This document shows, in pieces, positions 1 through 60,564 of a DNA stretch of 60,564 nucleotides (within the stretch, counting starts at the first letter, position 1; each line of letters begins with the position of its first letter). This stretch comes from Pseudomonadota bacterium. Its GTDB lineage: Bacteria; Pseudomonadota; Alphaproteobacteria; Puniceispirillales; Marisalimonadaceae. The translations under genes and the position numbers were made by a program. Under the pieces are notes generated by a model that saw only the letters and a list, made by a program, of their open reading frames with translations, was not told the DNA's origin and made no database searches. The DNA lies in NCBI GenBank assembly GCA_028382005.1, contig JAOESH010000010.1, forward strand, positions 1 to 60,564. Direction: 5' to 3'.

Positions 1-27
1 TTAAAGCTTTAATCTAAAATAAATTAA

Positions 28-505
28 TTATCTATCATAGAGATTAGTTATTCTGATAATGTCATCTTCACCAAAATAATTACCATACCGAACTTCAATG
101 ATTGTTAAAACTTCATTTGTATTGTTTGATAACGAATGTTTCATACCTTTTGGGACAACAATTGATTCACCTATGCATGGATAAGAGTTAATACCATCAA
201 ACATTACTTCTGCTTTACTTGTTACTACTGTCCAATGCTCCGATCTGTGTTTATGAAATTGATATCAAAGAGATTTATAAGGATTAACAAATATTCTTTT
301 TACTTTGGCCTCTGATGAATCTAATAAAATTTTAAATTTACCCCATGGTCTAAAGCTGTTTTATTATTTTTTTTAGCTTTTCTTCTACTTCTTTGACTTT
401 CTCTGATTGACCTTTGTTGAAAATTGAAGTTGCATCAGCTTCATCAACAATTATGAAATCCTACAAACCTATTCCTACAATTAATCTTTCAGTAGAATAG
501 TGCCT
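28..505 (-). pseudogene. Decayed manC relic (C-terminal cupin part of mannose-1-phosphate guanylyltransferase / type II mannose-6-phosphate isomerase)
   Basis: Conceptual translation of the minus strand gives a recognisable ManC C-terminal half. A segment near 410-495 reads like the end of the nucleotidyltransferase domain (RLIVGIGL, then DFIIVDEADA). A cupin domain then reads RPWGKFKILLD, RSEHWTVV, VVPKGMKHSL and GNYFGEDDIIR, ending at a TAA at 28-30. The frame is broken by a TAG at 461-463, tandem stops and a frameshift near 360-380, and a TGA at 265-267 inside the conserved Y-x-x-H region. ManC makes GDP-mannose, the precursor of GDP-fucose and related sugars, so this is probably a remnant of an earlier version of the surface glycan locus. 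No start or N-terminal half is visible. The family call is firm; loss of function is inferred from the stops. Confidence 0.8.
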
Positions 506-855
506 CCATTATTAACTAAATCATTAGTTTCAAATCTCTATGAAAAGGTATTAAAATAAGAGTATTAAGCTTGTATAAAACACTTATACAAGAGGATATA
601 AGAAGGTTGTGATTGGGTGATGCATGATAGATACAAACTCCCCCAACAAAATACACAACAAACATACCTTTTAAACTTTTTAGGTGTTTACGATATTAGA
701 GTTTTCTTCAATTTTCTGGGAATTTGTCCATTTATTATTGATATCATTGACCATATTATTTACAGCCATCCGACAGCAAGAAGATACAGTCATCATATTC
801 TCCTCTACAATCATTTTGACTAGTATTTTTTTATAATGAAGAGTATATTTTTTTC
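506..855. other. AT-rich gap upstream of neuB, no gene recognised
   Basis: About 350 bases between the manC relic and neuB. One short plus-strand reading frame (617-823, 68 codons) has no recognisable domain and atypical composition, so I do not call it a gene. The stretch probably contains the neuB promoter, but I see no convincing -35/-10 pair. Confidence 0.4.
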
Positions 856-1866
856 ATGAAAAAAGATAAAGTTTTTATAATAGCTGAAGCTGGTGTTAAT
901 CATAATGGTTCTATTGATACAGCCAAAAAATTAATAGATATTGCGGCTGCTTGTGGAGCAGATGCTGTAAAATTTCAAACCTTCAAAGCTGAAAGTTTGG
1001 TAAGCATTAATGCTCAGAAAGCTCAATATCAACTTAACACAACATCTCATGATGAATCACACCTAGAAATGATTAAAAGTCTTGAATTAGATTTGGCTGA
1101 TCATAAAATTTTAATAAAAGAGTGCCATGAAAAAAAAATTATGTTTTTATCTTCACCCTTTGATATTGAAAGTATTAATTTGCTTATAAAACTGAAATTA
1201 AATATTTTTAAAATACCAAGTGGAGAAATAACTAATTTACCATATTTATATACTATAGGAAAATTAAATAGAAATTTAATTCTCTCTACTGGAATGTCTA
1301 ATATAACCGAAATAAAAAATGCTTTAGACGTTTTAATTAAATCTGGAACCTCTAAACAAAAAATTACTATTTTACATTGCAACACTGAATACCCAACTCC
1401 GTTCCATGACGTAAACTTAAAAGCTATGACTACTATTGCTAAGGTTTTTGATATAAAATATGGATATAGTGATCATACCTTAGGAATACATATTCCTATT
1501 GCTGCAGTTGCAATGGGGGCATCAATCATAGAAAAACATTTTACTATTGATAAAAACATGAGCGGCCCAGATCATAAGGCGAGTCTAGAGCCTTCTGAAT
1601 TAAAAAAAATGATTGCTTCAATCCGTGACATTGAAATTGCTTTAGGAGACGGCATTAAACAACCAAGTAAAAGTGAATTTAAAAATACTCAAATAGCTAG
1701 AAAATCAATAGTTGCAAAAATATTTATTAAAAAAGGCAATGCTTTTACTGATGAAAACATTACTACTAAACGTCCTGGAAATGGAATTAGTCCAATGTTA
1801 TGGAACAAAGTAATAAATCAAAAAGCAATTAAAAACTTTTACCCTGATGATTTAATTGAAATTTAA
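856..1866 (+). CDS. neuB: N-acetylneuraminate synthase family protein (NeuB)
   Basis: Condenses phosphoenolpyruvate with an N-acyl-hexosamine (ManNAc or a 6-deoxy di-N-acetyl analogue) to give a nonulosonic acid in the cytoplasm. The 336-residue length is normal. The N-terminal TIM barrel starts with EAGVNHNG (about residues 10-17) followed by GADAVKFQTFKAE, and carries the SDHTLG motif in the middle. The C-terminal third is an antifreeze-like SAF domain (RKSIVAKIFIKKG, then KRPGNGISP). neuC and neuA lie at 5.3-7.1 kb on the other strand, so the pathway is complete in the window but not in one operon. Sialic acid, legionaminic and pseudaminic synthases are hard to separate from sequence alone; with a hydrolysing epimerase nearby, Neu5Ac or legionaminic acid is more likely than pseudaminic acid. 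Its stop overlaps the convergent oxidoreductase by four bases. Confidence 0.9.
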   Translation: MKKDKVFIIAEAGVNHNGSIDTAKKLIDIAAACGADAVKFQTFKAESLVSINAQKAQYQLNTTSHDESHLEMIKSLELDLADHKILIKECHEKKIMFLSSPFDIESINLLIKLKLNIFKIPSGEITNLPYLYTIGKLNRNLILSTGMSNITEIKNALDVLIKSGTSKQKITILHCNTEYPTPFHDVNLKAMTTIAKVFDIKYGYSDHTLGIHIPIAAVAMGASIIEKHFTIDKNMSGPDHKASLEPSELKKMIASIRDIEIALGDGIKQPSKSEFKNTQIARKSIVAKIFIKKGNAFTDENITTKRPGNGISPMLWNKVINQKAIKNFYPDDLIEI

Positions 1867-3200
1867 CTTACTAAATTATATAAATCTATTAATGCTTCAT
1901 TCATAAACCACACTCTTCCACTATGTCTTCCTGCAGTTTTAAGATTAGAGAAACTTTCTTCAAAAATGTTATTTAATTCATATGTTTGTTTTCCATAATC
2001 TTGAGTAAGTATTGGAAAAGAAGATCTTATGAATTCTTTTTTAACAAAGAGACAAGAAGTATCCATTGGTATTATATTTAATATCTTTAATTCTTTTATT
2101 ATTTGTTCTGAATTAATAGCATCTTGCTCAGAATAATCACATAATACTTCAACTGTTATATATGAAAAATTTTTTTTAGTTTTTTTATTCAAATTTGGAT
2201 ATAAAGTAACTCTGAAAGTTCTATACGATAGATCCCAGTTCCATAAATATGTCGATTTATTATTTATTAAACTTTTATCAAATTCAAAATGAAATATTAT
2301 ATTTGAACGAGTTTTAGGAATTTGTCCTTGATATTTAATATTAGCAGCTTTCAAACCCAAAGCAGGAGGAACTGTCCATAAGCAAAAATCTAAATCCAAT
2401 TTTTTACCACTTTTCAGCGTTAAAGAATTAATATGTTGATCTGAAAAATTGATAGATTCAACAGTGTTATTATTATGAATTATAATATTTTTACGTTGCA
2501 AATCTAAAATTTGTTTTTGAACCCAATAACCAACTCCTTTTTCACCTTTAGGATAATAAAATTTTAAATTTCTTTTATCTTGTTCAAATGAATGAAGAGC
2601 AATTCGTTCATCGTATATATACTGTTCTTTTAATTTTAAAGTTTCCTCATTGGTAAACGCTAAAACACGGTGTAAACCAAAAACTTTCAATGATTTAATT
2701 GACATTTGATCAAGGTCAACTGACCCATATATTTTATTAATAACATTATCAAAAATATTTATTTTCAATATTTTTCCAAAATTACTTGTAATATAATCAT
2801 TATAATTATCAGTCTTATTAAGAGTTTTAACCTTAATTAGCTCACTTAAGCTTTCTTTATATAATGCTTGAGGTAAACTTTTTATATCTATAAGAGAACT
2901 TCCTATATTCCACTTTGTAAAAAAATTTGAATCATACAAATAATCATGTTGTACCCAACTAGATTTAAGTTCTGCTAATGGCCCAAATAATATTTCATCT
3001 ATTTTTTTAATACCTGTTAAAGTAAACAAGTGTGGACCATAATCAAAATAGACTTCTCTATTAAAGTTCTTTGAAGACAGTAATCCTCCTAAACTTTCTG
3101 ATTGTTCTATAATATGAACTTTTTTATATTTCTTCGATAGAATATGTGCAGCTAAAATAGCTACAACACCTCCACCAACAATAACGCATGATTTTTTCAA
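1863..3200 (-). CDS. FAD-dependent oxidoreductase of the amine oxidase / UDP-galactopyranose mutase-like fold
   Basis: The protein opens with a dinucleotide-binding motif (VIVGGGVVAILAAHIL, about residues 6-21) followed by a conserved acid and E-x-x-x-x-LGG-LLSS, the FAD signature of NAD(P)-binding amine-oxidase-like proteins. At 445 residues it resembles the protoporphyrinogen-oxidase/UDP-galactopyranose mutase-like proteins often found in surface polysaccharide loci. A C-terminal FAD contact is plausible at AGRHSGRVWFMNEAL. The substrate cannot be told. It stands alone on the minus strand, divergent from the wbqC-like gene by 53 bases, and converges on neuB. It probably modifies a sugar or glycan in this locus, but that is inference from context. 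Confidence 0.75.
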   Translation of the reverse strand: MKKSCVIVGGGVVAILAAHILSKKYKKVHIIEQSESLGGLLSSKNFNREVYFDYGPHLFTLTGIKKIDEILFGPLAELKSSWVQHDYLYDSNFFTKWNIGSSLIDIKSLPQALYKESLSELIKVKTLNKTDNYNDYITSNFGKILKINIFDNVINKIYGSVDLDQMSIKSLKVFGLHRVLAFTNEETLKLKEQYIYDERIALHSFEQDKRNLKFYYPKGEKGVGYWVQKQILDLQRKNIIIHNNNTVESINFSDQHINSLTLKSGKKLDLDFCLWTVPPALGLKAANIKYQGQIPKTRSNIIFHFEFDKSLINNKSTYLWNWDLSYRTFRVTLYPNLNKKTKKNFSYITVEVLCDYSEQDAINSEQIIKELKILNIIPMDTSCLFVKKEFIRSSFPILTQDYGKQTYELNNIFEESFSNLKTAGRHSGRVWFMNEALIDLYNLVS

Positions 3201-3253
3201 TTATTTAGCCACTTTACATATACTTAAAATAAAAATTATTGTAGTATTTTATC

Positions 3254-3940
3254 ATGATTATATCAATACACCAACCTAGTTACTGGCCATGGCTTGGTCA
3301 TTTAAATAAAATTAAGAATAGTGATTTTCATATAATACTAGACGATGTGGATGTAAAAAGAAACTCATTTCAATATAGAAATATTTTTAATAATAATGGT
3401 AATCCTATCTATTTAACTTTGCCTATAAATAAAACTTCAAGAATAAAAATAAATAACCTTTCCTTTAAGCATTTAAATTGGCCCGACGAGCATCTAAAAA
3501 AAATTTTTATCTATTATAAAAAGTCAAAATATTTTGATGAAGTTTATAGTATAATAGAGCCATTTTATAAATATGGTAGGGACATGAAGCCATCTGATTT
3601 TATAATATCTACTGTTAAATTATCAATGAAGTTATTAAAAATTGAGACTCCTGTTATTAATTCAAGTGAATTAAATGTTAACGGTCATAAAGGTGATAGA
3701 ATATTAAACTTAACTATAAAAATTAATGGTACAATTTATTTATCTGGTAAAGGTGCTAAAAAATATTTAGAAGAAATAAAAGAGCAATTTGATAAAAAAG
3801 GTATTAAAATAATTTATAACAATTTCATACATCCTGAATATAATCAAAAATTAAATTCACCTTTTTGTTCAGGTCTATCGTGTTTAGACTTATTGTTTTG
3901 TGAGGGACTTAAAAATGCACAAAAAATTATCAAACAATAA
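3254..3940 (+). CDS. WbqC family protein
   Basis: The start MIISIHQPSYWPWLGHLNKI is the hallmark of the WbqC-like family, with later conserved blocks around LDDVDVKRNSFQYRN and LTLPI. WbqC-like proteins occur in O-antigen and nonulosonic acid loci; their biochemical role is not settled, although a sugar-modification function is often assumed. The 228-residue length is usual. It is followed directly by a methyltransferase whose start lies inside its 3' end, so the two are likely co-transcribed and translationally coupled. Confidence 0.85.
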   Translation: MIISIHQPSYWPWLGHLNKIKNSDFHIILDDVDVKRNSFQYRNIFNNNGNPIYLTLPINKTSRIKINNLSFKHLNWPDEHLKKIFIYYKKSKYFDEVYSIIEPFYKYGRDMKPSDFIISTVKLSMKLLKIETPVINSSELNVNGHKGDRILNLTIKINGTIYLSGKGAKKYLEEIKEQFDKKGIKIIYNNFIHPEYNQKLNSPFCSGLSCLDLLFCEGLKNAQKIIKQ

Positions 3941-4610
3941 TAAAAACCATTTAGATACTAATTCTCAAATCTGGGATTCTATTTACAAGAGCAATAATTC
4001 TATTTTAAGTTTTCCAAATGAACATTTTGTAAGACTTTTTTATCGTAATTTGCTCGATCTTGGTCCAAATTTTCTAGATTGGGGTATAGGTAGTGGAAAT
4101 AATGCTAGTTTAATGACATTACTTGGAAAAAATGTTTTTGGAACTGAAGTTTCAGAATATTCCATAAAATTAGTTCATAAATTGTATAAAAAGCAATTTA
4201 ATAAAAAAATTCAAATTGACCATATAAATAATAATATACTTAACTTTAAAAATAATTTTTTTGATTGTATAGTTTCATGGCAAGTTCAATGTTATAATGA
4301 TAATAATACATTTAAAAACTTTCTTAATGAAAGTTATCGTTGCCTTAAACCTAATGGTTTACTTGTTTTTACCTTAACTGATCCAAGTGACATTATATTT
4401 GAGAACTCTAACAAAATTAATAAAAACACATATATTTGTAACTTTCAAAACCAAAAAGGTATTACACTTTTTGCTTTAGAAAAACCCATTGAAATTTCAA
4501 AATTTATTCAAGGTTTCTCTATTTTAGATATCGGCTTTTTTTCTTATGAATTACATAAAAAACAAAGTAAGCACTGGGTTTTTTGTTTAGAAAAAAAATC
4601 TACAATATAA
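3915..4610 (+). CDS. Class I SAM-dependent methyltransferase
   Basis: A Rossmann-like methyltransferase domain is visible. FLDWGIGSGNNASLM is motif I for SAM binding, GTEVSEYSIKLV the acidic strand 2 region, FDCIVSWQVQCYN motif IV, and ESYRCLKPNGLLVFTLT the typical motif after helix D. I chose the ATG at 3915; a GTG at 3900 would add five residues. The start overlaps the wbqC-like gene by 26 bases and the stop overlaps the convergent PIG-L gene by 11 bases. It probably methylates a sugar or sugar intermediate of the nonulosonic acid glycan. The exact substrate is unknown. Confidence 0.8.
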   Translation: MHKKLSNNNKNHLDTNSQIWDSIYKSNNSILSFPNEHFVRLFYRNLLDLGPNFLDWGIGSGNNASLMTLLGKNVFGTEVSEYSIKLVHKLYKKQFNKKIQIDHINNNILNFKNNFFDCIVSWQVQCYNDNNTFKNFLNESYRCLKPNGLLVFTLTDPSDIIFENSNKINKNTYICNFQNQKGITLFALEKPIEISKFIQGFSILDIGFFSYELHKKQSKHWVFCLEKKSTI

Positions 4611-5256
4611 TACGAATTGGTTGAAACGCTTCTGCAAATTGATTGTTAGATTCACTGCCTCTTAACTGAGCTAGTGCAGTGGTTGAAATTACACTTCTAG
4701 GAAAAGGGTGTTCTTTAATTTCTTTTTTGTATAATTGTAAAATACTTATCTTTTCATGGAAGTAATCCGTTATATCATAGTAAACAATTGGATTAAAAAG
4801 TTCTTTAAAACCAAAGTTTGTTTCTGATATAACTTCATATGCCAATAAACTTTTTACAGAACTCGCCCTAAAAGGTTTGCAAGCGCTAATAACTGCATTT
4901 GAAATAATTCTATGATCTGAATGAATGTCACCATAAAATGGAGTGAATATGATTGAAGGTGAAAATAGTTTAATTAAATGAGAAACATCTAAAATAATAT
5001 CCTTTAAATTAGATTCCACTAACTCACTTGCAACATATAATAGTTCGTGAGTTTTTTTGAAACCAAAAATTTTAGAAATTTCTGAAATTAAGTTTTGACG
5101 TTCTTTTTTTTGTTTATCAGTAAACTCTTTTCCCATTTTTGTGACTATTATCCAATGGATAATAGCCCCACTATTCTTAAGTTTTAATAAAGTTCCTCCA
5201 CATCCCAAAACCTCATCATCTGGATGAGGAGCTATAACAAACACAATATCACTCAT
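4600..5256 (-). CDS. PIG-L family N-acetylglucosamine deacetylase-like protein
   Basis: The N-terminus carries the zinc-binding signature PHPDDEVLGCGG (about residues 10-21) and a later HSDH motif (residues near 127-130), both typical of PIG-L/LmbE metal-dependent deacetylases. The length of 218 residues is normal. It lies 15 bases downstream of neuC on the same strand and should be the last gene of a neuA-neuC-PIG-L operon. In this context it could remove an acetyl group from an amino sugar or from the nonulosonic acid precursor so that another acyl group can be added; that step is inferred. Confidence 0.85.
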   Translation of the reverse strand: MSDIVFVIAPHPDDEVLGCGGTLLKLKNSGAIIHWIIVTKMGKEFTDKQKKERQNLISEISKIFGFKKTHELLYVASELVESNLKDIILDVSHLIKLFSPSIIFTPFYGDIHSDHRIISNAVISACKPFRASSVKSLLAYEVISETNFGFKELFNPIVYYDITDYFHEKISILQLYKKEIKEHPFPRSVISTTALAQLRGSESNNQFAEAFQPIRIIL

Positions 5257-5271
5257 AAAATCAAACTACTT

Positions 5272-6447
5272 TCATATATATTTGCTAAGTGGATCTTCTT
5301 TTCTAAAGTCTGTGTAATTTTTTACGTCTAAATTCTTAAGTATAGTATAAGCTTTTTTGCTAGAATCTCCATTACCATAAATATTTTTAATATTTTTTAC
5401 ATTATCGTAATAAAATTTTTTAGTTATTACTTTCTTAATTGCACTAATAATTTCACTTTTGTTCGCTTTGCAAAATAAAACATTTTTCTGAGATTTTCTT
5501 CCTATCATTCTATCACCAACATTTACCACAGGAATAGGTATTGATGACGCTTCAAGAATTCCAGAACTAGAGTTTCCTATTTGAAACTTAGCCTGCCTAT
5601 AAATATTTACAAATTCGTTTCTGCTTAAATTATTAACAAATTTAAAAAAGTCTACTTTTTTAAACTTCTCAAAACTATTAATTAAGTTACGTGACCCAGC
5701 GTCTATATTGGGTGTATTAATAATACATGAAATTTTATTTTCAAAGAGCACTTTCATTAAAATTTCAAAGTCCTTTAATGATTTAGTTTCTTTTGAAAAT
5801 AAAGGATGGAATATGACTATGGCATAGTTGTTCATATCAAATTCTTTTTTTAATTCTAAAATATTAGATATTTTATTATGCTTTTCTAATTTAAATTTAT
5901 CTAATGCAGGACTTCCTATATTAAAAATTCTAGCAGGATTTTCTCCTAAATTAATTAACCTATCATAATGCTCTTGAATTGATGTAAATAAAAAACTAGA
6001 CATTTTTGAAGTGGCGTGTCTAATAGGATTATCTATTGTCCCATCGTTGTCATGATCTCCTGCAAAGAAATGAACTGTTGGTATCTCTAAAAAACCTCCT
6101 AATATTGATCCCATTAACACTTCTTCTCTATCTCCGGCATAAATTAAAATATTTGGATCAAATTTACTTATAATTGAAATAGAATTACTTAAAAATAAAG
6201 ATGCAGATATTAATCTTGACTTGTTAGAGGATCCATCAATAAGACATTCTATTTCTCCTAAAATATTATGACCATCTTTTTTAATATGATCAATAGTATT
6301 ATTAAATACGGAAGATAAATGAGCACCCGCAACTAATAATTGAAAATCAATATGTTTATCTTCTGTTAAAAATTTATAAACATAGCTTAATAAATCATAC
6401 TCAGATCTGTTATAAGTTATTGCTAAAATTCGTTTTTTAATTTTCAT
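5272..6447 (-). CDS. neuC: UDP-N-acetylglucosamine 2-epimerase, hydrolysing (NeuC-like)
   Basis: A GT-B fold epimerase of 391 residues. It opens with RILAITYNRSEYDLL and has LVAGAHLSSVF near residue 40, YAGDREEVL near 105, HFFAGDHDNDGTID near 130 (the equivalent of the family's H-x-E/G-D region) and the UDP-binding FQIGNSSSGILEAS near 292. NeuC converts UDP-GlcNAc (or a 6-deoxy diacetamido analogue) to the free 2-epimer plus UDP, the first committed step before NeuB. Its ATG overlaps the neuA stop by one base (TAATG), indicating coupling. Whether the product is ManNAc or a legionaminic precursor cannot be decided here. Confidence 0.88.
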   Translation of the reverse strand: MKIKKRILAITYNRSEYDLLSYVYKFLTEDKHIDFQLLVAGAHLSSVFNNTIDHIKKDGHNILGEIECLIDGSSNKSRLISASLFLSNSISIISKFDPNILIYAGDREEVLMGSILGGFLEIPTVHFFAGDHDNDGTIDNPIRHATSKMSSFLFTSIQEHYDRLINLGENPARIFNIGSPALDKFKLEKHNKISNILELKKEFDMNNYAIVIFHPLFSKETKSLKDFEILMKVLFENKISCIINTPNIDAGSRNLINSFEKFKKVDFFKFVNNLSRNEFVNIYRQAKFQIGNSSSGILEASSIPIPVVNVGDRMIGRKSQKNVLFCKANKSEIISAIKKVITKKFYYDNVKNIKNIYGNGDSSKKAYTILKNLDVKNYTDFRKEDPLSKYI

Positions 6448-7139
6448 TAATCATTCATGCACATAGATACTATTTTTAAATCAAATTCACAATCAATATC
6501 ATAAGATCTTTCAACAGGCATTTCATAAAATAAAGTACTTTCGTAAAAGAGTTTTTCACTATTCATAATAGCTTCTCTAGACCATATATATATACTTGCA
6601 TTCATATCATAACAATTAGGCGTGTCCTGTCTTCTAGTAATTTGCTTATCAGGACTGTTGACCAATGAAGCATATTTTTTATTTTTTATTTTTATCATAT
6701 TAAAATACGGTGACCTTCTAGAAATACATCCCGTTATTAAATTAGTCGCATTATTATTATCAAAGAGTTTAATACTATTTTTTAAATCATCCATTGATCT
6801 TAGTGGAGAAGTTACATCTAAATCTACTATATATTCATACTGTTTATTTGATATATCCTCACTCTTTATCCAACAATGCCTTATTGCAGGTATTTTAGGA
6901 GAAATGTCTTTAGAAAATTTTTTTGGTCTTTTAATATTTATAGTTGATCCAAAGCTTGCAGCAATATCTAAAATTTTTTGACTGTCTGAACTTACAGCAA
7001 TGTCATCAAAATAATTACTTTTTTTTGCTAGTTCTATTGAATATGCTATTAAGGGTTTACCATTTATTAAGATTATATTTTTGTTGGGAACACCTTGCGA
7101 TCCACCTCTTGCGCATATTGTACATAATCTTGATTTCAT
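6447..7139 (-). CDS. neuA: CMP-nonulosonic acid (N-acylneuraminate) cytidylyltransferase
   Basis: The core opens with LCTICARGGSQGVPNKNI, the nucleotide-binding signature of CMP-sialic acid synthetases, followed by KPLIAYSIELAKKS, VSSDSQKI and YIVDLDVTSPLR. At 231 residues from the chosen start it is of usual length. An in-frame ATG at 7151 is four codons upstream and also possible; the open frame reaches 7277 but that extension has no family similarity and would overlap the divergent gene at 7199. It activates the NeuB product with CTP for transfer onto a glycan. It is the first gene of the neuA-neuC-PIG-L operon, with a promoter expected in the short divergent gap to 7199. Confidence 0.88.
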   Translation of the reverse strand: MKSRLCTICARGGSQGVPNKNIILINGKPLIAYSIELAKKSNYFDDIAVSSDSQKILDIAASFGSTINIKRPKKFSKDISPKIPAIRHCWIKSEDISNKQYEYIVDLDVTSPLRSMDDLKNSIKLFDNNNATNLITGCISRRSPYFNMIKIKNKKYASLVNSPDKQITRRQDTPNCYDMNASIYIWSREAIMNSEKLFYESTLFYEMPVERSYDIDCEFDLKIVSMCMND

Positions 7140-7198
7140 GTATATACTCATACTATTATTAAAATACAAAATAAAGCAAAAAATAGAATGATAAAACC

Positions 7199-8800
7199 AT
7201 GAGATCTTTAAAAAAAGAACGATCTTCTTTTGTGCCTTGGACAGATCAAAATCATAAATATGGACATCACTTTTCATTTCACCTTGAACTCCAACATATA
7301 ACAGAAGTTATATCAAAAAAAATGATTCTGAATACCCAATCATTCTTAGGTTTCAATAGAAAATCCATGGTAAATCGAATGTTACAAATTATTATTTCAT
7401 CAATTTATTCAGACTTTTCAAATTTCCATCTACAGCAATCTTTACATACAAAAAGTCACTATAAATTGCATAAAGATATAGTTAATTTACCTAATTATAC
7501 TATTGATTTAAATGAAGAAAAAATTATTCTTAGCAATAAATTAAAGTTTTTTTTATTAATAAAATTAATTAAAAATTTTTTTAAGATACAATTTTACTTT
7601 TTATATAAAGTAATTTTTTCTAAATATAAACAAGGTCATGCTACTATATTTACTCAAAATATTGATGCTTTTTCATTTTTTAAAAAAGACAATGATGAGA
7701 GTTTCATTACCTTTTTAAATGAATTTCCTATCAATGAATTTAAAAAAATTGATTTTCTATACATATATTGCCATATCAAAAACATTCAAAGCAAATCCAA
7801 AAAAGTTAAATATTCCTTTAATCCTGAATTTGAAGTATTAGTTCATCTTCCTAGAAAAATTAAATACATATTTAAATTTTTTATTTCTCATTGGTTAAAT
7901 TTTTTTAAAATTATTTTTTTAATTTTTAAAAACCCAATATTTTTGCTGTTACAACATGATTTAATATTTTCATCATTATATGATATATATAGTAATCATA
8001 AAATTTTAAAATACATTTTTTATACAAACAGTAATCAATTTAATATTCCTTTAAATTTTTCAGACCAGCTTAACAAAGATTGGAAAGCTATTATGTTATG
8101 GTATTCATCTGGTTGTGATTATATTAGCTATGATAAAGCGCCTTTAGATTTATTTAAAGTTAGAATGCAATTTATTAGGTTTGATAAAACATATGTTTGG
8201 TCTCATCAGCAGGCTAAAAGATTAGAAGAGGGGATGGGTAAATTTAATTATTCTTTGTGCCCTCCTGTTACATTTTACATGCCTAATGAAAAACTCAAAT
8301 TAATAGATTTGCCTAAAAATTATGTAGTAATTTTTGATGAAATCCCGCACTCTATTAGTACCATAGAAAAACATTACGGTTTTAGATATAAATACTGGGA
8401 AATCAATACTGCAAGAAAATTTATAGAAGATATTATTTATTCTTTTCTTGAAATTAATAAAAAATTAGTTAATCCTTATACTTTAGTTCTAAAAACAAAA
8501 AAGAAATTAGTCATTAATCATCATGATAAAAGTTATCAAAATATTAAAAATTTTGCCATAAAAAATGGTGTCTTAGAGGCAAATTTAGATTGTAATATTT
8601 TTGAACTTATTAATAATTCATCCTTATCTATAGTAGCCCCATTTGCTTCTTCTGCACATATCTGCTCATTTATGGATAAAAAATGTATTTATTACGATCC
8701 CAAAGAAGAAATTAAATTTATTCCAAAGGATCATCTAAAAATTAATCTAATTAAAGGTCAAAATGAATTAAATCAATTTTTATTAAAGACACTTAAATAA
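7199..8800 (+). CDS. Putative glycosyltransferase, surface polysaccharide type
   Basis: A 533-residue protein I cannot assign to a named family. The C-terminal half (about residues 280-520) has the rhythm of GT-B polysaccharide transferases: WYSSGCDYISYDKAPLD, then DKTYVWSHQQAKRL, then VIFDEIPHS, and finally a sugar-nucleotide-binding-like stretch ending SIVAPFASSAHICSFMD followed by KKCIYYDP. The N-terminal half is very rich in Phe, Ile and Lys, and residues about 115-145 and 215-260 are strongly hydrophobic, suggesting membrane contact. It is divergent from neuA, so it may be the transferase that uses the CMP-activated sugar, but no known sialyltransferase motif is clear. The start at 7199 is the first ATG; Met42 or Met57 are alternatives. 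Confidence 0.55.
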   Translation: MRSLKKERSSFVPWTDQNHKYGHHFSFHLELQHITEVISKKMILNTQSFLGFNRKSMVNRMLQIIISSIYSDFSNFHLQQSLHTKSHYKLHKDIVNLPNYTIDLNEEKIILSNKLKFFLLIKLIKNFFKIQFYFLYKVIFSKYKQGHATIFTQNIDAFSFFKKDNDESFITFLNEFPINEFKKIDFLYIYCHIKNIQSKSKKVKYSFNPEFEVLVHLPRKIKYIFKFFISHWLNFFKIIFLIFKNPIFLLLQHDLIFSSLYDIYSNHKILKYIFYTNSNQFNIPLNFSDQLNKDWKAIMLWYSSGCDYISYDKAPLDLFKVRMQFIRFDKTYVWSHQQAKRLEEGMGKFNYSLCPPVTFYMPNEKLKLIDLPKNYVVIFDEIPHSISTIEKHYGFRYKYWEINTARKFIEDIIYSFLEINKKLVNPYTLVLKTKKKLVINHHDKSYQNIKNFAIKNGVLEANLDCNIFELINNSSLSIVAPFASSAHICSFMDKKCIYYDPKEEIKFIPKDHLKINLIKGQNELNQFLLKTLK

Positions 8801-8834
8801 TCTTTTTAAAACCTCTAAATTTTTTTTAGCTAAA

Positions 8835-9186
8835 TTATATATCTCTACTATGTCCTAAGTAAATCATTGTCCTAAAATTGGGATTGCAAATAGTTTTTTC
8901 TTTTATTAAAGATGAAAATATATTAGTGGGAAAATCAATGTTTATATGATTTTTTATATTTTTCAAAACCAGTGAACCCATCAAATATATCGCAGCATTT
9001 GAACAAGTATTATTTAAATTATTTTCTTTAATTTTGGAATAAACCTTGCCGCTTCTTCTGGATCTGCTTCAATTAAGTAAAACATAGTTTGATCATAATA
9101 ATTTTTCTAGGTTGGATGCAGTCCATACCTAGCTCCTATATCAACAATAGTAGTTTTATTATTAAATAGTGATTTTTTACTATTAT
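8835..9186 (-). pseudogene. Relic of an FkbM-like methyltransferase
   Basis: Conceptual translation of the minus strand gives TTIVDIGARYGLHPT (SAM-binding start, near 9160-9110), then FYLIEADPEEAARF (the conserved acidic region), then, after a stop and frameshift, an open C-terminal stretch CSNAAIYLMGSLVLKNI reaching a TAA at 8835-8837. The SAM motif and the E-x-D-P-E-E-A-A-R pattern fit FkbM-type methyltransferases of glycan clusters. At least one stop splits motif I from the acidic region, so the gene is dead in this reading. The rest of the gap up to 9379 is featureless AT-rich sequence. Confidence 0.6.
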
Positions 9187-9379
9187 GCATTAGGTAGTGC
9201 TATATTAACTTTTATTTTTTATAAAAATATTTTATAGAGTTATTATAATAATTTTTATAATTCAGTTAGAGAAATAATATATTGTTAAATTTGAAAAAGT
9301 AAGATTAGTAAAGAACACTTACTTTAATAACTTTAACAATGCTATTAAAACTATAAATATTGATATAGGTAATTAATAA

Positions 9380-10552
9380 ATGAAAAGAAGAAAATTTTTA
9401 CTAATTTTAAATTCCTTTTGGGCAATTCCATTAGTTTTAATTTTGAGATTTATAAATCAATTCAAAAAAATATGTATAATCAAAATTAGATCAGACCGAT
9501 TTGGACATTTTGCGCCGGATGGTGCTGAACAAGTTGCCAGATTTCAAATGGAAAAAAAAGAAATTTTTATTTATGTTTTTGATTATTTTATATGTAATCA
9601 ACAATGGGCAAAAATGCTTAAACAAGCCTTGCCAGTATATAATTTTTTTAGACCTGTTTATTTTTGGAATCAATTTCTTCCTGGAAATAAGAGTATGAAT
9701 AAAACTGGTACTAAGACACTCTCCAGAGATACAGAATTACTGTTTACTAAATATAATGTAAAGCTTCCTTTTGAAAAGGATGATGAGTTTAAAGCCAAAA
9801 GTTGGTTGAAAAGCAAAGGTTGGATAGAAGGTGAGCCTTTTTATTGTATTCTAATCCGAGATAATGCATATCTAGATAAAACTTCAAATTTTAATAATTT
9901 AGATTGGTCTTATCATGATTATAGAAATTCCAAATTAGAAACCTATTACAAGGCAATAAGTTGGCTTACAGAAAAAGGCGTGTGGGTCATCCGAATGGGA
10001 AAAATTGTAGAAACCCCAATAGCAATTCATAACAAAAGGGTTGTAGACTTTCCATTTGAGAAAGGCACATCAGATCTTATTGATACTTGGCTGTTTACAA
10101 ACTGTGATGGGTGTATAAGCACTGGTACGGGGCCAGATCTATTGACAGGAATATATGGAAAAAAAATTTTATTTTTAAATTATTTGCCCTTAGGTAGTAT
10201 TAGATCTGATTTAAATTCGCTTACGTACCCTAAAAAACTAATTTGGAAAGAAACTTCAAAGCCTTTCAAAATGGATGATTATATTTTAGATAGACGTTTC
10301 CATAGTATTTTATATTCAAAAGACATGATAAAAATTATAGATTTGACAGAAGATGAAATCCTAGAAACAACAAAAGAATATTATAATAGTATCAACAAAG
10401 AAAAGGTTCAAAATAAAGTTTTTACTAAAAAACAAAGATATTTTTGGAAAAAGTTATTAACACTAACTAATAAAGATAAGTATTATAATAAAATCCATCC
10501 AGAATCACAAGTTTCAATTACATGGTTAAAAAGTTTAGAAAAAAATACATGA
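9380..10552 (+). CDS. TIGR04372-type putative glycosyltransferase
   Basis: A 390-residue protein resembling the TIGR04372 family of putative glycosyltransferases found in marine and spirochaete surface glycan loci. Supporting blocks are IRSDRFGHFAPDGAEQVARF (about residues 36-55), FYCILIRDNAYLD (near 155), DYRNSKLETYYKAISWLTEK (near 177) and WVIRMGKIVETPI. A C-terminal acceptor or nucleotide region includes CDGCISTGTGPDLLTGIYG. The first 25 residues are hydrophobic and basic, consistent with peripheral membrane attachment. It stands alone between two relic-rich gaps. Acceptor and donor are unknown. Confidence 0.7.
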   Translation: MKRRKFLLILNSFWAIPLVLILRFINQFKKICIIKIRSDRFGHFAPDGAEQVARFQMEKKEIFIYVFDYFICNQQWAKMLKQALPVYNFFRPVYFWNQFLPGNKSMNKTGTKTLSRDTELLFTKYNVKLPFEKDDEFKAKSWLKSKGWIEGEPFYCILIRDNAYLDKTSNFNNLDWSYHDYRNSKLETYYKAISWLTEKGVWVIRMGKIVETPIAIHNKRVVDFPFEKGTSDLIDTWLFTNCDGCISTGTGPDLLTGIYGKKILFLNYLPLGSIRSDLNSLTYPKKLIWKETSKPFKMDDYILDRRFHSILYSKDMIKIIDLTEDEILETTKEYYNSINKEKVQNKVFTKKQRYFWKKLLTLTNKDKYYNKIHPESQVSITWLKSLEKNT

Positions 10553-10602
10553 AATTAATTCTTATAAATTATTTTGGTCTTTTTAGATGGTGTTTTTATT
10601 AT

Positions 10603-10830
10603 CTAAATTTTAAATGATTTTGAATTAACGTTAATTAATTCCCAATTATATTTTACCTGATCACATAAATATGAATTTGGCTGTCTATACAAAAGAGAAA
10701 GATGACAAGTAAAAAGTAGATTATTATATCTCTTGAATATAGCTTCGTTAAAACCTCTATAAGTTTGCTAGGTCTATTAACAATTTTTATCCAAAAGTAC
10801 CGTGTTCACTAAATTGATCTATTGTCATTT
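10603..10830 (-). pseudogene. Short unassigned coding relic
   Basis: The minus strand holds an open stretch of about 50 codons ending at 10603 (it contains GFNEAIFKRYNNLLFTCHLS and YLCDQVKYNWELINVN) with stops and apparent frameshifts upstream around 10757-10830. The amino-acid use looks protein-like but I recognise no family. The remaining part of the 10553-10878 gap shows nothing else. This is a tentative relic, not a called gene. Confidence 0.25.
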
Positions 10831-10878
10831 AAAGTCTGCTTTATTGCATGTCCCAGTCACGGCCCTAAATACTTCAAA

Positions 10879-12114
10879 TTAAATCACTCTAAACTCAGGA
10901 CAAATCGATACAAATTTTCCACCCTTTTCCGTATATTCCTTGTTCTTATCAATAATCACATCCAAATGTGACCAAGCTGTAACTAAAGTAAAATCTGGCA
11001 TTACTTCAGTTAACATCTTGGTATTTAGGACGGGAAAACCCTGTCCACCAACAAATTTACCCTGTTTCTGGGCATGGTCGTCGAAAACACAGTCGATCAT
11101 TTCTTCGATTCCAAATAACGATAGCAGTGTTGGTGATGATCTAGAAGCTCCATAAGCCGCAATAGTCGATCCAGATGATTTCCAATGACTGATCGATGAT
11201 TTTACTGAGTAACGAAGTTGCGTTAGCCTTCTGTTAAAATCTGAAAAATAGTTTGTGCTAGAAAAACCTAAGTCACGCTCTTTTTGAAGTGCATTTTTGA
11301 GATTGTTACTCATGGGATGCTGCCCAGCTGCGGCTACGGCACCCAAGACTGATCCACCTTGATAATCATTATTAAAAATGTCAAATAATTCAAAGCCATG
11401 CTTTTCAAAAAAAGTACACAACGGCAACAGATGATGATGGCTCATATGCTCATGTATGATCGTTCCCAATAACATCTTGTTGACAATATCAAGCAAATAA
11501 GAAGCTTCAAAAATAAAAATACCATCTGGTTTCAAAACATTTTTTATTGCGTCAAAAAACTCATTCATATCTTCACAATGTGCAAAAGCGTTCAAACAAG
11601 TGACAGAGTCGAACTTTCCATGATTTTGGATCATTTGATTAGCGATATCACGATCAAAAAATTCACAAATTGTTGGCACACCGTCATTGTTGGCATGACG
11701 AGCTATGTCTTTTGCTGGATCCACACCTAGAACACGATATTCACTCGGAAAGTTTTTTAGGAAAGTACCGTCGTTACTTCCAACATCAAGCACATGAGGC
11801 TTATCTTTCCCTACTAAAAATTTTTGTGTCCAAGTAGCAACATCCAACAAATGCTCACGCATTTTTGCTGTTTGCCCAGACCAAAATGTGAAATCGCCCC
11901 ACAATATGTCTTTCTTGACTATATCAGTGATCTGCGCATGGCAACACTCTTGACAAACATAAAGATCAATTGGTAACTTAAAAGCGTTATTAAGAGCTTC
12001 TTCTCTCGTCATGAAGTATTTTTCTGTAAGTTGAATTTCAGGCATTGGCACAGCTTTTTTGAGTCTTTTGCTCGAGCATAGCCTACAAGACCTTACACTA
12101 GTATAGATCGACAT
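10879..12114 (-). CDS. SAM-dependent sugar C-methyltransferase-like protein (three-domain NDP-sugar methyltransferase architecture)
   Basis: 411 residues in the classic three-part layout. An N-terminal zinc-binding region has Cys pairs at CRLC and CQEC (about residues 10-13 and 54-57). A central Rossmann methyltransferase domain carries VLDVGSNDGTFLKNF as motif I and FIFEASYLLDI after it. A C-terminal domain begins near AYGASRSSPTLLSLFG and continues with VFDDHAQKQGKF. This is the TylCIII-like sugar C-methyltransferase architecture; the N-linked or C-linked target is unknown. Its DNA is visibly richer in G+C than all neighbours (codons such as GGC, GCC and CTG are common), which points to recent acquisition. 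It is flanked by relic-filled gaps of 326 and 668 bases. Confidence 0.8.
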   Translation of the reverse strand: MSIYTSVRSCRLCSSKRLKKAVPMPEIQLTEKYFMTREEALNNAFKLPIDLYVCQECCHAQITDIVKKDILWGDFTFWSGQTAKMREHLLDVATWTQKFLVGKDKPHVLDVGSNDGTFLKNFPSEYRVLGVDPAKDIARHANNDGVPTICEFFDRDIANQMIQNHGKFDSVTCLNAFAHCEDMNEFFDAIKNVLKPDGIFIFEASYLLDIVNKMLLGTIIHEHMSHHHLLPLCTFFEKHGFELFDIFNNDYQGGSVLGAVAAAGQHPMSNNLKNALQKERDLGFSSTNYFSDFNRRLTQLRYSVKSSISHWKSSGSTIAAYGASRSSPTLLSLFGIEEMIDCVFDDHAQKQGKFVGGQGFPVLNTKMLTEVMPDFTLVTAWSHLDVIIDKNKEYTEKGGKFVSICPEFRVI

Positions 12115-12782
12115 TTATCGGCTCCGGTTTTTGTTTTCTAATCATGGTTTATATGAAAGTTTACCTTGTTATTTGATTTATTGATAGATAATATAATTAT
12201 GACAGCGGTATATGATAAATTCGATATGCGCATATCAAATAGAAAAATATTTCAAAAATTAGTATTTTATTTTTCATCATGAAAAATTATGTGATACTAG
12301 ATTTAATATATAAATTAACAGGTTTTCTTAAACTTGATAAGTTTTTTTTGATTTAGTTAATCCTGAATATGAATAGAATAAAAATATTACATTCGAATAT
12401 GATAATATGGACTTTGCACGAGAAATTGGTAAATATAAAAAAACAATTTATGAACAGTTCAGATCTGAAAATAAATTCTATTAAAGGCGCATAGTTTTTT
12501 TGCCTATCCGGCAGTGGTAAAACGACTTATGCTAATTAATTATGAACTAACATATAATTTTTATTATCCATGGAAGGTGTCGAAGAAGTTATTTCTATAT
12601 ACAAAAAATATTGGACTAAGCAATAAGCATTTTGATTTAATAGGATATATGTCAGATAAGGGTAATTTTATAATTAAGTAATTATATTTATTTAAAGAAA
12701 AAGATATTTCATTGATTTGGATTTTAAGTGTTTTGTTTAAGAGATTAAATTACATTTTAATTTTTCATTTTTTTATAGTCAA
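12115..12782. other. Gap with degraded coding traces
   Basis: Plus-strand translation shows protein-like fragments separated by stops: ITFEYDNMDFAREIGKYKK (near 12390-12450), and a possible P-loop SGSGKTTYA near 12508-12535. The second lies in a different frame from the first. Together they could be the ruins of a small nucleotide-binding protein, but the match to any kinase or ATPase family is too thin to name. No intact gene, RNA or repeat is visible. Confidence 0.3.
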
Positions 12783-13295
12783 TTAAATATTATAATTCAA
12801 ATTTTTTATGAAATTATTATCGTTAATATTATTGCCTTCTGGAGCCCATGGGGGGAAAAAAGTATCTTCTCTTTTAAAAGGTCCTTCAGTAACTTCATGA
12901 AAAACAAAATAATCAGACTTAATAATAATCATGTGAATGGTGCCTTTATGTTGTCTATGAAATATAATTCCGTTTTTACTATTGTTTGAAAGAGCAACAA
13001 TTTTTTTTATTTTTCCTTGTTCATTAAAAATTATTAAATCAGCTTCTCCTTCAATTACAAAAATAGATTCAGCTTTATTAATGTGACAATGAGGCCTTAC
13101 ATAACAATCTTTGCTATGCACTATAATCATTTCATGTAATTTCTCATTAGGATTTTTATGGGCACATAGACGCACTCTCTTCCTAATGTTTTTGTCAGCC
13201 AATTTTTTTAATATATGTATATCGTTTTTAGAGACTGAAATAAATTCTTCGTTAGAATATAAAACTTCATCATTTTCTTTGAAGGTTTTAATCAT
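12783..13295 (-). CDS. WbuC family cupin-fold protein
   Basis: 170 residues with the family layout: an N-terminal segment, then RKRVRLCAHKNPNEKLHEMI (about residues 38-57), the metal-binding cupin motif RPHCHINKAESIFVIEGEAD (about 72-91), and a trailing PPWAPEG. WbuC-family proteins sit in O-antigen clusters; the fold suggests a metal-dependent enzyme acting on a sugar, but the reaction is not established to my knowledge. The ATG overlaps the stop of the upstream methyltransferase by four bases, so it is the last gene of the minus-strand operon that starts at 17344. Confidence 0.85.
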   Translation of the reverse strand: MIKTFKENDEVLYSNEEFISVSKNDIHILKKLADKNIRKRVRLCAHKNPNEKLHEMIIVHSKDCYVRPHCHINKAESIFVIEGEADLIIFNEQGKIKKIVALSNNSKNGIIFHRQHKGTIHMIIIKSDYFVFHEVTEGPFKREDTFFPPWAPEGNNINDNNFIKNLNYNI

Positions 13296-14479
13296 AAGAA
13301 CTCACAAATATCGTGTTCTGTTCCAACAAAAATAGATTTCATAATACCCCCATTTTTAATAAAATCATTATGCTTTTGAATTATATTTTTATGATGCTGA
13401 GGATTTGTTCCTAAAAGGCACAATTTGTAATTATTTAGATCCAAAGATTGTGAACTTAAAATTCTTTGTTTTCCATTAGGCATGAACATTTTGTTTTTGA
13501 AATGATTGTCATCGATTATAAAATCTATAATATTTTCCAGGCCATTAACAGAGATAAAAGTTGAAGATAAGTGGCCTGCACCTAATAAAACTATAGGTCC
13601 TATATTTTTTTTGAAATTAAGAAGCTTTTCATAAATTTCTAATTTCCTTTGAAATAGTTTTTCTTTAAAAGTTAAAAATATTTCAATTTCATCAATTTCT
13701 ATAATATTTTCTTTTAAAATATTATCTTTTAATGAATTGTTTTTTAATATAACTAAAATAGAATTCTCTAAAGGATATTTATAGCTTTTCCAAAAGACTA
13801 TATCGAGATTAAATTTTTTAACTAAATTTTTAAATGAATTTTCTGTAAAATAATTTACATGTTCTTCCCATAATATAGTACAATCTCCTGCCCTCATAGC
13901 TCTTTCACAGTCAGGTAATTCAAATATAATGTATCCGTTATTCTTAACAAAAGACTGACATGTCTGAATAAATTCAGAAATATTATAAGAGTGTTCAATT
14001 ACATGTCTAGCAATAAAAATATCTGATTTTTGATTTTTTAATATAATTTTATTCGAAATATTTCTATTAAACTTAGATTGAAAAGTTTCAATACTAGTTA
14101 TTGGATCATTAATACCTAAATCAGAGTTAGGATCAATTCGCCATGTATTCTTATACCCAATTTTATTTAATCTTGTGATAGTGGTATCATCTTTAAAGCT
14201 GAAACCTCCAATTATTGAATTATGATTAATATTATTAAGCTTTGAAATAAGAATAGAAAGTTCATCTAAATGATCTTCAGGTTCAAAGCAAGTAATCCAA
14301 TCAAATTTGGGTTTTAATTCTTTGACAGGAAATGGCTTTTTTAGACTCATACAGTTTAAATCATTATTCCACATAAACTCCATATCAAAACATAGTGGTT
14401 TTTTAACGGATTTGTATAGAAATCTATTTGCAATTGGTTGTAGACCTAATTTAATATTTGTTGTTTTATTTTTTGTCAT
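13292..14479 (-). CDS. Class I SAM-dependent methyltransferase with C-terminal sugar-methyltransferase domain
   Basis: 395 residues. The central part resembles a methyltransferase with a weakened motif I and the conserved FIARHVIEHSYNISEFIQTC and IIFELPDCERAM blocks, typical of the sugar C-methyltransferase group. The C-terminal part has IVLLGAGHLSSTFISVNGL and DFIIDDNHFKNKMF, equivalent to the third domain of that group. An N-terminal Cys-rich zinc site is not obvious (it opens LGLQPIANRF). It overlaps the genes on both sides by four bases, so it is translationally coupled in the operon. It most likely methylates the sugar made by this cluster. Confidence 0.7.
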   Translation of the reverse strand: MTKNKTTNIKLGLQPIANRFLYKSVKKPLCFDMEFMWNNDLNCMSLKKPFPVKELKPKFDWITCFEPEDHLDELSILISKLNNINHNSIIGGFSFKDDTTITRLNKIGYKNTWRIDPNSDLGINDPITSIETFQSKFNRNISNKIILKNQKSDIFIARHVIEHSYNISEFIQTCQSFVKNNGYIIFELPDCERAMRAGDCTILWEEHVNYFTENSFKNLVKKFNLDIVFWKSYKYPLENSILVILKNNSLKDNILKENIIEIDEIEIFLTFKEKLFQRKLEIYEKLLNFKKNIGPIVLLGAGHLSSTFISVNGLENIIDFIIDDNHFKNKMFMPNGKQRILSSQSLDLNNYKLCLLGTNPQHHKNIIQKHNDFIKNGGIMKSIFVGTEHDICEFL

Positions 14480-15372
14480 TTTTCTTTTTTTAAATAATCT
14501 AATATAATTTTACTACAGATTTTTTCAAATGTTGTAGGTAAAATATCAGTTGCTTGAAAAGTTTTTTTGTAATCCAGAGATGTATTTAATGGAAGTTCTT
14601 CTGCACCAGAAATTTGATTAAGATTAACTAAATTAACTTTGCCTGAGAACTTATAGTATGATTTATATTTATTTAAAATTATATTAAACATTTCTAATCT
14701 ACTATGCTTTTCCATTGAACAAATATTATACACCCCCATCTTTTCGAAATTAATCAGTTTTGTTATTATTTTTATAAAATCGTCTATGTAAATAGGAGTT
14801 AATATATTATCTTTTGCAATGGTTATTGTTTCATTATTTGAGATTTGTTTTAACCAGTTAGTTATTAATGTATTCTCAGATGGTTTGGAAGAGTATACTT
14901 TAGAGATTCTAAAAATTAAATAGTTTTTAGTTTTGGATTTTATATAATTTTCAATCTGTAGTTTTTGTTTGCCATACATAAATTTTGGCAACGCTACACT
15001 TGTTTCTTTATAGTTACCTTCATGGCCATCAAAAACAGATTCAGATGAAAAAAAGATGACTTTGGCTCCAAAATCAATGGACTGATCAATAATTCTTGAC
15101 ATATTCTTAACATTTACTGCTTCTGCATATTTTACATTTTCAGTAATTTTATTGAAGTTTACTACCCCTCCTATAAACATTACTTGCTTAATTTTATATT
15201 TTTTCAGGATTTTATTTAAACTGTCTTTAAAAATATCAAATTTTATGCCATTAGAGATTTTATTTTTATAATAAGTTAAAATTAAATTTTCTTGTTTAGA
15301 TATAGATAAATATTTTCCAATAAAGCCAGAAGCGCCAATCATCAGTGTCTTATTTTTTATATTTATATTCAT
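14476..15372 (-). CDS. NAD-dependent sugar epimerase/reductase (RfbD-like extended SDR)
   Basis: Rossmann start TLMIGASGFIGKYL (about residues 9-22), then FIGGVVNF, FFSSESVFDG and the catalytic YGKQKLQIE (Tyr-x-x-x-Lys), followed by TPIYIDDF, the pattern of RfbD/dTDP-4-dehydrorhamnose reductase-like enzymes. At 298 residues the length fits. It probably reduces or epimerises a nucleotide-linked keto sugar. Four-base overlap with the downstream methyltransferase and a 15-base gap from the LIC12192-like gene place it in the same operon. Confidence 0.8.
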   Translation of the reverse strand: MNINIKNKTLMIGASGFIGKYLSISKQENLILTYYKNKISNGIKFDIFKDSLNKILKKYKIKQVMFIGGVVNFNKITENVKYAEAVNVKNMSRIIDQSIDFGAKVIFFSSESVFDGHEGNYKETSVALPKFMYGKQKLQIENYIKSKTKNYLIFRISKVYSSKPSENTLITNWLKQISNNETITIAKDNILTPIYIDDFIKIITKLINFEKMGVYNICSMEKHSRLEMFNIILNKYKSYYKFSGKVNLVNLNQISGAEELPLNTSLDYKKTFQATDILPTTFEKICSKIILDYLKKEK

Positions 15373-15387
15373 TTACAAATTCAGTAT

Positions 15388-15795
15388 TTATAAAAAATAA
15401 TATTCATTAACAAAGTTTTGTTCACTTTTTTTACAGTGATAATAGGAGATGAATTCTACATATTTTATTTTTAAGTCTTTCAAGTTTAATACTGAAATAT
15501 TCTCCCTTGCAAAATGTATACTTAATCCAATTTTGACTATATTTAACATTAATTCAGTATTGAATTTCTCTCCATAACAAAATTGATCAATGGTAAAGAA
15601 AATTACTCCATTTAGATTTGGAGTACGTTTTAGTTTATTAAGAATAAATGGTTGGGAACGAGCTACGAAATACTCTTCAGCGCCATAAAAAACAATTTTA
15701 CCATTATTGTTATAAGCCATTCTTTTTATTAAATCATGTTGTTCAGCTTGAGGTGCAATTAATAATGTATCAAGGCATGAATAGTAAGAATTCAT
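15388..15795 (-). CDS. LIC12192-family sporadic carbohydrate cluster protein
   Basis: A small protein of 135 residues that I match from memory to the LIC12192 family ('sporadic carbohydrate cluster protein'), based on size, on TLLIAPQAEQHDLIKRMAYN (about residues 11-30), FYGAEEYFVARSQPFILNKL and the Phe-Cys-x-Gly-Glu-Lys-Phe segment, and on its position next to a 2OG-Fe(II) oxygenase and an SDR. Function is unknown. It lies two bases from the oxygenase, which argues for joint use. Homology is likely but not certain without a profile search. Confidence 0.6.
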   Translation of the reverse strand: MNSYYSCLDTLLIAPQAEQHDLIKRMAYNNNGKIVFYGAEEYFVARSQPFILNKLKRTPNLNGVIFFTIDQFCYGEKFNTELMLNIVKIGLSIHFARENISVLNLKDLKIKYVEFISYYHCKKSEQNFVNEYYFL

Positions 15796-15797
15796 TT

Positions 15798-16586
15798 TTA
15801 ATCAATTTCTTTTTTGTTTTTTTGTAAGTTGTAATCAATTTTCTTAAATTGAAGTTCAGAACCAATTTTTAATAAATCTGATGTTTTTAATACTTTAAAA
15901 TATTGCAACTGATTTTTTAGCCCAGATGGGGAGAAAATATTTTTATATCTCAGGTTTAACGAGACCCTAGTTTCATTTTCTTTATTAATATGTGATCCAT
16001 GAAGAACAGTAGTAGAGAAAATTAATGCTTCACCAAAATTGACTGGTACATACTCTGATTGTGCAGTTGCCTCTTTTTCAAAGTTAGCCCAATCATCATT
16101 TTTAGCAAGAAAATCATATAACACATTAGATTTTTGATGATCAAGAACATGCATTGCTTTAGTTTTGAAACAGTCAACCATTGGAACCCACAATACAATT
16201 TCATATGGAGAATGGCTTGGAGCATCTCTATGTATTTCAGAGGGATTAGGATCATTTGGCATTTGAATAACAACATTACTCTTTTTTTGGGCTAATATGT
16301 CTGGACCTAAAAACTGAGTAATTATTGTTTCAAAAGCAGAAAAGATCATCTCACTACAGTCAATTTCATTATTAAAGTCTTCAATAAGGCCAACTCTTTT
16401 TTCATTTAATTGAGTTGCATTTAAATTTGGTGCAAACTTATGCAGTTGATTTAGAGATGTAAAAGGATCATCATGATAAAAATCAAAGTGCTTGTGTAAT
16501 AATTTACATAGATAATTCTGAATTTCTTTAAGAGGTTCAATATTATCACATTTTTTAATAATATATCCTTTTTTAAAATCAATCAT
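15798..16586 (-). CDS. 2OG-Fe(II) oxygenase of the sporadic carbohydrate cluster type
   Basis: 262 residues with a phytanoyl-dioxygenase-like iron site: His119-x-Asp121 in EIHRDAPSHSPYE, a distal His (196 or 199) in VLHGSHINKENETRVSLNLR, and Arg207 as the likely 2-oxoglutarate contact. The middle stretch IVLWVPMVDCFKTKAMHVLD fits the jelly-roll core. This family is known from sugar clusters in Leptospira and marine bacteria; it could hydroxylate or oxidise a sugar. The start codon overlaps the stop of the upstream SDR by one base, so the two are coupled. Confidence 0.78.
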   Translation of the reverse strand: MIDFKKGYIIKKCDNIEPLKEIQNYLCKLLHKHFDFYHDDPFTSLNQLHKFAPNLNATQLNEKRVGLIEDFNNEIDCSEMIFSAFETIITQFLGPDILAQKKSNVVIQMPNDPNPSEIHRDAPSHSPYEIVLWVPMVDCFKTKAMHVLDHQKSNVLYDFLAKNDDWANFEKEATAQSEYVPVNFGEALIFSTTVLHGSHINKENETRVSLNLRYKNIFSPSGLKNQLQYFKVLKTSDLLKIGSELQFKKIDYNLQKNKKEID

Positions 16587-17344
16587 TAATCTCCTCCTCC
16601 ATCAATAGGCACAATCACTCCTGGCATATGATTGGCTTTTTCTGAACATAAGAAACAAATAACATCTGCAATTTCATTTGGTTGAGCCATTTTTTTAATA
16701 GGCAGGTGTTCTTCAAAGTAATTATTTAATCTTTCAGGATCCTCATTTTTCATTTTTGTAAAATACCTGTTAGGAAGCTCAACTAACCCAGGAGCAACAG
16801 CAGTCATTATTACATTTTTATTACATATCATTTTACTCATTCCTTTAACATATCCTTCTAACGCACATTTTGCAGACACATAAGGAACATAACCTTTTCC
16901 AGTTTTTGCACCTAGGGATGAAATGTGGACTATTCTACCCCATTTCTTTTCAATCATATTTGGGATTAACTTGTTATTTATTTCATGAGCAATACCAATA
17001 TTGAATTGCCAAACCTTTTCTAAGTCTTTTCTTGAAAAATTTGGATCAGTAATTTGTAAAGAGCCTCCTAAGTTATGAATAATAATGTCAGGAAATATGT
17101 TTTTTTTTTTTAAATTATCTAATAAATTTGACGAACCATTTTCATTTTCAAGATCTATACAAAAGGCTTCATGTTTTCCTGAATAATCACTCATAATACT
17201 GATAACATGATTCAATTGAATTTTGTCTCTTGCGCAAATAACTACATTACATCCTTCTTCTGCCATAGCTACAGCAATTGATTTACCAATGTTTTTACTG
17301 GCACCAGTAATTAAAACAGTTTTATTTTTTATACCTAAATGCAT
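16586..17344 (-). CDS. Short-chain dehydrogenase/reductase
   Basis: Classical SDR of 252 residues: TVLITGASKNIGKSIAVAMA (cofactor binding, about residues 9-28), HNLGG in place of the usual NNAG, a catalytic HISSLGAKTGKGYVPYVSAK (Ser, then Tyr-x-x-x-Lys), and a C-terminal PGVIVPIDGG. It is the first gene of the minus-strand operon 17344-12783, so a promoter should lie in the 17345-17450 gap. Its partner is the one-base-overlapping 2OG-Fe(II) oxygenase, which suggests a sequential oxidation and reduction of one substrate; this is inference. Confidence 0.85.
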   Translation of the reverse strand: MHLGIKNKTVLITGASKNIGKSIAVAMAEEGCNVVICARDKIQLNHVISIMSDYSGKHEAFCIDLENENGSSNLLDNLKKKNIFPDIIIHNLGGSLQITDPNFSRKDLEKVWQFNIGIAHEINNKLIPNMIEKKWGRIVHISSLGAKTGKGYVPYVSAKCALEGYVKGMSKMICNKNVIMTAVAPGLVELPNRYFTKMKNEDPERLNNYFEEHLPIKKMAQPNEIADVICFLCSEKANHMPGVIVPIDGGGD

Positions 17345-17462
17345 TTAACACTTATATCATCATAAATAAAAAAAACATAGCATTTGGAAATATTTTTAAT
17401 TATTTATTTTTGTCATGAATAACTATTCCTTTAGCCTTGATTACAGTTTTTTTTACATATTG

Positions 17463-17608
17463 TTAACCCCCTTCTCTGAAGATAGGTCCCGCTCCAATAA
17501 AATATTCGTCTCCTATCTCTACGTCTACAAGTATAGTCGCAGATGGGGCTTTATAAACATGATAGTCCCAACTATCAAGGCAACTTTATCTTCAATCCCT
17601 AAATCCAT
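17463..17608 (-). pseudogene. Fused relics: SDR N-terminus and a hexapeptide acetyltransferase end
   Basis: Minus-strand translation starts at an ATG at 17608 with MDLGIEDKVALIVG, which looks like the first strand of an SDR, and shifts frame near 17550 into ILVDVEIGDEYFIGAGPIF, which looks like left-handed beta-helix acetyltransferase repeats, ending at a TAA at 17463-17465. Two unrelated gene ends joined this closely suggest a deletion scar. The match lengths are short, so the call is tentative. Confidence 0.4.
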
Positions 17609-17651
17609 TGAGCCCTGACCAAGGTTCGCTCCATAATATGCCATCCTTGAA

Positions 17652-17776
17652 CCCTGGTCCATGCTCCATGGACTACGGTCAATGGGCCCCTGAACATTGA
17701 CCAATGTTGAATAGGAAAAGGGTGCAGTAACGCCGGACCAGGGACTTTGTCTACTGTAGACAAGGTTGTAGACAAG
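17652..17776. repeat. Nested inverted repeats in a G+C-rich island
   Basis: Within 125 bases there are four perfect inverted repeats. A 9-bp outer pair is CCCTGGTCC at 17652-17660 with GGACCAGGG at 17735-17743. A 7-bp hairpin is GTCCATG/CATGGAC at 17657-17673 with a 3-base loop. An 8-bp hairpin is GGTCAATG/CATTGACC at 17677-17702. An 8-bp hairpin is TTGTCTAC/GTAGACAA at 17747-17763 with a single-base loop. GTAGACAAG is then repeated directly at 17756 and 17768. G+C is far above the surroundings. No coding potential is convincing on either strand. It could be a folded RNA, a recombination site or a remnant of a foreign element. Confidence 0.7.
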
Positions 17777-18114
17777 CTTTTTATCGTTGACGTACTCACT
17801 GTATTTGCTAAGCTATTAATATTGTTGGAGTTTAGACAAAACCATTGCTCTAGTAAGGCATCACACCTCTCTCAGAGCGCACTATTTCATGTGACCCAGT
17901 TGCTATAAGTATTTGATGTGTAAACATATTTTGTAATGTGTGCTTGGGGGGTAGACCAAATGGTAAACCATTTTGTGTTTACAAAATCTTCTTACTTTTA
18001 TAAATAACTTTTGCTCAATATAGAGTTTATTACAGTTTATCTATTATCAAAGTATTGCTTTGGATCTTAAAAACAATTATTAATATTAATTTTATAATCA
18101 TAAAGAGTTATTAA
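17777..18114. other. Intergenic gap before the acyltransferase gene, with a small palindrome
   Basis: No gene is visible. AAATGGT-aa-ACCATTT at 17958-17973 is a 7-bp hairpin. TGTAAACA near 17921 and TGTTTACA near 17976 form a wider 8-bp inverted pair around it. A string GGGGGG sits at about 17946. The hairpin could be a transcription stop or an operator for the acyltransferase gene. Confidence 0.35.
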
Positions 18115-19080
18115 TTGAAAGCTAAATTACCCTTTAATGACCCTAATAATAATAAAAAAGAACGTCTTCGTTCTTTTGATTTCCTTCGTGGATTAGCTAT
18201 TTTAGGTGTGGTTAGTGTCCATACAACTCAAAATTTTACATCGAATATAGCTTATATAGACTATATTTTTAATCTTGGTCGCTTTGGGGTTCAATTATTT
18301 TATTTTATCAGTGCTTTGACTATGTGTTACATGTGGCAACTCAGAAAAAATGAAAAAAATAAAATTAGAAATTTTTATATAAGACGTTTTTTTCGGATTG
18401 TACCACTTTTTTGGATTGCTGTATTTGCCTATACTTATAAACAAGAATTGGAATTAACACAATTACAACATCAAATATTTTTGTCAGCTACTTTATTGCA
18501 TGGACTCTCATCTAAAGCAATTAACTTTGTACCTGGGGGGTGGTCAATATTTGTAGAAGCATGTTTTTATTTAATTTTTCCATTTTTAATTATAAAAATA
18601 GGTAATAGGAAAAATATATATTTATTTTTAGCTGTTACAATTTGGGCGGGGTATACATTTTTTTTAAAAGATTTTCTCTTTGATAAGTTGTTAACATTAG
18701 ATTTGATTTCTAATACATATAAAAGAAATGAATTTTTATATATGACATTTTTAAATCAATCGCCAATATTTTTTCTTGGATGTTATATGTTTTTTGTTTT
18801 GAATAACTTAAAAACTTCAAATGCAAAAATATTATTTTTTTTTATTCTTTGGATAATTTTTAACACTTTTTTATATTTTTTTTATGAAGAGGGACAGTAT
18901 ATTTTTTCTTCTATTTATATATTTTTAGGATTATTTTGTTTTTTTTGTATATTAAAAAATATTAAATTTAGACCTATTGAAATTATTGGAAAATATTCTT
19001 ACGCAATATATCTATTTCATAATGTAGTTATTGATGAACTATTAAAAGTATTTGTTGATCAAAGAAATTTATTTATTTAA
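18115..19080 (+). CDS. Acyltransferase 3 (OafA/YrhL-like) membrane protein, C-terminus frameshifted
   Basis: Membrane acyltransferase family: SFDFLRGLAILGVVSVHTT (about residues 20-38, with the conserved Arg and His), FGVQLFYFISALTMCYMW, RRFFRIVPLFWIAVF and about ten hydrophobic helices. Such proteins O-acetylate surface polysaccharides. No ATG is available; an in-frame TAA lies just upstream and TTG at 18115 is the best start. The frame ends early at 19078-19080 in NLFI, but the next frame continues the expected final helix without a break (see 19074-19187), so the gene appears to have lost one base near 19070. The last predicted helix is therefore missing from the encoded protein. Function of the truncated form is doubtful. 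Confidence 0.75.
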   Translation: MKAKLPFNDPNNNKKERLRSFDFLRGLAILGVVSVHTTQNFTSNIAYIDYIFNLGRFGVQLFYFISALTMCYMWQLRKNEKNKIRNFYIRRFFRIVPLFWIAVFAYTYKQELELTQLQHQIFLSATLLHGLSSKAINFVPGGWSIFVEACFYLIFPFLIIKIGNRKNIYLFLAVTIWAGYTFFLKDFLFDKLLTLDLISNTYKRNEFLYMTFLNQSPIFFLGCYMFFVLNNLKTSNAKILFFFILWIIFNTFLYFFYEEGQYIFSSIYIFLGLFCFFCILKNIKFRPIEIIGKYSYAIYLFHNVVIDELLKVFVDQRNLFI

Positions 19081-19187
19081 TCTGTGCTATTTTATTAGTA
19101 ACACTTATAAGTTTTATTTTAGCTTTACTAACAGAAACTTTAATAGAAAAAAGATGTAGAAAATTAGCAAATTATTTTTCTAAATAA
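19074..19187 (+). pseudogene. Out-of-frame C-terminal piece of the acyltransferase gene
   Basis: From about 19074 the other frame reads YLICAILLVTLISFILALL followed by TETLIEKRCRKLANYFSK and a TAA at 19185-19187. This is the final transmembrane helix and basic tail expected for OafA-type proteins. It joins the upstream gene after a one-base deletion (or two-base insertion) near 19070. A sequencing or assembly error in this AT-rich run would explain it equally well. Confidence 0.6.
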
Positions 19188-19349
19188 AATATTATTATTG
19201 CTTCTAAAAATACTAAACTTTAATTAATATTTTAATCAAGTTTCTAAATTTATAGAGATACTAAAACTACATACGCTTCAAACACTTCGAATAATTTATC
19301 ACATGCAAAAGAACACGTATAAACAAAACGTTTATAAAATATAGGTTTC

Positions 19350-19757
19350 TTTTGGCGTGGCTATTCTTGCCACTAAATCAATATGCCAACGTCTTGATGA
19401 TTATTAGTTAGGGTTAAGACTTCAGAAGATAGATTTATCAGCAATTCATTTGGTAAGTTCCAATGAAGATTCAGATGATAGTAGTCCATATATTACTGAT
19501 GCATTAGATTTATATTTAAAACTCAAAGGTGAGGGCAAAGATAAAACCTTTATAAGGACTACGAATAGGAATGTAGGATATATTGTTAAGGTACTTGGTA
19601 ATAAGACTATCAAAACATATTCTTCTATTGATGCTTCTAAGTTCCGAGATTGGTTGATGGAAAAGCGTATGTCTTTATCAACAGTTAAAAGAGTGTTCTC
19701 ATCTGTTAAGGCTATTATCAATCTAACTATTCAAGAGCAAAGTCTAAGCAGGTTATA
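19350..19757 (+). pseudogene. Truncated tyrosine integrase relic (N-terminal and core-binding domains)
   Basis: One frame reads ILATKSICQRLDDY, then a TAG, then LGLRLQKIDLSAIHLVSSNE, ALDLYLKLKGEGKDKTFIRT, YSSIDASKFRDWLMEKRMSL and STVKRVFSSVKAIINLTIQE. This matches the SAM-like core-binding domain of site-specific integrases common in marine alphaproteobacteria. The catalytic domain with its Arg and Tyr residues is absent: after about 19757 the frame runs into unrelated sequence and stops at 19807-19809. The gene is dead by truncation and by the internal stop. It shows that integrating elements have visited the glycan locus. Confidence 0.75.
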
Positions 19758-19902
19758 CAAAATAGATACTTTTTTTACTTTAGTAATTGTGTATATAAGT
19801 TTTTTTTAAATAAATATATAAATTATACACAGTAAAAAAGATAATAAATTATTTTAGTTTTTTCTTTTTAATCTTTTCTTCAAATCGTATCTTTAGATTA
19901 AA

Positions 19903-20772
19903 TCAAATGATATGCCAGCTTGGCAAATAATATTTATGTGCTGGGAATTTGTTTTTAAACCAAAATTTAGGAGCTATTATTTTATTTTTTTTTTCATAAT
20001 TTAACCAAGCTGCCCACCAACTAAAAGTACTATTACTAATAATAATATACTTACTTAAACTCATTAATTGCATATCTCTAAAACTTTCAGAGCCCTGGTT
20101 ACAATCAATATAAAAGAAATTATTTTTTTTTATAAATAATTTTTTAGCGAAGGTAATATCATCAGAGAATATAAAATATTTTAGGTTTTTATTTTCTTTT
20201 TCTATTATATTGATAGCCTGATTGAAATAATTAGATTTTAATTCATGGAAAATGCTTTCATTTTTCTTCTCTTTGAAGTAATCCCCTCTTCTTAAATGAA
20301 TACATACTGAATTACTTTCGATTATAGATTGGGCCCAATATTTGTACGTATTGTTAATATTATTATTAAACGTAAATATTTTATTTAATTCTTTTTTATA
20401 TTCATCAAAATAATTCCAATTCTGCCAATAACCCTCATAATATTTAAGATCTAAATCGTTTGTAATCTTTACGTAATCTTTATTTATATCTTCTTTTATA
20501 TAAGATTTTGATGTAAAATTAACCAAATTAAATACTTTATTAATTAACCTAAATTTCCTCCAACCTATCATCTCACTTATTTCTTTTTTGTTGGCTATAT
20601 TTAAATCAATATTAAAAACTTCCTCTAACAAAACATGGGTATACACTTTCTGGTTTTTAAACCAACTTAAATCAAATTTTACTTCAACCCCCCACTTTTT
20701 TTGGAGATTATATGCAAAGGCAAACTGAAACATTTGGTTTCCTAATCCACCTTGCAGTTTTATAATGATCAT
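19903..20772 (-). CDS. GT11 family alpha-1,2-fucosyltransferase-like protein
   Basis: 289 residues with the family's opening MIIIKLQGGLGNQMFQFAFA (residues 1-20), the GDP-fucose-binding VCIHLRRGDYF (near 156) and the C-terminal ISNSTFSWWAAWLN region. GT11 enzymes transfer fucose from GDP-fucose to a galactose-type acceptor, making surface glycans. A GDP-fucose synthase-like gene lies at 22.2-23.1 kb on the same strand. A 227-base gap separates it from the aminotransferase-family gene, so it may have its own promoter. If the local enzymes make another GDP-6-deoxy sugar, the donor may differ from fucose. Confidence 0.85.
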   Translation of the reverse strand: MIIIKLQGGLGNQMFQFAFAYNLQKKWGVEVKFDLSWFKNQKVYTHVLLEEVFNIDLNIANKKEISEMIGWRKFRLINKVFNLVNFTSKSYIKEDINKDYVKITNDLDLKYYEGYWQNWNYFDEYKKELNKIFTFNNNINNTYKYWAQSIIESNSVCIHLRRGDYFKEKKNESIFHELKSNYFNQAINIIEKENKNLKYFIFSDDITFAKKLFIKKNNFFYIDCNQGSESFRDMQLMSLSKYIIISNSTFSWWAAWLNYEKKNKIIAPKFWFKNKFPAHKYYLPSWHII

Positions 20773-20864
20773 TCATTCAACCCTTTTTTCAATACTTGAT
20801 AGATTATTTACAGCTTTAATAGTCACTATGATTTATTATTTGAAATATTTACTCAATACAAACT

Positions 20865-20883
20865 ACGGTTAATTAAAAACCGT
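20865..20883. terminator. Small hairpin in the gap between the DegT-family gene and GT11 gene
   Basis: ACGGTT-n7-AACCGT forms a 6-bp stem followed on the plus side by TTCTTGTTT. It lies downstream of the stop at 21000 on the minus strand. It could end transcription of the sugar operon, but the U-tract on the minus side is weak. Confidence 0.3.
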
Positions 20884-20999
20884 TTCTTGTTTAATTGCTT
20901 TTTTTTAATGATCATACTGTATTTATGCTTTTGCGAATAGTCTTACTCTTGAGACCTTATTCAATTTTAATATAATAGTTATTTAAATTTTATAATTGA

Positions 21000-22205
21000 T
21001 TATTTAATTAAGCAATGGCTAATAATTTCAAGATCTTGCTCTGATAAATCAAAATAATTACCACAATAAAAAGAATATTTATGAAGATGGTCTGTGCATG
21101 GAAGTAAAAAGTTTTTTTTAACATATTTTTTATAAAATGGTTGAACTTGAATATTTCCAGCTATCATTGGCCTCACCTCAATATCAGCTCGAGAAAATTT
21201 GGTAAGATAATGATTTTTACTTTTCTCATTTTTACAAATTACAGGAAATGCAAAACTTGATAAAAATTTCATATGAGAAAATTCAATTGGTATAAAATCT
21301 TGATTTTTTATAATTATATTGTGGAGTTTAAAAAAGTTTTGTTCTCTTCTTAAATTACTATTATCAATAAACTTTAATTGAAAATTACCTAAAAAGCCTG
21401 TGATTTCTGTTGGTCGAAGATTAAAACCTAAATCATAAAAAGTATATTTAGCATTAAAATCTGATTTGACATTATATTTTTTTCGTAATCGTTTTTGTTC
21501 AGAAGGTTTTAAGTTTCTATCCCATCCATTTGCTCTTACAATACGTAGCATTTGAGCCAGTTCTTTATCACTAGTACAAACCATTCCACCTTCTATTGTT
21601 GACATGTGGTGAGCAACAAAAAAAGAAAAACTAGACATTACGCCAAAATTACCAAGTTTTCCACTTGGTAAAGTACTACCCAGTGACTCACAATTATCTT
21701 CAAATAACAATATATTGTTTTTATTACAGATATCTTTAATATTATTAATATCTCCAGACAAGCCCAGGACATTTGTTATAAAAAGAGCCTTTAAGCTTGA
21801 TGATTTTATGGTTCTCTCAACATTTGAAGACATAATATTTAGAGTATTAATTGAACAGTCTATAGCAACGGGAACAAGGCCCATTTGTATAATTGGCATA
21901 ACATTTGTTGACCAGGTTAAAGCTGAGAAACCAACTTGGTCTCCTTCTTTTATAATACCTAAATTTTTTAAAGATTGAATCATTGCTAAATTTGCACTGC
22001 CGCCACTATTAAAAAGCACTGCATCTTTACAACCTTGTTTTTTTGCAAAGTTTTTTTCAAACTTTTTACATTGCTCTCCCATGCTTAATTGTGTACTTTT
22101 AACAATGAACTCGGATAAGTTTCTTTTAGTATCCTGCTCATTTAAAAAAGCATTTTTCATAAGTGGTATCACGCTAATATTTCCTCTTAATATTTTTATA
22201 TTCAT
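21000..22205 (-). CDS. DegT/DnrJ/EryC1/StrS-family PLP enzyme with His in place of the catalytic Lys (3-dehydratase type)
   Basis: 401 residues with the family blocks NSGGSANLAMIQSL, GFSALTWSTNVMPIIQMG (about residues 90-108) and EDNCESLGS. The active-site stretch reads FSFFVAHHMSTIEGGMVC: the position normally held by the PLP-binding Lys is a His-His pair. That substitution is known from ColD (GDP-4-keto-6-deoxymannose 3-dehydratase) and RfbH-type enzymes, which remove the C3 hydroxyl. With a GDP-fucose/colitose-synthase-like neighbour, a 3,6-dideoxyhexose such as colitose is a reasonable product; this is inference. The start overlaps the upstream gene by 32 bases and is kept because the conserved IPLMKNAFLNE segment follows it. 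Confidence 0.82.
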   Translation of the reverse strand: MNIKILRGNISVIPLMKNAFLNEQDTKRNLSEFIVKSTQLSMGEQCKKFEKNFAKKQGCKDAVLFNSGGSANLAMIQSLKNLGIIKEGDQVGFSALTWSTNVMPIIQMGLVPVAIDCSINTLNIMSSNVERTIKSSSLKALFITNVLGLSGDINNIKDICNKNNILLFEDNCESLGSTLPSGKLGNFGVMSSFSFFVAHHMSTIEGGMVCTSDKELAQMLRIVRANGWDRNLKPSEQKRLRKKYNVKSDFNAKYTFYDLGFNLRPTEITGFLGNFQLKFIDNSNLRREQNFFKLHNIIIKNQDFIPIEFSHMKFLSSFAFPVICKNEKSKNHYLTKFSRADIEVRPMIAGNIQVQPFYKKYVKKNFLLPCTDHLHKYSFYCGNYFDLSEQDLEIISHCLIK

Positions 22206-23118
22206 TTATTGTCTTTAAAATACCTTCTTCTAGAGATATTTTTGGTTCGAAGCCTAAATTTTGCATTCTAGTTATGTCCATACATTTTTTTAACATACCA
22301 TCTGACTTAGTTTTATCAAAAGCTATTTCACCTTTAAATCCAACAATAGAAACAATTTTTTTTGCTAAATTTAAAATTGAAATATCCTTTCCTACACCAA
22401 TATTTATTAAATTATAAGATGTATCAAGATCTAAAAAATACAAAATCGCACATGCTGCATCATCTACATGCATAAACTCTCTCTGTGCAATTCCTGTTCC
22501 CCAAATAATAACTTCATTTTTACTTTCATCATGAGCATCAACGATTTTTTTTATTAAAGAAGATAATACATGAGCATTTTCTGGATCAAAACTATCTTTT
22601 GTACCATATAAGTTACAAGGCATTAAACTAATTCCATTAAATCCAAATTGTGACTTATAATATTCTATCATTTTCAATCCAGAAATTTTGGCTAATCCAT
22701 ATCCCTCATTAGTTGGTTCAAGTGGACCTGTTAATAAATAACTTTCTTTAATTGGTTGGGAACATTCTTTAGGATATATACATGAGCTACCTAAAAAACA
22801 AAATTTTTCAACATTATGAAGATATGCACTATGAATTACATTATTTTGAATCATCATATTTTCATACAAAAATTCTGCAGGAAAATTTATGTTTGCTAAT
22901 ATTCCTCCTACCTTTGCGGCAGCTAAAATAACAATCTCAGGTTTTTCTTTACTAAAAAAAAGATTAACTGCTTTACTGTCCTTTAAATTTAATTCTTTTT
23001 TAGTTTTTGTAATTAAATTTGAATGACCGCTCTTTCTCAGCTGGCGTAATATTGCAGAACCTAGCATACCTTGGTGTCCTGCGATAAATATTTTTTTATT
23101 TAGTAAAGTCATTAGCAA
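22174..23118 (-). CDS. fcl: GDP-L-fucose synthase-like extended SDR
   Basis: 314 residues: IFIAGHQGMLGSAILRQL (about residues 10-27), AAAKVGGILANINFPAEFLY, FLGSSCIYPKECSQPIKE, and the catalytic YGLAKISGLKMIEYY (Tyr-x-x-x-Lys), matching GDP-fucose synthase (WcaG/Fcl). It epimerises at C3 and C5 and reduces C4 of GDP-4-keto-6-deoxymannose. The closely related GDP-colitose synthase ColC acts after ColD, and the ColD-like gene follows here with a 32-base overlap, so either product is possible. No gmd (GDP-mannose dehydratase) or intact manC lies in the window. Start is 23118 or the next Met (23112). Confidence 0.85.
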   Translation of the reverse strand: MLMTLLNKKIFIAGHQGMLGSAILRQLRKSGHSNLITKTKKELNLKDSKAVNLFFSKEKPEIVILAAAKVGGILANINFPAEFLYENMMIQNNVIHSAYLHNVEKFCFLGSSCIYPKECSQPIKESYLLTGPLEPTNEGYGLAKISGLKMIEYYKSQFGFNGISLMPCNLYGTKDSFDPENAHVLSSLIKKIVDAHDESKNEVIIWGTGIAQREFMHVDDAACAILYFLDLDTSYNLINIGVGKDISILNLAKKIVSIVGFKGEIAFDKTKSDGMLKKCMDITRMQNLGFEPKISLEEGILKTINEYKNIKRKY

Positions 23119-23695
23119 ATTATTTATTTAAAGGTTATTGATCTATAATTTATTTTATACATAAATTTTTGAATACTTAATAGAATTAAATAATTCAAAT
23201 AAATTAATTAATAATTTAGTAGAAGTAACGTATTGATAATGCAGGGATCTAACCTAGTAAAAGAAAAATTTTACTTTGACGTTACTTTAATTAAAGCTTA
23301 TTATTTAGCCTTAATAAAAATCAACATATTTAGATTGTTTGATAACCAACTAAATTTAGATTTCTTATTCCAGTTTTTGCTTTAGCAAACCTTTTAATAA
23401 AATAGAATATAAAAACACTTTGAGTGCTGAGTATTCTTTGTAAAAATCAATTATATAAATATACAAACTATTGATTTATCTATATATATTTATATAATGG
23501 TTTATATATTCTTTTACCTCATAGTTAAGAATAAAGTTCTCGATCCTCTGTTATTATAAAATGTCCACATAAATCAAAAGCTTATAAGTCATAAAATAAC
23601 TGTTTTAGGCAAATATACTCTACCCATATTATTTTTAAAGAAACTTTAAGTGAAGTTATAGATTAGAAAAATAAACAATCCTTTTAATGAACAAG
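23119..23695. other. Gap upstream of the sugar operon with one compound inverted repeat
   Basis: No gene visible. AAGTAACGT (23223-23231) and ACGTTACTT (23279-23287) form a perfect 9-bp outer inverted repeat that encloses a second stem, AGTAAAA/TTTTACT with a 6-base loop near 23256-23275. This element lies about 100 bases upstream of the fcl start and could be an operator or a fold in a 5' leader. The segment 23659-23699 is described with the tRNA-linked repeat. Confidence 0.45.
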
Positions 23696-23891
23696 CCCCC
23701 TACCCAAATCAAGTCGATATTCAAAACCTTAAAGGGTACATAAAACTAGGTGGATATCACTGATACCAGAGAGTTTAAGAACAGACTTTAGAACTCATTA
23801 TACGAGGAGGAATAAGGGTTTGAGTGTGGTGAGAGTGACAAGACTCTAACTTGTTACCTCCAGATTAGGAATCTGGCGTTCTATCCAGATG
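23696..23891. repeat. tRNA-Arg(CCU)-linked repeat, copy A (decayed)
   Basis: Contains the same 3' flank as the intact tRNA locus at 34.9 kb (from CCCTACCCAAATC through ACATAAAACTAGGTGGATAT to TGAGTGTGGTGAGAG) and then the tRNA body on the minus strand (23827-23890). The T-loop has a mutation (TTCGAGT becomes TTAGAGT) and the 5' third of the tRNA is replaced by serine recombinase sequence at a shared CATCTGGA. Immediately left, 23659-23699 matches in reverse orientation the segment found at 34769-34809, so part of the repeat has been inverted. This is the most diverged of three copies. Confidence 0.8.
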
Positions 23892-24033
23892 GTGTAGAAG
23901 TATCAACTCCAGATTGATGAATATACAAATCATAACCTTAAGAATGTATCTCATTTAGAAACGATACTAGGTCTTGAATACTTTTTCCAAGTCTATCAAC
24001 TGACCAAACTAATATTGCATCAAAGTCTTCTCT
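23884..24033 (-). pseudogene. Serine recombinase relic (internal part of the catalytic domain)
   Basis: Minus-strand translation from 24033 reads REDFDAILVWSVDRLGKSIQ then DLVSFLNEIHS, a TAA at 23938-23940, then GYDLYIHQSGVDTSTPSG and a TAG at 23881-23883. The W-S-x-D-R-L-x-R/K-S and G-x-D-T-x-T-P-x-G motifs are characteristic of resolvase/invertase-type recombinases. The N-terminal nucleophile segment and the DNA-binding domain are absent. The last codons run into the tRNA copy A: the bases for P-S-G are also the tRNA D-arm, so the junction lies at a stretch shared by both genes. Confidence 0.75.
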
Positions 24034-24125
24034 TATAATATAAGATGATTAAGATTAATTTTTTTGATATAAGTCAATTTATAAGTTATATTTATTAAAG
24101 TATATTTAATAATCAATGGTAAACT

Positions 24126-25445
24126 ATGAAAATTCTTATGTTAGACGTCTATCCCCAAGTAAACTATAGAGTATGCAAAGATAACAATGGTGGGTTTGGA
24201 ACAGGAAATGATTTAGGCGATACATTTGTATCAAAAATATTAAAGTCTTATTTAAAGAAATCTGTTGATTTTCCTCCTCTATTCTTTGTTAGTGTAATGG
24301 GCCAATTAAGAGGAAATGGTAATGAAATAAAATATTCAAGAGAAATAAGTGATGAAAAATTTGATCTATGTGTCTTAGCTTCTTCAATTGTTGCTCATGA
24401 GACAGAGTTGGCAGCAGTTTCAAAACTAAAAGATTTAGGCATTCCCACTTTAGTAGTAGGTCCATTTGCAACATCAGTACCTGAACCATACATAAAAAAT
24501 GGAGGTAAAGTAGTTATTGGAGAACCTGAATTTTATTTTTTTGACTTTAAATTAAATAAAAGTGAAATTCAAAATTTACCAGATAAAATTGTATTTAATC
24601 ACTTCTTTTCATTAGATGATTTATATTACCCTGCTTGGGATTTAATCTTTCAATACAAAAAGCCAAAGTTTAATCTTTTATCCAAAGGTTATACTATTCC
24701 TATACAAGCAACAAGAGGCTGTCCTTATTCCTGTAGTTATTATTGTACTTATCCACTACAACAGGGGAAAAAACTTAGAACACGAAATACAGATGAAGTT
24801 TTAAAAGAAATGTTATTTTGGGAAAAAAAACTATCAGTAAGAAATTTTCAATTTAGAGATCCTGTTTTCACAATAAACAGAAAATATACTAATGAATTAT
24901 GTGATAAAATTATAAATTCTAATCATAAATTTAATTTAGTTGCTGAGTTTCACTTAAAAGATGTAGATTATGAATTAGCTTTAAAACTGAAAAAAGCTGG
25001 GCTAAAAATTGCTTTTGTAGGTATCGAATCCTCTTCGTCAGAGGTTCTTTTAAATGCAAAAAGAACTACAATAGCAAATGATCAACAAGCAAAAAAAATA
25101 TCATTGCTTGAAAAAGTTGGGATTAAAGTAAAAGCAATGTATATTTTTGGCCTACCAAATGATGATCAAACAACCATAATAAATACAATTAACTATGCGC
25201 TTAAGCTAAATACTTTTTTTGCTCAATTTAGCGTTTTTACTCCATATCCAGGAACACCAGCATATAATGATTATAAAGACAAACTAAATAATAATAATTA
25301 CGAGAAATATAATCAATGGAATTTAGTTTTTAAACATAAAAATTTATCTTCAAAAGAAATAAGAAAATTTTTAGGAGTAGCTTATTCAAAATATTATACT
25401 AATTTGAAATGGTTTTTAAAGCATAATATAAAATTACTAACATGA
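24126..25445 (+). CDS. B12-binding-domain radical SAM protein
   Basis: 439 residues. The first 150 resemble a cobalamin-binding Rossmann domain (LCVLASSIVAHETELAAVSK, IPTLVVGPFATSVPEPYI). The radical SAM core carries ATRGCPYSCSYYCTYPLQQG near residues 198-217; the cysteines are spaced C-x3-C-x3-C, one residue longer than the usual C-x3-C-x2-C. Later blocks FQFRDPVFT, GLKIAFVGIESSS and YIFGLPNDD fit the family. Such enzymes methylate or rearrange lipids, sugars or antibiotics; the target is unknown here. It starts the plus-strand set 24126-27370, where the following two genes overlap or abut it, so they probably act together on a polyprenyl-linked or sugar substrate. Confidence 0.82.
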   Translation: MKILMLDVYPQVNYRVCKDNNGGFGTGNDLGDTFVSKILKSYLKKSVDFPPLFFVSVMGQLRGNGNEIKYSREISDEKFDLCVLASSIVAHETELAAVSKLKDLGIPTLVVGPFATSVPEPYIKNGGKVVIGEPEFYFFDFKLNKSEIQNLPDKIVFNHFFSLDDLYYPAWDLIFQYKKPKFNLLSKGYTIPIQATRGCPYSCSYYCTYPLQQGKKLRTRNTDEVLKEMLFWEKKLSVRNFQFRDPVFTINRKYTNELCDKIINSNHKFNLVAEFHLKDVDYELALKLKKAGLKIAFVGIESSSSEVLLNAKRTTIANDQQAKKISLLEKVGIKVKAMYIFGLPNDDQTTIINTINYALKLNTFFAQFSVFTPYPGTPAYNDYKDKLNNNNYEKYNQWNLVFKHKNLSSKEIRKFLGVAYSKYYTNLKWFLKHNIKLLT

Positions 25446-26287
25446 AAATAGGAATATCTGGATCAAATGGATTTTTAGGGTCGTATTTAAATGAAGTTGT
25501 TCTTAAAAATGGGCACGAGTTAGAAAAAATAAGTTTTAGGATTAATCATAATAATAATAATATTTTACAAATATTTAAATATAATCTTAAAAAAATAGAA
25601 TCCTGTGATGTTGTAATTAATTGCTGTGCTGTCAAGAATCCTAAGAATAAGTATGATAAGTTTATTAATGCAAAATTACCAAAATTAATTCATAATTACA
25701 TACAAAAAAATAAGATAAATTGTAAGCTTGTGCATATAAGCACTTTAAATATCTTCTATCAATTCTTAGATGATGATTACACTGCTCAAAAAAGAATGGC
25801 AGAGAAATATCTAAATGAAAAAAATATATTAATTATTAGACCTAATCTGATTTGGGATTCTAATGGTAGTGGGGAAAGTTTAATTTTAAAAAAATTTCTG
25901 CTATTTCCTCTTCCATTTTATTTTATGATAAACCCAGGCAATATATATCGTCCTTTAGATCCGATTTCGCTAGCAAAATTTATTTTAATGAGCACTCAAA
26001 ATCCAAAATCACCAACTGAGTTAAATGTTTATGGAGAAAAAGTAATTTCTCTGTTTGAATTATTTAAAAATATGGCTTCTAAAATGCAAAAAATAATAGT
26101 CCCTATAAATCCATTTTTATTACTTTGGATTAATTTTATAACTGTTAAAAAAACGGGGGGGCTTTACACATTAATTCAACAAATAAATAGTTATGATAGA
26201 ACAGGTGATACTTTAGATATTCAAAATAAAGTTTTCTTAAAGTTTAACTTTCTTAATAAAGTCAATAACAAAGTCAGATACAAATAA
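25442..26287 (+). CDS. NAD-dependent epimerase/dehydratase (extended SDR)
   Basis: 281 residues starting KIGISGSNGFLGSYLNEVVL (cofactor binding), with VVINCCAVKNPKNKYDKF, VHISTLNIFYQ and a candidate catalytic pair in YTAQKRMAE (Tyr-x-x-x-Lys), then RPNLIWDSNG. The pattern fits sugar-nucleotide epimerases and reductases of the extended SDR class, with a short C-terminal domain. The ATG overlaps the stop of the radical SAM gene by four bases, and the GT2 gene starts at the next base after its stop, so all three form one operon. Confidence 0.8.
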   Translation: MKIGISGSNGFLGSYLNEVVLKNGHELEKISFRINHNNNNILQIFKYNLKKIESCDVVINCCAVKNPKNKYDKFINAKLPKLIHNYIQKNKINCKLVHISTLNIFYQFLDDDYTAQKRMAEKYLNEKNILIIRPNLIWDSNGSGESLILKKFLLFPLPFYFMINPGNIYRPLDPISLAKFILMSTQNPKSPTELNVYGEKVISLFELFKNMASKMQKIIVPINPFLLLWINFITVKKTGGLYTLIQQINSYDRTGDTLDIQNKVFLKFNFLNKVNNKVRYK

Positions 26288-27370
26288 ATGAAAACTATAA
26301 GTATATTAATACCGACCTATAATGAAGCATTGAACATTAAAATTTTAATAGATAGAATTTCACATTGTTTGAAAAAAATTGATTGGGAAATCATTTTTGT
26401 TGACGATAACTCTCCTGATAAAACATCTGAAAAAATAGAGAATTTGATCAAGACACAACCTAATATAAAGGTTATTAAAAGACTTAAAGAGCGAGGCCTT
26501 GCTGGTGCTGTTATAACTGGATTAAAATATTGTAAATTTGAAAATATTATAGTTATGGATGCTGACTTACAACACGACCCAATAAATATTCCAAAGCTTA
26601 TTAAAAAATTTGAAAAGGATGAAGCAACTATTGTCATTGCTTCGAGATACTTTCAGTCATCAACGACAGAAGATTTTCATTTCCTAAGAAAAATAGTAAG
26701 TAAATTAACAATTAAAATTTTTAATATAGTTTCATACAAAAAATTAACAGATCCAATGTCTGGTTTTTTCATAATTAAAAAAGATTTTTTTATAGATCTC
26801 TCAAAACAACTATCTAGAGATGGATATAAAATACTAGCTGATATAATTTTAAATGGACCAAAAACTATTACTGTAAGCGAAATTTCTTTGGGCTTTAAAA
26901 AAAGAAATGCTGGTCAAAGTAAAATGAATTTGAGAGTTTTATGGGACTTTTTGTTAATAATAGCTTACAGTTTATTAAAAAAGTATATCCCAAGAAAATA
27001 TCTATCTTACATTTTTGTAGGTTGTTTGGGATTGTTAACTCATTTAATTTTTTTGTATGTTTTTTATAAGTTATTGTTAATAAATTTTTTATTAAGTCAT
27101 ATTTTAGCAACATTTATAGCAATATTAATTAATTTTACATTGAATAATGTATTAACATTTTATAGCAAAAATTTAACAGGATTTAGATGGTTAATAGGAT
27201 TATTGAGTTATAATATTTTCTGCTCTTATGGAATTTTTATTAGTTATTCAATCACAAAAGCTTTGTCAGATTTAAATTTTTATTGGTTTTTAGCAGGAAC
27301 AATTGGAGCATTTACCGCGTCACTATGGAACTTTTCTATTTCAAAGTTTTTTGTATGGAAAGATAATTAG
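26288..27370 (+). CDS. Polyprenol-phosphate glycosyltransferase (GT2) fused to a GtrA-like membrane domain
   Basis: 360 residues. The N-terminal GT2 domain (about 1-225) has ISILIPTYNEALNIKILI, FVDDNSPDKT, MDADLQHDP and the DPMSGFF motif typical of dolichyl-phosphate mannose synthase-like enzymes. The C-terminal part (about 235-355) has four hydrophobic helices starting YLSYIFVGCLGLLTHLIFLY, matching GtrA-like flippase domains. Together they make a sugar-phosphate-polyprenol and help move it across the membrane for use by a GT-C transferase. A GT-C-like membrane protein follows 350 bases downstream. Confidence 0.88.
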   Translation: MKTISILIPTYNEALNIKILIDRISHCLKKIDWEIIFVDDNSPDKTSEKIENLIKTQPNIKVIKRLKERGLAGAVITGLKYCKFENIIVMDADLQHDPINIPKLIKKFEKDEATIVIASRYFQSSTTEDFHFLRKIVSKLTIKIFNIVSYKKLTDPMSGFFIIKKDFFIDLSKQLSRDGYKILADIILNGPKTITVSEISLGFKKRNAGQSKMNLRVLWDFLLIIAYSLLKKYIPRKYLSYIFVGCLGLLTHLIFLYVFYKLLLINFLLSHILATFIAILINFTLNNVLTFYSKNLTGFRWLIGLLSYNIFCSYGIFISYSITKALSDLNFYWFLAGTIGAFTASLWNFSISKFFVWKDN

Positions 27371-27722
27371 TTCACTTTAACTTATATCACTAGCTTAAAT
27401 TTCAGTTGTCTTAACCTATTTTTAAAAACTCTGAACAATTAGTAATTTTATCAGAATTTCAGATGATAAAGATACAAAAAAAGATAAGAAACAAACTAAA
27501 TAAATTATATAACTAATTAGATTTATGTTTCTGTATAGATAATATTATCGTGGTTTATATATTAGATTTTTATTGTAAGTTTATAGGTTGGAAGTCAATT
27601 TACCAAAAAAGCTCTTAAACTAAGGTATTTTGTAACAGTAATAGATAAAATTAAATATAGAAAAAAGAAATAAGTAAATTTAAGTAATTTATGATACTTA
27701 TTGAGATATTAAGGAAGTATAT
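27371..27722. other. AT-rich gap, no feature recognised
   Basis: 352 bases between the GT2 gene and the split membrane protein. I see no relic, tRNA, strong hairpin or repeat. A promoter for 27723 is possible. Confidence 0.4.
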
Positions 27723-28790
27723 ATGTTTATTAATTTTACTAAAAATGATTTCAAAATATTATTTTTATTCATACTTGCATCAGGTATTTTTGCAAGAATA
27801 TTTTTTTATTTATATTTCGGTAATGATTATTTAAATCTTAAAGGTTCTAAATCTTCGTTATTATATTTAGATGCAATTTTGAATCATTCATGGGAATTCT
27901 TAAAAAATTATCATTACAAACCTATTGGTTTAATTCTAAAAGATATTGTTATTATAAATTTCTTTGAAAATATTAGAGTAATTAATTTTTTACTAATCTC
28001 TTTTTTTGATGTTGTTGCAACTATATTATTAGCGAATATTTTATATATTTTTGGAGTTAAAAACAAATTAACGATTATTACTTGCTTTATTTTTTCTTTA
28101 AATTTAATAGGTTGGGAATATTGGAGAACAGGTAATCATTTTGATCATCTAAATGTGTTTATATTTAGTTTTTATATTTGGTCAATTACAAGATTCATTT
28201 TTAAAAAAAATAGCTTAAGTTATTTTTTTACTGGATTTTCATCAATTTTATTAATTTTGTTTTATTCTTTGGGTTACATAATTATTCCAATAATAACTTT
28301 ACTATTGCTTCTATTTGGAAGAATTAAATTTAAAATAAGTTTTTTTATATATGTAATTTTTCTGCCAGTATTAATTATATTTTTGGTATTATTTAAAAAC
28401 TTTGTTTCTGTTGGAGTTATTTCTTCTTCTTCACTTGGTGGCGCAAATACTTTACAATTTTCATCCTATTCAGAACCACATATTGATTCATTTGATGGCA
28501 ATACGATTATAAAAATGTCAAAAAACATTAAAATGAAAGAGTGGTGGAAATGGTGTCTGAAGCAATCATTCATTCATAACCCTAAAGCACATGTACAAGG
28601 TCTAATATTTGGTAAATGTTTTATTAAAGTAGGTAATAAAATAGATTTCACAGATTTAAAAGTAAAACTAAAATCACTTAACGAAACTAGATTATTGAGA
28701 ACCGTTGAGTTAGATGAAGAATTATTAAAGTATAAACCTTGGTATTTTTCCAATTCAAATACTTTAAATTTTAGTGTTAAATATATGTAA
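27723..28790 (+). CDS. Polytopic membrane protein, probable GT-C glycosyltransferase, N-terminal part (gene split by an in-frame stop)
   Basis: 355 residues with about eight hydrophobic helices, an early loop GNDYLNLKGSKSSLLYLDAI and FNLIGWEYWRTGNHFDHLNV, which look like the arrangement of PMT/ArnT-type GT-C transferases, but no catalytic motif is certain. The hydrophilic tail (from about residue 240) would be the periplasmic loop. It ends at a TAA at 28788-28790, and the next open frame (28797-29360) is in the same frame with further helices. I read this as one gene of about 545 codons with a nonsense mutation, or less likely as two proteins. It would use the polyprenyl sugar from the GT2 gene upstream. 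Confidence 0.55.
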   Translation: MFINFTKNDFKILFLFILASGIFARIFFYLYFGNDYLNLKGSKSSLLYLDAILNHSWEFLKNYHYKPIGLILKDIVIINFFENIRVINFLLISFFDVVATILLANILYIFGVKNKLTIITCFIFSLNLIGWEYWRTGNHFDHLNVFIFSFYIWSITRFIFKKNSLSYFFTGFSSILLILFYSLGYIIIPIITLLLLLFGRIKFKISFFIYVIFLPVLIIFLVLFKNFVSVGVISSSSLGGANTLQFSSYSEPHIDSFDGNTIIKMSKNIKMKEWWKWCLKQSFIHNPKAHVQGLIFGKCFIKVGNKIDFTDLKVKLKSLNETRLLRTVELDEELLKYKPWYFSNSNTLNFSVKYM

Positions 28791-28796
28791 GAAGGA

Positions 28797-29360
28797 ATGA
28801 AAATATGGAAATACTTTATATTAAACGAACCTATTAATTTCCTAAAAAGGAGCTATTGGTCCGCACGCTTATATTTTAAAGGTTTGTCATTTTTTACTAA
28901 TACTAAATATGAAGCTAATCATATGATAAATAGTAACATTATTAAGTTAGCTGCCTTAATAACATGTCCTTTGTTATTTTTAGGAGTTTTAAGTGCGTTT
29001 TCAAAAAGCTTTAAATTAATAAGTTTCTCAATAATTAACTTAACAAATATTGCAAATAGAAGTTTTTCATTACCAATTGAGAAGCAATCATCAATTTATA
29101 TTTGTTCTTTTTTATTTACTTTAACAAGCTTATTTTTGATTATTATTACTTATGGTGAAAATAGTAGAATGTTTTTAAGTGTAAGTGTCATTCCTTATTT
29201 ATTAGGAGTATTAAAAATTAATGATATAATTATTAATAATAGTATTAAAAAATCAACATTAATTTTAGTTTCACTATTTTTTATTATAAATATATTTTGC
29301 TTAATATTATATGATAAATTCTTTTCATTAGTCTATAACAATTTTATTAAATTTATTTAA
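28797..29360 (+). CDS. C-terminal part of the split membrane protein
   Basis: 187 residues in the same frame as the preceding gene after a single TAA. The start KIWKYFILNEPINFLKRSYW looks like a continuation of a loop, and four helices follow (for example LAALITCPLLFLGVL and YICSFLFTLTSLFLIII). The AAGGA just before the ATG is too close for a normal ribosome binding site. This supports a split gene instead of an independent one. Either the gene is inactive, or the halves reassemble. Confidence 0.5.
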   Translation: MKIWKYFILNEPINFLKRSYWSARLYFKGLSFFTNTKYEANHMINSNIIKLAALITCPLLFLGVLSAFSKSFKLISFSIINLTNIANRSFSLPIEKQSSIYICSFLFTLTSLFLIIITYGENSRMFLSVSVIPYLLGVLKINDIIINNSIKKSTLILVSLFFIINIFCLILYDKFFSLVYNNFIKFI

Positions 29361-29471
29361 AAATTTTGAACATTCAACTCAAAATAAATTTGAGTTATAA
29401 CGCTTCAACATAAATAATTTTGCTTGATAGAAACTTTCTATCACTTCTTTACTAAAGATAATCCATCTTTA

Positions 29472-29628
29472 ATGATGACATGGGATAGTAAAAGGTTACT
29501 TGATAGGATCTTTAATTATATGAAACAATCTCCAGACTTAAATTGGAATCTATAACTATCTTCTTAAACAATACTTTGTAGCTAAGAAATTGATACCTCA
29601 TCAGTCAAGGTTTTCTAACATTTATAAA
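29472..29628 (+). pseudogene. Short unassigned coding relic
   Basis: An ATG at 29472 opens MTWDSKRLLDRIFNYMKQSP and DLNWNL before a stop at 29553-29555. In the next frame the sequence continues YNYLLKQYFVAKKLIPHQSR and FSNIYKA, ending near 29628. The two pieces read like one small conserved protein after a frameshift, but I do not know the family. A GATAGAAA/TTTCTATC hairpin with a one-base loop lies just upstream near 29427. Confidence 0.3.
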
Positions 29629-29649
29629 GCATGATTTTAAGAGGCCTTC

Positions 29650-29853
29650 AGAACACCCTAAGTAATAGTATAGAGTGAAGAAACTGGGATTCCTCCATTT
29701 ATATATAGTTTGTGTTTTACAGAAACTTCACTCTTATTTTCATAGACTAATAAGACTATGGAACTATAAATTTAATAGTCTGGTAGTCTTTTAATTATAG
29801 AAATATTTGTAAAAATATTAGGTAAACTGTTCTTTACAGATATTATTTTAAAT
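29650..29853. repeat. Structured repeat D, copy 1
   Basis: About 200 bases match 32468-32678 in the same orientation, with one block of about 40 identical bases (29752-29791). Shared stems are AGAGTGAAG with CTTCACTCT, and AAGACTA with TAGTCTT enclosing GACTAT/ATAGTC. The loops and linkers have drifted while the stems are kept, which suggests a folded RNA or a small mobile sequence. No open frame spans both copies. Confidence 0.7.
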
Positions 29854-29991
29854 TGTTTGGGCTTGTTTCATATATCTTCCAACTTGTGATTGGATATTTT
29901 CTTTACCCAATTTATTGAGATATACCTCGTAGTTTGTATCTCTTTCTACTTTGTTATCTTTATTTCCCTTTATGACTAAGTTATCTTGCAT
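29848..29991 (-). CDS. Hypothetical small protein (47 aa)
   Basis: A 47-codon minus-strand frame that starts three bases after the stop of the 102-aa gene and runs to a TAA at 29848-29850. The composition (basic, with NYEVYLNKLGKENIQSQVGR) is protein-like and a weak GAGA precedes the ATG. I recognise no domain. It may be the third gene of the sugar dehydrogenase operon or a degraded end. Its last bases overlap the repeat D copy. Confidence 0.3.
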   Translation of the reverse strand: MQDNLVIKGNKDNKVERDTNYEVYLNKLGKENIQSQVGRYMKQAQTI

Positions 29992-29994
29992 TTC

Positions 29995-30303
29995 TCAAGA
30001 AGAATATTTCACTTTTTTATCTTTTTCTTCTCTTTGAAGTCTATTATCTAAATCAAGATTTTCATCTATTTTTCCAAAAAATTCTAAAAAGTAATTTCTC
30101 TTTTCATTTTTCTTTAACCAGATTACAACATCCCAAGCACTTCCAATATAACGAGCCTCATATATTTTTAAAAAATATCTCATTGCATCTATTTTAGATT
30201 TTGTAGTAAATAGTGGATATCTATGAATATATCCAATATTCTTAATAGAGAATAAGTCTAAAAAGTTCTCTTTCCTATAACTTGTTTTTAACTTTTTAAT
30301 CAA
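29995..30303 (-). CDS. Hypothetical protein (102 aa)
   Basis: 102 basic, aromatic-rich residues with no signal peptide. It contains NIGYIHRYPLFTTKSKIDAM, YEARYIGSAWDVVIWLKKNE and an acidic-basic tail. The ATG overlaps the stop of the upstream sugar dehydrogenase by four bases, which argues for a real, coupled gene. Conserved Arg/Trp pattern WDVVIW is notable. I do not recognise the family and assign no function. It should be produced with, and may assist or modify, the dehydrogenase. Confidence 0.5.
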   Translation of the reverse strand: MIKKLKTSYRKENFLDLFSIKNIGYIHRYPLFTTKSKIDAMRYFLKIYEARYIGSAWDVVIWLKKNEKRNYFLEFFGKIDENLDLDNRLQREEKDKKVKYSS

Positions 30304-31718
30304 AAATACTCTGGAGGGTCTAATTTCATTACTACAAGTTTTGGAGTGTTCTCAAGAGAAAGAAGTATACTGTCTGTATCTTTATCATATATTACATCTC
30401 TTACTCTTTCTTTAATATTAATTGTCTTAAACAAATTTGCTTTAGAGTAATTTTTATTCATATTAAAGAAAAACAATTTTCCAGCTCTCAATGAACCAGC
30501 TAGAAAAATATCATTTCCATCTTTGTCCTCACCTAAGTGTTCTATTTGTGAAATGCCAACAGAAGAAACCTTCGACCAATGAAACACAGGTTCTATAAAA
30601 CCATATTTCTTGTGTGATTTATATAAAGGAGATTCTTTTTTGAAAGTATTGTCATAATGTCGTCCATAGGAGGATATAGGCCATCCATAGTTATTACCTT
30701 TTTCAATAACATTTACTTCATCTCCCCCATAGGGACCATGTTCAGTTGAAACAATTTTATTTTTAGATTCGACATAAATCAAACCTTGAGGATTTCTATG
30801 ACCTTTAGAAAAAACAGAAAACTTTTTTGTAAAAATATTAATCTCAATAATTTTGCCAAACATCGAATTATCGTCCTGAGCAAGGGATCTTGCTCTGTAT
30901 TCACCAATTGAAAATAGTATTTTCTGGTTATTTATCTGAACAATTCTACCACCTGATTGTTGACCCCAAAACCAAGGTTTTATGCCTTTTCTTTCTCGCG
31001 AAATACATTCATCATAAGTAAAAAATTCTTCGAAAAACAAATAAGAAGTATTTAACTCTGCTGATATAATTGATGTATTATAACAATCCTTCCTAACTTC
31101 CTTATTATATGACAGAAATAGTTTGTTATTGATTATTTTACTATCCTTAATACTTATCTGACCAGATATTGGTATATTTTTAAAAATATCAAAATGATTT
31201 GGGTCTTTTATTAATTTACCTATATTATTTGGAATAAGAACTGGCTTAATTTTATCCTTATTTAAATTTTCTTTATCTATTTTTAATATTTGTCCTGTAC
31301 CTGAAACTAGATAAACAAATTCTCCTAAAATGCTTAAATAAAAAGAGGCCTTTTTAGATGATATGTAATTGTGAAAAGGAATTTTAAATGAAGTAACACC
31401 ATAAATATCTAATTTTCTTTTGGATCCCCAAATATCTAGTGTATTGTTTTTTATTTTTTCAATTTTTAAAATATTATTTTCTTGTTTTAAATGTCCTGTT
31501 TCTTTTTCTAACAAATCTATTTTTTTATCTAAATAATCTATTTTTTTCTTCATTTCAGGCAAGTAAAAAACAAAATCTTTCACGTCTTGTTTCAAAGTAG
31601 GAGACATATAGTATTTAATTTTTTTAACAACAAAATTATCAGGATTGTAATAAAGCAGAATTAATAAAATTGGAATCACAAGTATACTAAGTATTAAAAT
31701 CTTAACTTTTATCTTCAT
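30300..31718 (-). CDS. Membrane-anchored PQQ-type (glucose/sorbosone dehydrogenase-like) sugar dehydrogenase domain protein
   Basis: 472 residues from the chosen ATG, which has GGGAGATAAAATA upstream as ribosome binding site; an earlier ATG at 31754 lacks one. A transmembrane helix (about residues 5-23) is followed by a coiled coil (about 50-82, heptads LDKKIDLLEKETGHLKQEN), then a six-bladed beta-propeller. Propeller landmarks are FSKGHRNPQGLIY, VSTEHGPYGGDEVNVIEKGN, NYGWPISSYG and FHWSKVSSVGISQIE, as in Asd/Gdh-B-like sugar dehydrogenases. The enzyme would face the periplasm and oxidise a sugar or bind a glycan. No PQQ synthesis genes are seen here. Confidence 0.8.
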   Translation of the reverse strand: MKIKVKILILSILVIPILLILLYYNPDNFVVKKIKYYMSPTLKQDVKDFVFYLPEMKKKIDYLDKKIDLLEKETGHLKQENNILKIEKIKNNTLDIWGSKRKLDIYGVTSFKIPFHNYISSKKASFYLSILGEFVYLVSGTGQILKIDKENLNKDKIKPVLIPNNIGKLIKDPNHFDIFKNIPISGQISIKDSKIINNKLFLSYNKEVRKDCYNTSIISAELNTSYLFFEEFFTYDECISRERKGIKPWFWGQQSGGRIVQINNQKILFSIGEYRARSLAQDDNSMFGKIIEINIFTKKFSVFSKGHRNPQGLIYVESKNKIVSTEHGPYGGDEVNVIEKGNNYGWPISSYGRHYDNTFKKESPLYKSHKKYGFIEPVFHWSKVSSVGISQIEHLGEDKDGNDIFLAGSLRAGKLFFFNMNKNYSKANLFKTINIKERVRDVIYDKDTDSILLSLENTPKLVVMKLDPPEYF

Positions 31719-31850
31719 TATTTTATCTCCCAAAATATTTGCTCTAACTTTCAATAATTAGTAAAAATTGAATAAAGTTAAATATCCCATTATATGAGAT
31801 AAATTAATACAACTATAAGTATCGAATTGAAACTAAATATCGAAAAAAAT

Positions 31851-32115
31851 TTTCCTAGAGGGGGTTCTGTTCATTAAAAGGATTGTTTATATTTTAGTCT
31901 ACAATTACTCATCTAAGTTGGACTAAAATATACAGCCACCCCCACCCAAAACTGACACCTTTTTGTTTACTTAACAGGTACATAAAACTAGGTGGATATC
32001 TACTGATACCAGAGAGTTTAGGAACAGACTTTAGAACTCATTATATGAGGAGGAATATGGGTTTGAGTGTGGTGAGAGTGACAAGACTCGAACTTGTTAC
32101 CTCCAGATTAGGAAT
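31851..32115. repeat. tRNA-Arg(CCU)-linked repeat, copy B
   Basis: About 265 bases that match 34759-35024 almost without change, from TCCTAGAGGGGG through ACATAAAACTAGGTGGATAT to the tRNA 3' half (32070-32114, minus strand, including the encoded CCA, T-arm and the anticodon loop). The match stops exactly after TTAGGAA, the anticodon loop, and the sequence then turns into unrelated DNA. The half-tRNA cannot be functional. The break at the anticodon loop makes this look like the product of site-specific recombination inside the tRNA gene. Confidence 0.85.
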
Positions 32116-32203
32116 AACTTTCTCACTCCTCTTATTTCTAAAAATATCATTATAAATCAACTACTTACAACACTACTATTATCCATTTGAATCCAAATAA
32201 CTC

Positions 32204-32224
32204 TACACGTATTCTACACGTATT
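32204..32224. repeat. Tandem TACACGTATT pair, left copy
   Basis: TACACGTATT occurs at 32204-32213 and 32215-32224 with an 11-base step. The same pair occurs at 35126-35147, also next to a tRNA-Arg copy. It lies 26 bases before the recombinase relic's ATG. It may be a binding site for an integration or excision protein, or a promoter element of the recombinase. Confidence 0.6.
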
Positions 32225-32249
32225 GGGTTTAACAATTTAGAGGTAATTA

Positions 32250-32318
32250 ATGTCAAACAGATGTGTAATCTATACAAGACTTTCTGCATCTGACAAAGGA
32301 CAAACCACATTAAATTAA
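32250..32318 (+). pseudogene. Serine recombinase relic (N-terminal tip)
   Basis: ATG at 32250, preceded by the good ribosome binding site AGAGGT, opens RCVIYTRLSASDKGQTT and then hits TAA after 22 codons. The Y-T-R-L-S motif holds the catalytic Ser of resolvase/invertase-type recombinases. The rest of the catalytic domain is missing here, although an internal piece of such a gene survives at 23884-24033. The gene has been cut off right after its start, next to tRNA copy B. Confidence 0.75.
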
Positions 32319-32404
32319 TATCGATTATGATTTAATGGCTATAAATTTCAATAATATGTTTGATGTTCTAAAGTCCTCTGGAAATCACAATTTTAAAATT
32401 GGAG

Positions 32405-32475
32405 AAACCCTAGATTTTTTAGGGTTCAAAATCTTTGATATTGGGTGTTGTTTTAGTATGTACTAAAACAACACC
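32405..32475. repeat. Two adjacent hairpins, the second a perfect 15-bp palindrome
   Basis: AACCCTA/TAGGGTT gives a 7-bp stem near 32405-32427. Directly after it, GGTGTTGTTTTAGTA (32444-32458) and TACTAAAACAACACC (32461-32475) form a perfect 15-bp stem with a two-base loop. It abuts the second copy of repeat D. It may be an origin, a transcription stop or a recombination site. A short open frame crosses it (32335-32466, 43 codons) but shows no family. Confidence 0.75.
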
Positions 32476-32678
32476 TAAATAGTATTAAGAGTGAAGAATG
32501 GGATTAATCTCCATTTACATATAGTTTGTTCTTCACTCTTATTTTCCCAGACGATAAGACTATGGAACTATAAATTTAATAGTCTGGTAGTCTTATTATT
32601 TAAGAAAGAAATTATTCCCACGAGAATAATATTTAAAAATATTTGGGAAACTGTCCTTTACAGACATTATTTATAATT
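32468..32678. repeat. Structured repeat D, copy 2
   Basis: Matches 29650-29853. The first stem is longer here: AGAGTGAAGAA with TTCTTCACTCT, 11 bp. The second stem is ATAAGACTA with TAGTCTTAT and encloses GACTAT/ATAGTC. A third, TTCCCA/TGGGAA, is found only in this copy. Because the unpaired bases differ between copies while the stems hold or lengthen, the fold appears to be what is conserved. Confidence 0.72.
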
Positions 32679-32729
32679 CAGATCTTCCATTATTATTTTT
32701 TTAAAAGATAATATGGGACAGTTTTTTTT
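32648..32729 (+). terminator. Stem with T-run upstream of the secreted protein gene
   Basis: AAACTGTCC (32648-32656) pairs with GGACAGTTT (32716-32724), a perfect 9-bp stem with a long loop, followed by eight T on the plus strand. This could stop transcripts coming through repeat D, or act as an attenuator in the leader of the gene at 32771. The loop of about 59 bases is long for a simple terminator. Confidence 0.4.
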
Positions 32730-32770
32730 AAGACCATTGTAGTTAAAAATTTATTATGTAAGATAATTAA

Positions 32771-34735
32771 ATGAAAAACTTTGTGTTGATATTTCTTACC
32801 TTATTCTCGTTTCTAAGCTTCTCTAATTTAGCTTATGGAAGTGATATTAAATTGGAATGTGAATTTACAGATTATAGCAGGTCATCTTATAAGGAAAGAA
32901 TATCAAAATCATGGTTACCTTCAATACAAAATTTTACAGTAAAGGGAAACTATGTTGATGCTTCATATTATAGATTAAGTAATGGAAGAATAGAAGTAAA
33001 CAACGATAAAAGAATAAGTTGGTCATATAAAAATTTAAAATTTAACAATAAAAATGGGCAGAAAAGAACACTTAAATATAAATTCATATATTTTAAAACT
33101 AATAATAAAATTGTTGCAGATATAATTTTCACTGGTTATAGAAATCACACTGACATTATGGGTACTTGTAGTGAAAATATTTCAAAAGTTTCTACACCTT
33201 TAGAACATGATCTATCAGATATGAATGAAATATCTCTTTGTGTGCTAGCTGCAGATAAAGGAAAATGGTCTTCGTCTAATTTACATTCTAATCATATAAA
33301 AGAAGCAAAACGTCGTGGACTAACATGTGGAGTTAAAGAGACTACACAAGATAAAACTAAGGTTAATAAAAAGAATAGTTTTAGTCCATATAGTCTACTA
33401 CCTGACAAACGTATATGTGATGAAGTAACATCTGATGCAAAACCCGAAGACAAATATTCATATGTAATAGAAGCAAAAGAACGTGGATTAACGTGTGGTG
33501 TTGTAAACACTGAAAAAGAAAATAGACTTAAACTAGAACAAGAGAAGATTAACAAGAAAGCAAAAGTTGAAGAAAAAAATATAAAAAAATCTGAAATACG
33601 AATTTCAGAAAAAGAGAGTAAAGATCTACTCTTTAACATTAAATCTTATGCAGTCATCAATAAAGATGATCTCGATCCATTAAAATTAGGTTTGCTGTTT
33701 ATGAATCTTAAAAAATCTAGTTCTGATGGTTGGAATGAAGAAACATTAAATAACTATAATCTTTTAAAAACTTTTGTTTATTCATCACAAAAATTTCAAT
33801 CTTTTGTTGAAAAAATTAAAACGGATAAATTAAATAAAAAGAATGCTGAGATAAAAAGATTAACAAAAATATTACAAAAGGATTTAGATAGTCTTAAAAC
33901 ATTTATTAGCGTTAACCTTGGTTCTGATAAATCATTAGAAGCACTTACTTTAGCTGATGAATTAAATAAAGTTATAAAAACTAAGGACTATAAACTACTT
34001 TATAATCTACACAATAAACTGAAAGTTTGGAAATCTGATAATCTCGGATCTGAAAAGTCAGTGAATAAAGTAGATAACAAAAAAAATAAGAATATAAAAC
34101 CAAAGTTAAAAATAAATAAAAACTTATCCAATAAAGAAATTATAAGAAATGCTCTTAACAAAAATGAGAAAATGTTTTGCATGCATCCTAGGACAGACGG
34201 AATTTTATGGATTAAAGAAAATGGGAAAATTACAGCTGATCTTCCTGCAGGAGCAAGAACGTATATAATTAAAGACAAGGTAATAGAGGAAAATGTTTGG
34301 TTTGACCTAGAAGACCCCATAATGGGAATTGAAGTGCAATATTCAATTAGTTTTGGAGCAAAAAAAGTTATCTCAAATTATCAAAATCACAAAGATTTTT
34401 GGGAACGTATAGATTGTAAAACCCCAAATTCAAACGAAAGTCAAAAAAAATCAGACTTTGATCAATTTAATGAAATTGAAGATTTAGAAATATCGATGAC
34501 TTGTATAGACGATAATGGTAAAAAAATTATTGTTGGTAAAAAGGCTGATATTATTTATGAAGATAAAGATAAAGCCCCAATATTGGAAACTGATAAATCT
34601 GGTAAAAGATTCATTGTAAAAAGAGTATATGCCTCGAAACTAATAGGTAGAGATGTAAAAGGATTAATTGATTTTAAAAAGAAACGAAATTATGGAAATA
34701 TTAAAGATAAATCAGTTTTTGACAGATGTTATTAA
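32771..34735 (+). CDS. Large secreted protein with a duplicated C-x-EAK-RGL-CGV motif
   Basis: 654 residues with a clear signal peptide (hydrophobic stretch 4-22, cleavage near AYGS-D). After a 120-residue domain there are two related motifs of about 50 residues: one with a Cys near 158 ending IKEAKRRGLTCGV, the other with a Cys near 216 ending VIEAKERGLTCGV. This C-x(n)-EAK-RGL-CG pattern is seen in exported proteins of marine alphaproteobacteria; I do not know its function. A Lys/Glu-rich helical region (about 245-330, and 350-440) follows. The C-terminal part has Cys-containing beta-rich segments FCMHPRTDGILWIKENGKIT and IDDNGKKIIVGKKADIIYED. It is the only gene between tRNA copies B and C, so it is probably the cargo of the last insertion. 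Confidence 0.75.
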   Translation: MKNFVLIFLTLFSFLSFSNLAYGSDIKLECEFTDYSRSSYKERISKSWLPSIQNFTVKGNYVDASYYRLSNGRIEVNNDKRISWSYKNLKFNNKNGQKRTLKYKFIYFKTNNKIVADIIFTGYRNHTDIMGTCSENISKVSTPLEHDLSDMNEISLCVLAADKGKWSSSNLHSNHIKEAKRRGLTCGVKETTQDKTKVNKKNSFSPYSLLPDKRICDEVTSDAKPEDKYSYVIEAKERGLTCGVVNTEKENRLKLEQEKINKKAKVEEKNIKKSEIRISEKESKDLLFNIKSYAVINKDDLDPLKLGLLFMNLKKSSSDGWNEETLNNYNLLKTFVYSSQKFQSFVEKIKTDKLNKKNAEIKRLTKILQKDLDSLKTFISVNLGSDKSLEALTLADELNKVIKTKDYKLLYNLHNKLKVWKSDNLGSEKSVNKVDNKKNKNIKPKLKINKNLSNKEIIRNALNKNEKMFCMHPRTDGILWIKENGKITADLPAGARTYIIKDKVIEENVWFDLEDPIMGIEVQYSISFGAKKVISNYQNHKDFWERIDCKTPNSNESQKKSDFDQFNEIEDLEISMTCIDDNGKKIIVGKKADIIYEDKDKAPILETDKSGKRFIVKRVYASKLIGRDVKGLIDFKKKRNYGNIKDKSVFDRCY

Positions 34736-34750
34736 TTTTCAAAACACTAT

Positions 34751-34773
34751 ACCCCCTTTTTCCTAGAGGGGGT
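34751..34773. terminator. G+C-rich hairpin after the secreted protein gene
   Basis: ACCCCCT (34751-34757) pairs with AGGGGGT (34767-34773) around a 9-base loop, 16 bases after the stop. No T-tract follows. It may end transcription by stalling or mark the edge of the repeat copy C; copy B has only the right arm. Confidence 0.5.
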
Positions 34774-35024
34774 TCTGTTCATTAAAAGGATTGTTTATAT
34801 TTTAGTCTACAATTACTCATCTAAGTTGGACAAAAATATCACAGCCACCCCTACCCAAATCGAGTCGAATTTTGATGACTTAACAGGTACATAAAACTAG
34901 GTGGATATCTACTGATACCAGAGAGTTTAGGAACAGACTTTAGAACTCATTATATGAGGAGGAATATGGGTTTGAGTGTGGTGAGAGTGACAAGACTCGA
35001 ACTTGTTACCTCCAGATTAGGAAT
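34759..35024. repeat. tRNA-Arg(CCU)-linked repeat, copy C (at the intact tRNA)
   Basis: Reference copy of the repeat. From TCCTAGAGGGGG to the anticodon loop it is nearly identical to 31851-32115, and about 150 bases of it recur at 23735-23880. The part before 34979 is the 3' flank of the tRNA gene. It continues without a break into the full tRNA. Confidence 0.85.
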
Positions 35025-35055
35025 CTGGCGCTCTATCCAGATGAGCTACACCCCC
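34979..35055 (-). tRNA. tRNA-Arg (anticodon CCU), CCA encoded
   Basis: Minus strand. The acceptor stem GGGGGTG/CACTCTC pairs with two G-U wobbles. The D-arm is GCTC/GAGC, the anticodon stem is CCAGA/TCTGG around the loop TTCCTAA (anticodon CCU), the T-arm is ACAAG-TTCGAGT-CTTGT, and A-CCA follows at the 3' end (34979-34982). All standard features are present, so it should be functional. It reads the rare codon AGG. Fragments of this tRNA occur at 32.07, 23.83 and 35.24 kb, so the gene marks the insertion point of the island. Confidence 0.92.
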
Positions 35056-35125
35056 ACATCACATTTAACGTATATTCTATAATGGTTTAGATATCAATAT
35101 TATGGTTTAAAATAGGGTTAAATTA

Positions 35126-35147
35126 TACACGTATTTTTACACGTATT
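35126..35147. repeat. Tandem TACACGTATT pair, right copy
   Basis: TACACGTATT at 35126-35135 and 35138-35147 with a 12-base step, about 70 bases 5' of the tRNA gene in its own direction. The same pair lies at 32204-32224. A third partial CACG follows. It probably shares its origin or a binding protein with the left pair. Confidence 0.55.
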
Positions 35148-35233
35148 CTCCACGAGTGTTTTTTAGAACAAATCATACCTTGTAAGTCATTGATTTTATT
35201 GAATAATATTACCGAATCAGACCGAGAACTATG

Positions 35234-35272
35234 TTAGGAATCTTGCGCTCTATCCAGATGAGCTACGAGGCC
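35234..35272 (-). pseudogene. 5' half of a second tRNA-Arg(CCU)
   Basis: On the minus strand this begins with acceptor arm GGCCTCG, then TA, D-arm GCTC-n9-GAGC, anticodon 5' stem CAAGA and loop TTCCTAA, where the likeness ends. D-arm and loop are the same as in the intact tRNA but the acceptor differs. The 3' half is not found next to it. The cut lies at the anticodon loop, the same point where repeat copy B ends. Confidence 0.75.
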
Positions 35273-35406
35273 ACTATCTATTGTTAATATCATATAAATC
35301 TTTATTATCAATAACTAGATTATTCGATTAAATTAGGGTGATTATTGTAGTGACTTGTTTAAAAAAATTTATAATATAATTATTCAACTATTTAGGAATT
35401 AAACAA

Positions 35407-36327
35407 ATGAGTATTGATTTAGAACTTAATGATAAAGTGGCTATTGTAACTGGTGCAGGAGGTGGTATAGGTCGAGAAATAGCATTAGCTCTAGCTGCAG
35501 AAGGAGTATCCATAGTTGTAAACGATATAGGTGTTTCTTTAACTGGTGAAGGTGGATCTAATTCTCCAGCTGAAGAAACCACCGGTTTAATTACTCAAAA
35601 AGGAGGTAAAGCAGTAATTAGCAATGAGAGTGTTTCCTCTTGGGATAGTGCTCAGTTAATAATTAAAAAGGCAATAGATACCTTTGGAAAAATTGATATT
35701 GTTGTTAATAATGCAGGTATCTTAAGAGATACAATTTTTCATAAAATGGAACCATCTGACTGGGAAAGTGTTATTAACGTTCATTTAAATGGTGGTTTTT
35801 ATGTTAGCCGAGCCGCTGCTCCATATTTTCGTGAACAAAATTCAGGTTCATATGTTCATATGACTAGCACATCTGGTTTAATTGGTAATTTTGGGCAGGC
35901 TAATTATTCAGCTGCGAAACTAGGTATTGCCGGTTTATCAAAATCTATTGCATTAGATATGAGTAGATTTAATGTTAGATCAAATTGTATTGCTCCGTTT
36001 GCTTGGAGTAGAATGACAAACTCAATTCCTTCAACAACTGATGCTGAAAAAAAGAGAGTTGAAAGACTAAAAAAAATGACACCTGAAACTAACGCTCCTT
36101 TAGCTGTTTTCTTAGCTTCAGCTGCGGCAAAAGAAATTACTGGTCAGATATTCAGTGCAAGACTTAATGAGCTGTTTATATACAACCAAAACAGACCTAT
36201 AAAAAGCGTGCATTCTGATACAGGTTGGACCCCCCATCAAATAGCTGAGAGAGCCTATCCTTCACTTAAAAGCTCAATGACACCTAATGATAGGAGTGGT
36301 GATGTTTTTAGTTGGGATCCAATTTGA
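35407..36327 (+). CDS. SDR-family 3-hydroxyacyl-CoA dehydrogenase-like protein
   Basis: 306 residues: VAIVTGAGGGIGREIALALA (about residues 12-31), VVNDIG with a spacer rich in Gly, VVNNAGILRD, a catalytic Ser in TSTSGLIGNFG and the NYSAAKLGIAGL pair (Tyr-x-x-x-Lys). The longer loop after strand 2 and the C-terminal extension (RSGDVFSWDPI) match the 17-beta-HSD4/hydroxyacyl-CoA dehydrogenase branch, so it probably oxidises a 3-hydroxyacyl-CoA. It is the first core gene to the right of the tRNA-linked region. Its stop overlaps the convergent phosphatase gene by 20 bases. Confidence 0.82.
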   Translation: MSIDLELNDKVAIVTGAGGGIGREIALALAAEGVSIVVNDIGVSLTGEGGSNSPAEETTGLITQKGGKAVISNESVSSWDSAQLIIKKAIDTFGKIDIVVNNAGILRDTIFHKMEPSDWESVINVHLNGGFYVSRAAAPYFREQNSGSYVHMTSTSGLIGNFGQANYSAAKLGIAGLSKSIALDMSRFNVRSNCIAPFAWSRMTNSIPSTTDAEKKRVERLKKMTPETNAPLAVFLASAAAKEITGQIFSARLNELFIYNQNRPIKSVHSDTGWTPHQIAERAYPSLKSSMTPNDRSGDVFSWDPI

Positions 36328-36985
36328 ACGAATTAAAAAGATCAATGATTTCTTCCATAGTTTCTAAAGTATAATCTGCGTCTAAAGAGTTTATATCTAC
36401 ATGTGTATATCCTCCATTAACTGCAATGGACTGAATATTTGCCGATTTAGCTGCGTCTATATCATTACAAGTGTCACCTACCATAATAAAAGAGCCATTA
36501 CTTGAATTAAATTTATCAATCGTTAATAAAATCATGTCTGGTTTTGGTTTCAGTGGAATATTATCTTGCGCTCCAACAACAACTTCAAAAAATTTGTCTA
36601 AACTCATTTGTTCAATTAATTTTTCAGTGACAAATTGTCTTTTATTAGTACAAATTCCCATCGGTATTTTTTGTTTATAAAAGTAATTAAGAGCATTCAT
36701 TACACCAGGCATTAGTGTACTATATTTGTAAGGTTCTTCAGAATAATTTTGCCTATAACTATTAAATATAGTCTCATATAATTCTTCATTGCCACCACAA
36801 TAATCTACAACTTTTTTGGATAAAGACAACATTCCTTCACCTACAAAAGTTTGTAATTTTTGTTCTGAAATATTTTCTAAATTATATTGGGTTAAAGTTT
36901 TATTTATTGCATTATGCATATCTGGAACCGAATGAACTAATGTCCCATCTAAATCAAAAATTATATTATAATTTAGCTGTCCCAT
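36308..36985 (-). CDS. gph: HAD hydrolase, phosphoglycolate phosphatase-like
   Basis: 225 residues with the HAD motifs: FDLDGTLVHSVPD (residues 10-22, nucleophile Asp), ICTNKR (motif II Thr), KPKPDMI (motif III Lys) and MVGDTCNDIDAAKSA (motif IV). A helical cap lies between motifs I and II, as in Gph. It would remove phosphate from 2-phosphoglycolate or a related sugar phosphate. It is the last gene of the sugar phosphate operon, three bases after rpe. Gph next to rpe is common in proteobacteria. Confidence 0.85.
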   Translation of the reverse strand: MGQLNYNIIFDLDGTLVHSVPDMHNAINKTLTQYNLENISEQKLQTFVGEGMLSLSKKVVDYCGGNEELYETIFNSYRQNYSEEPYKYSTLMPGVMNALNYFYKQKIPMGICTNKRQFVTEKLIEQMSLDKFFEVVVGAQDNIPLKPKPDMILLTIDKFNSSNGSFIMVGDTCNDIDAAKSANIQSIAVNGGYTHVDINSLDADYTLETMEEIIDLFNSFKLDPN

Positions 36986-36988
36986 AAC

Positions 36989-37648
36989 TTATAATTTACA
37001 TCTCAGTGAGGCAATATTTTGTTTATAACTTTTAAAATCTGCTCCTGAGAATATTGCAGATCCAGCAACTAAAACATTGGCACCAGCTTTAATAACTTCA
37101 GGAGCAATTGTATTATTTACCCCACCATCAACCTGGATATTTATGGGGTTACCTGAAACTAATTCTCTTACATTTTTAATTTTATCTAAAGAAGAATTAA
37201 TAAATGATTGCCCCCCAAATCCTGGATTCACACTCATGACTAATATTAAATCTAATTTTTCTAATAAAAATTCTAATCCAGAGAGAGATGTACCTGGATT
37301 TACAGATACACCAGCTTTACATCCTAATTCTCTTATTCTAGTTAGAGTCCTATCAAGATGCGGAGTAACTTCCTTATGAACAGTAATCATATCAACTCCA
37401 GCAGCCACGTATTCTTCCAATAAATCGTCAGGGTTCGTTACCATTAAATGGGCATCAAATGGTTTTTTAGAAATTTTCCTTATAGATTTAATAATAGGAG
37501 GACCAAAAGTTAGGTTTGGGACAAAATGACCATCCATTACATCTAGGTGTATCCAATCAGCACCAGCTTCATCAATCAATTTGACATCATCTGCTAATGA
37601 ACCAAAATCAGCAGACAATATTGAAGGTGCTATAAGAATTTCTTTCAT
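36989..37648 (-). CDS. rpe: Ribulose-phosphate 3-epimerase
   Basis: 219 residues of a complete TIM barrel: IAPSILSADFGSLADDV, DWIHLDVMDGHFVPNLTFGP (metal and catalytic Asp, about residues 31-50), DAHLMV, MSVNPGFGGQSF, IQVDGGVN and AGSAIF. It interconverts ribulose-5-phosphate and xylulose-5-phosphate in the pentose phosphate pathway. It lies 39 bases downstream of gap on the same strand, probably in one operon with it. Confidence 0.95.
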   Translation of the reverse strand: MKEILIAPSILSADFGSLADDVKLIDEAGADWIHLDVMDGHFVPNLTFGPPIIKSIRKISKKPFDAHLMVTNPDDLLEEYVAAGVDMITVHKEVTPHLDRTLTRIRELGCKAGVSVNPGTSLSGLEFLLEKLDLILVMSVNPGFGGQSFINSSLDKIKNVRELVSGNPINIQVDGGVNNTIAPEVIKAGANVLVAGSAIFSGADFKSYKQNIASLRCKL

Positions 37649-37687
37649 TTAATTCATTTCCTTCAAATATATTATAATAACAATATA

Positions 37688-38695
37688 CTAAATTGTTTTG
37701 CTCATAGCTACAGCTGTATCTGACATCCTATTAGAAAAGCCCCATTCATTATCATACCAACTTAAAACTCTTACAAATGAACCATCCATTACTTTAGTTT
37801 GATCAATATGAAAAATTGATGACCGTGGATCATGATTAAAGTCACTTGATACAAGAGGTTCATCTGTATATCCAAGCACGTTTTTAAGTTCGTTATTAGA
37901 AGCCTTTTTAATAATATCGTTAATTTCTTCAACAGATGTAACTTTCCCAGCGTTGAATTTAAAATCTACAACAGATACATTTTGAGTTGGCACTCTCATC
38001 GAAACACCATCTAATTTTCCATTTAATTCTGGTAGAACTAAGCCTACTGCTTTTGCTGCTCCAGTTGAAGTTGGTATCATATTACCTGCGGCAGCTCTTG
38101 CTCTATACATATCTGAATGCATTGTGTCCAAAGTTGGTTGATCACCAGTATAAGAATGAATTGTGGTCATAAACCCTTGAGAAATTCCTACTCCCTTATT
38201 AATAACCATTGCAATTGGAGCCAAACAATTGGTTGTGCAAGAAGCATTAGACACTACAAGATGATCCTTAGTTAATTTATTATGATTTACACCATAAACA
38301 ACAGTTAAATCAGCTCCACTTGCTGGAGCTGAAACTAAAACTCTTTTTGCTCCAGCTTCTAAATGCATTGAAGCTTTTTCACGGCTAGCAAAAATTCCAG
38401 TACACTCCATAGCAATATCAACATCAAGTTCTTTCCATGGAAGATTTTTTGGATCTCTAATGGATGTCACTTTTATTGGTCCACTACCTACATCAATATT
38501 ATCACCACTAACTTTGACATCAGCCGGAAATCTCCCATGCACAGTATCATATCTCAATAAATGCGCATTAGTTTCTACAGGACCCAAATCATTAATACCA
38601 ACAACTTTAATATCATCCCTGCCTGATTCAATTATAGCTCTCAAAATATTCCTTCCAATTCTACCAAACCCATTAATAGAAACTCTTACTGACAT
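37688..38695 (-). CDS. gap: Glyceraldehyde-3-phosphate dehydrogenase, type I
   Basis: 335 residues from the ATG at 38695: VSINGFGRIGRNILRAI (NAD binding), LLRYDTVHGRF, the active site SNASCTTNCLAP with catalytic Cys, and the C-terminal WYDNEWGFSNRM. A Met five codons upstream is less likely, because standard enzymes begin MSVRVSINGFG. It works in gluconeogenesis and lower glycolysis, converting 1,3-bisphosphoglycerate and glyceraldehyde-3-phosphate. pgk lies 24 bases upstream of the start. Confidence 0.96.
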   Translation of the reverse strand: MSVRVSINGFGRIGRNILRAIIESGRDDIKVVGINDLGPVETNAHLLRYDTVHGRFPADVKVSGDNIDVGSGPIKVTSIRDPKNLPWKELDVDIAMECTGIFASREKASMHLEAGAKRVLVSAPASGADLTVVYGVNHNKLTKDHLVVSNASCTTNCLAPIAMVINKGVGISQGFMTTIHSYTGDQPTLDTMHSDMYRARAAAGNMIPTSTGAAKAVGLVLPELNGKLDGVSMRVPTQNVSVVDFKFNAGKVTSVEEINDIIKKASNNELKNVLGYTDEPLVSSDFNHDPRSSIFHIDQTKVMDGSFVRVLSWYDNEWGFSNRMSDTAVAMSKTI

Positions 38696-38719
38696 TTTAT
38701 TTCCTCTCAAAAAACATAA

Positions 38720-39922
38720 TTATTTATTATTACTCAATACTGATATGGCTGGCAACTCTATACCTTCTAACCACTCAAGAAAAGCACCACCAGCTGATGA
38801 AATATATGTAAACTTATCACTTACACCAGCTTTATTTAAAGCAGAAGATGTATCACCTCCACCTGCTACTGTAATTAATTTTTTACTAGTAGTAAGGTTT
38901 GATGCTGTTTTAGCCAATGAAAACGTACCTTGTCCAAAAGGTTCTAATTCAAAAGCTCCAAGTGGGCCATTCCATAACAAAGTTTTAATATTTTCAAAAA
39001 TAAAACTTATTTTTTTTATTGTCTTTGGTCCAACATCGAGTGCCATCATGTCTACAGGTATCTTGTCTGATGATACTATTTCAGTATTTTGGTTTTCTTG
39101 GAAAGTTTTTGATACTATTACGTCGATCGGAAGTATTATTTCACAATTTAATTTTTTACTTTTGTTTAGAATTAATTTTGCAACATTCACAGAGTCTTTT
39201 TCAAAAAGACTTTTTCCAACATTCAAACCTTCAGCTACAAGAAAAGTATTTGCCATTGCACCGCCAATTATTAAATAATCCATCTTAGTTATTAAATTTT
39301 CAATGATATTGATTTTTGTAGAAACTTTAGATCCACCAACTAATGCCGCTACCGGTTTAATTGGAGAACTCAAAACAGATGTTAAAGCTTTAATTTCTTC
39401 ATCTAATAGTATACCAGAATATGCAGGTAGAAAATTTGTAATTGCATGTAAACTTGCATGAGCTCTATGAGAACAAGAAAAAGCATCATTTACAAACAAA
39501 TCACAACCTTTAGATAATTCTTTTGCAAAACTAAGGTTATTTTTAGTTTCTTGTTCATGAAAACGAACATTCTCAAGCAAAAGAATTTCACTCGCTTGTA
39601 AACTTGTTTTAATATTAAAAACTTCTTGACCCACACAAGAGTTACTAAAACGAATATTTGTTTTTAATACTTTTGATAAAATTTCTACTAGTGGTTTTAA
39701 AGTGCAATCTTTATTGTACTTTCCATTTGGTCTACCTAGATGACTACATATAACTATCTTTGCACCAGACGATTTCAAAAAATTAATAGTTGGTATTAAT
39801 CTCTCAACACGTGTCTGATCTAAAATCTTTCCATCCGATATAGGTATATTTAGATCAGCTCTAATAAATACTGTTTTACCAAGAACGTTTTCATTAATTA
39901 TATTTTTTATTAAGGAAGGCAT
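38720..39922 (-). CDS. pgk: Phosphoglycerate kinase
   Basis: 400 residues with FIRADLNIPISDGKILDQTR (residues about 18-37), CSHLGRPNG, LLENVRFHEQE, FVNDAFSCSHRAHAS, AALVGGSKVSTK and VAGGGDTSSAL in the expected order. It transfers phosphate between 1,3-bisphosphoglycerate and ADP. It is coupled to gap in the operon tkt-pgk-gap-rpe-gph, all on the minus strand with short spacers (34 bases from tkt). Confidence 0.96.
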   Translation of the reverse strand: MPSLIKNIINENVLGKTVFIRADLNIPISDGKILDQTRVERLIPTINFLKSSGAKIVICSHLGRPNGKYNKDCTLKPLVEILSKVLKTNIRFSNSCVGQEVFNIKTSLQASEILLLENVRFHEQETKNNLSFAKELSKGCDLFVNDAFSCSHRAHASLHAITNFLPAYSGILLDEEIKALTSVLSSPIKPVAALVGGSKVSTKINIIENLITKMDYLIIGGAMANTFLVAEGLNVGKSLFEKDSVNVAKLILNKSKKLNCEIILPIDVIVSKTFQENQNTEIVSSDKIPVDMMALDVGPKTIKKISFIFENIKTLLWNGPLGAFELEPFGQGTFSLAKTASNLTTSKKLITVAGGGDTSSALNKAGVSDKFTYISSAGGAFLEWLEGIELPAISVLSNNK

Positions 39923-39956
39923 CTTTATAATTTTCTATATCAGAGTTAGATAGTGA

Positions 39957-41945
39957 TTATTTGATTAAAGCTATCGCTTGTTTTACTAATGCTTCTGGGG
40001 TAATTCCAAAATGATTATAAAGCTGATCTGCAGGACCAGAAGCTCCAAAACTTTTCATTCCAATAAAAAGACCAGCTTCACCTATATATTTACTCCATCC
40101 CATATCACAACCAGCTTCAATAGCTATTTTGGGTGCATTACCTAAAACATTTTTTCTATAGGTTTCATCTTGTTTATCAAACAACTCCCAACAAGGTAAA
40201 GAGACAACTGCAGCCTTAATACCATGCGTGTTTAAGAGGTCGGACGCTTCCATTGCAATTTCAACTTCTGAACCTGTTGCTATTAGAGTTAAATCTCTTT
40301 TTGACGAAAGATCATTTAAAATATAGCCCCCTTTAGAAACTTTGTTATCAGAAGATTTTTCTGATCGAAAGGCTTTAAGACCTTGCCTTGATAATGCTAA
40401 AACAGTAGGTCCGTTAGTTTTGAGTGCTGTATCCCAGGCTTCTGCTGTTTCAACAATGTCAGCAGGTCTTATTAGATTTAAATTTGGAGTGGCACGTAAA
40501 ATCGCTAGATGCTCTATGGGTTGATGAGTTGGTCCATCTTCACCTAATCCAATTGAGTCATGCGTCAATACATAAATTACTCTTTGAGACATTAATGCCG
40601 AAAGCCTAATGGAAGCTCTCATATAATCACTAAAAACAAGAAATGTTCCACCATAAGGAATAAAACCTTTATGCAGAGAAACACCATTCATAATAGATCC
40701 CATTGCATGCTCTCTTATACCATAATGAATATAATTTCCTGAAGATTTTCCTGGCAGAACTGTTTTCATTTCACTTGTTTTAGTTAAGTTTGATCCAGTT
40801 AAATCAGCCGATCCACCGAGGGTATTTGGAATAATTTTATTAATTAGTTCGAGTGTTTTTTGACTAGACTGTCTAGTTGCTAATTTAGGCTTATCTTGTT
40901 TCATTTGCTTTATAAATAACTTCATTTTTCTTTCATATGACTGTGAAATTTCACCATCTAGAAATAATTTAAACCTTTTCTTTTTTGAACTTTTTTCAAA
41001 TCTATTTTTCCATTCATCAAAAATGTTCTTTGATCTTTCAATAGTTTTTTTCCATGATTCAAGGATGTCTTTAGGAATATCAAAAGGTTCGTTGGACCAA
41101 CCTAAAGCTTTTCTTGTAGCAGCAATTTCTTCTGCTCCCAAGGGGGCACCATGTGTCTTTGACGTTCCAGCTAAATTTGGCGCTCCAAACCCAATTGTAG
41201 TTTTACAAGCAATTATCGAGGGTTTTCTTGATTTTTTACTGTTTATAAGTGCTTCTTCAATTTCATCATGATTATGTCCATCAATAATTTGAGTATGCCA
41301 TCCAGCAGCCTTAAATCTTCCAATTTGGTTTGCAGAATTAGATAAGCCTGTGGATCCGTCGATAGATATTTTATTATCATCCCATAACACAATTAATTTT
41401 GATAATTTTAAATGACCAGAAAATTCTATAGCTTCATGACTAATTCCTTCTTGGAGGCAACCGTCACCAGCAATGACATATGTATAATGATCAACTAAGT
41501 TAGAACCAAATCTAGAAGATAATAGTTTTTCAGCTAAAGCCATTCCAACAGCAGTTGCTAGTCCTTGCCCCAATGGTCCCGTGGTTGTTTCAATACCTTT
41601 TGCATGTCCATATTCAGGATGTCCAGCAGTATTATAATTTAGCTGCCTAAAATTTTTAATACTGTCAATTGGCATATCTTCATAGCCTAAAAGATAATGC
41701 AAAGCATAAAGTAACATTGAGCCGTGACCAGCTGATAATACAAACCTGTCTCTATCAGGCCAATCTGGGTTATCTGGGTAGACGTTAATACATTTACTGA
41801 ACAAAACAGTTGCAACATCCGCCATGCCCATTGGCATTCCTGGGTGGCCTGAATTTGCTGCTTGTACAGCGTCCATAGATAAAAATCTTATCGCATCAGC
41901 CATTAATGTTATTTTATTTTTTTTAGAACTCATTTGAACTTGCAT
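39957..41945 (-). CDS. tkt: Transketolase
   Basis: 662 residues: [20 protein letters not shown] (about 25-44), [15 protein letters not shown], the thiamine-diphosphate motif [20 protein letters not shown], then FRIEHAMG-like [13 protein letters not shown] in the pyrimidine domain and [14 protein letters not shown]. The ATG at 41945 has AGGAG nine bases before it, so I keep it over the Met four codons later. It exchanges two-carbon units in the pentose phosphate pathway. 90 bases separate it from fbp. Confidence 0.96.
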
Positions 41946-42035
41946 TCAAAGCTTCTCCTTAAGCATTTCTGAAAATTAAATATTGATTATTCATAGCACT
42001 TTTAGTTTAAAAGTTACATATAAGTTTTAGAGAAA

Positions 42036-42998
42036 TTATAAATTTTTACTATAATAAATAAATTCTTCAACTTCTTCAGACGAACCGAATATTAAAGGTG
42101 ATCGTTGATGAATATCTTCTACCTCAACATCTAATATATCCTTTATACCGTTCGTTGCCTTACCTCCAGCTTCTTTAATTAACATTGCTAAAGGGTTGGC
42201 TTCATAGGTTAAACGCAATCTGCCTTGTTTATTTTTTAATCGTTTGTCAGACGGGTATAAAAATATTCCACCTCTATTAAATATACGACTAGCGTCTGCC
42301 ACTAATGATCCCACCCATCTCATACCAAAATCTTTGCCTTTTGGTCCATCTTTACCTTCTTGACAATCTTTAATATAATTGGAAGTTGCTTTATCCCAAA
42401 ATCTTGAATAAGAAGCATTAATAGCAAATTCAGATGTTGATTTTGGAATTTTTATTTTATCATTAATTAATATGAATTCAGATTTATTTTCATCAAGACC
42501 AAAAGCAATTGTACCTTTGCCAAAGGTTAAAAACAAAGTGATTTGTGGTCCATACACAAAAAAGCCAGCTGCTTTTTGTTTACTTCCCTTTTGGAGAAAT
42601 GCATGTTCAAGAGGAAGATTATTTTGAGACATTATAGAAAATATTGTGCCTATAGATACGTTGACATCTATATTGCTAGATCCATCTAATGGATCTGCAA
42701 TAACTATTAGGTCATGATCATTTTTTAAATCAACAAAACCTTCTTGCTCTTCTGATGCATAACCTGATACAGGGGCATTTCTCATAAGTTCCATTAACAT
42801 TTCATCAGACAAAATATCTAAAGGTTTTTGAATATCACCATCAAAATTTTTTGTTTTAGAAACACCTTTAATATTAATATCATTATTAAGATTTCTAATA
42901 ACTTTTGATATTTTATTAGCTGCTATACTTAAGTTTATTATAACTTTATTTAAACTTGTATCTTCGCAATTTTTAGATAAATACTCAGATAAATACAT
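42036..42998 (-). CDS. fbp: Fructose-1,6-bisphosphatase, class I
   Basis: 320 residues with the metal-binding IADPLDGSSNIDVNVSIGTI (about residues 99-118), EEQEGFV as the first acidic site, VGSLVADASRIFNRGGIFLY and the C-terminal YEANPLAMLIKEAGGKA with a substrate-binding region. It makes fructose-6-phosphate, the committed step of gluconeogenesis. It opens the fbp-tkt-pgk-gap-rpe-gph block, and there is room for a promoter only in the 20-base gap to the PaiB-like gene, so read-through from upstream is likely. Confidence 0.95.
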   Translation of the reverse strand: MYLSEYLSKNCEDTSLNKVIINLSIAANKISKVIRNLNNDINIKGVSKTKNFDGDIQKPLDILSDEMLMELMRNAPVSGYASEEQEGFVDLKNDHDLIVIADPLDGSSNIDVNVSIGTIFSIMSQNNLPLEHAFLQKGSKQKAAGFFVYGPQITLFLTFGKGTIAFGLDENKSEFILINDKIKIPKSTSEFAINASYSRFWDKATSNYIKDCQEGKDGPKGKDFGMRWVGSLVADASRIFNRGGIFLYPSDKRLKNKQGRLRLTYEANPLAMLIKEAGGKATNGIKDILDVEVEDIHQRSPLIFGSSEEVEEFIYYSKNL

Positions 42999-43018
42999 TT
43001 AACATTTCCTAAAAAGTT

Positions 43019-43648
43019 CTATTTAATTTTATTCATAGCCGAATATAGTATTTCTTTTTTTAATTGAAGCATTTTTTTCTTAACTGACACAAAATCAATA
43101 TCTTCTTTATTTTGATTAAGCTTTGATTTTGCCTCACATCTTGTCACATCTATTTTTACACCTACTATACCAGACAATTTTTTTCCCATATAATCTTTAG
43201 GAGCGTCTTTTATCTTCCAAGGTTCATTTTCCCCTATTTTCTTTTCGTGTATTTTGGTTAACTTACCTAAAATACTAAGTAATGATTTTTTATCCTCAAA
43301 AAAACTAATTTTCCCATGAAAATGAACCGCCTGATAATTCCATGTTGGGACAACTTCATGAGTTGTTTTATTAGTAGGATACCAATTAGGACTTATATAA
43401 CTGTCTTCAGCCTTGAAAACAACTAAGACTTGGGAACCATTTGTGGTTTCTTGAAAAATCTCATTTTGACGTGCTATGTGACCCAGTATTGTTTGAGTAC
43501 CATCTAAATTAAATTCACATATAAAGGGAATATGATTTGCTGAAAAACCCTCATTTCCAGAAGTAACAATTGTCGCTAAAGGAAAAGTATTTAATATTTT
43601 TTTAATCTCATTGATATTTTTTTCTTTAAAATGTTCTGGCGTATACAT
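43019..43648 (-). CDS. PaiB-family FMN-binding protein
   Basis: 209 residues, full family length. It opens MYTPEHFKEKNINEIKKILN, followed by PLATIVTSGNEGFSANHIPF and later WYPTNKTTHEVVPTWNYQAV, the pattern of FMN-binding split-barrel proteins annotated as transcriptional regulators in Bacillus (PaiB). DNA binding by itself is unproven; it could be a flavin reductase or haem-handling protein. It sits between pirin and fbp on the same strand with 35- and 20-base gaps. Confidence 0.85.
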   Translation of the reverse strand: MYTPEHFKEKNINEIKKILNTFPLATIVTSGNEGFSANHIPFICEFNLDGTQTILGHIARQNEIFQETTNGSQVLVVFKAEDSYISPNWYPTNKTTHEVVPTWNYQAVHFHGKISFFEDKKSLLSILGKLTKIHEKKIGENEPWKIKDAPKDYMGKKLSGIVGVKIDVTRCEAKSKLNQNKEDIDFVSVKKKMLQLKKEILYSAMNKIK

Positions 43649-43683
43649 TGATGGATCCAGTTGTTAATAACTTAGTTCTAATT

Positions 43684-44556
43684 TTACTTTGGAAGCGGTA
43701 TAAATTCGTCTGCATCATCAATGGGCATGATAAATTTTTTGTTAGCCCAATTTTCTTTTGCTCTTTCAATTAAATTAACATCTGATGCTACAAAATTCCA
43801 CCACAGATACCTTCGCTCATTCATAGTGTCACCACCTAGAAATATAAAATGACAATTTTCTAATGTTCTAACAGTTATTGTAATCCTATTATTTAATACT
43901 AACATTTCACCAGAATTAATCACTCTACCTTTTATTTCTAATTTTCCTGACAAAAGGTAAATACCATACTCTTCTATATGCTTTGGTAATTCAATTATGT
44001 TATTGTTCTTAACTTTAATTTCTATAAAAACTCCATTAAAAATATTTTTTAATGGTGATGTTTTACCATATGCAGAACCTAAAATAATATTTGCAATCAT
44101 ATTTTTAGAAACAACTGAAGGAACTTCTTTCTTTTTTAAATTGTGGAATTCAGGCTTCATTGCTTCATGAACCTTAGGCAAAGCTATCCAACATTGTAGA
44201 CCAAAGAGTTTATGTGGTGTTTTAATCCCTTTTGGTGTTCTTTCCGAATGAGTTATACCTCTTCCTGAAATCATTAAATTAACGTCACCAGGTTTTATAC
44301 TCATAAATGAGCCAATTGAATCACGATGAAATATATGACCTGAAAATAAATATGTTAATGTTGTTAAACCAATATGCGGATGAGGACGAACATCAATTCC
44401 TGCTTCTGTTATAAATTCATTTGGACCCATTTGATCAAAGAAAATGAATGGTCCTACCATCTGCCTAGTTGCATGCGGCAGGACTCTTTTCACTTCTAAT
44501 CCACCTATATCTCTTGATCTTCCTACTAGGAGATTATTGTCTTTTACCAATTCCAT
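43684..44556 (-). CDS. Pirin family protein
   Basis: 290 residues with the bicupin layout: VKRVLPHATRQMVGPFIFFD near residue 23, the metal site RPHPHIGLTTLTYLFSGHIF (about 57-76), DVNLMISGRGITHSER and LQCWIALPK; the C-terminal domain covers about 170-290. Pirins are iron-binding cupins; some have quercetinase activity, others act as redox sensors. Role here unknown. It is the first gene of the minus-strand block and is divergent from glnE by 84 bases. Confidence 0.88.
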   Translation of the reverse strand: MELVKDNNLLVGRSRDIGGLEVKRVLPHATRQMVGPFIFFDQMGPNEFITEAGIDVRPHPHIGLTTLTYLFSGHIFHRDSIGSFMSIKPGDVNLMISGRGITHSERTPKGIKTPHKLFGLQCWIALPKVHEAMKPEFHNLKKKEVPSVVSKNMIANIILGSAYGKTSPLKNIFNGVFIEIKVKNNNIIELPKHIEEYGIYLLSGKLEIKGRVINSGEMLVLNNRITITVRTLENCHFIFLGGDTMNERRYLWWNFVASDVNLIERAKENWANKKFIMPIDDADEFIPLPK

Positions 44557-44640
44557 TCAAATACCTAAATTTTGTATATTGTAACAATATTAAATTTACT
44601 GTAAATTTAATATAGAATTTTAATTATTATTGGATTTTCT

Positions 44641-46155
44641 ATGCTTCATGAAAAACTCTTTATTCCTATAAATTTAGCATTAAATAATAACGATCATGAT
44701 TTGAATTATCCAAACAACAATCTTATTCAACAAATCAAAAACTCTAATAAATTTGGTATATCTTCAACAATCATTTCATTTAAAAAATATTTTAATAAAC
44801 ATATTTCTGGAGTTATTACAAAGAAATTGTTTTATTTTATTGACGAGATTATTCCCATTCTTTTTAAATCTAAACAAAAAGAAGAAGGTCTTTATCAACT
44901 TTTAAGATTTATTGATAAGATAATATCTAATTTTTCTTATATTGAAGCCTTAAAAGAAAATAACTTTGTCTTTCAAAACTTAGCAAAAGTTTTTTTGTTT
45001 TCTGGATATGTAACTAATATAATTGCGCAAGATAAAAAAATACTTGATGTTTTACAACCTGAATATGCCCTGAGATTGAATGGTAACATTAGTTTTTATA
45101 AAAATATATTTGATAAAATTGATAAAGTTAATTTAGATGAAGAGGATATTTTAGATAGACTTAGAAGGAACCATCGTTTCTTAAAATTCCAAATCTTATT
45201 TGCTTTTATTAATAATGAAATTGATATTAAACGAACATCAAATGAATTTTCATTACTTGCACAAGCAACTTTTAACGCATGCCTTACTATTGCTGAAACT
45301 CAAATCTCAAATAAGCATAATGTTGATTGTCATGAGTATAGTGTTATTGCATATGGAAGATTTGCAACCTTTTCAATGACATCTAATTCTGATCTTGATC
45401 TAGTTTTTATTTACGAAGATCTTCCTAAAAATCAAACGTTAAAAAAAGGTATTTATATTGAATTATTTCGTCAATTAATAAAACTGCTTTCTGCTAAAAC
45501 ATCTGAAGGTTTTATGTATGAAGTTGATACAAAACTTAGACCGTCTGGGAAAACAGGACCAGTTGCATGTACATATAACAACTTCAAAGAATTTCATGAA
45601 AACAAATCATTTGCTTGGGAAAAGCTTGCCTTAAATAAAACTCGTGTCCTTACTGAAAGTAAATTGAGCTTGCGTGTGTATGATTTATTAAAACATTTAA
45701 ATTCTAAACCTATCTCAACAATAAAAGTTGCTGATGAAGTTAATCGAATGCGAATTTATAAAAAACCTAAAACTGACATAGACAATGAACAAGCGTTTAA
45801 AAATACACTGAGTCCAAAATGGTTTGAAACAAAATATGTTGTTGGAGGACAAAGGGAGATAGAATATCTTAATTTTTTTTATAAAATAGATTCTATTTTC
45901 AAAGATAAATATGAAGTAGACCAAAAAATATTATTCAATGATAAAATCGAAAAATTATTTTTTAAACTTGATCAAATAGTAAATATTTGTTTTGAAGACG
46001 AAAAACAGGATTTTCTACCCTCCAATGCAATACTTAAAATTATAAAAGAAACTAATGAAAAAGATTTAGGATCTTTAAAAGTAACAGTGAACCTCGGCAA
46101 AAAAGAAGTTCGTAAAAATTTAAATCAAATTTTAGCATCTATACAAAATAGTTAA
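44641..46155 (+). CDS. glnE: Glutamine synthetase adenylyltransferase-like protein, half-length (single nucleotidyltransferase domain)
   Basis: 504 residues, about half of a typical GlnE (near 950). The nucleotidyltransferase core is visible: FSMTSNSDLDLVFIYED with the metal-binding Asp-x-Asp (about residues 245-260), EGFMYEVDTKLRPSGKTGPV (about 287-306), FAWEKLALNKTRVL, then KYVVGGQREIEYLNFFY (about 398-414) and a helical tail. Motif details fit the C-terminal, adenylylating half of alphaproteobacterial GlnE. The adenylyl-removing half is absent and no frameshifted remains are seen up- or downstream. The next gene is amtB, so nitrogen control is the likely role. It may have only one activity, or the second half may be elsewhere. 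Confidence 0.75.
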   Translation: MLHEKLFIPINLALNNNDHDLNYPNNNLIQQIKNSNKFGISSTIISFKKYFNKHISGVITKKLFYFIDEIIPILFKSKQKEEGLYQLLRFIDKIISNFSYIEALKENNFVFQNLAKVFLFSGYVTNIIAQDKKILDVLQPEYALRLNGNISFYKNIFDKIDKVNLDEEDILDRLRRNHRFLKFQILFAFINNEIDIKRTSNEFSLLAQATFNACLTIAETQISNKHNVDCHEYSVIAYGRFATFSMTSNSDLDLVFIYEDLPKNQTLKKGIYIELFRQLIKLLSAKTSEGFMYEVDTKLRPSGKTGPVACTYNNFKEFHENKSFAWEKLALNKTRVLTESKLSLRVYDLLKHLNSKPISTIKVADEVNRMRIYKKPKTDIDNEQAFKNTLSPKWFETKYVVGGQREIEYLNFFYKIDSIFKDKYEVDQKILFNDKIEKLFFKLDQIVNICFEDEKQDFLPSNAILKIIKETNEKDLGSLKVTVNLGKKEVRKNLNQILASIQNS

Positions 46156-46358
46156 AATTAAACTTTTGCAAATATAAGTTTATGACAAAAAAACTATCAT
46201 TATGTGATTAAATATTAATCATTTATTATAATTTATAAAATTAAAGATTAATCTTTAGGCATATAACAAATTAGATTTATGAATTTAATCTCTATCTTTG
46301 TTACTTTGTTATTTATCGGCAATTTTACGTTTATATTTAATCTAAACGGAGTTTTATT

Positions 46359-47657
46359 ATGTCTAATCTTTTGAGGGTATTTTTCTTGTTACCTTTTTCA
46401 ATACTTAGTTTATCAAGTGTTGCTTATGCTGTTCCTGATGCTGAAACAGCTTATATATTCAATTCATTTTCTTTTCTTGTTCATGGTTTCTTAGTAATGC
46501 TAATGGCTGCAGGTTTCTGCATGTTAGAAACAGGGTTAGTCAGAGCAAAAAATGCAGTAGTCCAGTGCGCAAAGAATATTGGTTTATATTCTATAGCAGG
46601 ATTAATGTTTGCTTTTGTTGGTTATAACTTAATGTATATGGATGTATCAGGTTGGATCGGTACTTTATCAGTATGGGGTCCATCAGATCAGTTAAAAAGT
46701 TTTGGTGAAGAAAATGATTCTACATATTCTTCAGGTTCAGATTGGTTTTTCCAGATGGTTTTCTGCGCAACTGCAGCTTCTATTGTCAGTGGAGCAGTAG
46801 CTGAAAGAATTAAACTTAAAAGTTTTTTTGTTTTTGTTGTTTTATTGTGTGGATTTATATATCCAATTCAAGGTTCATGGTCTTGGGGCGGAGGGTTCTT
46901 AAGTGAAGCTGGTTTTTTAGATTTTGCTGGATCGTCAATTGTTCATGGAGTAGGTGGCTGGGCAGCATTAACTGGAGCTATAATTTTAGGAGCAAGAAAG
47001 GGTAAATATGCGGATGACGGAAGTATAACACCAATGCCTGGGTCAAATTTACCTCTGGCCACACTTGGGACATTTCTACTTTGGTTTGGTTGGTTTGGTT
47101 TTAACGGTGGATCTCAATTAGCTATGGGAACTGCAGCTGATGTAGCTGCAATTTCTAATATTTACATAAACACAAACTTAGCTGCTGCAGGTGGTGTTGT
47201 CGTTGCTATTATATTGACTATGCTCTTCTACAAGAAAACTGATCTCACAATGGCACTAAATGGAGCATTAGGTGGATTAGTTGCAATCACAGCAGAACCA
47301 CTAGCACCTTCACCAATGCTTGCAATTTTTATAGGTGCTGTTGGTGGGTTAATTGTAGTCTTAACAATACCGATGCTCGACAAATTTAAGATTGATGATG
47401 TAGTGGGAGCTATTCCTGTACATCTATTTGCTGGAATATGGGGTACAATCGCAGTTATTCTTTCAAACTCAGACGCTACGATTGGCGGACAACTATATGG
47501 TATACTTGCAATTGGAGCCTTTACAATAATAGCCTCTACAATAGTATGGTATATTCTAAAATTTGTTATGGGTATTAGGGTCTCACCAGAAGAAGAATTA
47601 GAAGGTATGGATCTTAGCGAAGTCGGTATGGAAGCATATCCTGACTTTAGAAAATAG
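46359..47657 (+). CDS. amtB: Ammonium transporter (Amt family)
   Basis: 432 residues with a signal peptide (cleaved near VAYA-VPD) and eleven membrane helices. Family marks are MAAGFCMLETGLVRAKNA (about residues 48-65), SSIVHGVGGWAALTGAIILG (first pore His), GWFGFNGGS and VGAIPVHLFAGIWGTIAV (second pore His). The ATG follows CGGAG with eight bases of spacing. It imports ammonium. A separate 200-base gap before it could hold a nitrogen-regulated promoter, but I find no clear sigma-54 box. No glnK/glnB gene accompanies it. Confidence 0.95.
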   Translation: MSNLLRVFFLLPFSILSLSSVAYAVPDAETAYIFNSFSFLVHGFLVMLMAAGFCMLETGLVRAKNAVVQCAKNIGLYSIAGLMFAFVGYNLMYMDVSGWIGTLSVWGPSDQLKSFGEENDSTYSSGSDWFFQMVFCATAASIVSGAVAERIKLKSFFVFVVLLCGFIYPIQGSWSWGGGFLSEAGFLDFAGSSIVHGVGGWAALTGAIILGARKGKYADDGSITPMPGSNLPLATLGTFLLWFGWFGFNGGSQLAMGTAADVAAISNIYINTNLAAAGGVVVAIILTMLFYKKTDLTMALNGALGGLVAITAEPLAPSPMLAIFIGAVGGLIVVLTIPMLDKFKIDDVVGAIPVHLFAGIWGTIAVILSNSDATIGGQLYGILAIGAFTIIASTIVWYILKFVMGIRVSPEEELEGMDLSEVGMEAYPDFRK

Positions 47658-47672
47658 AAAAACTAACTAAAA

Positions 47673-47698
47673 AAAAGGAGGATACTATTCCTCCTTTT
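47673..47698. terminator. Bidirectional rho-independent terminator between amtB and gdh
   Basis: AAAAGGAGGA (47673-47682) pairs with TCCTCCTTTT (47689-47698) around a 6-base loop, with A-run on the left and T-run on the right. It serves both convergent genes, amtB from the left and the dehydrogenase from the right, and ends five bases before the latter's stop. Confidence 0.85.
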
Positions 47699-47702
47699 AA
47701 AA

Positions 47703-49124
47703 TTATATACCTAAAGATCCATAGCTTTGAGCGACACGTTTAATAGAAACCATCATAGCAGCTGTTCTTAAATTAGGTATGTCTTTATTACTATTCCAAA
47801 CCTCACTTATGACTTTATAAGTTTCCATCATTGTATCTTCTAAACCAGAACGAACAAGGTCCAATTCGGAAGCACCTTGAACAGATTTAGATTTCAGATC
47901 TGTTGGAAAAATTTTTCCTGTCATATTTTCAATTCCCTCTATGAGATGAGATATCTGACTTTCTTGGGCTCTTCTCTGGAGTCTGCCTAGTCTTATTCTA
48001 CTTAAATTTTTTATCCATTCAAAATAACTAACAGTTACACCACCTGCGTTAGCATAAAGATCAGGAATAATGACTATTCCGCGTTTATTTAATATTTCAT
48101 CTGCATCCGAAGAAATCGGTCCATTAGCTGCTTCAATAATAAGCGGTGTCTTAATTCTTTCAGCGTTATTTTTATTTATAACTAACTCCATAGCAGCTGG
48201 TATTAAAATATCTGCGTCAGCTTCTAAAATCTCTGGACCAGATTTAACAAACCCTTTAAAACCCAAAATTGTACCTTTTTCAATAAGGTGATTTTTAAGT
48301 AACTTTATATTTATTCCTTCTTCATCAATAATTGCACCATTTCGCTCTATGACGTGTGTAATAATAGCTCCATCTTCGTTAGACAAGAAATAAGCTGCAT
48401 AATACCCTACATTACCTAAACCTTGAATAATAATCCTTTTACCTTTTAGACCAGGACTTAAACCTGTTTTTTTGACATCTTCATTATTTTCAAAAAAAGC
48501 TTTAAGAGCATATTTTACCCCTCTTCCAGTTGCCTCAGTTCTACCAGCAATCCCTCCTTTGTTTACAGGTTTTCCAGTTACACAAGCCCATGCATTTAAG
48601 TCAGTTGGATTTAATCGACGGTATTCGTCTGCCATCCAAGCCATTTCACGTTCTCCAGTTCCAACATCAGGTGCAGGTACATTTTGAGAGGGATGAATTA
48701 AGTCTCTTTTAGCTAGCTCTTGCGTAAAGCGTCTGGTTATTCTTTCTAACTCTTCAGATGTCCACTCTTTTACATCAATAATAAGTCCACCTTTAGAGCC
48801 TCCAAAAGGCACTTCAACCAGAGCACACTTGTATGTCATTAAAGCTGCTAATGCTTCAACTTCCTCTTGATTAACAGCCATATCATACCTTATACCACCT
48901 TTTACGGGTTCAAAATGATCTGAATGCACAGAACGATAACCAGTAAATGTATGAACTGTTTCTCTAAGCCTAACACCAAATCTCACTACATATGTTGCAT
49001 TCGCCATCATTATTTGATTAGCTAAATCCTTAGAAAGGACCCCAACTCCATAGATCTTTTGAACATAATCGGCTGCTTTTTTAAAGTTAACTTCAATTGA
49101 ATTTAGAAATGCATCACTGGCCAT
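47703..49124 (-). CDS. gdhA: Glutamate dehydrogenase (Glu/Leu/Phe/Val dehydrogenase family)
   Basis: 473 residues from the ATG at 49124; the open frame reaches a TTG four codons earlier. Marks: FEPVKGGIRYDMAVNQEEVEA (short part shown; substrate-binding Lys), VEVPFGGSKGGL with the second Lys, NVPAPDVGTGEREMAWM, the NAD domain GKRIIIQGLGNVGYYAAYFL and PAAMELVINKNNA. It makes or breaks down glutamate. Together with amtB and glnE it forms a local nitrogen assimilation block, although each gene faces its own promoter. The 170-base gap to the TerB gene on the right must hold both divergent promoters. Confidence 0.93.
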   Translation of the reverse strand: MASDAFLNSIEVNFKKAADYVQKIYGVGVLSKDLANQIMMANATYVVRFGVRLRETVHTFTGYRSVHSDHFEPVKGGIRYDMAVNQEEVEALAALMTYKCALVEVPFGGSKGGLIIDVKEWTSEELERITRRFTQELAKRDLIHPSQNVPAPDVGTGEREMAWMADEYRRLNPTDLNAWACVTGKPVNKGGIAGRTEATGRGVKYALKAFFENNEDVKKTGLSPGLKGKRIIIQGLGNVGYYAAYFLSNEDGAIITHVIERNGAIIDEEGINIKLLKNHLIEKGTILGFKGFVKSGPEILEADADILIPAAMELVINKNNAERIKTPLIIEAANGPISSDADEILNKRGIVIIPDLYANAGGVTVSYFEWIKNLSRIRLGRLQRRAQESQISHLIEGIENMTGKIFPTDLKSKSVQGASELDLVRSGLEDTMMETYKVISEVWNSNKDIPNLRTAAMMVSIKRVAQSYGSLGI

Positions 49125-49312
49125 TATTTTTTTCAATCTTTATTAGATTGCTCCATTGTTTTAATAATTACTAAATTTAACACTTACATAAAAAGATAAA
49201 AGTTGAAAGTAATTCAAAGTTATGATTTTAAACTTGATAAAAATATCTATTCTATTCATTTTACAATCTAATTTAAATAATACTTAATAAACTTTATCAA
49301 ATAGGGAAAAAT

Positions 49313-49768
49313 ATGTTTTCAAATCTAAAATCGGCAATCCAAAAAGTTACGTCTAAAGCTAATGAAGAAGAAGAATATAAGGGAGAAGATGTACAAGCGG
49401 TAATTATTTTACTTCTAGAGGCGTGTCAAATAGATGGCGAGACTGGTCAAGTCGAAATTGATTATGTCAAAACACTTCTGATTAATAAATTTAATTTTAA
49501 TGAGAGTGATGCTAATGAAAATATAAATAAAGCACTAGAAGATAGTGAACAAAGAATAGAAATTTTTTCTCAAATTAAAGTTATATTAAATGAAATGGAT
49601 CACGATGAACGAATTGAGGTAATTGAAATGATGTGGGGTGTTATACTTGCTGATGGTGTGATAGACGATTTTGAAGCAAACTTAATGCGTCGTATGAATG
49701 GACTTTTATATGTTTCAGGAGTTGAGAGTGCAGCCGCAAAAGAAAAGGCAATGATTCAATTTAAATAA
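49313..49768 (+). CDS. TerB-domain (tellurite resistance TerB/DjlA-like) protein
   Basis: 151 residues, all helical. The pattern AVIILLLEACQIDGETGQVE (about residues 26-45) then EMMWGVILADGVIDDFEANL with paired acidic residues (ADG-x-I-D-x-x-E) is typical of TerB-like domains. These may bind metal; roles in tellurite resistance or stress are known for other members but not for this stand-alone type. It lies on the plus strand between gdh and the leucine operon, with 71 bases before the next gene. Confidence 0.8.
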   Translation: MFSNLKSAIQKVTSKANEEEEYKGEDVQAVIILLLEACQIDGETGQVEIDYVKTLLINKFNFNESDANENINKALEDSEQRIEIFSQIKVILNEMDHDERIEVIEMMWGVILADGVIDDFEANLMRRMNGLLYVSGVESAAAKEKAMIQFK

Positions 49769-49839
49769 AATCAATATGTTTATGTCGAAAATATAGTTAT
49801 GTTTAACTAAGAAAATTAGATCAAAGGGGCTTTATTTAT

Positions 49840-51009
49840 ATGTTTTTTCATTCAATGAACTTTTCAATAGGTAAAGATAATGAAATTTTAAAAGATGCTG
49901 TTTTTAAATTTGCTCAAAAAGAAATAGCCCCTTTAGCTAATCAAATTGATAAAGATAATACTTTTCCTAATGAGTTATGGAAGAAACTTGGTGAACTTGG
50001 TCTTTTAGGTATAACTGCAGATTCTCAATTTGGCGGAAGCGATATGAGTTATCTAGCTCATTGCATTGCTGTTGAAGAAATTAGCCGAGCCAGCGCTTCA
50101 GTTGGCCTTTCATATGGAGCTTTTTCAAATTTATGCGTTAATCAAATAAACAGAAATGGGACTAAAGAACAGAAAGAAAAATATCTACCAGATTTATGCT
50201 CAGGAGAAAAAGTTGGTGCATTAGCTATGAGTGAAACAAGTTCTGGTTCAGATGTTGTTTCCATGTCACTTCATGCCGAAAAACAAGGAAACAAAACATA
50301 TCTCCTTAATGGAACAAAAATGTGGATTACTAATGGCCCTGATGCAGACACGCTAATTGTTTATGCTAAAACTAATCCATCTGGGGGGTCGAAGGGAATT
50401 ACTGCATTTATAATAGAAAAATCAATGTCAGGTTTTTCAGCTGGTAAAAAATTAGATAAACTTGGAATGAGAGGTTCAAACACTTCTGAACTTATATTTC
50501 AAAATTGTCCTGTTCCAGAAGAAAATATTCTAGGTGAAGAAGGAAAAGGTGCTGCTATCTTAATGAGTGGACTAGATTATGAAAGGGTTGTACTAGCTGC
50601 AGGGCCTTTAGGGATTATGGCCGCTGCAATGGATATTGTGGTACCATATATTCATGAAAGGAAGCAATTTGGCAAAGCAATTGGGGAGTTTCAAATTATG
50701 CAGGGTAAAATTGCTGATATGTACACCACTATGAATGCTTGTAAATCATATGTTTACGAAGTTGCAAAAGCATGCGATAGGGGGGAAACAACTAGAAAAG
50801 ATGCAGCGGGATGTATATTATATTCGGCTGAAAAAGCCACACAGATTGCTTTAGAGGCTATTCAAACTCTTGGAGGTAATGGGTATACAAATGATTATGC
50901 TGCTGGAAGACTATTAAGAGATGCCAAATTATATGAAATTGGAGCTGGAACTTCTGAAATAAGACGTATGCTAATTGGTAGAGAGTTATTTGTGGAAACT
51001 GTGATATGA
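49840..51009 (+). CDS. ivd: Isovaleryl-CoA dehydrogenase
   Basis: 389 residues with ACD marks: [31 protein letters not shown], the IVD-specific catalytic Glu in [17 protein letters not shown] (about residue 249), [20 protein letters not shown], and the C-terminal [20 protein letters not shown]. It oxidises isovaleryl-CoA to 3-methylcrotonyl-CoA, the first step after the leucine keto acid. Start at 49840 is supported by AAAGGGG ten bases before; Met6 is also possible. It overlaps mccB by four bases and begins the leucine operon. Confidence 0.93.
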
Positions 51010-52613
51010 CAATTTTAAAATCGCAAGTAAAAACTAATAGTCCTGACTTCATTGAGAATAAAAAGAAACTCAATATTGATTATGAACTCACTCTTAATGC
51101 GGTAAATATTGCACTAGATGGTGGTGGAGACAAATTAAAAAAAAGACACGAAATTCGTGGAAAAATGTTACCTAGAGAACGGGTAACTAAGTTATTAGAT
51201 CCTGGTGGTATCTTTCTTGAGATAGGTTTAACTGCTGGTTATGATATGTATGACAATGCTTGTCCTGGAGGCGGGCTAATCGCTGGAATTGGAAAAGTGC
51301 ATGATAAAGATGTAATGATAATTTGTAATGACTCAACTGTTAAAGGGGGTACGTACTATCCGATTACTGTCAAAAAACATCTTAGAGCTCAAGAAATAGC
51401 TCTTGAGAATAATTTACCATGTATCTACCTAGTTGATTCTGGAGGAGCTAATCTTCCAAATCAAGATGAAGTATTTGCTGATAGAGAACACTTTGGAAGA
51501 ATTTTTTATAATCAAGCAAATATGTCATCAAAGGGCATACCTCAAATAGCTGTAGTAATGGGAAGTTGTACCGCGGGGGGTGCGTATGTACCTGCAATGT
51601 CAGATGAAACAATTATTGTAAAAGATCAAGGCACAATTTTTTTAGCTGGACCACCACTTGTTAGAGCAGCAACAGGAGAAATAACTGACCCAGAAAAATT
51701 AGGTGGCGCAGATGTTCATACCAGAGTATCTGGCGTTGCTGATCACCTTGCAACCAATGACGAACATGCTCTCGCTCTTGCGAGAAAATGTATTGCAAAT
51801 CTTAATTCAAAACAAAATGATAATTATAAAAAACTTGATTTTCTTCCTCCATTATATGATCCAAATGAGCTTTTAGGTATAGTTCCTTCAGATAATAAAG
51901 TTCCTTATGATGTAAGAGAAATAATCATGAGAATTGTTGATGGATCAGAATTCGACGAATTTAAAAAGGAATTTGGAACTACATTAATAACTGGTTTTGC
52001 ACATATTCAAGGTCAAATATGTGGTATTATAGCAAATAATGGCGTTCTGTTTTCTGAAAGTGCTCTTAAAGGAACACACTTTATTGAGATATGCAGCCAG
52101 AGAAAAATACCTTTGATATTTCTTCAAAATATAACTGGCTTTATGGTTGGTGAAAACGCTGAACACGGAGGCATAGCAAAAAATGGTGCTAAATTAGTCA
52201 ATGCTGTTGCAACAACAAAGGTTCCTAAAATAACTGTTTTAATTGGTGGTAGCTTTGGGGCAGGAAATTATGGAATGTGTGGAAGAGCTTTTGGTCCAAG
52301 ATTCTTATGGACTTGGCCATGTTCTAGAATTTCAGTAATGGGTGGTGAACAAGCAGCAAGCGTTTTGGCTGAATTAAAAAAAAATAACGCTCTTAAAAAT
52401 AAAGGTAAATGGAATAGTAAAATTGAAAAAGATTTTAAAAAACCAATTTTAGAACAATTTGATAAACAAGCTCACCCTCTATACGCCTCTGCTCGTCTTT
52501 GGGACGATGGTATTATTGATCCTGTGAAAACACGTGATATTTTATCTGCAAGCTTAAGAGTTACTTCTAACCAAGAAATTCAAGATACCAAATTTGGTAT
52601 TTTTAGAATGTAG
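51006..52613 (+). CDS. mccB: Methylcrotonyl-CoA carboxylase, beta (carboxyltransferase) subunit
   Basis: 535 residues of carboxyltransferase fold: [18 protein letters not shown] (about residues 48-65), [60 protein letters not shown] and [19 protein letters not shown]. These match MccB and not PccB, the [12 protein letters not shown] block being characteristic. It transfers the carboxyl from biotin to 3-methylcrotonyl-CoA. The start overlaps the ivd stop (ATGA); mccA follows after 15 bases. Confidence 0.94.
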
Positions 52614-52628
52614 ATAAAAATTCTAAAC

Positions 52629-54635
52629 ATGATCCAAAAAAAAATAAAAAAGTTATTAATTGCAAACCGAGGTGAAATTGCCTGTAAAATAATAAAATGC
52701 GCAAAAAAATTAAATATTCCAACATTAGCAATCTACTCAGATGTGGACATACAAAGTTTGCATTGCGAATTAGCTGACGAAGCAGTAAATATCCCAGGTT
52801 TTTCAGTTTCTGATACCTATATGAACAGTGAAGCAATAATAAAAATTGCTAAGAAACATGAAGCTAACGCTATACATCCTGGTTATGGATTATTATCTGA
52901 AAATGCAGATTTTGTTAGAAGTGTTGAACAAAATAAATTGATATTTGTTGGTCCATCAAGTGATATTGTCAAAAAAATGGGTGAAAAAGATAAAGCTAAA
53001 ATATTAATGCAAAAAGCAGGCTTACCAGTTGTTCCCGGCTATCACGGTAGTAATCAGCAAATAAATTATCTTATAAAGAAAGCAGATCAAATTGGATATC
53101 CATTATTAATCAAAGCCAGATCAGGTGGTGGTGGCAGAGGAATGAGAATAGCAAATAATAAAAATTATTTCCCTTCTGCATTTGAAGAAGCTTCAAATGA
53201 AGCAAAAACAAATTTTAAAGATAAAAGCTGTCTACTTGAGAAATATATTCCAATGGCTAGACACATAGAAATTCAAATCTTTGCTGATAAATTTGGGAAC
53301 GTAATTCATTTGTTTGACAGGGATTGTTCATTACAAAGAAGGCAGCAAAAAGTTATTGAAGAAGCGCCATCTCCTCATCTTAGTGATGAGATAAGACAAT
53401 TTCTTGGTGAGCTATCTGTTAAAGCTACTAAATTCATCAAGTATGAAGGAGCTGGAACAATAGAGTTCATTGCTGACATTCAAAATGGCCTTGATATAAA
53501 TAAAATATATTTTATGGAAATGAATACTCGTATTCAAGTTGAACATCCTGTTACTGAAGCAATTACTTCAACTAACTTAATCGCTTGGCAACTTGAAATA
53601 GCTAATGGCCTTCAACTCCCAGTATTACAAGAAAATCTTAATATAAATGGATGGGCTGTAGAAGCACGATTATATGCAGAGAATATTGATAACAATTTCG
53701 CACCACAAAGTGGAACTATACATCACTTAAATTTCCCTGACGAAATAAAGTATCCAAATTGTAAAATTGAAACAGGGATAAGAAATGGAGACTATATAAG
53801 CCCATTTTATGATCCTATGATTGCAAAAATTATATCTCACGGAGATAATAGGAATCAAGCAATAGAGTACTTAAAGAATTATTTATCAGAAATAGAAATA
53901 GCAGGCATAAAGACAAACTTAGATTTATTAATAAAATTACTTAAATACGAAGACTTTAAATTTGGGAAGGTTAATACTAAGCTAATAGAAAGTAACATTG
54001 ATCACTTTAAGCATTTAGTTGATAACAATTTTATTGCTCTGGCTGCAGTTGCTATATTTATAGAATTAAAAAATATTAATAATCAAAGTATCTTTGAATG
54101 GTATATGTGGAACCCAACCGTTTACCCTCTGAACCTAATAATAAGTGAAAAGAAAGTTTTATTTAAAATTACCTACCATCAACATGATGAAATTGAGGTA
54201 AAATTTCGTAATCAAACATTTTTTTTCAAATCAATAATTAAAGGTGAAATTAACATAAAATGTAATGAGGAAAATAAAAGTTTAAACTTAAATTTTCAAT
54301 CAACAAAAAACTTAAAAAACCATGATAAAACTTTCACTTTTTTTAGTAAGCAAGATACATTTGAAATTATAAATCCAAACCTCTTACAGTCTAAAGATAC
54401 TCAAAACAATAATTATGAAGATAGTATTATTGCCCCAATGCACGGAGTGATTAAGTTTAAAAAAATTAAAACTAATTTAAAAGTCAAAAAAGGTGATGTT
54501 CTTTTCATTCTAGAAGCAATGAAAATGGAGTTTTCACTCACTGCTCCTAGAGATGGTGTTATTGAGAAGATATTCATTGTTGATGGAGAACAGGTATCTG
54601 AAAAACTAACTCTTTTAAGATTAAAAAACGATTAA
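52629..54635 (+). CDS. mccA: Methylcrotonyl-CoA carboxylase, alpha (biotin) subunit
   Basis: 668 residues: biotin carboxylase domain (KLLIANRGEIACKIIKCAKK, IHPGYGLLSENADF, ATP-grasp GGGGRGMRI, YFMEMNTRIQVEHPVTEAIT), a less conserved linker at about 450-580, and a biotinyl domain with EAMKMEF whose Lys (about residue 632) carries biotin. The linker is AT-rich and unusually Lys/Asn-rich. It carboxylates biotin with bicarbonate and ATP; works with mccB. It ends 16 bases before hmgL. Confidence 0.94.
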   Translation: MIQKKIKKLLIANRGEIACKIIKCAKKLNIPTLAIYSDVDIQSLHCELADEAVNIPGFSVSDTYMNSEAIIKIAKKHEANAIHPGYGLLSENADFVRSVEQNKLIFVGPSSDIVKKMGEKDKAKILMQKAGLPVVPGYHGSNQQINYLIKKADQIGYPLLIKARSGGGGRGMRIANNKNYFPSAFEEASNEAKTNFKDKSCLLEKYIPMARHIEIQIFADKFGNVIHLFDRDCSLQRRQQKVIEEAPSPHLSDEIRQFLGELSVKATKFIKYEGAGTIEFIADIQNGLDINKIYFMEMNTRIQVEHPVTEAITSTNLIAWQLEIANGLQLPVLQENLNINGWAVEARLYAENIDNNFAPQSGTIHHLNFPDEIKYPNCKIETGIRNGDYISPFYDPMIAKIISHGDNRNQAIEYLKNYLSEIEIAGIKTNLDLLIKLLKYEDFKFGKVNTKLIESNIDHFKHLVDNNFIALAAVAIFIELKNINNQSIFEWYMWNPTVYPLNLIISEKKVLFKITYHQHDEIEVKFRNQTFFFKSIIKGEINIKCNEENKSLNLNFQSTKNLKNHDKTFTFFSKQDTFEIINPNLLQSKDTQNNNYEDSIIAPMHGVIKFKKIKTNLKVKKGDVLFILEAMKMEFSLTAPRDGVIEKIFIVDGEQVSEKLTLLRLKND

Positions 54636-54651
54636 ATCATAAAGGATATAT

Positions 54652-55518
54652 ATGAATAATTTTATAAACATTTTTGAAATGAGTCCAAGAGATGGCTTGC
54701 AAAATGAAAAGAATTTCATAGCAACAAACGATAAAATTAAATTTATAAACAAATTATCTTTATGTGGTTTCAGAAAAATTGAGACGTCAAGCTTTGTAAG
54801 TGCACGGTGGGTGCCTCAACTAGCTGATGCTTCGGAAGTATTTATGGGTATCAAAAGAAATGAAAATGTTAAGTATACAGCATTGACCCCTAATGAAATT
54901 GGATTAGATAATGCGTTAAAAGTAAATGTAGATGAAATAGCCGTTTTTGCTGCAGCTTCAGAAACATTTAGTATAAAAAATATTAATTGTGATATTGAGA
55001 GCAGTATCTTGAGATTTGAGCCAGTTATTAATAAAGCTTTAAAAAATAAAATTCCAGTTCGAGGATATATAAGTTGTGTTGCTCACTGTCCATATGAAGG
55101 AAATGTTGATCCTAAAATAGTTAGTCAAATTGCTGAAAAGCTAGTAAATATGGGATGCTATGAGGTTTCATTAGGAGATACAACAGGAAAAGGAAGTCCT
55201 GACCACACACTTAAAATACTAGAAGAATGTTTAAATGTCTTAACACCAGACAAATTAGCTGGGCATTTTCATGATACTTTTAAAAATGCTCTAAAGAATA
55301 TTGAGGTTTGTATAGACAATGGAATTAAGACCTTCGACTCTTCCGTAGGTGGGTTGGGTGGATGCCCATACTCACCAGGTGCTGAGGGAAATGTTGATAC
55401 TGAAAAAGTTAATCAACTATTATTATTAAAAGGCTATCAAACTAATCTAGATATACAAAAAATAAATGAGTGTTCCAAAATAGCTTTAAAACTTAAAAAG
55501 GATGGAACCTATGATTAG
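54652..55518 (+). CDS. hmgL: Hydroxymethylglutaryl-CoA lyase
   Basis: 288 residues: FEMSPRDGLQNEKNFIATND (residues 8-27), ETSSFVSARWVPQLADASEV, GYISCVAHCPYEG, LGDTTGKGSPDH, GHFHDTFKNALKN and the catalytic-Cys loop VGGLGGCPYSPGAEGNVDTE. It splits HMG-CoA to acetyl-CoA and acetoacetate, the last leucine step. Its stop lies inside the next gene (8-base overlap), so the two are translationally coupled. Confidence 0.94.
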   Translation: MNNFINIFEMSPRDGLQNEKNFIATNDKIKFINKLSLCGFRKIETSSFVSARWVPQLADASEVFMGIKRNENVKYTALTPNEIGLDNALKVNVDEIAVFAAASETFSIKNINCDIESSILRFEPVINKALKNKIPVRGYISCVAHCPYEGNVDPKIVSQIAEKLVNMGCYEVSLGDTTGKGSPDHTLKILEECLNVLTPDKLAGHFHDTFKNALKNIEVCIDNGIKTFDSSVGGLGGCPYSPGAEGNVDTEKVNQLLLLKGYQTNLDIQKINECSKIALKLKKDGTYD

Positions 55519-56317
55519 TCATGATATTCAGTATAAAACTATAATTGTAAAAAAACATAAAGATGGTTGTACTGAGATTATTTTAAATCAACCAGAAAAA
55601 CATAATGCTTTATCTCCTCTGATGATAGAAGAATTGAATGATATTTTTGATAAAATAGGAGAAGATAAAAATACAAAAATTGTAATTATCTCAGCAATTG
55701 GAAAATCATTTTGTGCAGGTGGTGATCTAGATTGGATGAAAAATCAAATAAATTCTGATAGAAAAACACGTATTAAAGAAGCCTCTAAATTAGCGAGAAT
55801 ACTATATAAAATGTATAACTGTACTAAACCACTAATTGCAAAAGTTGAAGGAAATGCTTTTGGAGGTGGAATCGGTATAATATCAGTTTGTGATATTGTT
55901 ATTGCAACTGACAATATTAAGATGGCTCTTACAGAGACAAAATTAGGACTAATTCCTGCAACTATAAGTCCTTATGTTATGTCAAAAATAGGATCTAATA
56001 TTTCTATAGAATTATTTACAAGTGCCCGAATTTTTACTCCACAAGAAGGAAAAAATTATGGATTAATAAAATCTTTTGTTAAAAAAAATGAAATTGAAAA
56101 CGAGATAAAAAAAGAAATTGATCTATTTTATTTTAATGCACCTGGTGCTATTTGTGCGTCTAAAAAACTAGTTAGAGATTTATCAGTTAAAATTGACGAA
56201 ACTACAATTAATTTTACAATAGAAGTGCTTGCAGACGTATGGGAAAACCCTGAAGCTATTGAGGGTATTAATGCATTCTTTGATAAAAGAAAACCAAATT
56301 GGATTAAGGAGAACTAA
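55511..56317 (+). CDS. liuC: Methylglutaconyl-CoA hydratase (enoyl-CoA hydratase/isomerase family)
   Basis: 268 residues from the ATG at 55511, which has AAGGA eight bases before; the ATG at 55502 is too close to the same signal. Crotonase marks: LNQPEKHNALSPLMIEELND, the oxyanion hole SFCAGGDLDWMKNQ and EGNAFGGGIGIISVCDIVIA with the acidic ALTETKLGLIPATISPYV (Glu). It hydrates 3-methylglutaconyl-CoA to HMG-CoA. The operon order (hydratase after lyase) is usual. The peroxidase-like gene begins at the next base. Confidence 0.9.
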   Translation: MISHDIQYKTIIVKKHKDGCTEIILNQPEKHNALSPLMIEELNDIFDKIGEDKNTKIVIISAIGKSFCAGGDLDWMKNQINSDRKTRIKEASKLARILYKMYNCTKPLIAKVEGNAFGGGIGIISVCDIVIATDNIKMALTETKLGLIPATISPYVMSKIGSNISIELFTSARIFTPQEGKNYGLIKSFVKKNEIENEIKKEIDLFYFNAPGAICASKKLVRDLSVKIDETTINFTIEVLADVWENPEAIEGINAFFDKRKPNWIKEN

Positions 56318-56914
56318 ATGCAAGAAATAAAAAAACAAGGTCAAAACCAAAACTTAACAAAACTCAATCTTGATTATTCAGGTACAAAAGATGGTGAAGA
56401 TCAAGCTCAAAGTTATCTGAATATGGTAGATGAAAAAATTGGATTTGTTCCAAATGTTTTGACTGCATTTGCCAAATTTCCAAAACAATTTGAAGGTTTT
56501 ACCAAACTTTATAATGCTCTAATGCTTGGAGAATCTGGTTTGTCAAAATTAGAAAGAGAAATGATTGCAGTCACAGTTTCGTCCGAGAACCATTGTTACT
56601 ATTGCTTAGTTGCTCATGGTTCTGCAGTAAGAGAACTTTCAAATGACCCTCAATTAGGAGAGAGGATAACTGCAAATTTTCGTTCAGCAGACTTACCAAG
56701 CAAGCAAGAAAAGCTACTTGAATTTGCAAAAAAACTAACACGTGACCCGTCAGAGATTAAAGAAAAAGATAGAGCTGAACTTAGAGAAGTTGGCTACTCG
56801 GACAGAGATATTTGGGACATAAGTGCTATCGTTGGATTATTTAATATGACAAACAGATTAGCTTCAGCAACTGAAATGGAGCCTAATAACAACTATCATA
56901 ATTTAGCAAGATGA
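56318..56914 (+). CDS. AhpD-like (carboxymuconolactone decarboxylase family) peroxidase-related protein
   Basis: 198 residues. The active-site CxxC is in SSENHCYYCLVAHGSAVREL (about 88-107), with Glu and His placed as in AhpD-type proteins; the long form with GFVPNVLTAFAKFPKQFEGF before it is typical of the 'peroxidase-related enzyme' branch. It starts directly after the hydratase with AAGGAG before the ATG, so it is part of the leucine operon. It probably handles peroxides or redox of a thiol partner. A direct role in leucine breakdown is not known to me. Confidence 0.85.
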   Translation: MQEIKKQGQNQNLTKLNLDYSGTKDGEDQAQSYLNMVDEKIGFVPNVLTAFAKFPKQFEGFTKLYNALMLGESGLSKLEREMIAVTVSSENHCYYCLVAHGSAVRELSNDPQLGERITANFRSADLPSKQEKLLEFAKKLTRDPSEIKEKDRAELREVGYSDRDIWDISAIVGLFNMTNRLASATEMEPNNNYHNLAR

Positions 56915-56919
56915 TTTGA

Positions 56920-58086
56920 ATGTCATTTAACTATAACGAAACACAATTATCTATCATTGATTCTGTTCAAAATATTATGAAAAATTTTGATGATGATTAC
57001 TGGCTTGATTGCGATCAAAAAAGTAAATTCCCTCATAAATTTTACGATGAAATAGCTAATGGTGGATGGCTAGGTATTTGTATGCCAAAAGAATTTGGCG
57101 GCACCGCATTAGGTCTTGCTGATGCTTCAATTTTTATGCAAAAAATAGCTGAAACAGGAGGAGGAATGGCTGCTGCATCTTCTATTCATATTAATATATT
57201 TGGACCACATCCTATAGTCGTTCATGGCAACGATAAGCAAAAAAACAAATGGCTTCCTTCACTAATTACTGGAAAAGAAAAAACGTGTTTTGGGGTTACC
57301 GAACCTGATGCAGGTTTAGACACGGGTAAATTAAAAACATTCGCAAAGAAAATTAATAATGGATACCTTATCAATGGCCAAAAAATATGGACGTCAACAG
57401 CACAAATTGCTGATAAGATTCTACTACTAGCTCGTACCACACCCATTGAAGAATGCAAAAAAAATACAGATGGACTTACGTTATTTTATACAAAACTAGA
57501 TAGAAAGAGGATTGAAGTTAAAGAAATTCCTAAGATGGGCCGATCTGCTGTAGATAGCAACCAAATATTTATTGATAATCTGGAAGTTGACGAATTTAAT
57601 AGAATTGGTCAAGAGGGTAAAGGTTTTAGATATATATTAGATAGTTTAAACCCAGAAAGAATTTTGATTGCAGCAGAAGCATTAGGGATAGGAAAAAATG
57701 CCCTTGCTAGAGCTGTTAAATATGCGGGCGACAGAGTTGTATTTGGTAGACAGATTGGACAAAATCAGAGTATTCAACACCCGTTAGCAGAAAACTGGAT
57801 AGAATTAGAAGCTGCAGAATTATTAATTGCTAAAGCAGCCTATCAATATGATAATGGAGAAAACTCAGGTGGCATGGCAAATGCTGCCAAATTTTTTGCA
57901 GCTGAAGCAGGGTTCAAAGCCGCAACGCAAGCTGTTATAACTCTTGGCGGAATGGGGTATGCAAAGGAATATCATGTAGAACGACTGTTAAGAGAATCTT
58001 TAATTCCAAAATTAGCCCCAGTAAGTGCTCAAATGATTTTAAATTATATTTCAGAACGTGTACTAGGATTACCTAAATCATATTAA
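56920..58086 (+). CDS. Acyl-CoA dehydrogenase (second in the operon), non-standard C-terminal site
   Basis: 388 residues, with ACD blocks FGVTEPDAGLDTG, WTSTAQIADKILLLARTT, FGRQIGQNQSIQHPLAENWI and LGGMGYAKEYHVERLLRESL. The usual C-terminal catalytic Glu (E-G-T-x-x-I) is replaced: the segment reads IPKLAPVSAQMILNYI. A Glu at the other known position, in NPERILIAAEALGIG (about residue 247), lines up with that of IVD and could take over. Substrate unknown; perhaps a branched acyl-CoA. Five bases separate it from the AhpD-like gene, and the CoA-transferase follows after 16 bases. Confidence 0.85.
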   Translation: MSFNYNETQLSIIDSVQNIMKNFDDDYWLDCDQKSKFPHKFYDEIANGGWLGICMPKEFGGTALGLADASIFMQKIAETGGGMAAASSIHINIFGPHPIVVHGNDKQKNKWLPSLITGKEKTCFGVTEPDAGLDTGKLKTFAKKINNGYLINGQKIWTSTAQIADKILLLARTTPIEECKKNTDGLTLFYTKLDRKRIEVKEIPKMGRSAVDSNQIFIDNLEVDEFNRIGQEGKGFRYILDSLNPERILIAAEALGIGKNALARAVKYAGDRVVFGRQIGQNQSIQHPLAENWIELEAAELLIAKAAYQYDNGENSGGMANAAKFFAAEAGFKAATQAVITLGGMGYAKEYHVERLLRESLIPKLAPVSAQMILNYISERVLGLPKSY

Positions 58087-58102
58087 TTTTTAAAGTGAGA
58101 AA

Positions 58103-59314
58103 ATGACAGATCAAAAAAATATCATATCATATGCTCTAGATGGCATTAAAATTTTAGACCTAACCAGAGTTCTTGGAGGACCTTACTGCACACAAATTCT
58201 TGCTGATCATGGAGCTGAAGTTATAAAAGTTGAATCTAAAATTGGCGATGAGGTTAGAGGTTGGGGTCCCCCTTTTATTAATGAAATGGCTTCATATTTT
58301 ATAAATGTAAATAGAAATAAAAAATCTATTGCTATTGATTTAACTAAACAAAGTGGCAAGAACTTAATTTTAGAACTTCTCAAAGCTTCTGATATTGTAA
58401 TTGAAAACTTTAAAACCGGTACCATGGAAAAATGGGGATTGGGTTATGAAGATGTTTTAAAGAAGAAATTTCCAAAATTAATTCACTGCCGAATATCTGG
58501 CTTTGGAGCAAAAGGTCCTCTTGGAGGGGCTCCAGGTTACGATGCTATTGTTCAGGCAATGACAGGAATGATGTCTATAAACGGACATGCTGACGGTGGC
58601 GACGTTAGGGTCGGTGCTCCTGTGGTTGATATGGGAACAGGTCTATATGCTACAATAGGAATTTTAATGGCGATCCAAGAAAGAAATAAATCTGGACTAG
58701 GTCAGTTTTTAGATATGTCTCTTTATGACTCAGCTTTAGCATTAATGCATCCCCATACTGGTAACTACTTTCTATCAAACAAACCGGGTAAAGCTACTGG
58801 AAATGCTCATCCAAATATTGCTCCCTATGATAAATTTCAGACAGCTACTAATGAGATTTTTATGGGTATTGGAAATGACGCAGGATTTGCTAGACTATGC
58901 AAAGCACTTAATTTAGATCAACTTATAACAGATGAACGATTCCTTTCAAATGGAGACAGAGTTGAAAATAGGATAGCTTTAACTAAATATCTAGAAGATG
59001 CACTGAGTGTTGTAGATGGTGTTGAATTTTCTGAAAAATTATTAGCTGCAGGTATACCCGCAGGACCTGTAAGAAATATTGAAGAAGCTATTAATCATCC
59101 CCAAACACATGAAAGAAAAATGACTATTAGTAAAGATGAGTATAAGGGCGTTTCTTCACCTATCAAATTTAGTAGATCTCAGTCTGTTGGAGTAAAACAT
59201 AAACCTCCTTTTATAGGCCAGCATACTAAAGAAATTTTGAAAGAAGCTGGGTATAGTGAAGAAGCTATAAATAAGCTCTTATCAGACGAGATAATTTTTC
59301 AAAATCAATCTTAA
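58103..59314 (+). CDS. CaiB/BaiF (class III) CoA-transferase
   Basis: 403 residues: GIKILDLTRVLGGPYCTQIL (residues about 14-33), HGAEVIKVESKIGDEVRGWG, NRNKKSIAIDLT, SDIVIENFKTGTMEKWGLGY, GAPVVDMGTGLYATIGILMA and PAGPVRNIEEAINHPQ. The catalytic Asp is the one in VVDMGTG. It transfers CoA from a donor such as succinyl-CoA to a carboxylic acid. As the last gene of the leucine operon it may activate the acid oxidised by the neighbouring dehydrogenase; that pairing is inferred. It ends two bases from the convergent aroE. Confidence 0.92.
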   Translation: MTDQKNIISYALDGIKILDLTRVLGGPYCTQILADHGAEVIKVESKIGDEVRGWGPPFINEMASYFINVNRNKKSIAIDLTKQSGKNLILELLKASDIVIENFKTGTMEKWGLGYEDVLKKKFPKLIHCRISGFGAKGPLGGAPGYDAIVQAMTGMMSINGHADGGDVRVGAPVVDMGTGLYATIGILMAIQERNKSGLGQFLDMSLYDSALALMHPHTGNYFLSNKPGKATGNAHPNIAPYDKFQTATNEIFMGIGNDAGFARLCKALNLDQLITDERFLSNGDRVENRIALTKYLEDALSVVDGVEFSEKLLAAGIPAGPVRNIEEAINHPQTHERKMTISKDEYKGVSSPIKFSRSQSVGVKHKPPFIGQHTKEILKEAGYSEEAINKLLSDEIIFQNQS

Positions 59315-59316
59315 TA

Positions 59317-60168
59317 TTAATTAAAAAGCACTTTAAAATAATGTTGTCTTAAAAAATGCATTTGCTTTGATATTTGATTTTTATCAACTCTCTCTTCACA
59401 AAATAATAAAAAAGAATCTAAGGCTTGGAAGATAAAAAGATCTATTCCAGAAATTATCTTAGCACCTACTTGTTCACCTTTTTTTAATAAATCTGTTTTT
59501 GCAGGGGTATAGACTACGTCAAATATCCAGTGGTGATTACTTGGTATTAATTCACCTAAAGGACAACCTGGAAAATCGTAGTGACCAACAGGTGTACAAT
59601 TAACTATACCTTGAACTTCAGATATTATTTTTTCTAATTGTTTACAATTAATTAGAGCACAATTTATCTCAAATAATTCTAAGTCTTTTATTAAACTTTT
59701 CCCTTTAAATTCGTCTTTTTCATATAAATAAATATGCTCTACATCTAGTGATCCTAATGCAAATGTGATTGCTCTTCCAACACCTCCTCCACCTAATACT
59801 AGTATTTTTTTAGGTTTATTTTTTTTAAAATGAAATTCGTAGCTTTTTAAAAAACCAGTATAGTCAGTATTTTCTGCAATAATATTTTCTTTAAAAATTA
59901 AAGTATTGGAGGATTTTACATTTAATGAGCTTTGATTAATTAAATCTGCGTACTTGATCGACTCTTCTTTAAATGGAAAAGTAATGTTCACTCCTGTAAA
60001 ACCTGTGTTTTTTAATTTTAGCAATTGATCTGAAAAGTCAATTTTATTATTATCTTTCAAGTCAAATATCTGGTAGCTGAGAGGAATATTAAATAAGTTT
60101 CCAAGTCGTTTATGTATATCAGGTGCCTTGGATGATTGTATATTTTTTCCTATTAACCCGAGTTTCAT
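59317..60168 (-). CDS. aroE: Shikimate dehydrogenase
   Basis: 283 residues: KLGLIGKNIQSSKAPDIHKR (residues 2-21, shikimate-binding Ser), GVNITFPFKEESIKYAD (catalytic Lys), ENTDYTGFLKSYEF (Asn-Thr-Asp) and a Rossmann start LVLGGGGVGRAITFALG, with GIDLFIFQALDSFLLF near the end. The form with NTDYTGF, not NTDGxGF, belongs to the quinate/shikimate dehydrogenase branch and is common in proteobacteria. It reduces dehydroshikimate for aromatic amino acids. It lies three bases after the DUF3108 gene on the minus strand. Confidence 0.88.
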   Translation of the reverse strand: MKLGLIGKNIQSSKAPDIHKRLGNLFNIPLSYQIFDLKDNNKIDFSDQLLKLKNTGFTGVNITFPFKEESIKYADLINQSSLNVKSSNTLIFKENIIAENTDYTGFLKSYEFHFKKNKPKKILVLGGGGVGRAITFALGSLDVEHIYLYEKDEFKGKSLIKDLELFEINCALINCKQLEKIISEVQGIVNCTPVGHYDFPGCPLGELIPSNHHWIFDVVYTPAKTDLLKKGEQVGAKIISGIDLFIFQALDSFLLFCEERVDKNQISKQMHFLRQHYFKVLFN

Positions 60169-60171
60169 AGC

Positions 60172-60564
60172 CTAGATATTATTGCTTATAAGACGCACAA
60201 CTACTGTCCCAAACCACCTATCTAAGTTTACCCTGACTGGAAATAATAATCCAGAAGCTGTTGTTCCAAAATATAGTTTAAAATCACTAAATTTATCTTC
60301 TTCTGGTTTCCATTTAGATTTTAAACGATGCCCTCCTAAAGGTAACATTTTAACACCACATATTGTTACATTTCCACTAAATGATTTAGGTCTATCATTT
60401 TTTAATATATCTTTACCTAAACTTTTGACTTGTAAATCATACCTTCTCCTACCGTCAAAAATTTTAAAGTTTTGATCACAGTTTTTTTTATTTTTAATAT
60501 TTTTAATCATATTAATAATAGCTGTTAAAGGATCCATAACATAATTAAGACTAGACATGTCAAT
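60172..60564 (-). CDS. DUF3108-domain protein, truncated by the window edge
   Basis: The C-terminal 130 residues or so of a protein whose open frame runs off the right end. Conserved pieces are NYVMDPLTAIINMI, KIFDGRRRYDLQVKSL, GGHRLKSKWKPEEDKF and a closing VNLDRWFGTVVVRLIS, typical of the DUF3108 family of exported proteins (usually about 230-250 residues). The Met at 60558 is in frame but is probably internal, since the frame stays open beyond it. Function unknown; the family is often predicted periplasmic. Confidence 0.7.
   Translation of the reverse strand: MDMSSLNYVMDPLTAIINMIKNIKNKKNCDQNFKIFDGRRRYDLQVKSLGKDILKNDRPKSFSGNVTICGVKMLPLGGHRLKSKWKPEEDKFSDFKLYFGTTASGLLFPVRVNLDRWFGTVVVRLISNNI

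Follow-up and report, generated by a model that had tools for sequence, protein, structure and literature searches.

How did three copies of the end of a tRNA-Arg(CCU) gene come to lie in one orientation among cargo genes of a marine SAR116 bacterium, and which of them belongs to the host? The stretch of DNA analysed here (60,564 nucleotides, in the following called the window) contains these repeats, designated A, B and C (Table 1). They had been read as remnants that decay stepwise with increasing distance from an intact tRNA, each new element having entered at the tRNA and pushed older cargo outward.

Repeat copies and the native tRNA gene

The three repeats are real. Pairwise alignments gave 95.5% identity for B and C over 268 columns (E 1.7e-117; 31850-32115 to 34758-35024), 91.8% for A and C over 196 columns (E 3.8e-75; 23697-23891 to 34848-35043) and 95.2% for A and B over 146 columns (E 6e-60), all in the same orientation. 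As had been stated, copy C includes a complete tRNA, called as intact tRNA-Arg(CCU) by ARAGORN, and the match of copy B ends at the anticodon loop, with one further matching base. Copy A does have a replaced 5' end and a change in the T-loop, but only a single one there, and one in the D-stem as well. The repeated flank, put at some 150 bases by the original prediction, is longer in the B-C pair, where it measures about 220 bases. Graded decay did not withstand the comparison: counted from the anticodon loop, B and C are identical over the first ~146 bases, and all 16 differences between them fall into the block beyond, so decay is not stepwise. At 10 columns A has the state found in the genome G032 and B and C differ from it; part of the A-C distance is therefore not decay of A.

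Table 1. Features of the tRNA-Arg(CCU) locus, with positions in the window.
Feature	Position	Strand	Basis
Probable rest of island: sialic-acid-like and surface-sugar genes	1..23696		profile searches
Copy A: tRNA from D-arm on plus flank, two tRNA changes	23697..23891	-	alignment
Part of a serine-recombinase gene, joined to copy A through shared CATCTGGA	23884..24030	-	PF00239, E 7.5e-9
Segment 1, older cargo	23892..31849		Pfam
Flank F of copy B	31850..32069	-	alignment
Copy B (attR): tRNA 3' half, displaced, from core onward	32070..32114	-	alignment, junction comparison
R: right end of youngest element, adjoining core	32115..32136	-	compared with 7 other junctions
Paired repeat AATACGTGTA at right end	32204..32224	-	period 11; 110 bp from core
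22-codon ORF like serine-recombinase N-terminus	32250..32318	+	50% over 20 aa to L064 (small custom set)
654-aa cargo protein, signal-like start (by eye)	32771..34735	+	no family match
Flank F after T	34758..34978	-	recurs at B and, shortened, at A; homologous to stretches of G032, G005
Copy C: foreign intact tRNA-Arg(CCU), T	34979-35055	-	ARAGORN; Rfam 63.8 bits; differs from native sequence
L: left end of tRNA-carrying element, directly after core	35056..35233	-	common to G005, G032
Repeat pair AATACGTGTA within L, perhaps an arm-type site for an integrase	35126..35147	-	pair-pattern scan
Stranded 5' half of native tRNA-Arg(CCU), ending in 7-bp core TTCCTAA (35234-35240)	35234..35272	-	compared with native copies

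A fourth tRNA piece had been missed, the 5' half of the native gene. Measured against 22 intact native copies, identity is 94.7% on the 5' side of the core and 17% (ungapped) on the 3' side, which places the break at the core. The native tRNA is intact beside an SDR (short-chain dehydrogenase) gene in 22 of the 27 loci read in the genus, its core lying 153-170 bp from the SDR start, and relatives compared at the locus include empty sites with a conserved backbone. In the remaining five loci (G000, G003, G005, G032 and G067) a tRNA other than the native one is matched, located further in. Four of them show no other tRNA-Arg(CCU) at the site, and the fifth, G032, has a mutated native copy beside it that ARAGORN and Rfam still call as a tRNA; by eye, G003 contains a mutated native copy too. 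In G003 and G067 the different tRNA occurs without a match to L. No native 3' half was found in the window's assembly (completeness 80.7%), and the junction at 35234-35272, where the core is short, does not rebuild a tRNA. The host's own tRNA gene has been severed, and its place appears to have been taken by a foreign copy brought along by the insertions.

The foreign tRNA T is complete, comes with an upstream region of its own, lies 178 bp inward of the core and is of the same isotype as the native one, with a CCU anticodon. It is placed within the element because L and F match other genomes. The repeated flank, which G032 and G005 share, is element DNA and not native; what had been described as an intact tRNA followed by its own 3' flank is a genuine repeat, but the tRNA in it is not the native gene. 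The L motif was matched in 3 of 136 genomes of the order, and L and F are known from three genomes only. G005 is arranged as host-like 5' half-core-L-T...R-core-3' half and has a decayed host-like 3' half (73% over 45 bases); in none of the bounded islands (G003, G013, G066 and G067) did a second 3' half turn up. In G032, L adjoins a right end (R-core-L) and not a tRNA half, as expected from recombination at the core.

Ordinary islands that regenerate the tRNA are an unlikely source of this arrangement. T would then be the regenerated tRNA and the native gene would have decayed once redundant, with no complete tRNA borne by an element. Such islands would agree with the mutated native copies in G032 and G003, with the regenerated native tRNAs and displaced halves present in G007, G014, G017 and G022, and with a native-like 3' flank inside L (17 nt match exactly, against at most 13 in 2000 shuffles), but hardly with a native 5' half that is intact right up to the core and unrelated beyond it, nor with the occurrence of the same L after different left partners in G032 and G000. 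L was also tried as a decayed tRNA 3' half and turned out no more similar to one than shuffles (fractions 0.60-0.81), though the native-like flank follows.

Group I introns reside at the anticodon loop in some alphaproteobacterial tRNA-Arg(CCU) genes, and one could split the native gene at this very position. The chance of this is minute: a search of 34700-35450 against Rfam returned no intron, even with E values as high as 5 admitted, and the native 3' exon was not found in the assembly. Group I introns at L029, L030 and L044 were likewise dismissed (no Rfam match at gathering scores).

Junctions at the anticodon loop and proposed order of insertions

Eight junctions at the anticodon loop, in seven genomes, all lie at the position of TTCCTAA, with one base changed in G017 and G005_1. 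By eye, an R-like end precedes the core at seven of them, G005_2 having no clear R end. Over the 22 bases before the loop the eight junctions have a mean pairwise identity of 0.524, compared with 0.390 at most under the null, none of 5000 draws reaching the observed value. Judged by its sequence, copy B is an integration junction, consisting of the core TTCCTAA with an element end before it, and as such it supports the accretion at the tRNA with displaced 3' halves that had been proposed, as do the empty sites in relatives. The joint of copy A, at 8 shared bases, looks illegitimate, and B and C could mislead a metagenome assembly; nevertheless, with the breakpoint the same at eight junctions of seven genomes and alike sequence before it, it is very improbable that the copies stem from homologous or illegitimate duplication of the tRNA region or from repeat misassembly, without site-specific integration.

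The AATACGTGTA pair pattern occurs twice in 136 genomes, and these two occurrences flank both cores of the window. Taken alone, repeat pairs are rarer than 3% of random windows only in G000 and G007 and not in the other six of eight. G005 and G017 have a cassette in common whose identity, 89.2% over 1156 bp, exceeds the 80.8% measured over 983 bp of the host sequence next to it, a difference that suggests mobility.

The locus probably originated from cargo elements, integrative but not autonomous, that stacked up at tRNA-Arg(CCU) by recombination inside its 7-nt anticodon loop, TTCCTAA. A first element, e1, carrying T and F, would have cut the host tRNA and replaced it. A second, e2, would have inserted into the anticodon loop of T, bringing a new 3' half together with F (copy C), and the old 3' half pushed outward by e2 would be copy B. 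One insertion into the native gene fails to explain B, since its 3' half is of the T type and not native. Alternatively, e2 itself could correspond to 32115-35233, followed by a short deletion; this was the first reading, in which e2 must span the stretch from the native core to B, and it was lowered to an alternative because the two-step order needs no deletion. Under either course the tRNA would now derive from mobile DNA and would still be the landing site for the next element. More tentatively, it is quite possible that a non-phage cargo element cuts tRNA-Arg(CCU) and supplies the sole working copy, which is the next element's target; the tRNA would then be handed on with each new arrival, as a baton is in a relay, and the host would find the stack hard to lose.

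Recombinase traces and cargo

Copy A, going by its joint, is not an anticodon-loop integration junction: a serine-recombinase fragment is fused to it at the D-arm of the tRNA and not at the core. On that side segment 1 lacks a clean junction as its border; the presence of cargo between the repeat copies was borne out. The fragment (82% over 51 aa to an enzyme of G014) is the only PF00239 match in its own genome and represents a ~200-aa enzyme type present in G003, G009, G014 and G023, whose ~3.4-kb loci contain no tRNA.

Serine-type traces beside the copies, which the original prediction had pointed out, thus exist as short fragments, the 22-codon ORF beside the R end being without a Pfam match. 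That a serine recombinase serves as the integrase is nonetheless improbable. The fragment at A comes from a type whose loci are without tRNA and it joins the tRNA away from the core, and according to Islander, targeting of tRNA genes is known for tyrosine integrases alone and not for serine ones (PMC4383910). The tyrosine type is favoured because a 7-bp core in the anticodon loop and flanking repeat pairs fit such an enzyme. The 28 of 37 island ORFs scanned against Pfam include no integrase or recombinase, the other nine being short or overlapping ORFs, and phage core genes are absent from the proteins scanned. A search of the own genome for tyrosine integrases returned five matches, contigs C4, C12 and C21 being among the matches listed. 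We infer a tyrosine integrase acting in trans. An autonomous relative was sought with four exact patterns in viral contigs, where nothing was found; one exact-pattern scan of genome contigs returned the G032 record only, and 16 phage records had tRNA-sized matches only (19-22% of the query).

The clean element comprises about 3 kb; the island as a whole probably measures 35 kb or more. The 654-aa protein has no match in Pfam, PADLOC or PHROGs, and partial matches of 26-44% identity were obtained in 13 of 46 genomes, its own counted. Segment 1 encodes radical SAM, epimerase, GT2+GtrA and glucose/sorbosone dehydrogenase proteins besides proteins without Pfam match. The island probably extends to the left end of the window, since ORFs left of A have, apart from an SDR paralogue, only distant matches (23-41% identity; G013, G018, G007) at the relative sites fetched and the conserved downstream backbone resides on another contig. 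Positions 4010-8770 match contig C1 of G006 at 70%. The cargo was also considered as a defence system and rejected as such, one of ten proteins being matched (PDC-M51A, E 3.8e-10, over the radical-SAM stretch of 24126-25445). For eight window proteins PHROGs gave only a nucleotide-sugar epimerase match, GtrB-like matches and one more of unknown function; the epimerase and GtrB-like genes are cargo-type genes carried by phages as well.

Implications and comparison with known systems

The locus suggests how small-genome marine bacteria may collect surface-sugar and other cargo at one place via tiny integrase-less elements. If confirmed, it would extend to islands the idea from phages that integration breaks a tRNA and supplies another, and the defined ends (core, L, R, and repeat pairs like AATACGTGTA or ATATGTGAAT) would be handles for finding both elements and the helper integrase. 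Integration of this sort is known in phages; here, in our analysis, it appears with stacked cargo and no phage core genes among the proteins scanned. The literature consulted shows no such islands for SAR116 or among integrase-less cargo islands, which is weak evidence.

In tRNA-dependent lysogeny, as described for actinobacteriophages with their own tyrosine integrase and a tested dependence (Guerrero-Bustamante and Hatfull, 2024; PMC10865867), a short common core likewise lies inside the tRNA, no functional tRNA is rebuilt at the junction and a complete tRNA of matching isotype arrives with the element. A further likeness lies in putative arm-type sites, situated there around the phage attP. 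The present case differs in its stacked cargo and in the lack of integrase and phage core genes among the proteins scanned, and any dependence of the cell on T is putative here; further copies of the tRNA may exist in the incomplete genomes. Islander tRNA-gene islands are reported with an anticodon-centred site in 2083 of 3919 cases and with 125 tandems of two or more (PMC4383910). They share with our locus an intact tRNA (C) and a displaced fragment (B) in one orientation, a crossover at a known tRNA subsite, the anticodon loop, and empty sites in relatives; an integrase gene aboard is required there, whereas none was found here and the intact tRNA is foreign. The layout had been likened to tycheposons, described as 4-200 kbp in size with a tyrosine recombinase aboard (PMC10872708). 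The resemblance holds for the tRNA at the border, to which cargo islands are anchored in aquatic bacteria in both cases. No tyrosine recombinase was found in the ORFs scanned here, and beside that size range stand a clean element of about 3 kb and a whole island of probably 35 kb or more. Finally, phage-related sequences in Sinorhizobium meliloti, as reported, substitute a host tRNA gene by one like those of unrelated Alphaproteobacteria (PMC11476347). The tRNA is substituted on integration in the same bacterial class, by phage-related sequences there and apparently by stacked cargo segments without an integrase here.

A tRNA-Arg(CCU) site with native and foreign genes

Cargo elements have quite probably been stacked in the window by recombination at the anticodon loop of tRNA-Arg(CCU), a reading that we weight slightly lower because the native copy in one relative, G032, is still called a tRNA and two others, G003 and G067, lack the module described below. 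The analysis covered 27 loci, the window included, drawn from 40 genus genomes and sharing the short-chain dehydrogenase (SDR) gene beside the native tRNA. In 22 of them the tRNA-Arg(CCU) is intact and of a single type, with its core, the 7-bp anticodon loop TTCCTAA, at a distance of 153-170 bp from the SDR start; the remaining five (the window's genome G000, G003, G005, G032 and G067) have a matching tRNA of a different type, situated 350-2435 bp from that start. A tRNA-Ser(GGA) is found ~17-19 kb beyond tRNA-Arg(CCU) in 11 of a set of 22 loci, with conserved sequence in between. The conserved backbone is located at the end of contig C1, so the island probably extends past the left end of the window.

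The window retains a native tRNA 5' half, a piece missing from the original prediction; compared with the 22 intact copies, identity is 94.7% as far as TTCCTAA and 17% (ungapped) past this point. A search of the assembly for the native 3' half yielded nothing but copies B and C of the three repeats (A, B and C) of tRNA end and flank, with three mismatches. The intact tRNA in copy C, T (GGGGGTG...CACTCTCACCA), the sole tRNA called by ARAGORN in the window, has acceptor and anticodon stems that differ from those of the native one (GGCCTCG...CGAGGTCACCA). Since related foreign tRNAs in G005 and G032 are likewise preceded by a homologous left element end (L) and followed by a homologous flank (F), F is, judged by sequence comparison, part of a tRNA-carrying module and not the native flank it had been taken for. 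Among 136 genomes of the order (Puniceispirillales, Alphaproteobacteria), G000, G005 and G032 alone contain the L motif. In G003, a native 5' half, apparently mutated on visual inspection, precedes a foreign tRNA of the G005/G032 type; G067 has a third tRNA type, and neither genome gave a match to L. A scan of genome contigs for the F pattern matched one named record, SAR116 cluster bacterium (G032), which belongs to the same genus as the window's genome. G032 retains a full-length native tRNA scoring 51.5 bits vs 62.6 for the foreign one, and the backbone follows ~2.2 kb after its T and F, the intervening stretch having yielded just two small ORFs (94 and 107 aa). It thus comes close to the case that the original prediction had named as speaking against it, repeats without a change of cargo, but its flank with little cargo is a single copy and not a repeat. 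With 65 contigs and a completeness of 80.7%, the window's genome looks like a metagenome bin; assembly can be misled by repeats, and the relatives are mostly incomplete.

Coordinates of features in the window and in related loci
Feature	Position	Remark
NeuB, UDP-GlcNAc 2-epimerase, cytidylyltransferase	856-7277	left of segment 1
Match to G006 contig C1	4010-8770	70%
Interspersed repeat	17641-17982	in many genus genomes, several copies per genome in some
Inverted copy of 34767-34812 (part of F)	23656-23701	46 bp, 87%; adjoins A
Copy A	23697-23891	vs C 91.8%, 196 columns, E 3.8e-75; vs B 95.2%, 146 columns, E 6e-60
Copy B	31850-32115	vs C 95.5%, 268 columns, E 1.7e-117
Copy C	34758-35024
tRNA-Arg(CCU), T	34979-35055	minus strand
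Native tRNA 5' half	35234-35272
Younger element e2 if inserted into T (preferred history)	32115-35016
Younger element e2 if itself carrying T (alternative)	32115-35233	3119 bp
Noncoding repeat, ~190 bp	29664-29854; 32478-32678	segments 1 and 2; ~75% identical; other matches among 37 genomes searched all short
Near-perfect palindromes	32441-32478; 44587-44613
Cassette with luciferase-like monooxygenase gene	L030:4209-5362; L036:1085-2233	at the same tRNA in G005, G017
Tyrosine-integrase match (L060)	G000:C21:4126-5248	one stop codon; ~600 bp from tRNA-Arg(ACG)

Repeat copies and anticodon-loop junctions

Self-comparison bears out the three repeats (91.8-95.5% pairwise), and by their E-values the matches are far beyond chance. 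The proposed stepwise decay with distance from the tRNA is weak: copy A is worn, but B, although cut, is fresh and equals C for ~146 bases counted from the anticodon loop, all 16 differences falling in a later block. With G032 as outgroup, changed columns number 6 in A alone, 9 in B alone, 2 in C alone, 10 in B and C together and 2 in A and C together (7 ambiguous); within the tRNA 3' half, A alone carries a change. Copy A runs on past the anticodon loop; at its D-arm, a shared CATCTGGA forms the joint with a fragment of a serine-recombinase gene (PF00239, E 7.5e-9; its match to an enzyme in G014 is 82% over 51 aa). As its sequence reads, A is a rearranged remnant and not an anticodon-loop junction, and segment 1, the cargo between A and B, is therefore not a single element with clean boundaries. 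Adjoining the right element end, a 22-codon ORF shows similarity to the start of a serine recombinase (50% over 20 aa) and has no Pfam match; tRNA genes are absent from all eight serine-recombinase loci scanned, including the four nearest relatives of the fragment at A.

Displaced 3' halves starting at the anticodon loop are present in G000 (copy B), G022, G007, G014, G017 and, twice, G005, while G032 features the same kind of pre-loop sequence followed by L instead of a 3' half. The 7-mer has one changed base in two of these eight junctions (G017, G005_1). Mean pairwise identity is 0.524 over the 22 bases before the loop, a value reached by none of 5000 random draws (mean 0.292, maximum 0.390), and 0.425 over the following 22 bases outward; G005_2 fits poorly by eye. 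The best repeat pair has a period of 11 and lies ~104-111 bp before the loop in five of the eight (G000, G022, G007, G014, G032). Judged singly, such pairs stand out in just two cases, G000 (0.5% of random windows) and G007 (2.9%); values for the remaining six junctions range from 11% to 88%. The window's pair AATACGTGTA stands beside both cores and at no other place in 136 genomes. These pairs may be arm-type sites bound by a tyrosine integrase, and a core of 7 bp that coincides with the anticodon loop is described as the classical overlap of such integrases in tRNA genes (PMC8371274, FEMS review; PMC4383910, Islander).

Two histories are compatible with this arrangement. In the one that we prefer, the native gene would have been broken by an older element, e1, bringing T with F; a younger one, e2, would then have inserted into T, supplied a new 3' half and F to restore it (copy C) and displaced the old half as B. 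Alternatively, e2 itself carried T and a short deletion followed, which fits as well and explains why the repeat pairs at the two ends are identical, but requires a deletion where insertion into T requires none. In G005 both sides of the split tRNA look host-like, with decay in the 3' half (73% over 45 bases), a pattern that would fit direct insertion of a tRNA-carrying element. Identity between G005 and G017 is 89.2% over a shared 1156-bp cassette vs 80.8% over 983 bp of adjoining host sequence, which in this one comparison would be evidence of movement.

Cargo and recombinase search

Segment 2, between B and C, encodes one 654-aa protein without a family match. Segment 1 encodes a radical SAM protein, an epimerase, a GT2 glycosyltransferase with GtrA domain, a glucose/sorbosone dehydrogenase and proteins without Pfam match. 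In a PHROGs search of eight window proteins, the GT2 protein matched GtrB-like O-antigen conversion, a type also found on phages. To the left, WbqC, aminotransferase and glycosyltransferase genes accompany those for NeuB, UDP-GlcNAc 2-epimerase and cytidylyltransferase, the latter three suggesting a sialic-acid-like surface sugar pathway. Pfam scans of 28 of the 37 island ORFs, the other nine being short or overlapping, detected no integrase. Elsewhere, tyrosine-integrase matches of ~334 aa lie near tRNA-like hits in G008, G009 and G022, similar to that near tRNA-Arg(ACG) in G000.

Relation to known tRNA-linked systems

The predicted likeness to tycheposons, as these are outlined in PMC10872708, extends to the layout but not to a tyrosine recombinase, none having been found in the island ORFs scanned. 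The closest published idea we found is tRNA-dependent lysogeny, summarized as involving a short core, a tRNA that is not rebuilt and a tRNA of matching isotype on the phage (PMC10865867). The window is kept outside this class because integrase and phage core genes were sought and none found. Its mode of operation would nevertheless resemble both tRNA-dependent lysogeny, as far as that account describes it, and the substitution of a host tRNA upon phage integration reported for Sinorhizobium (PMC11476347).
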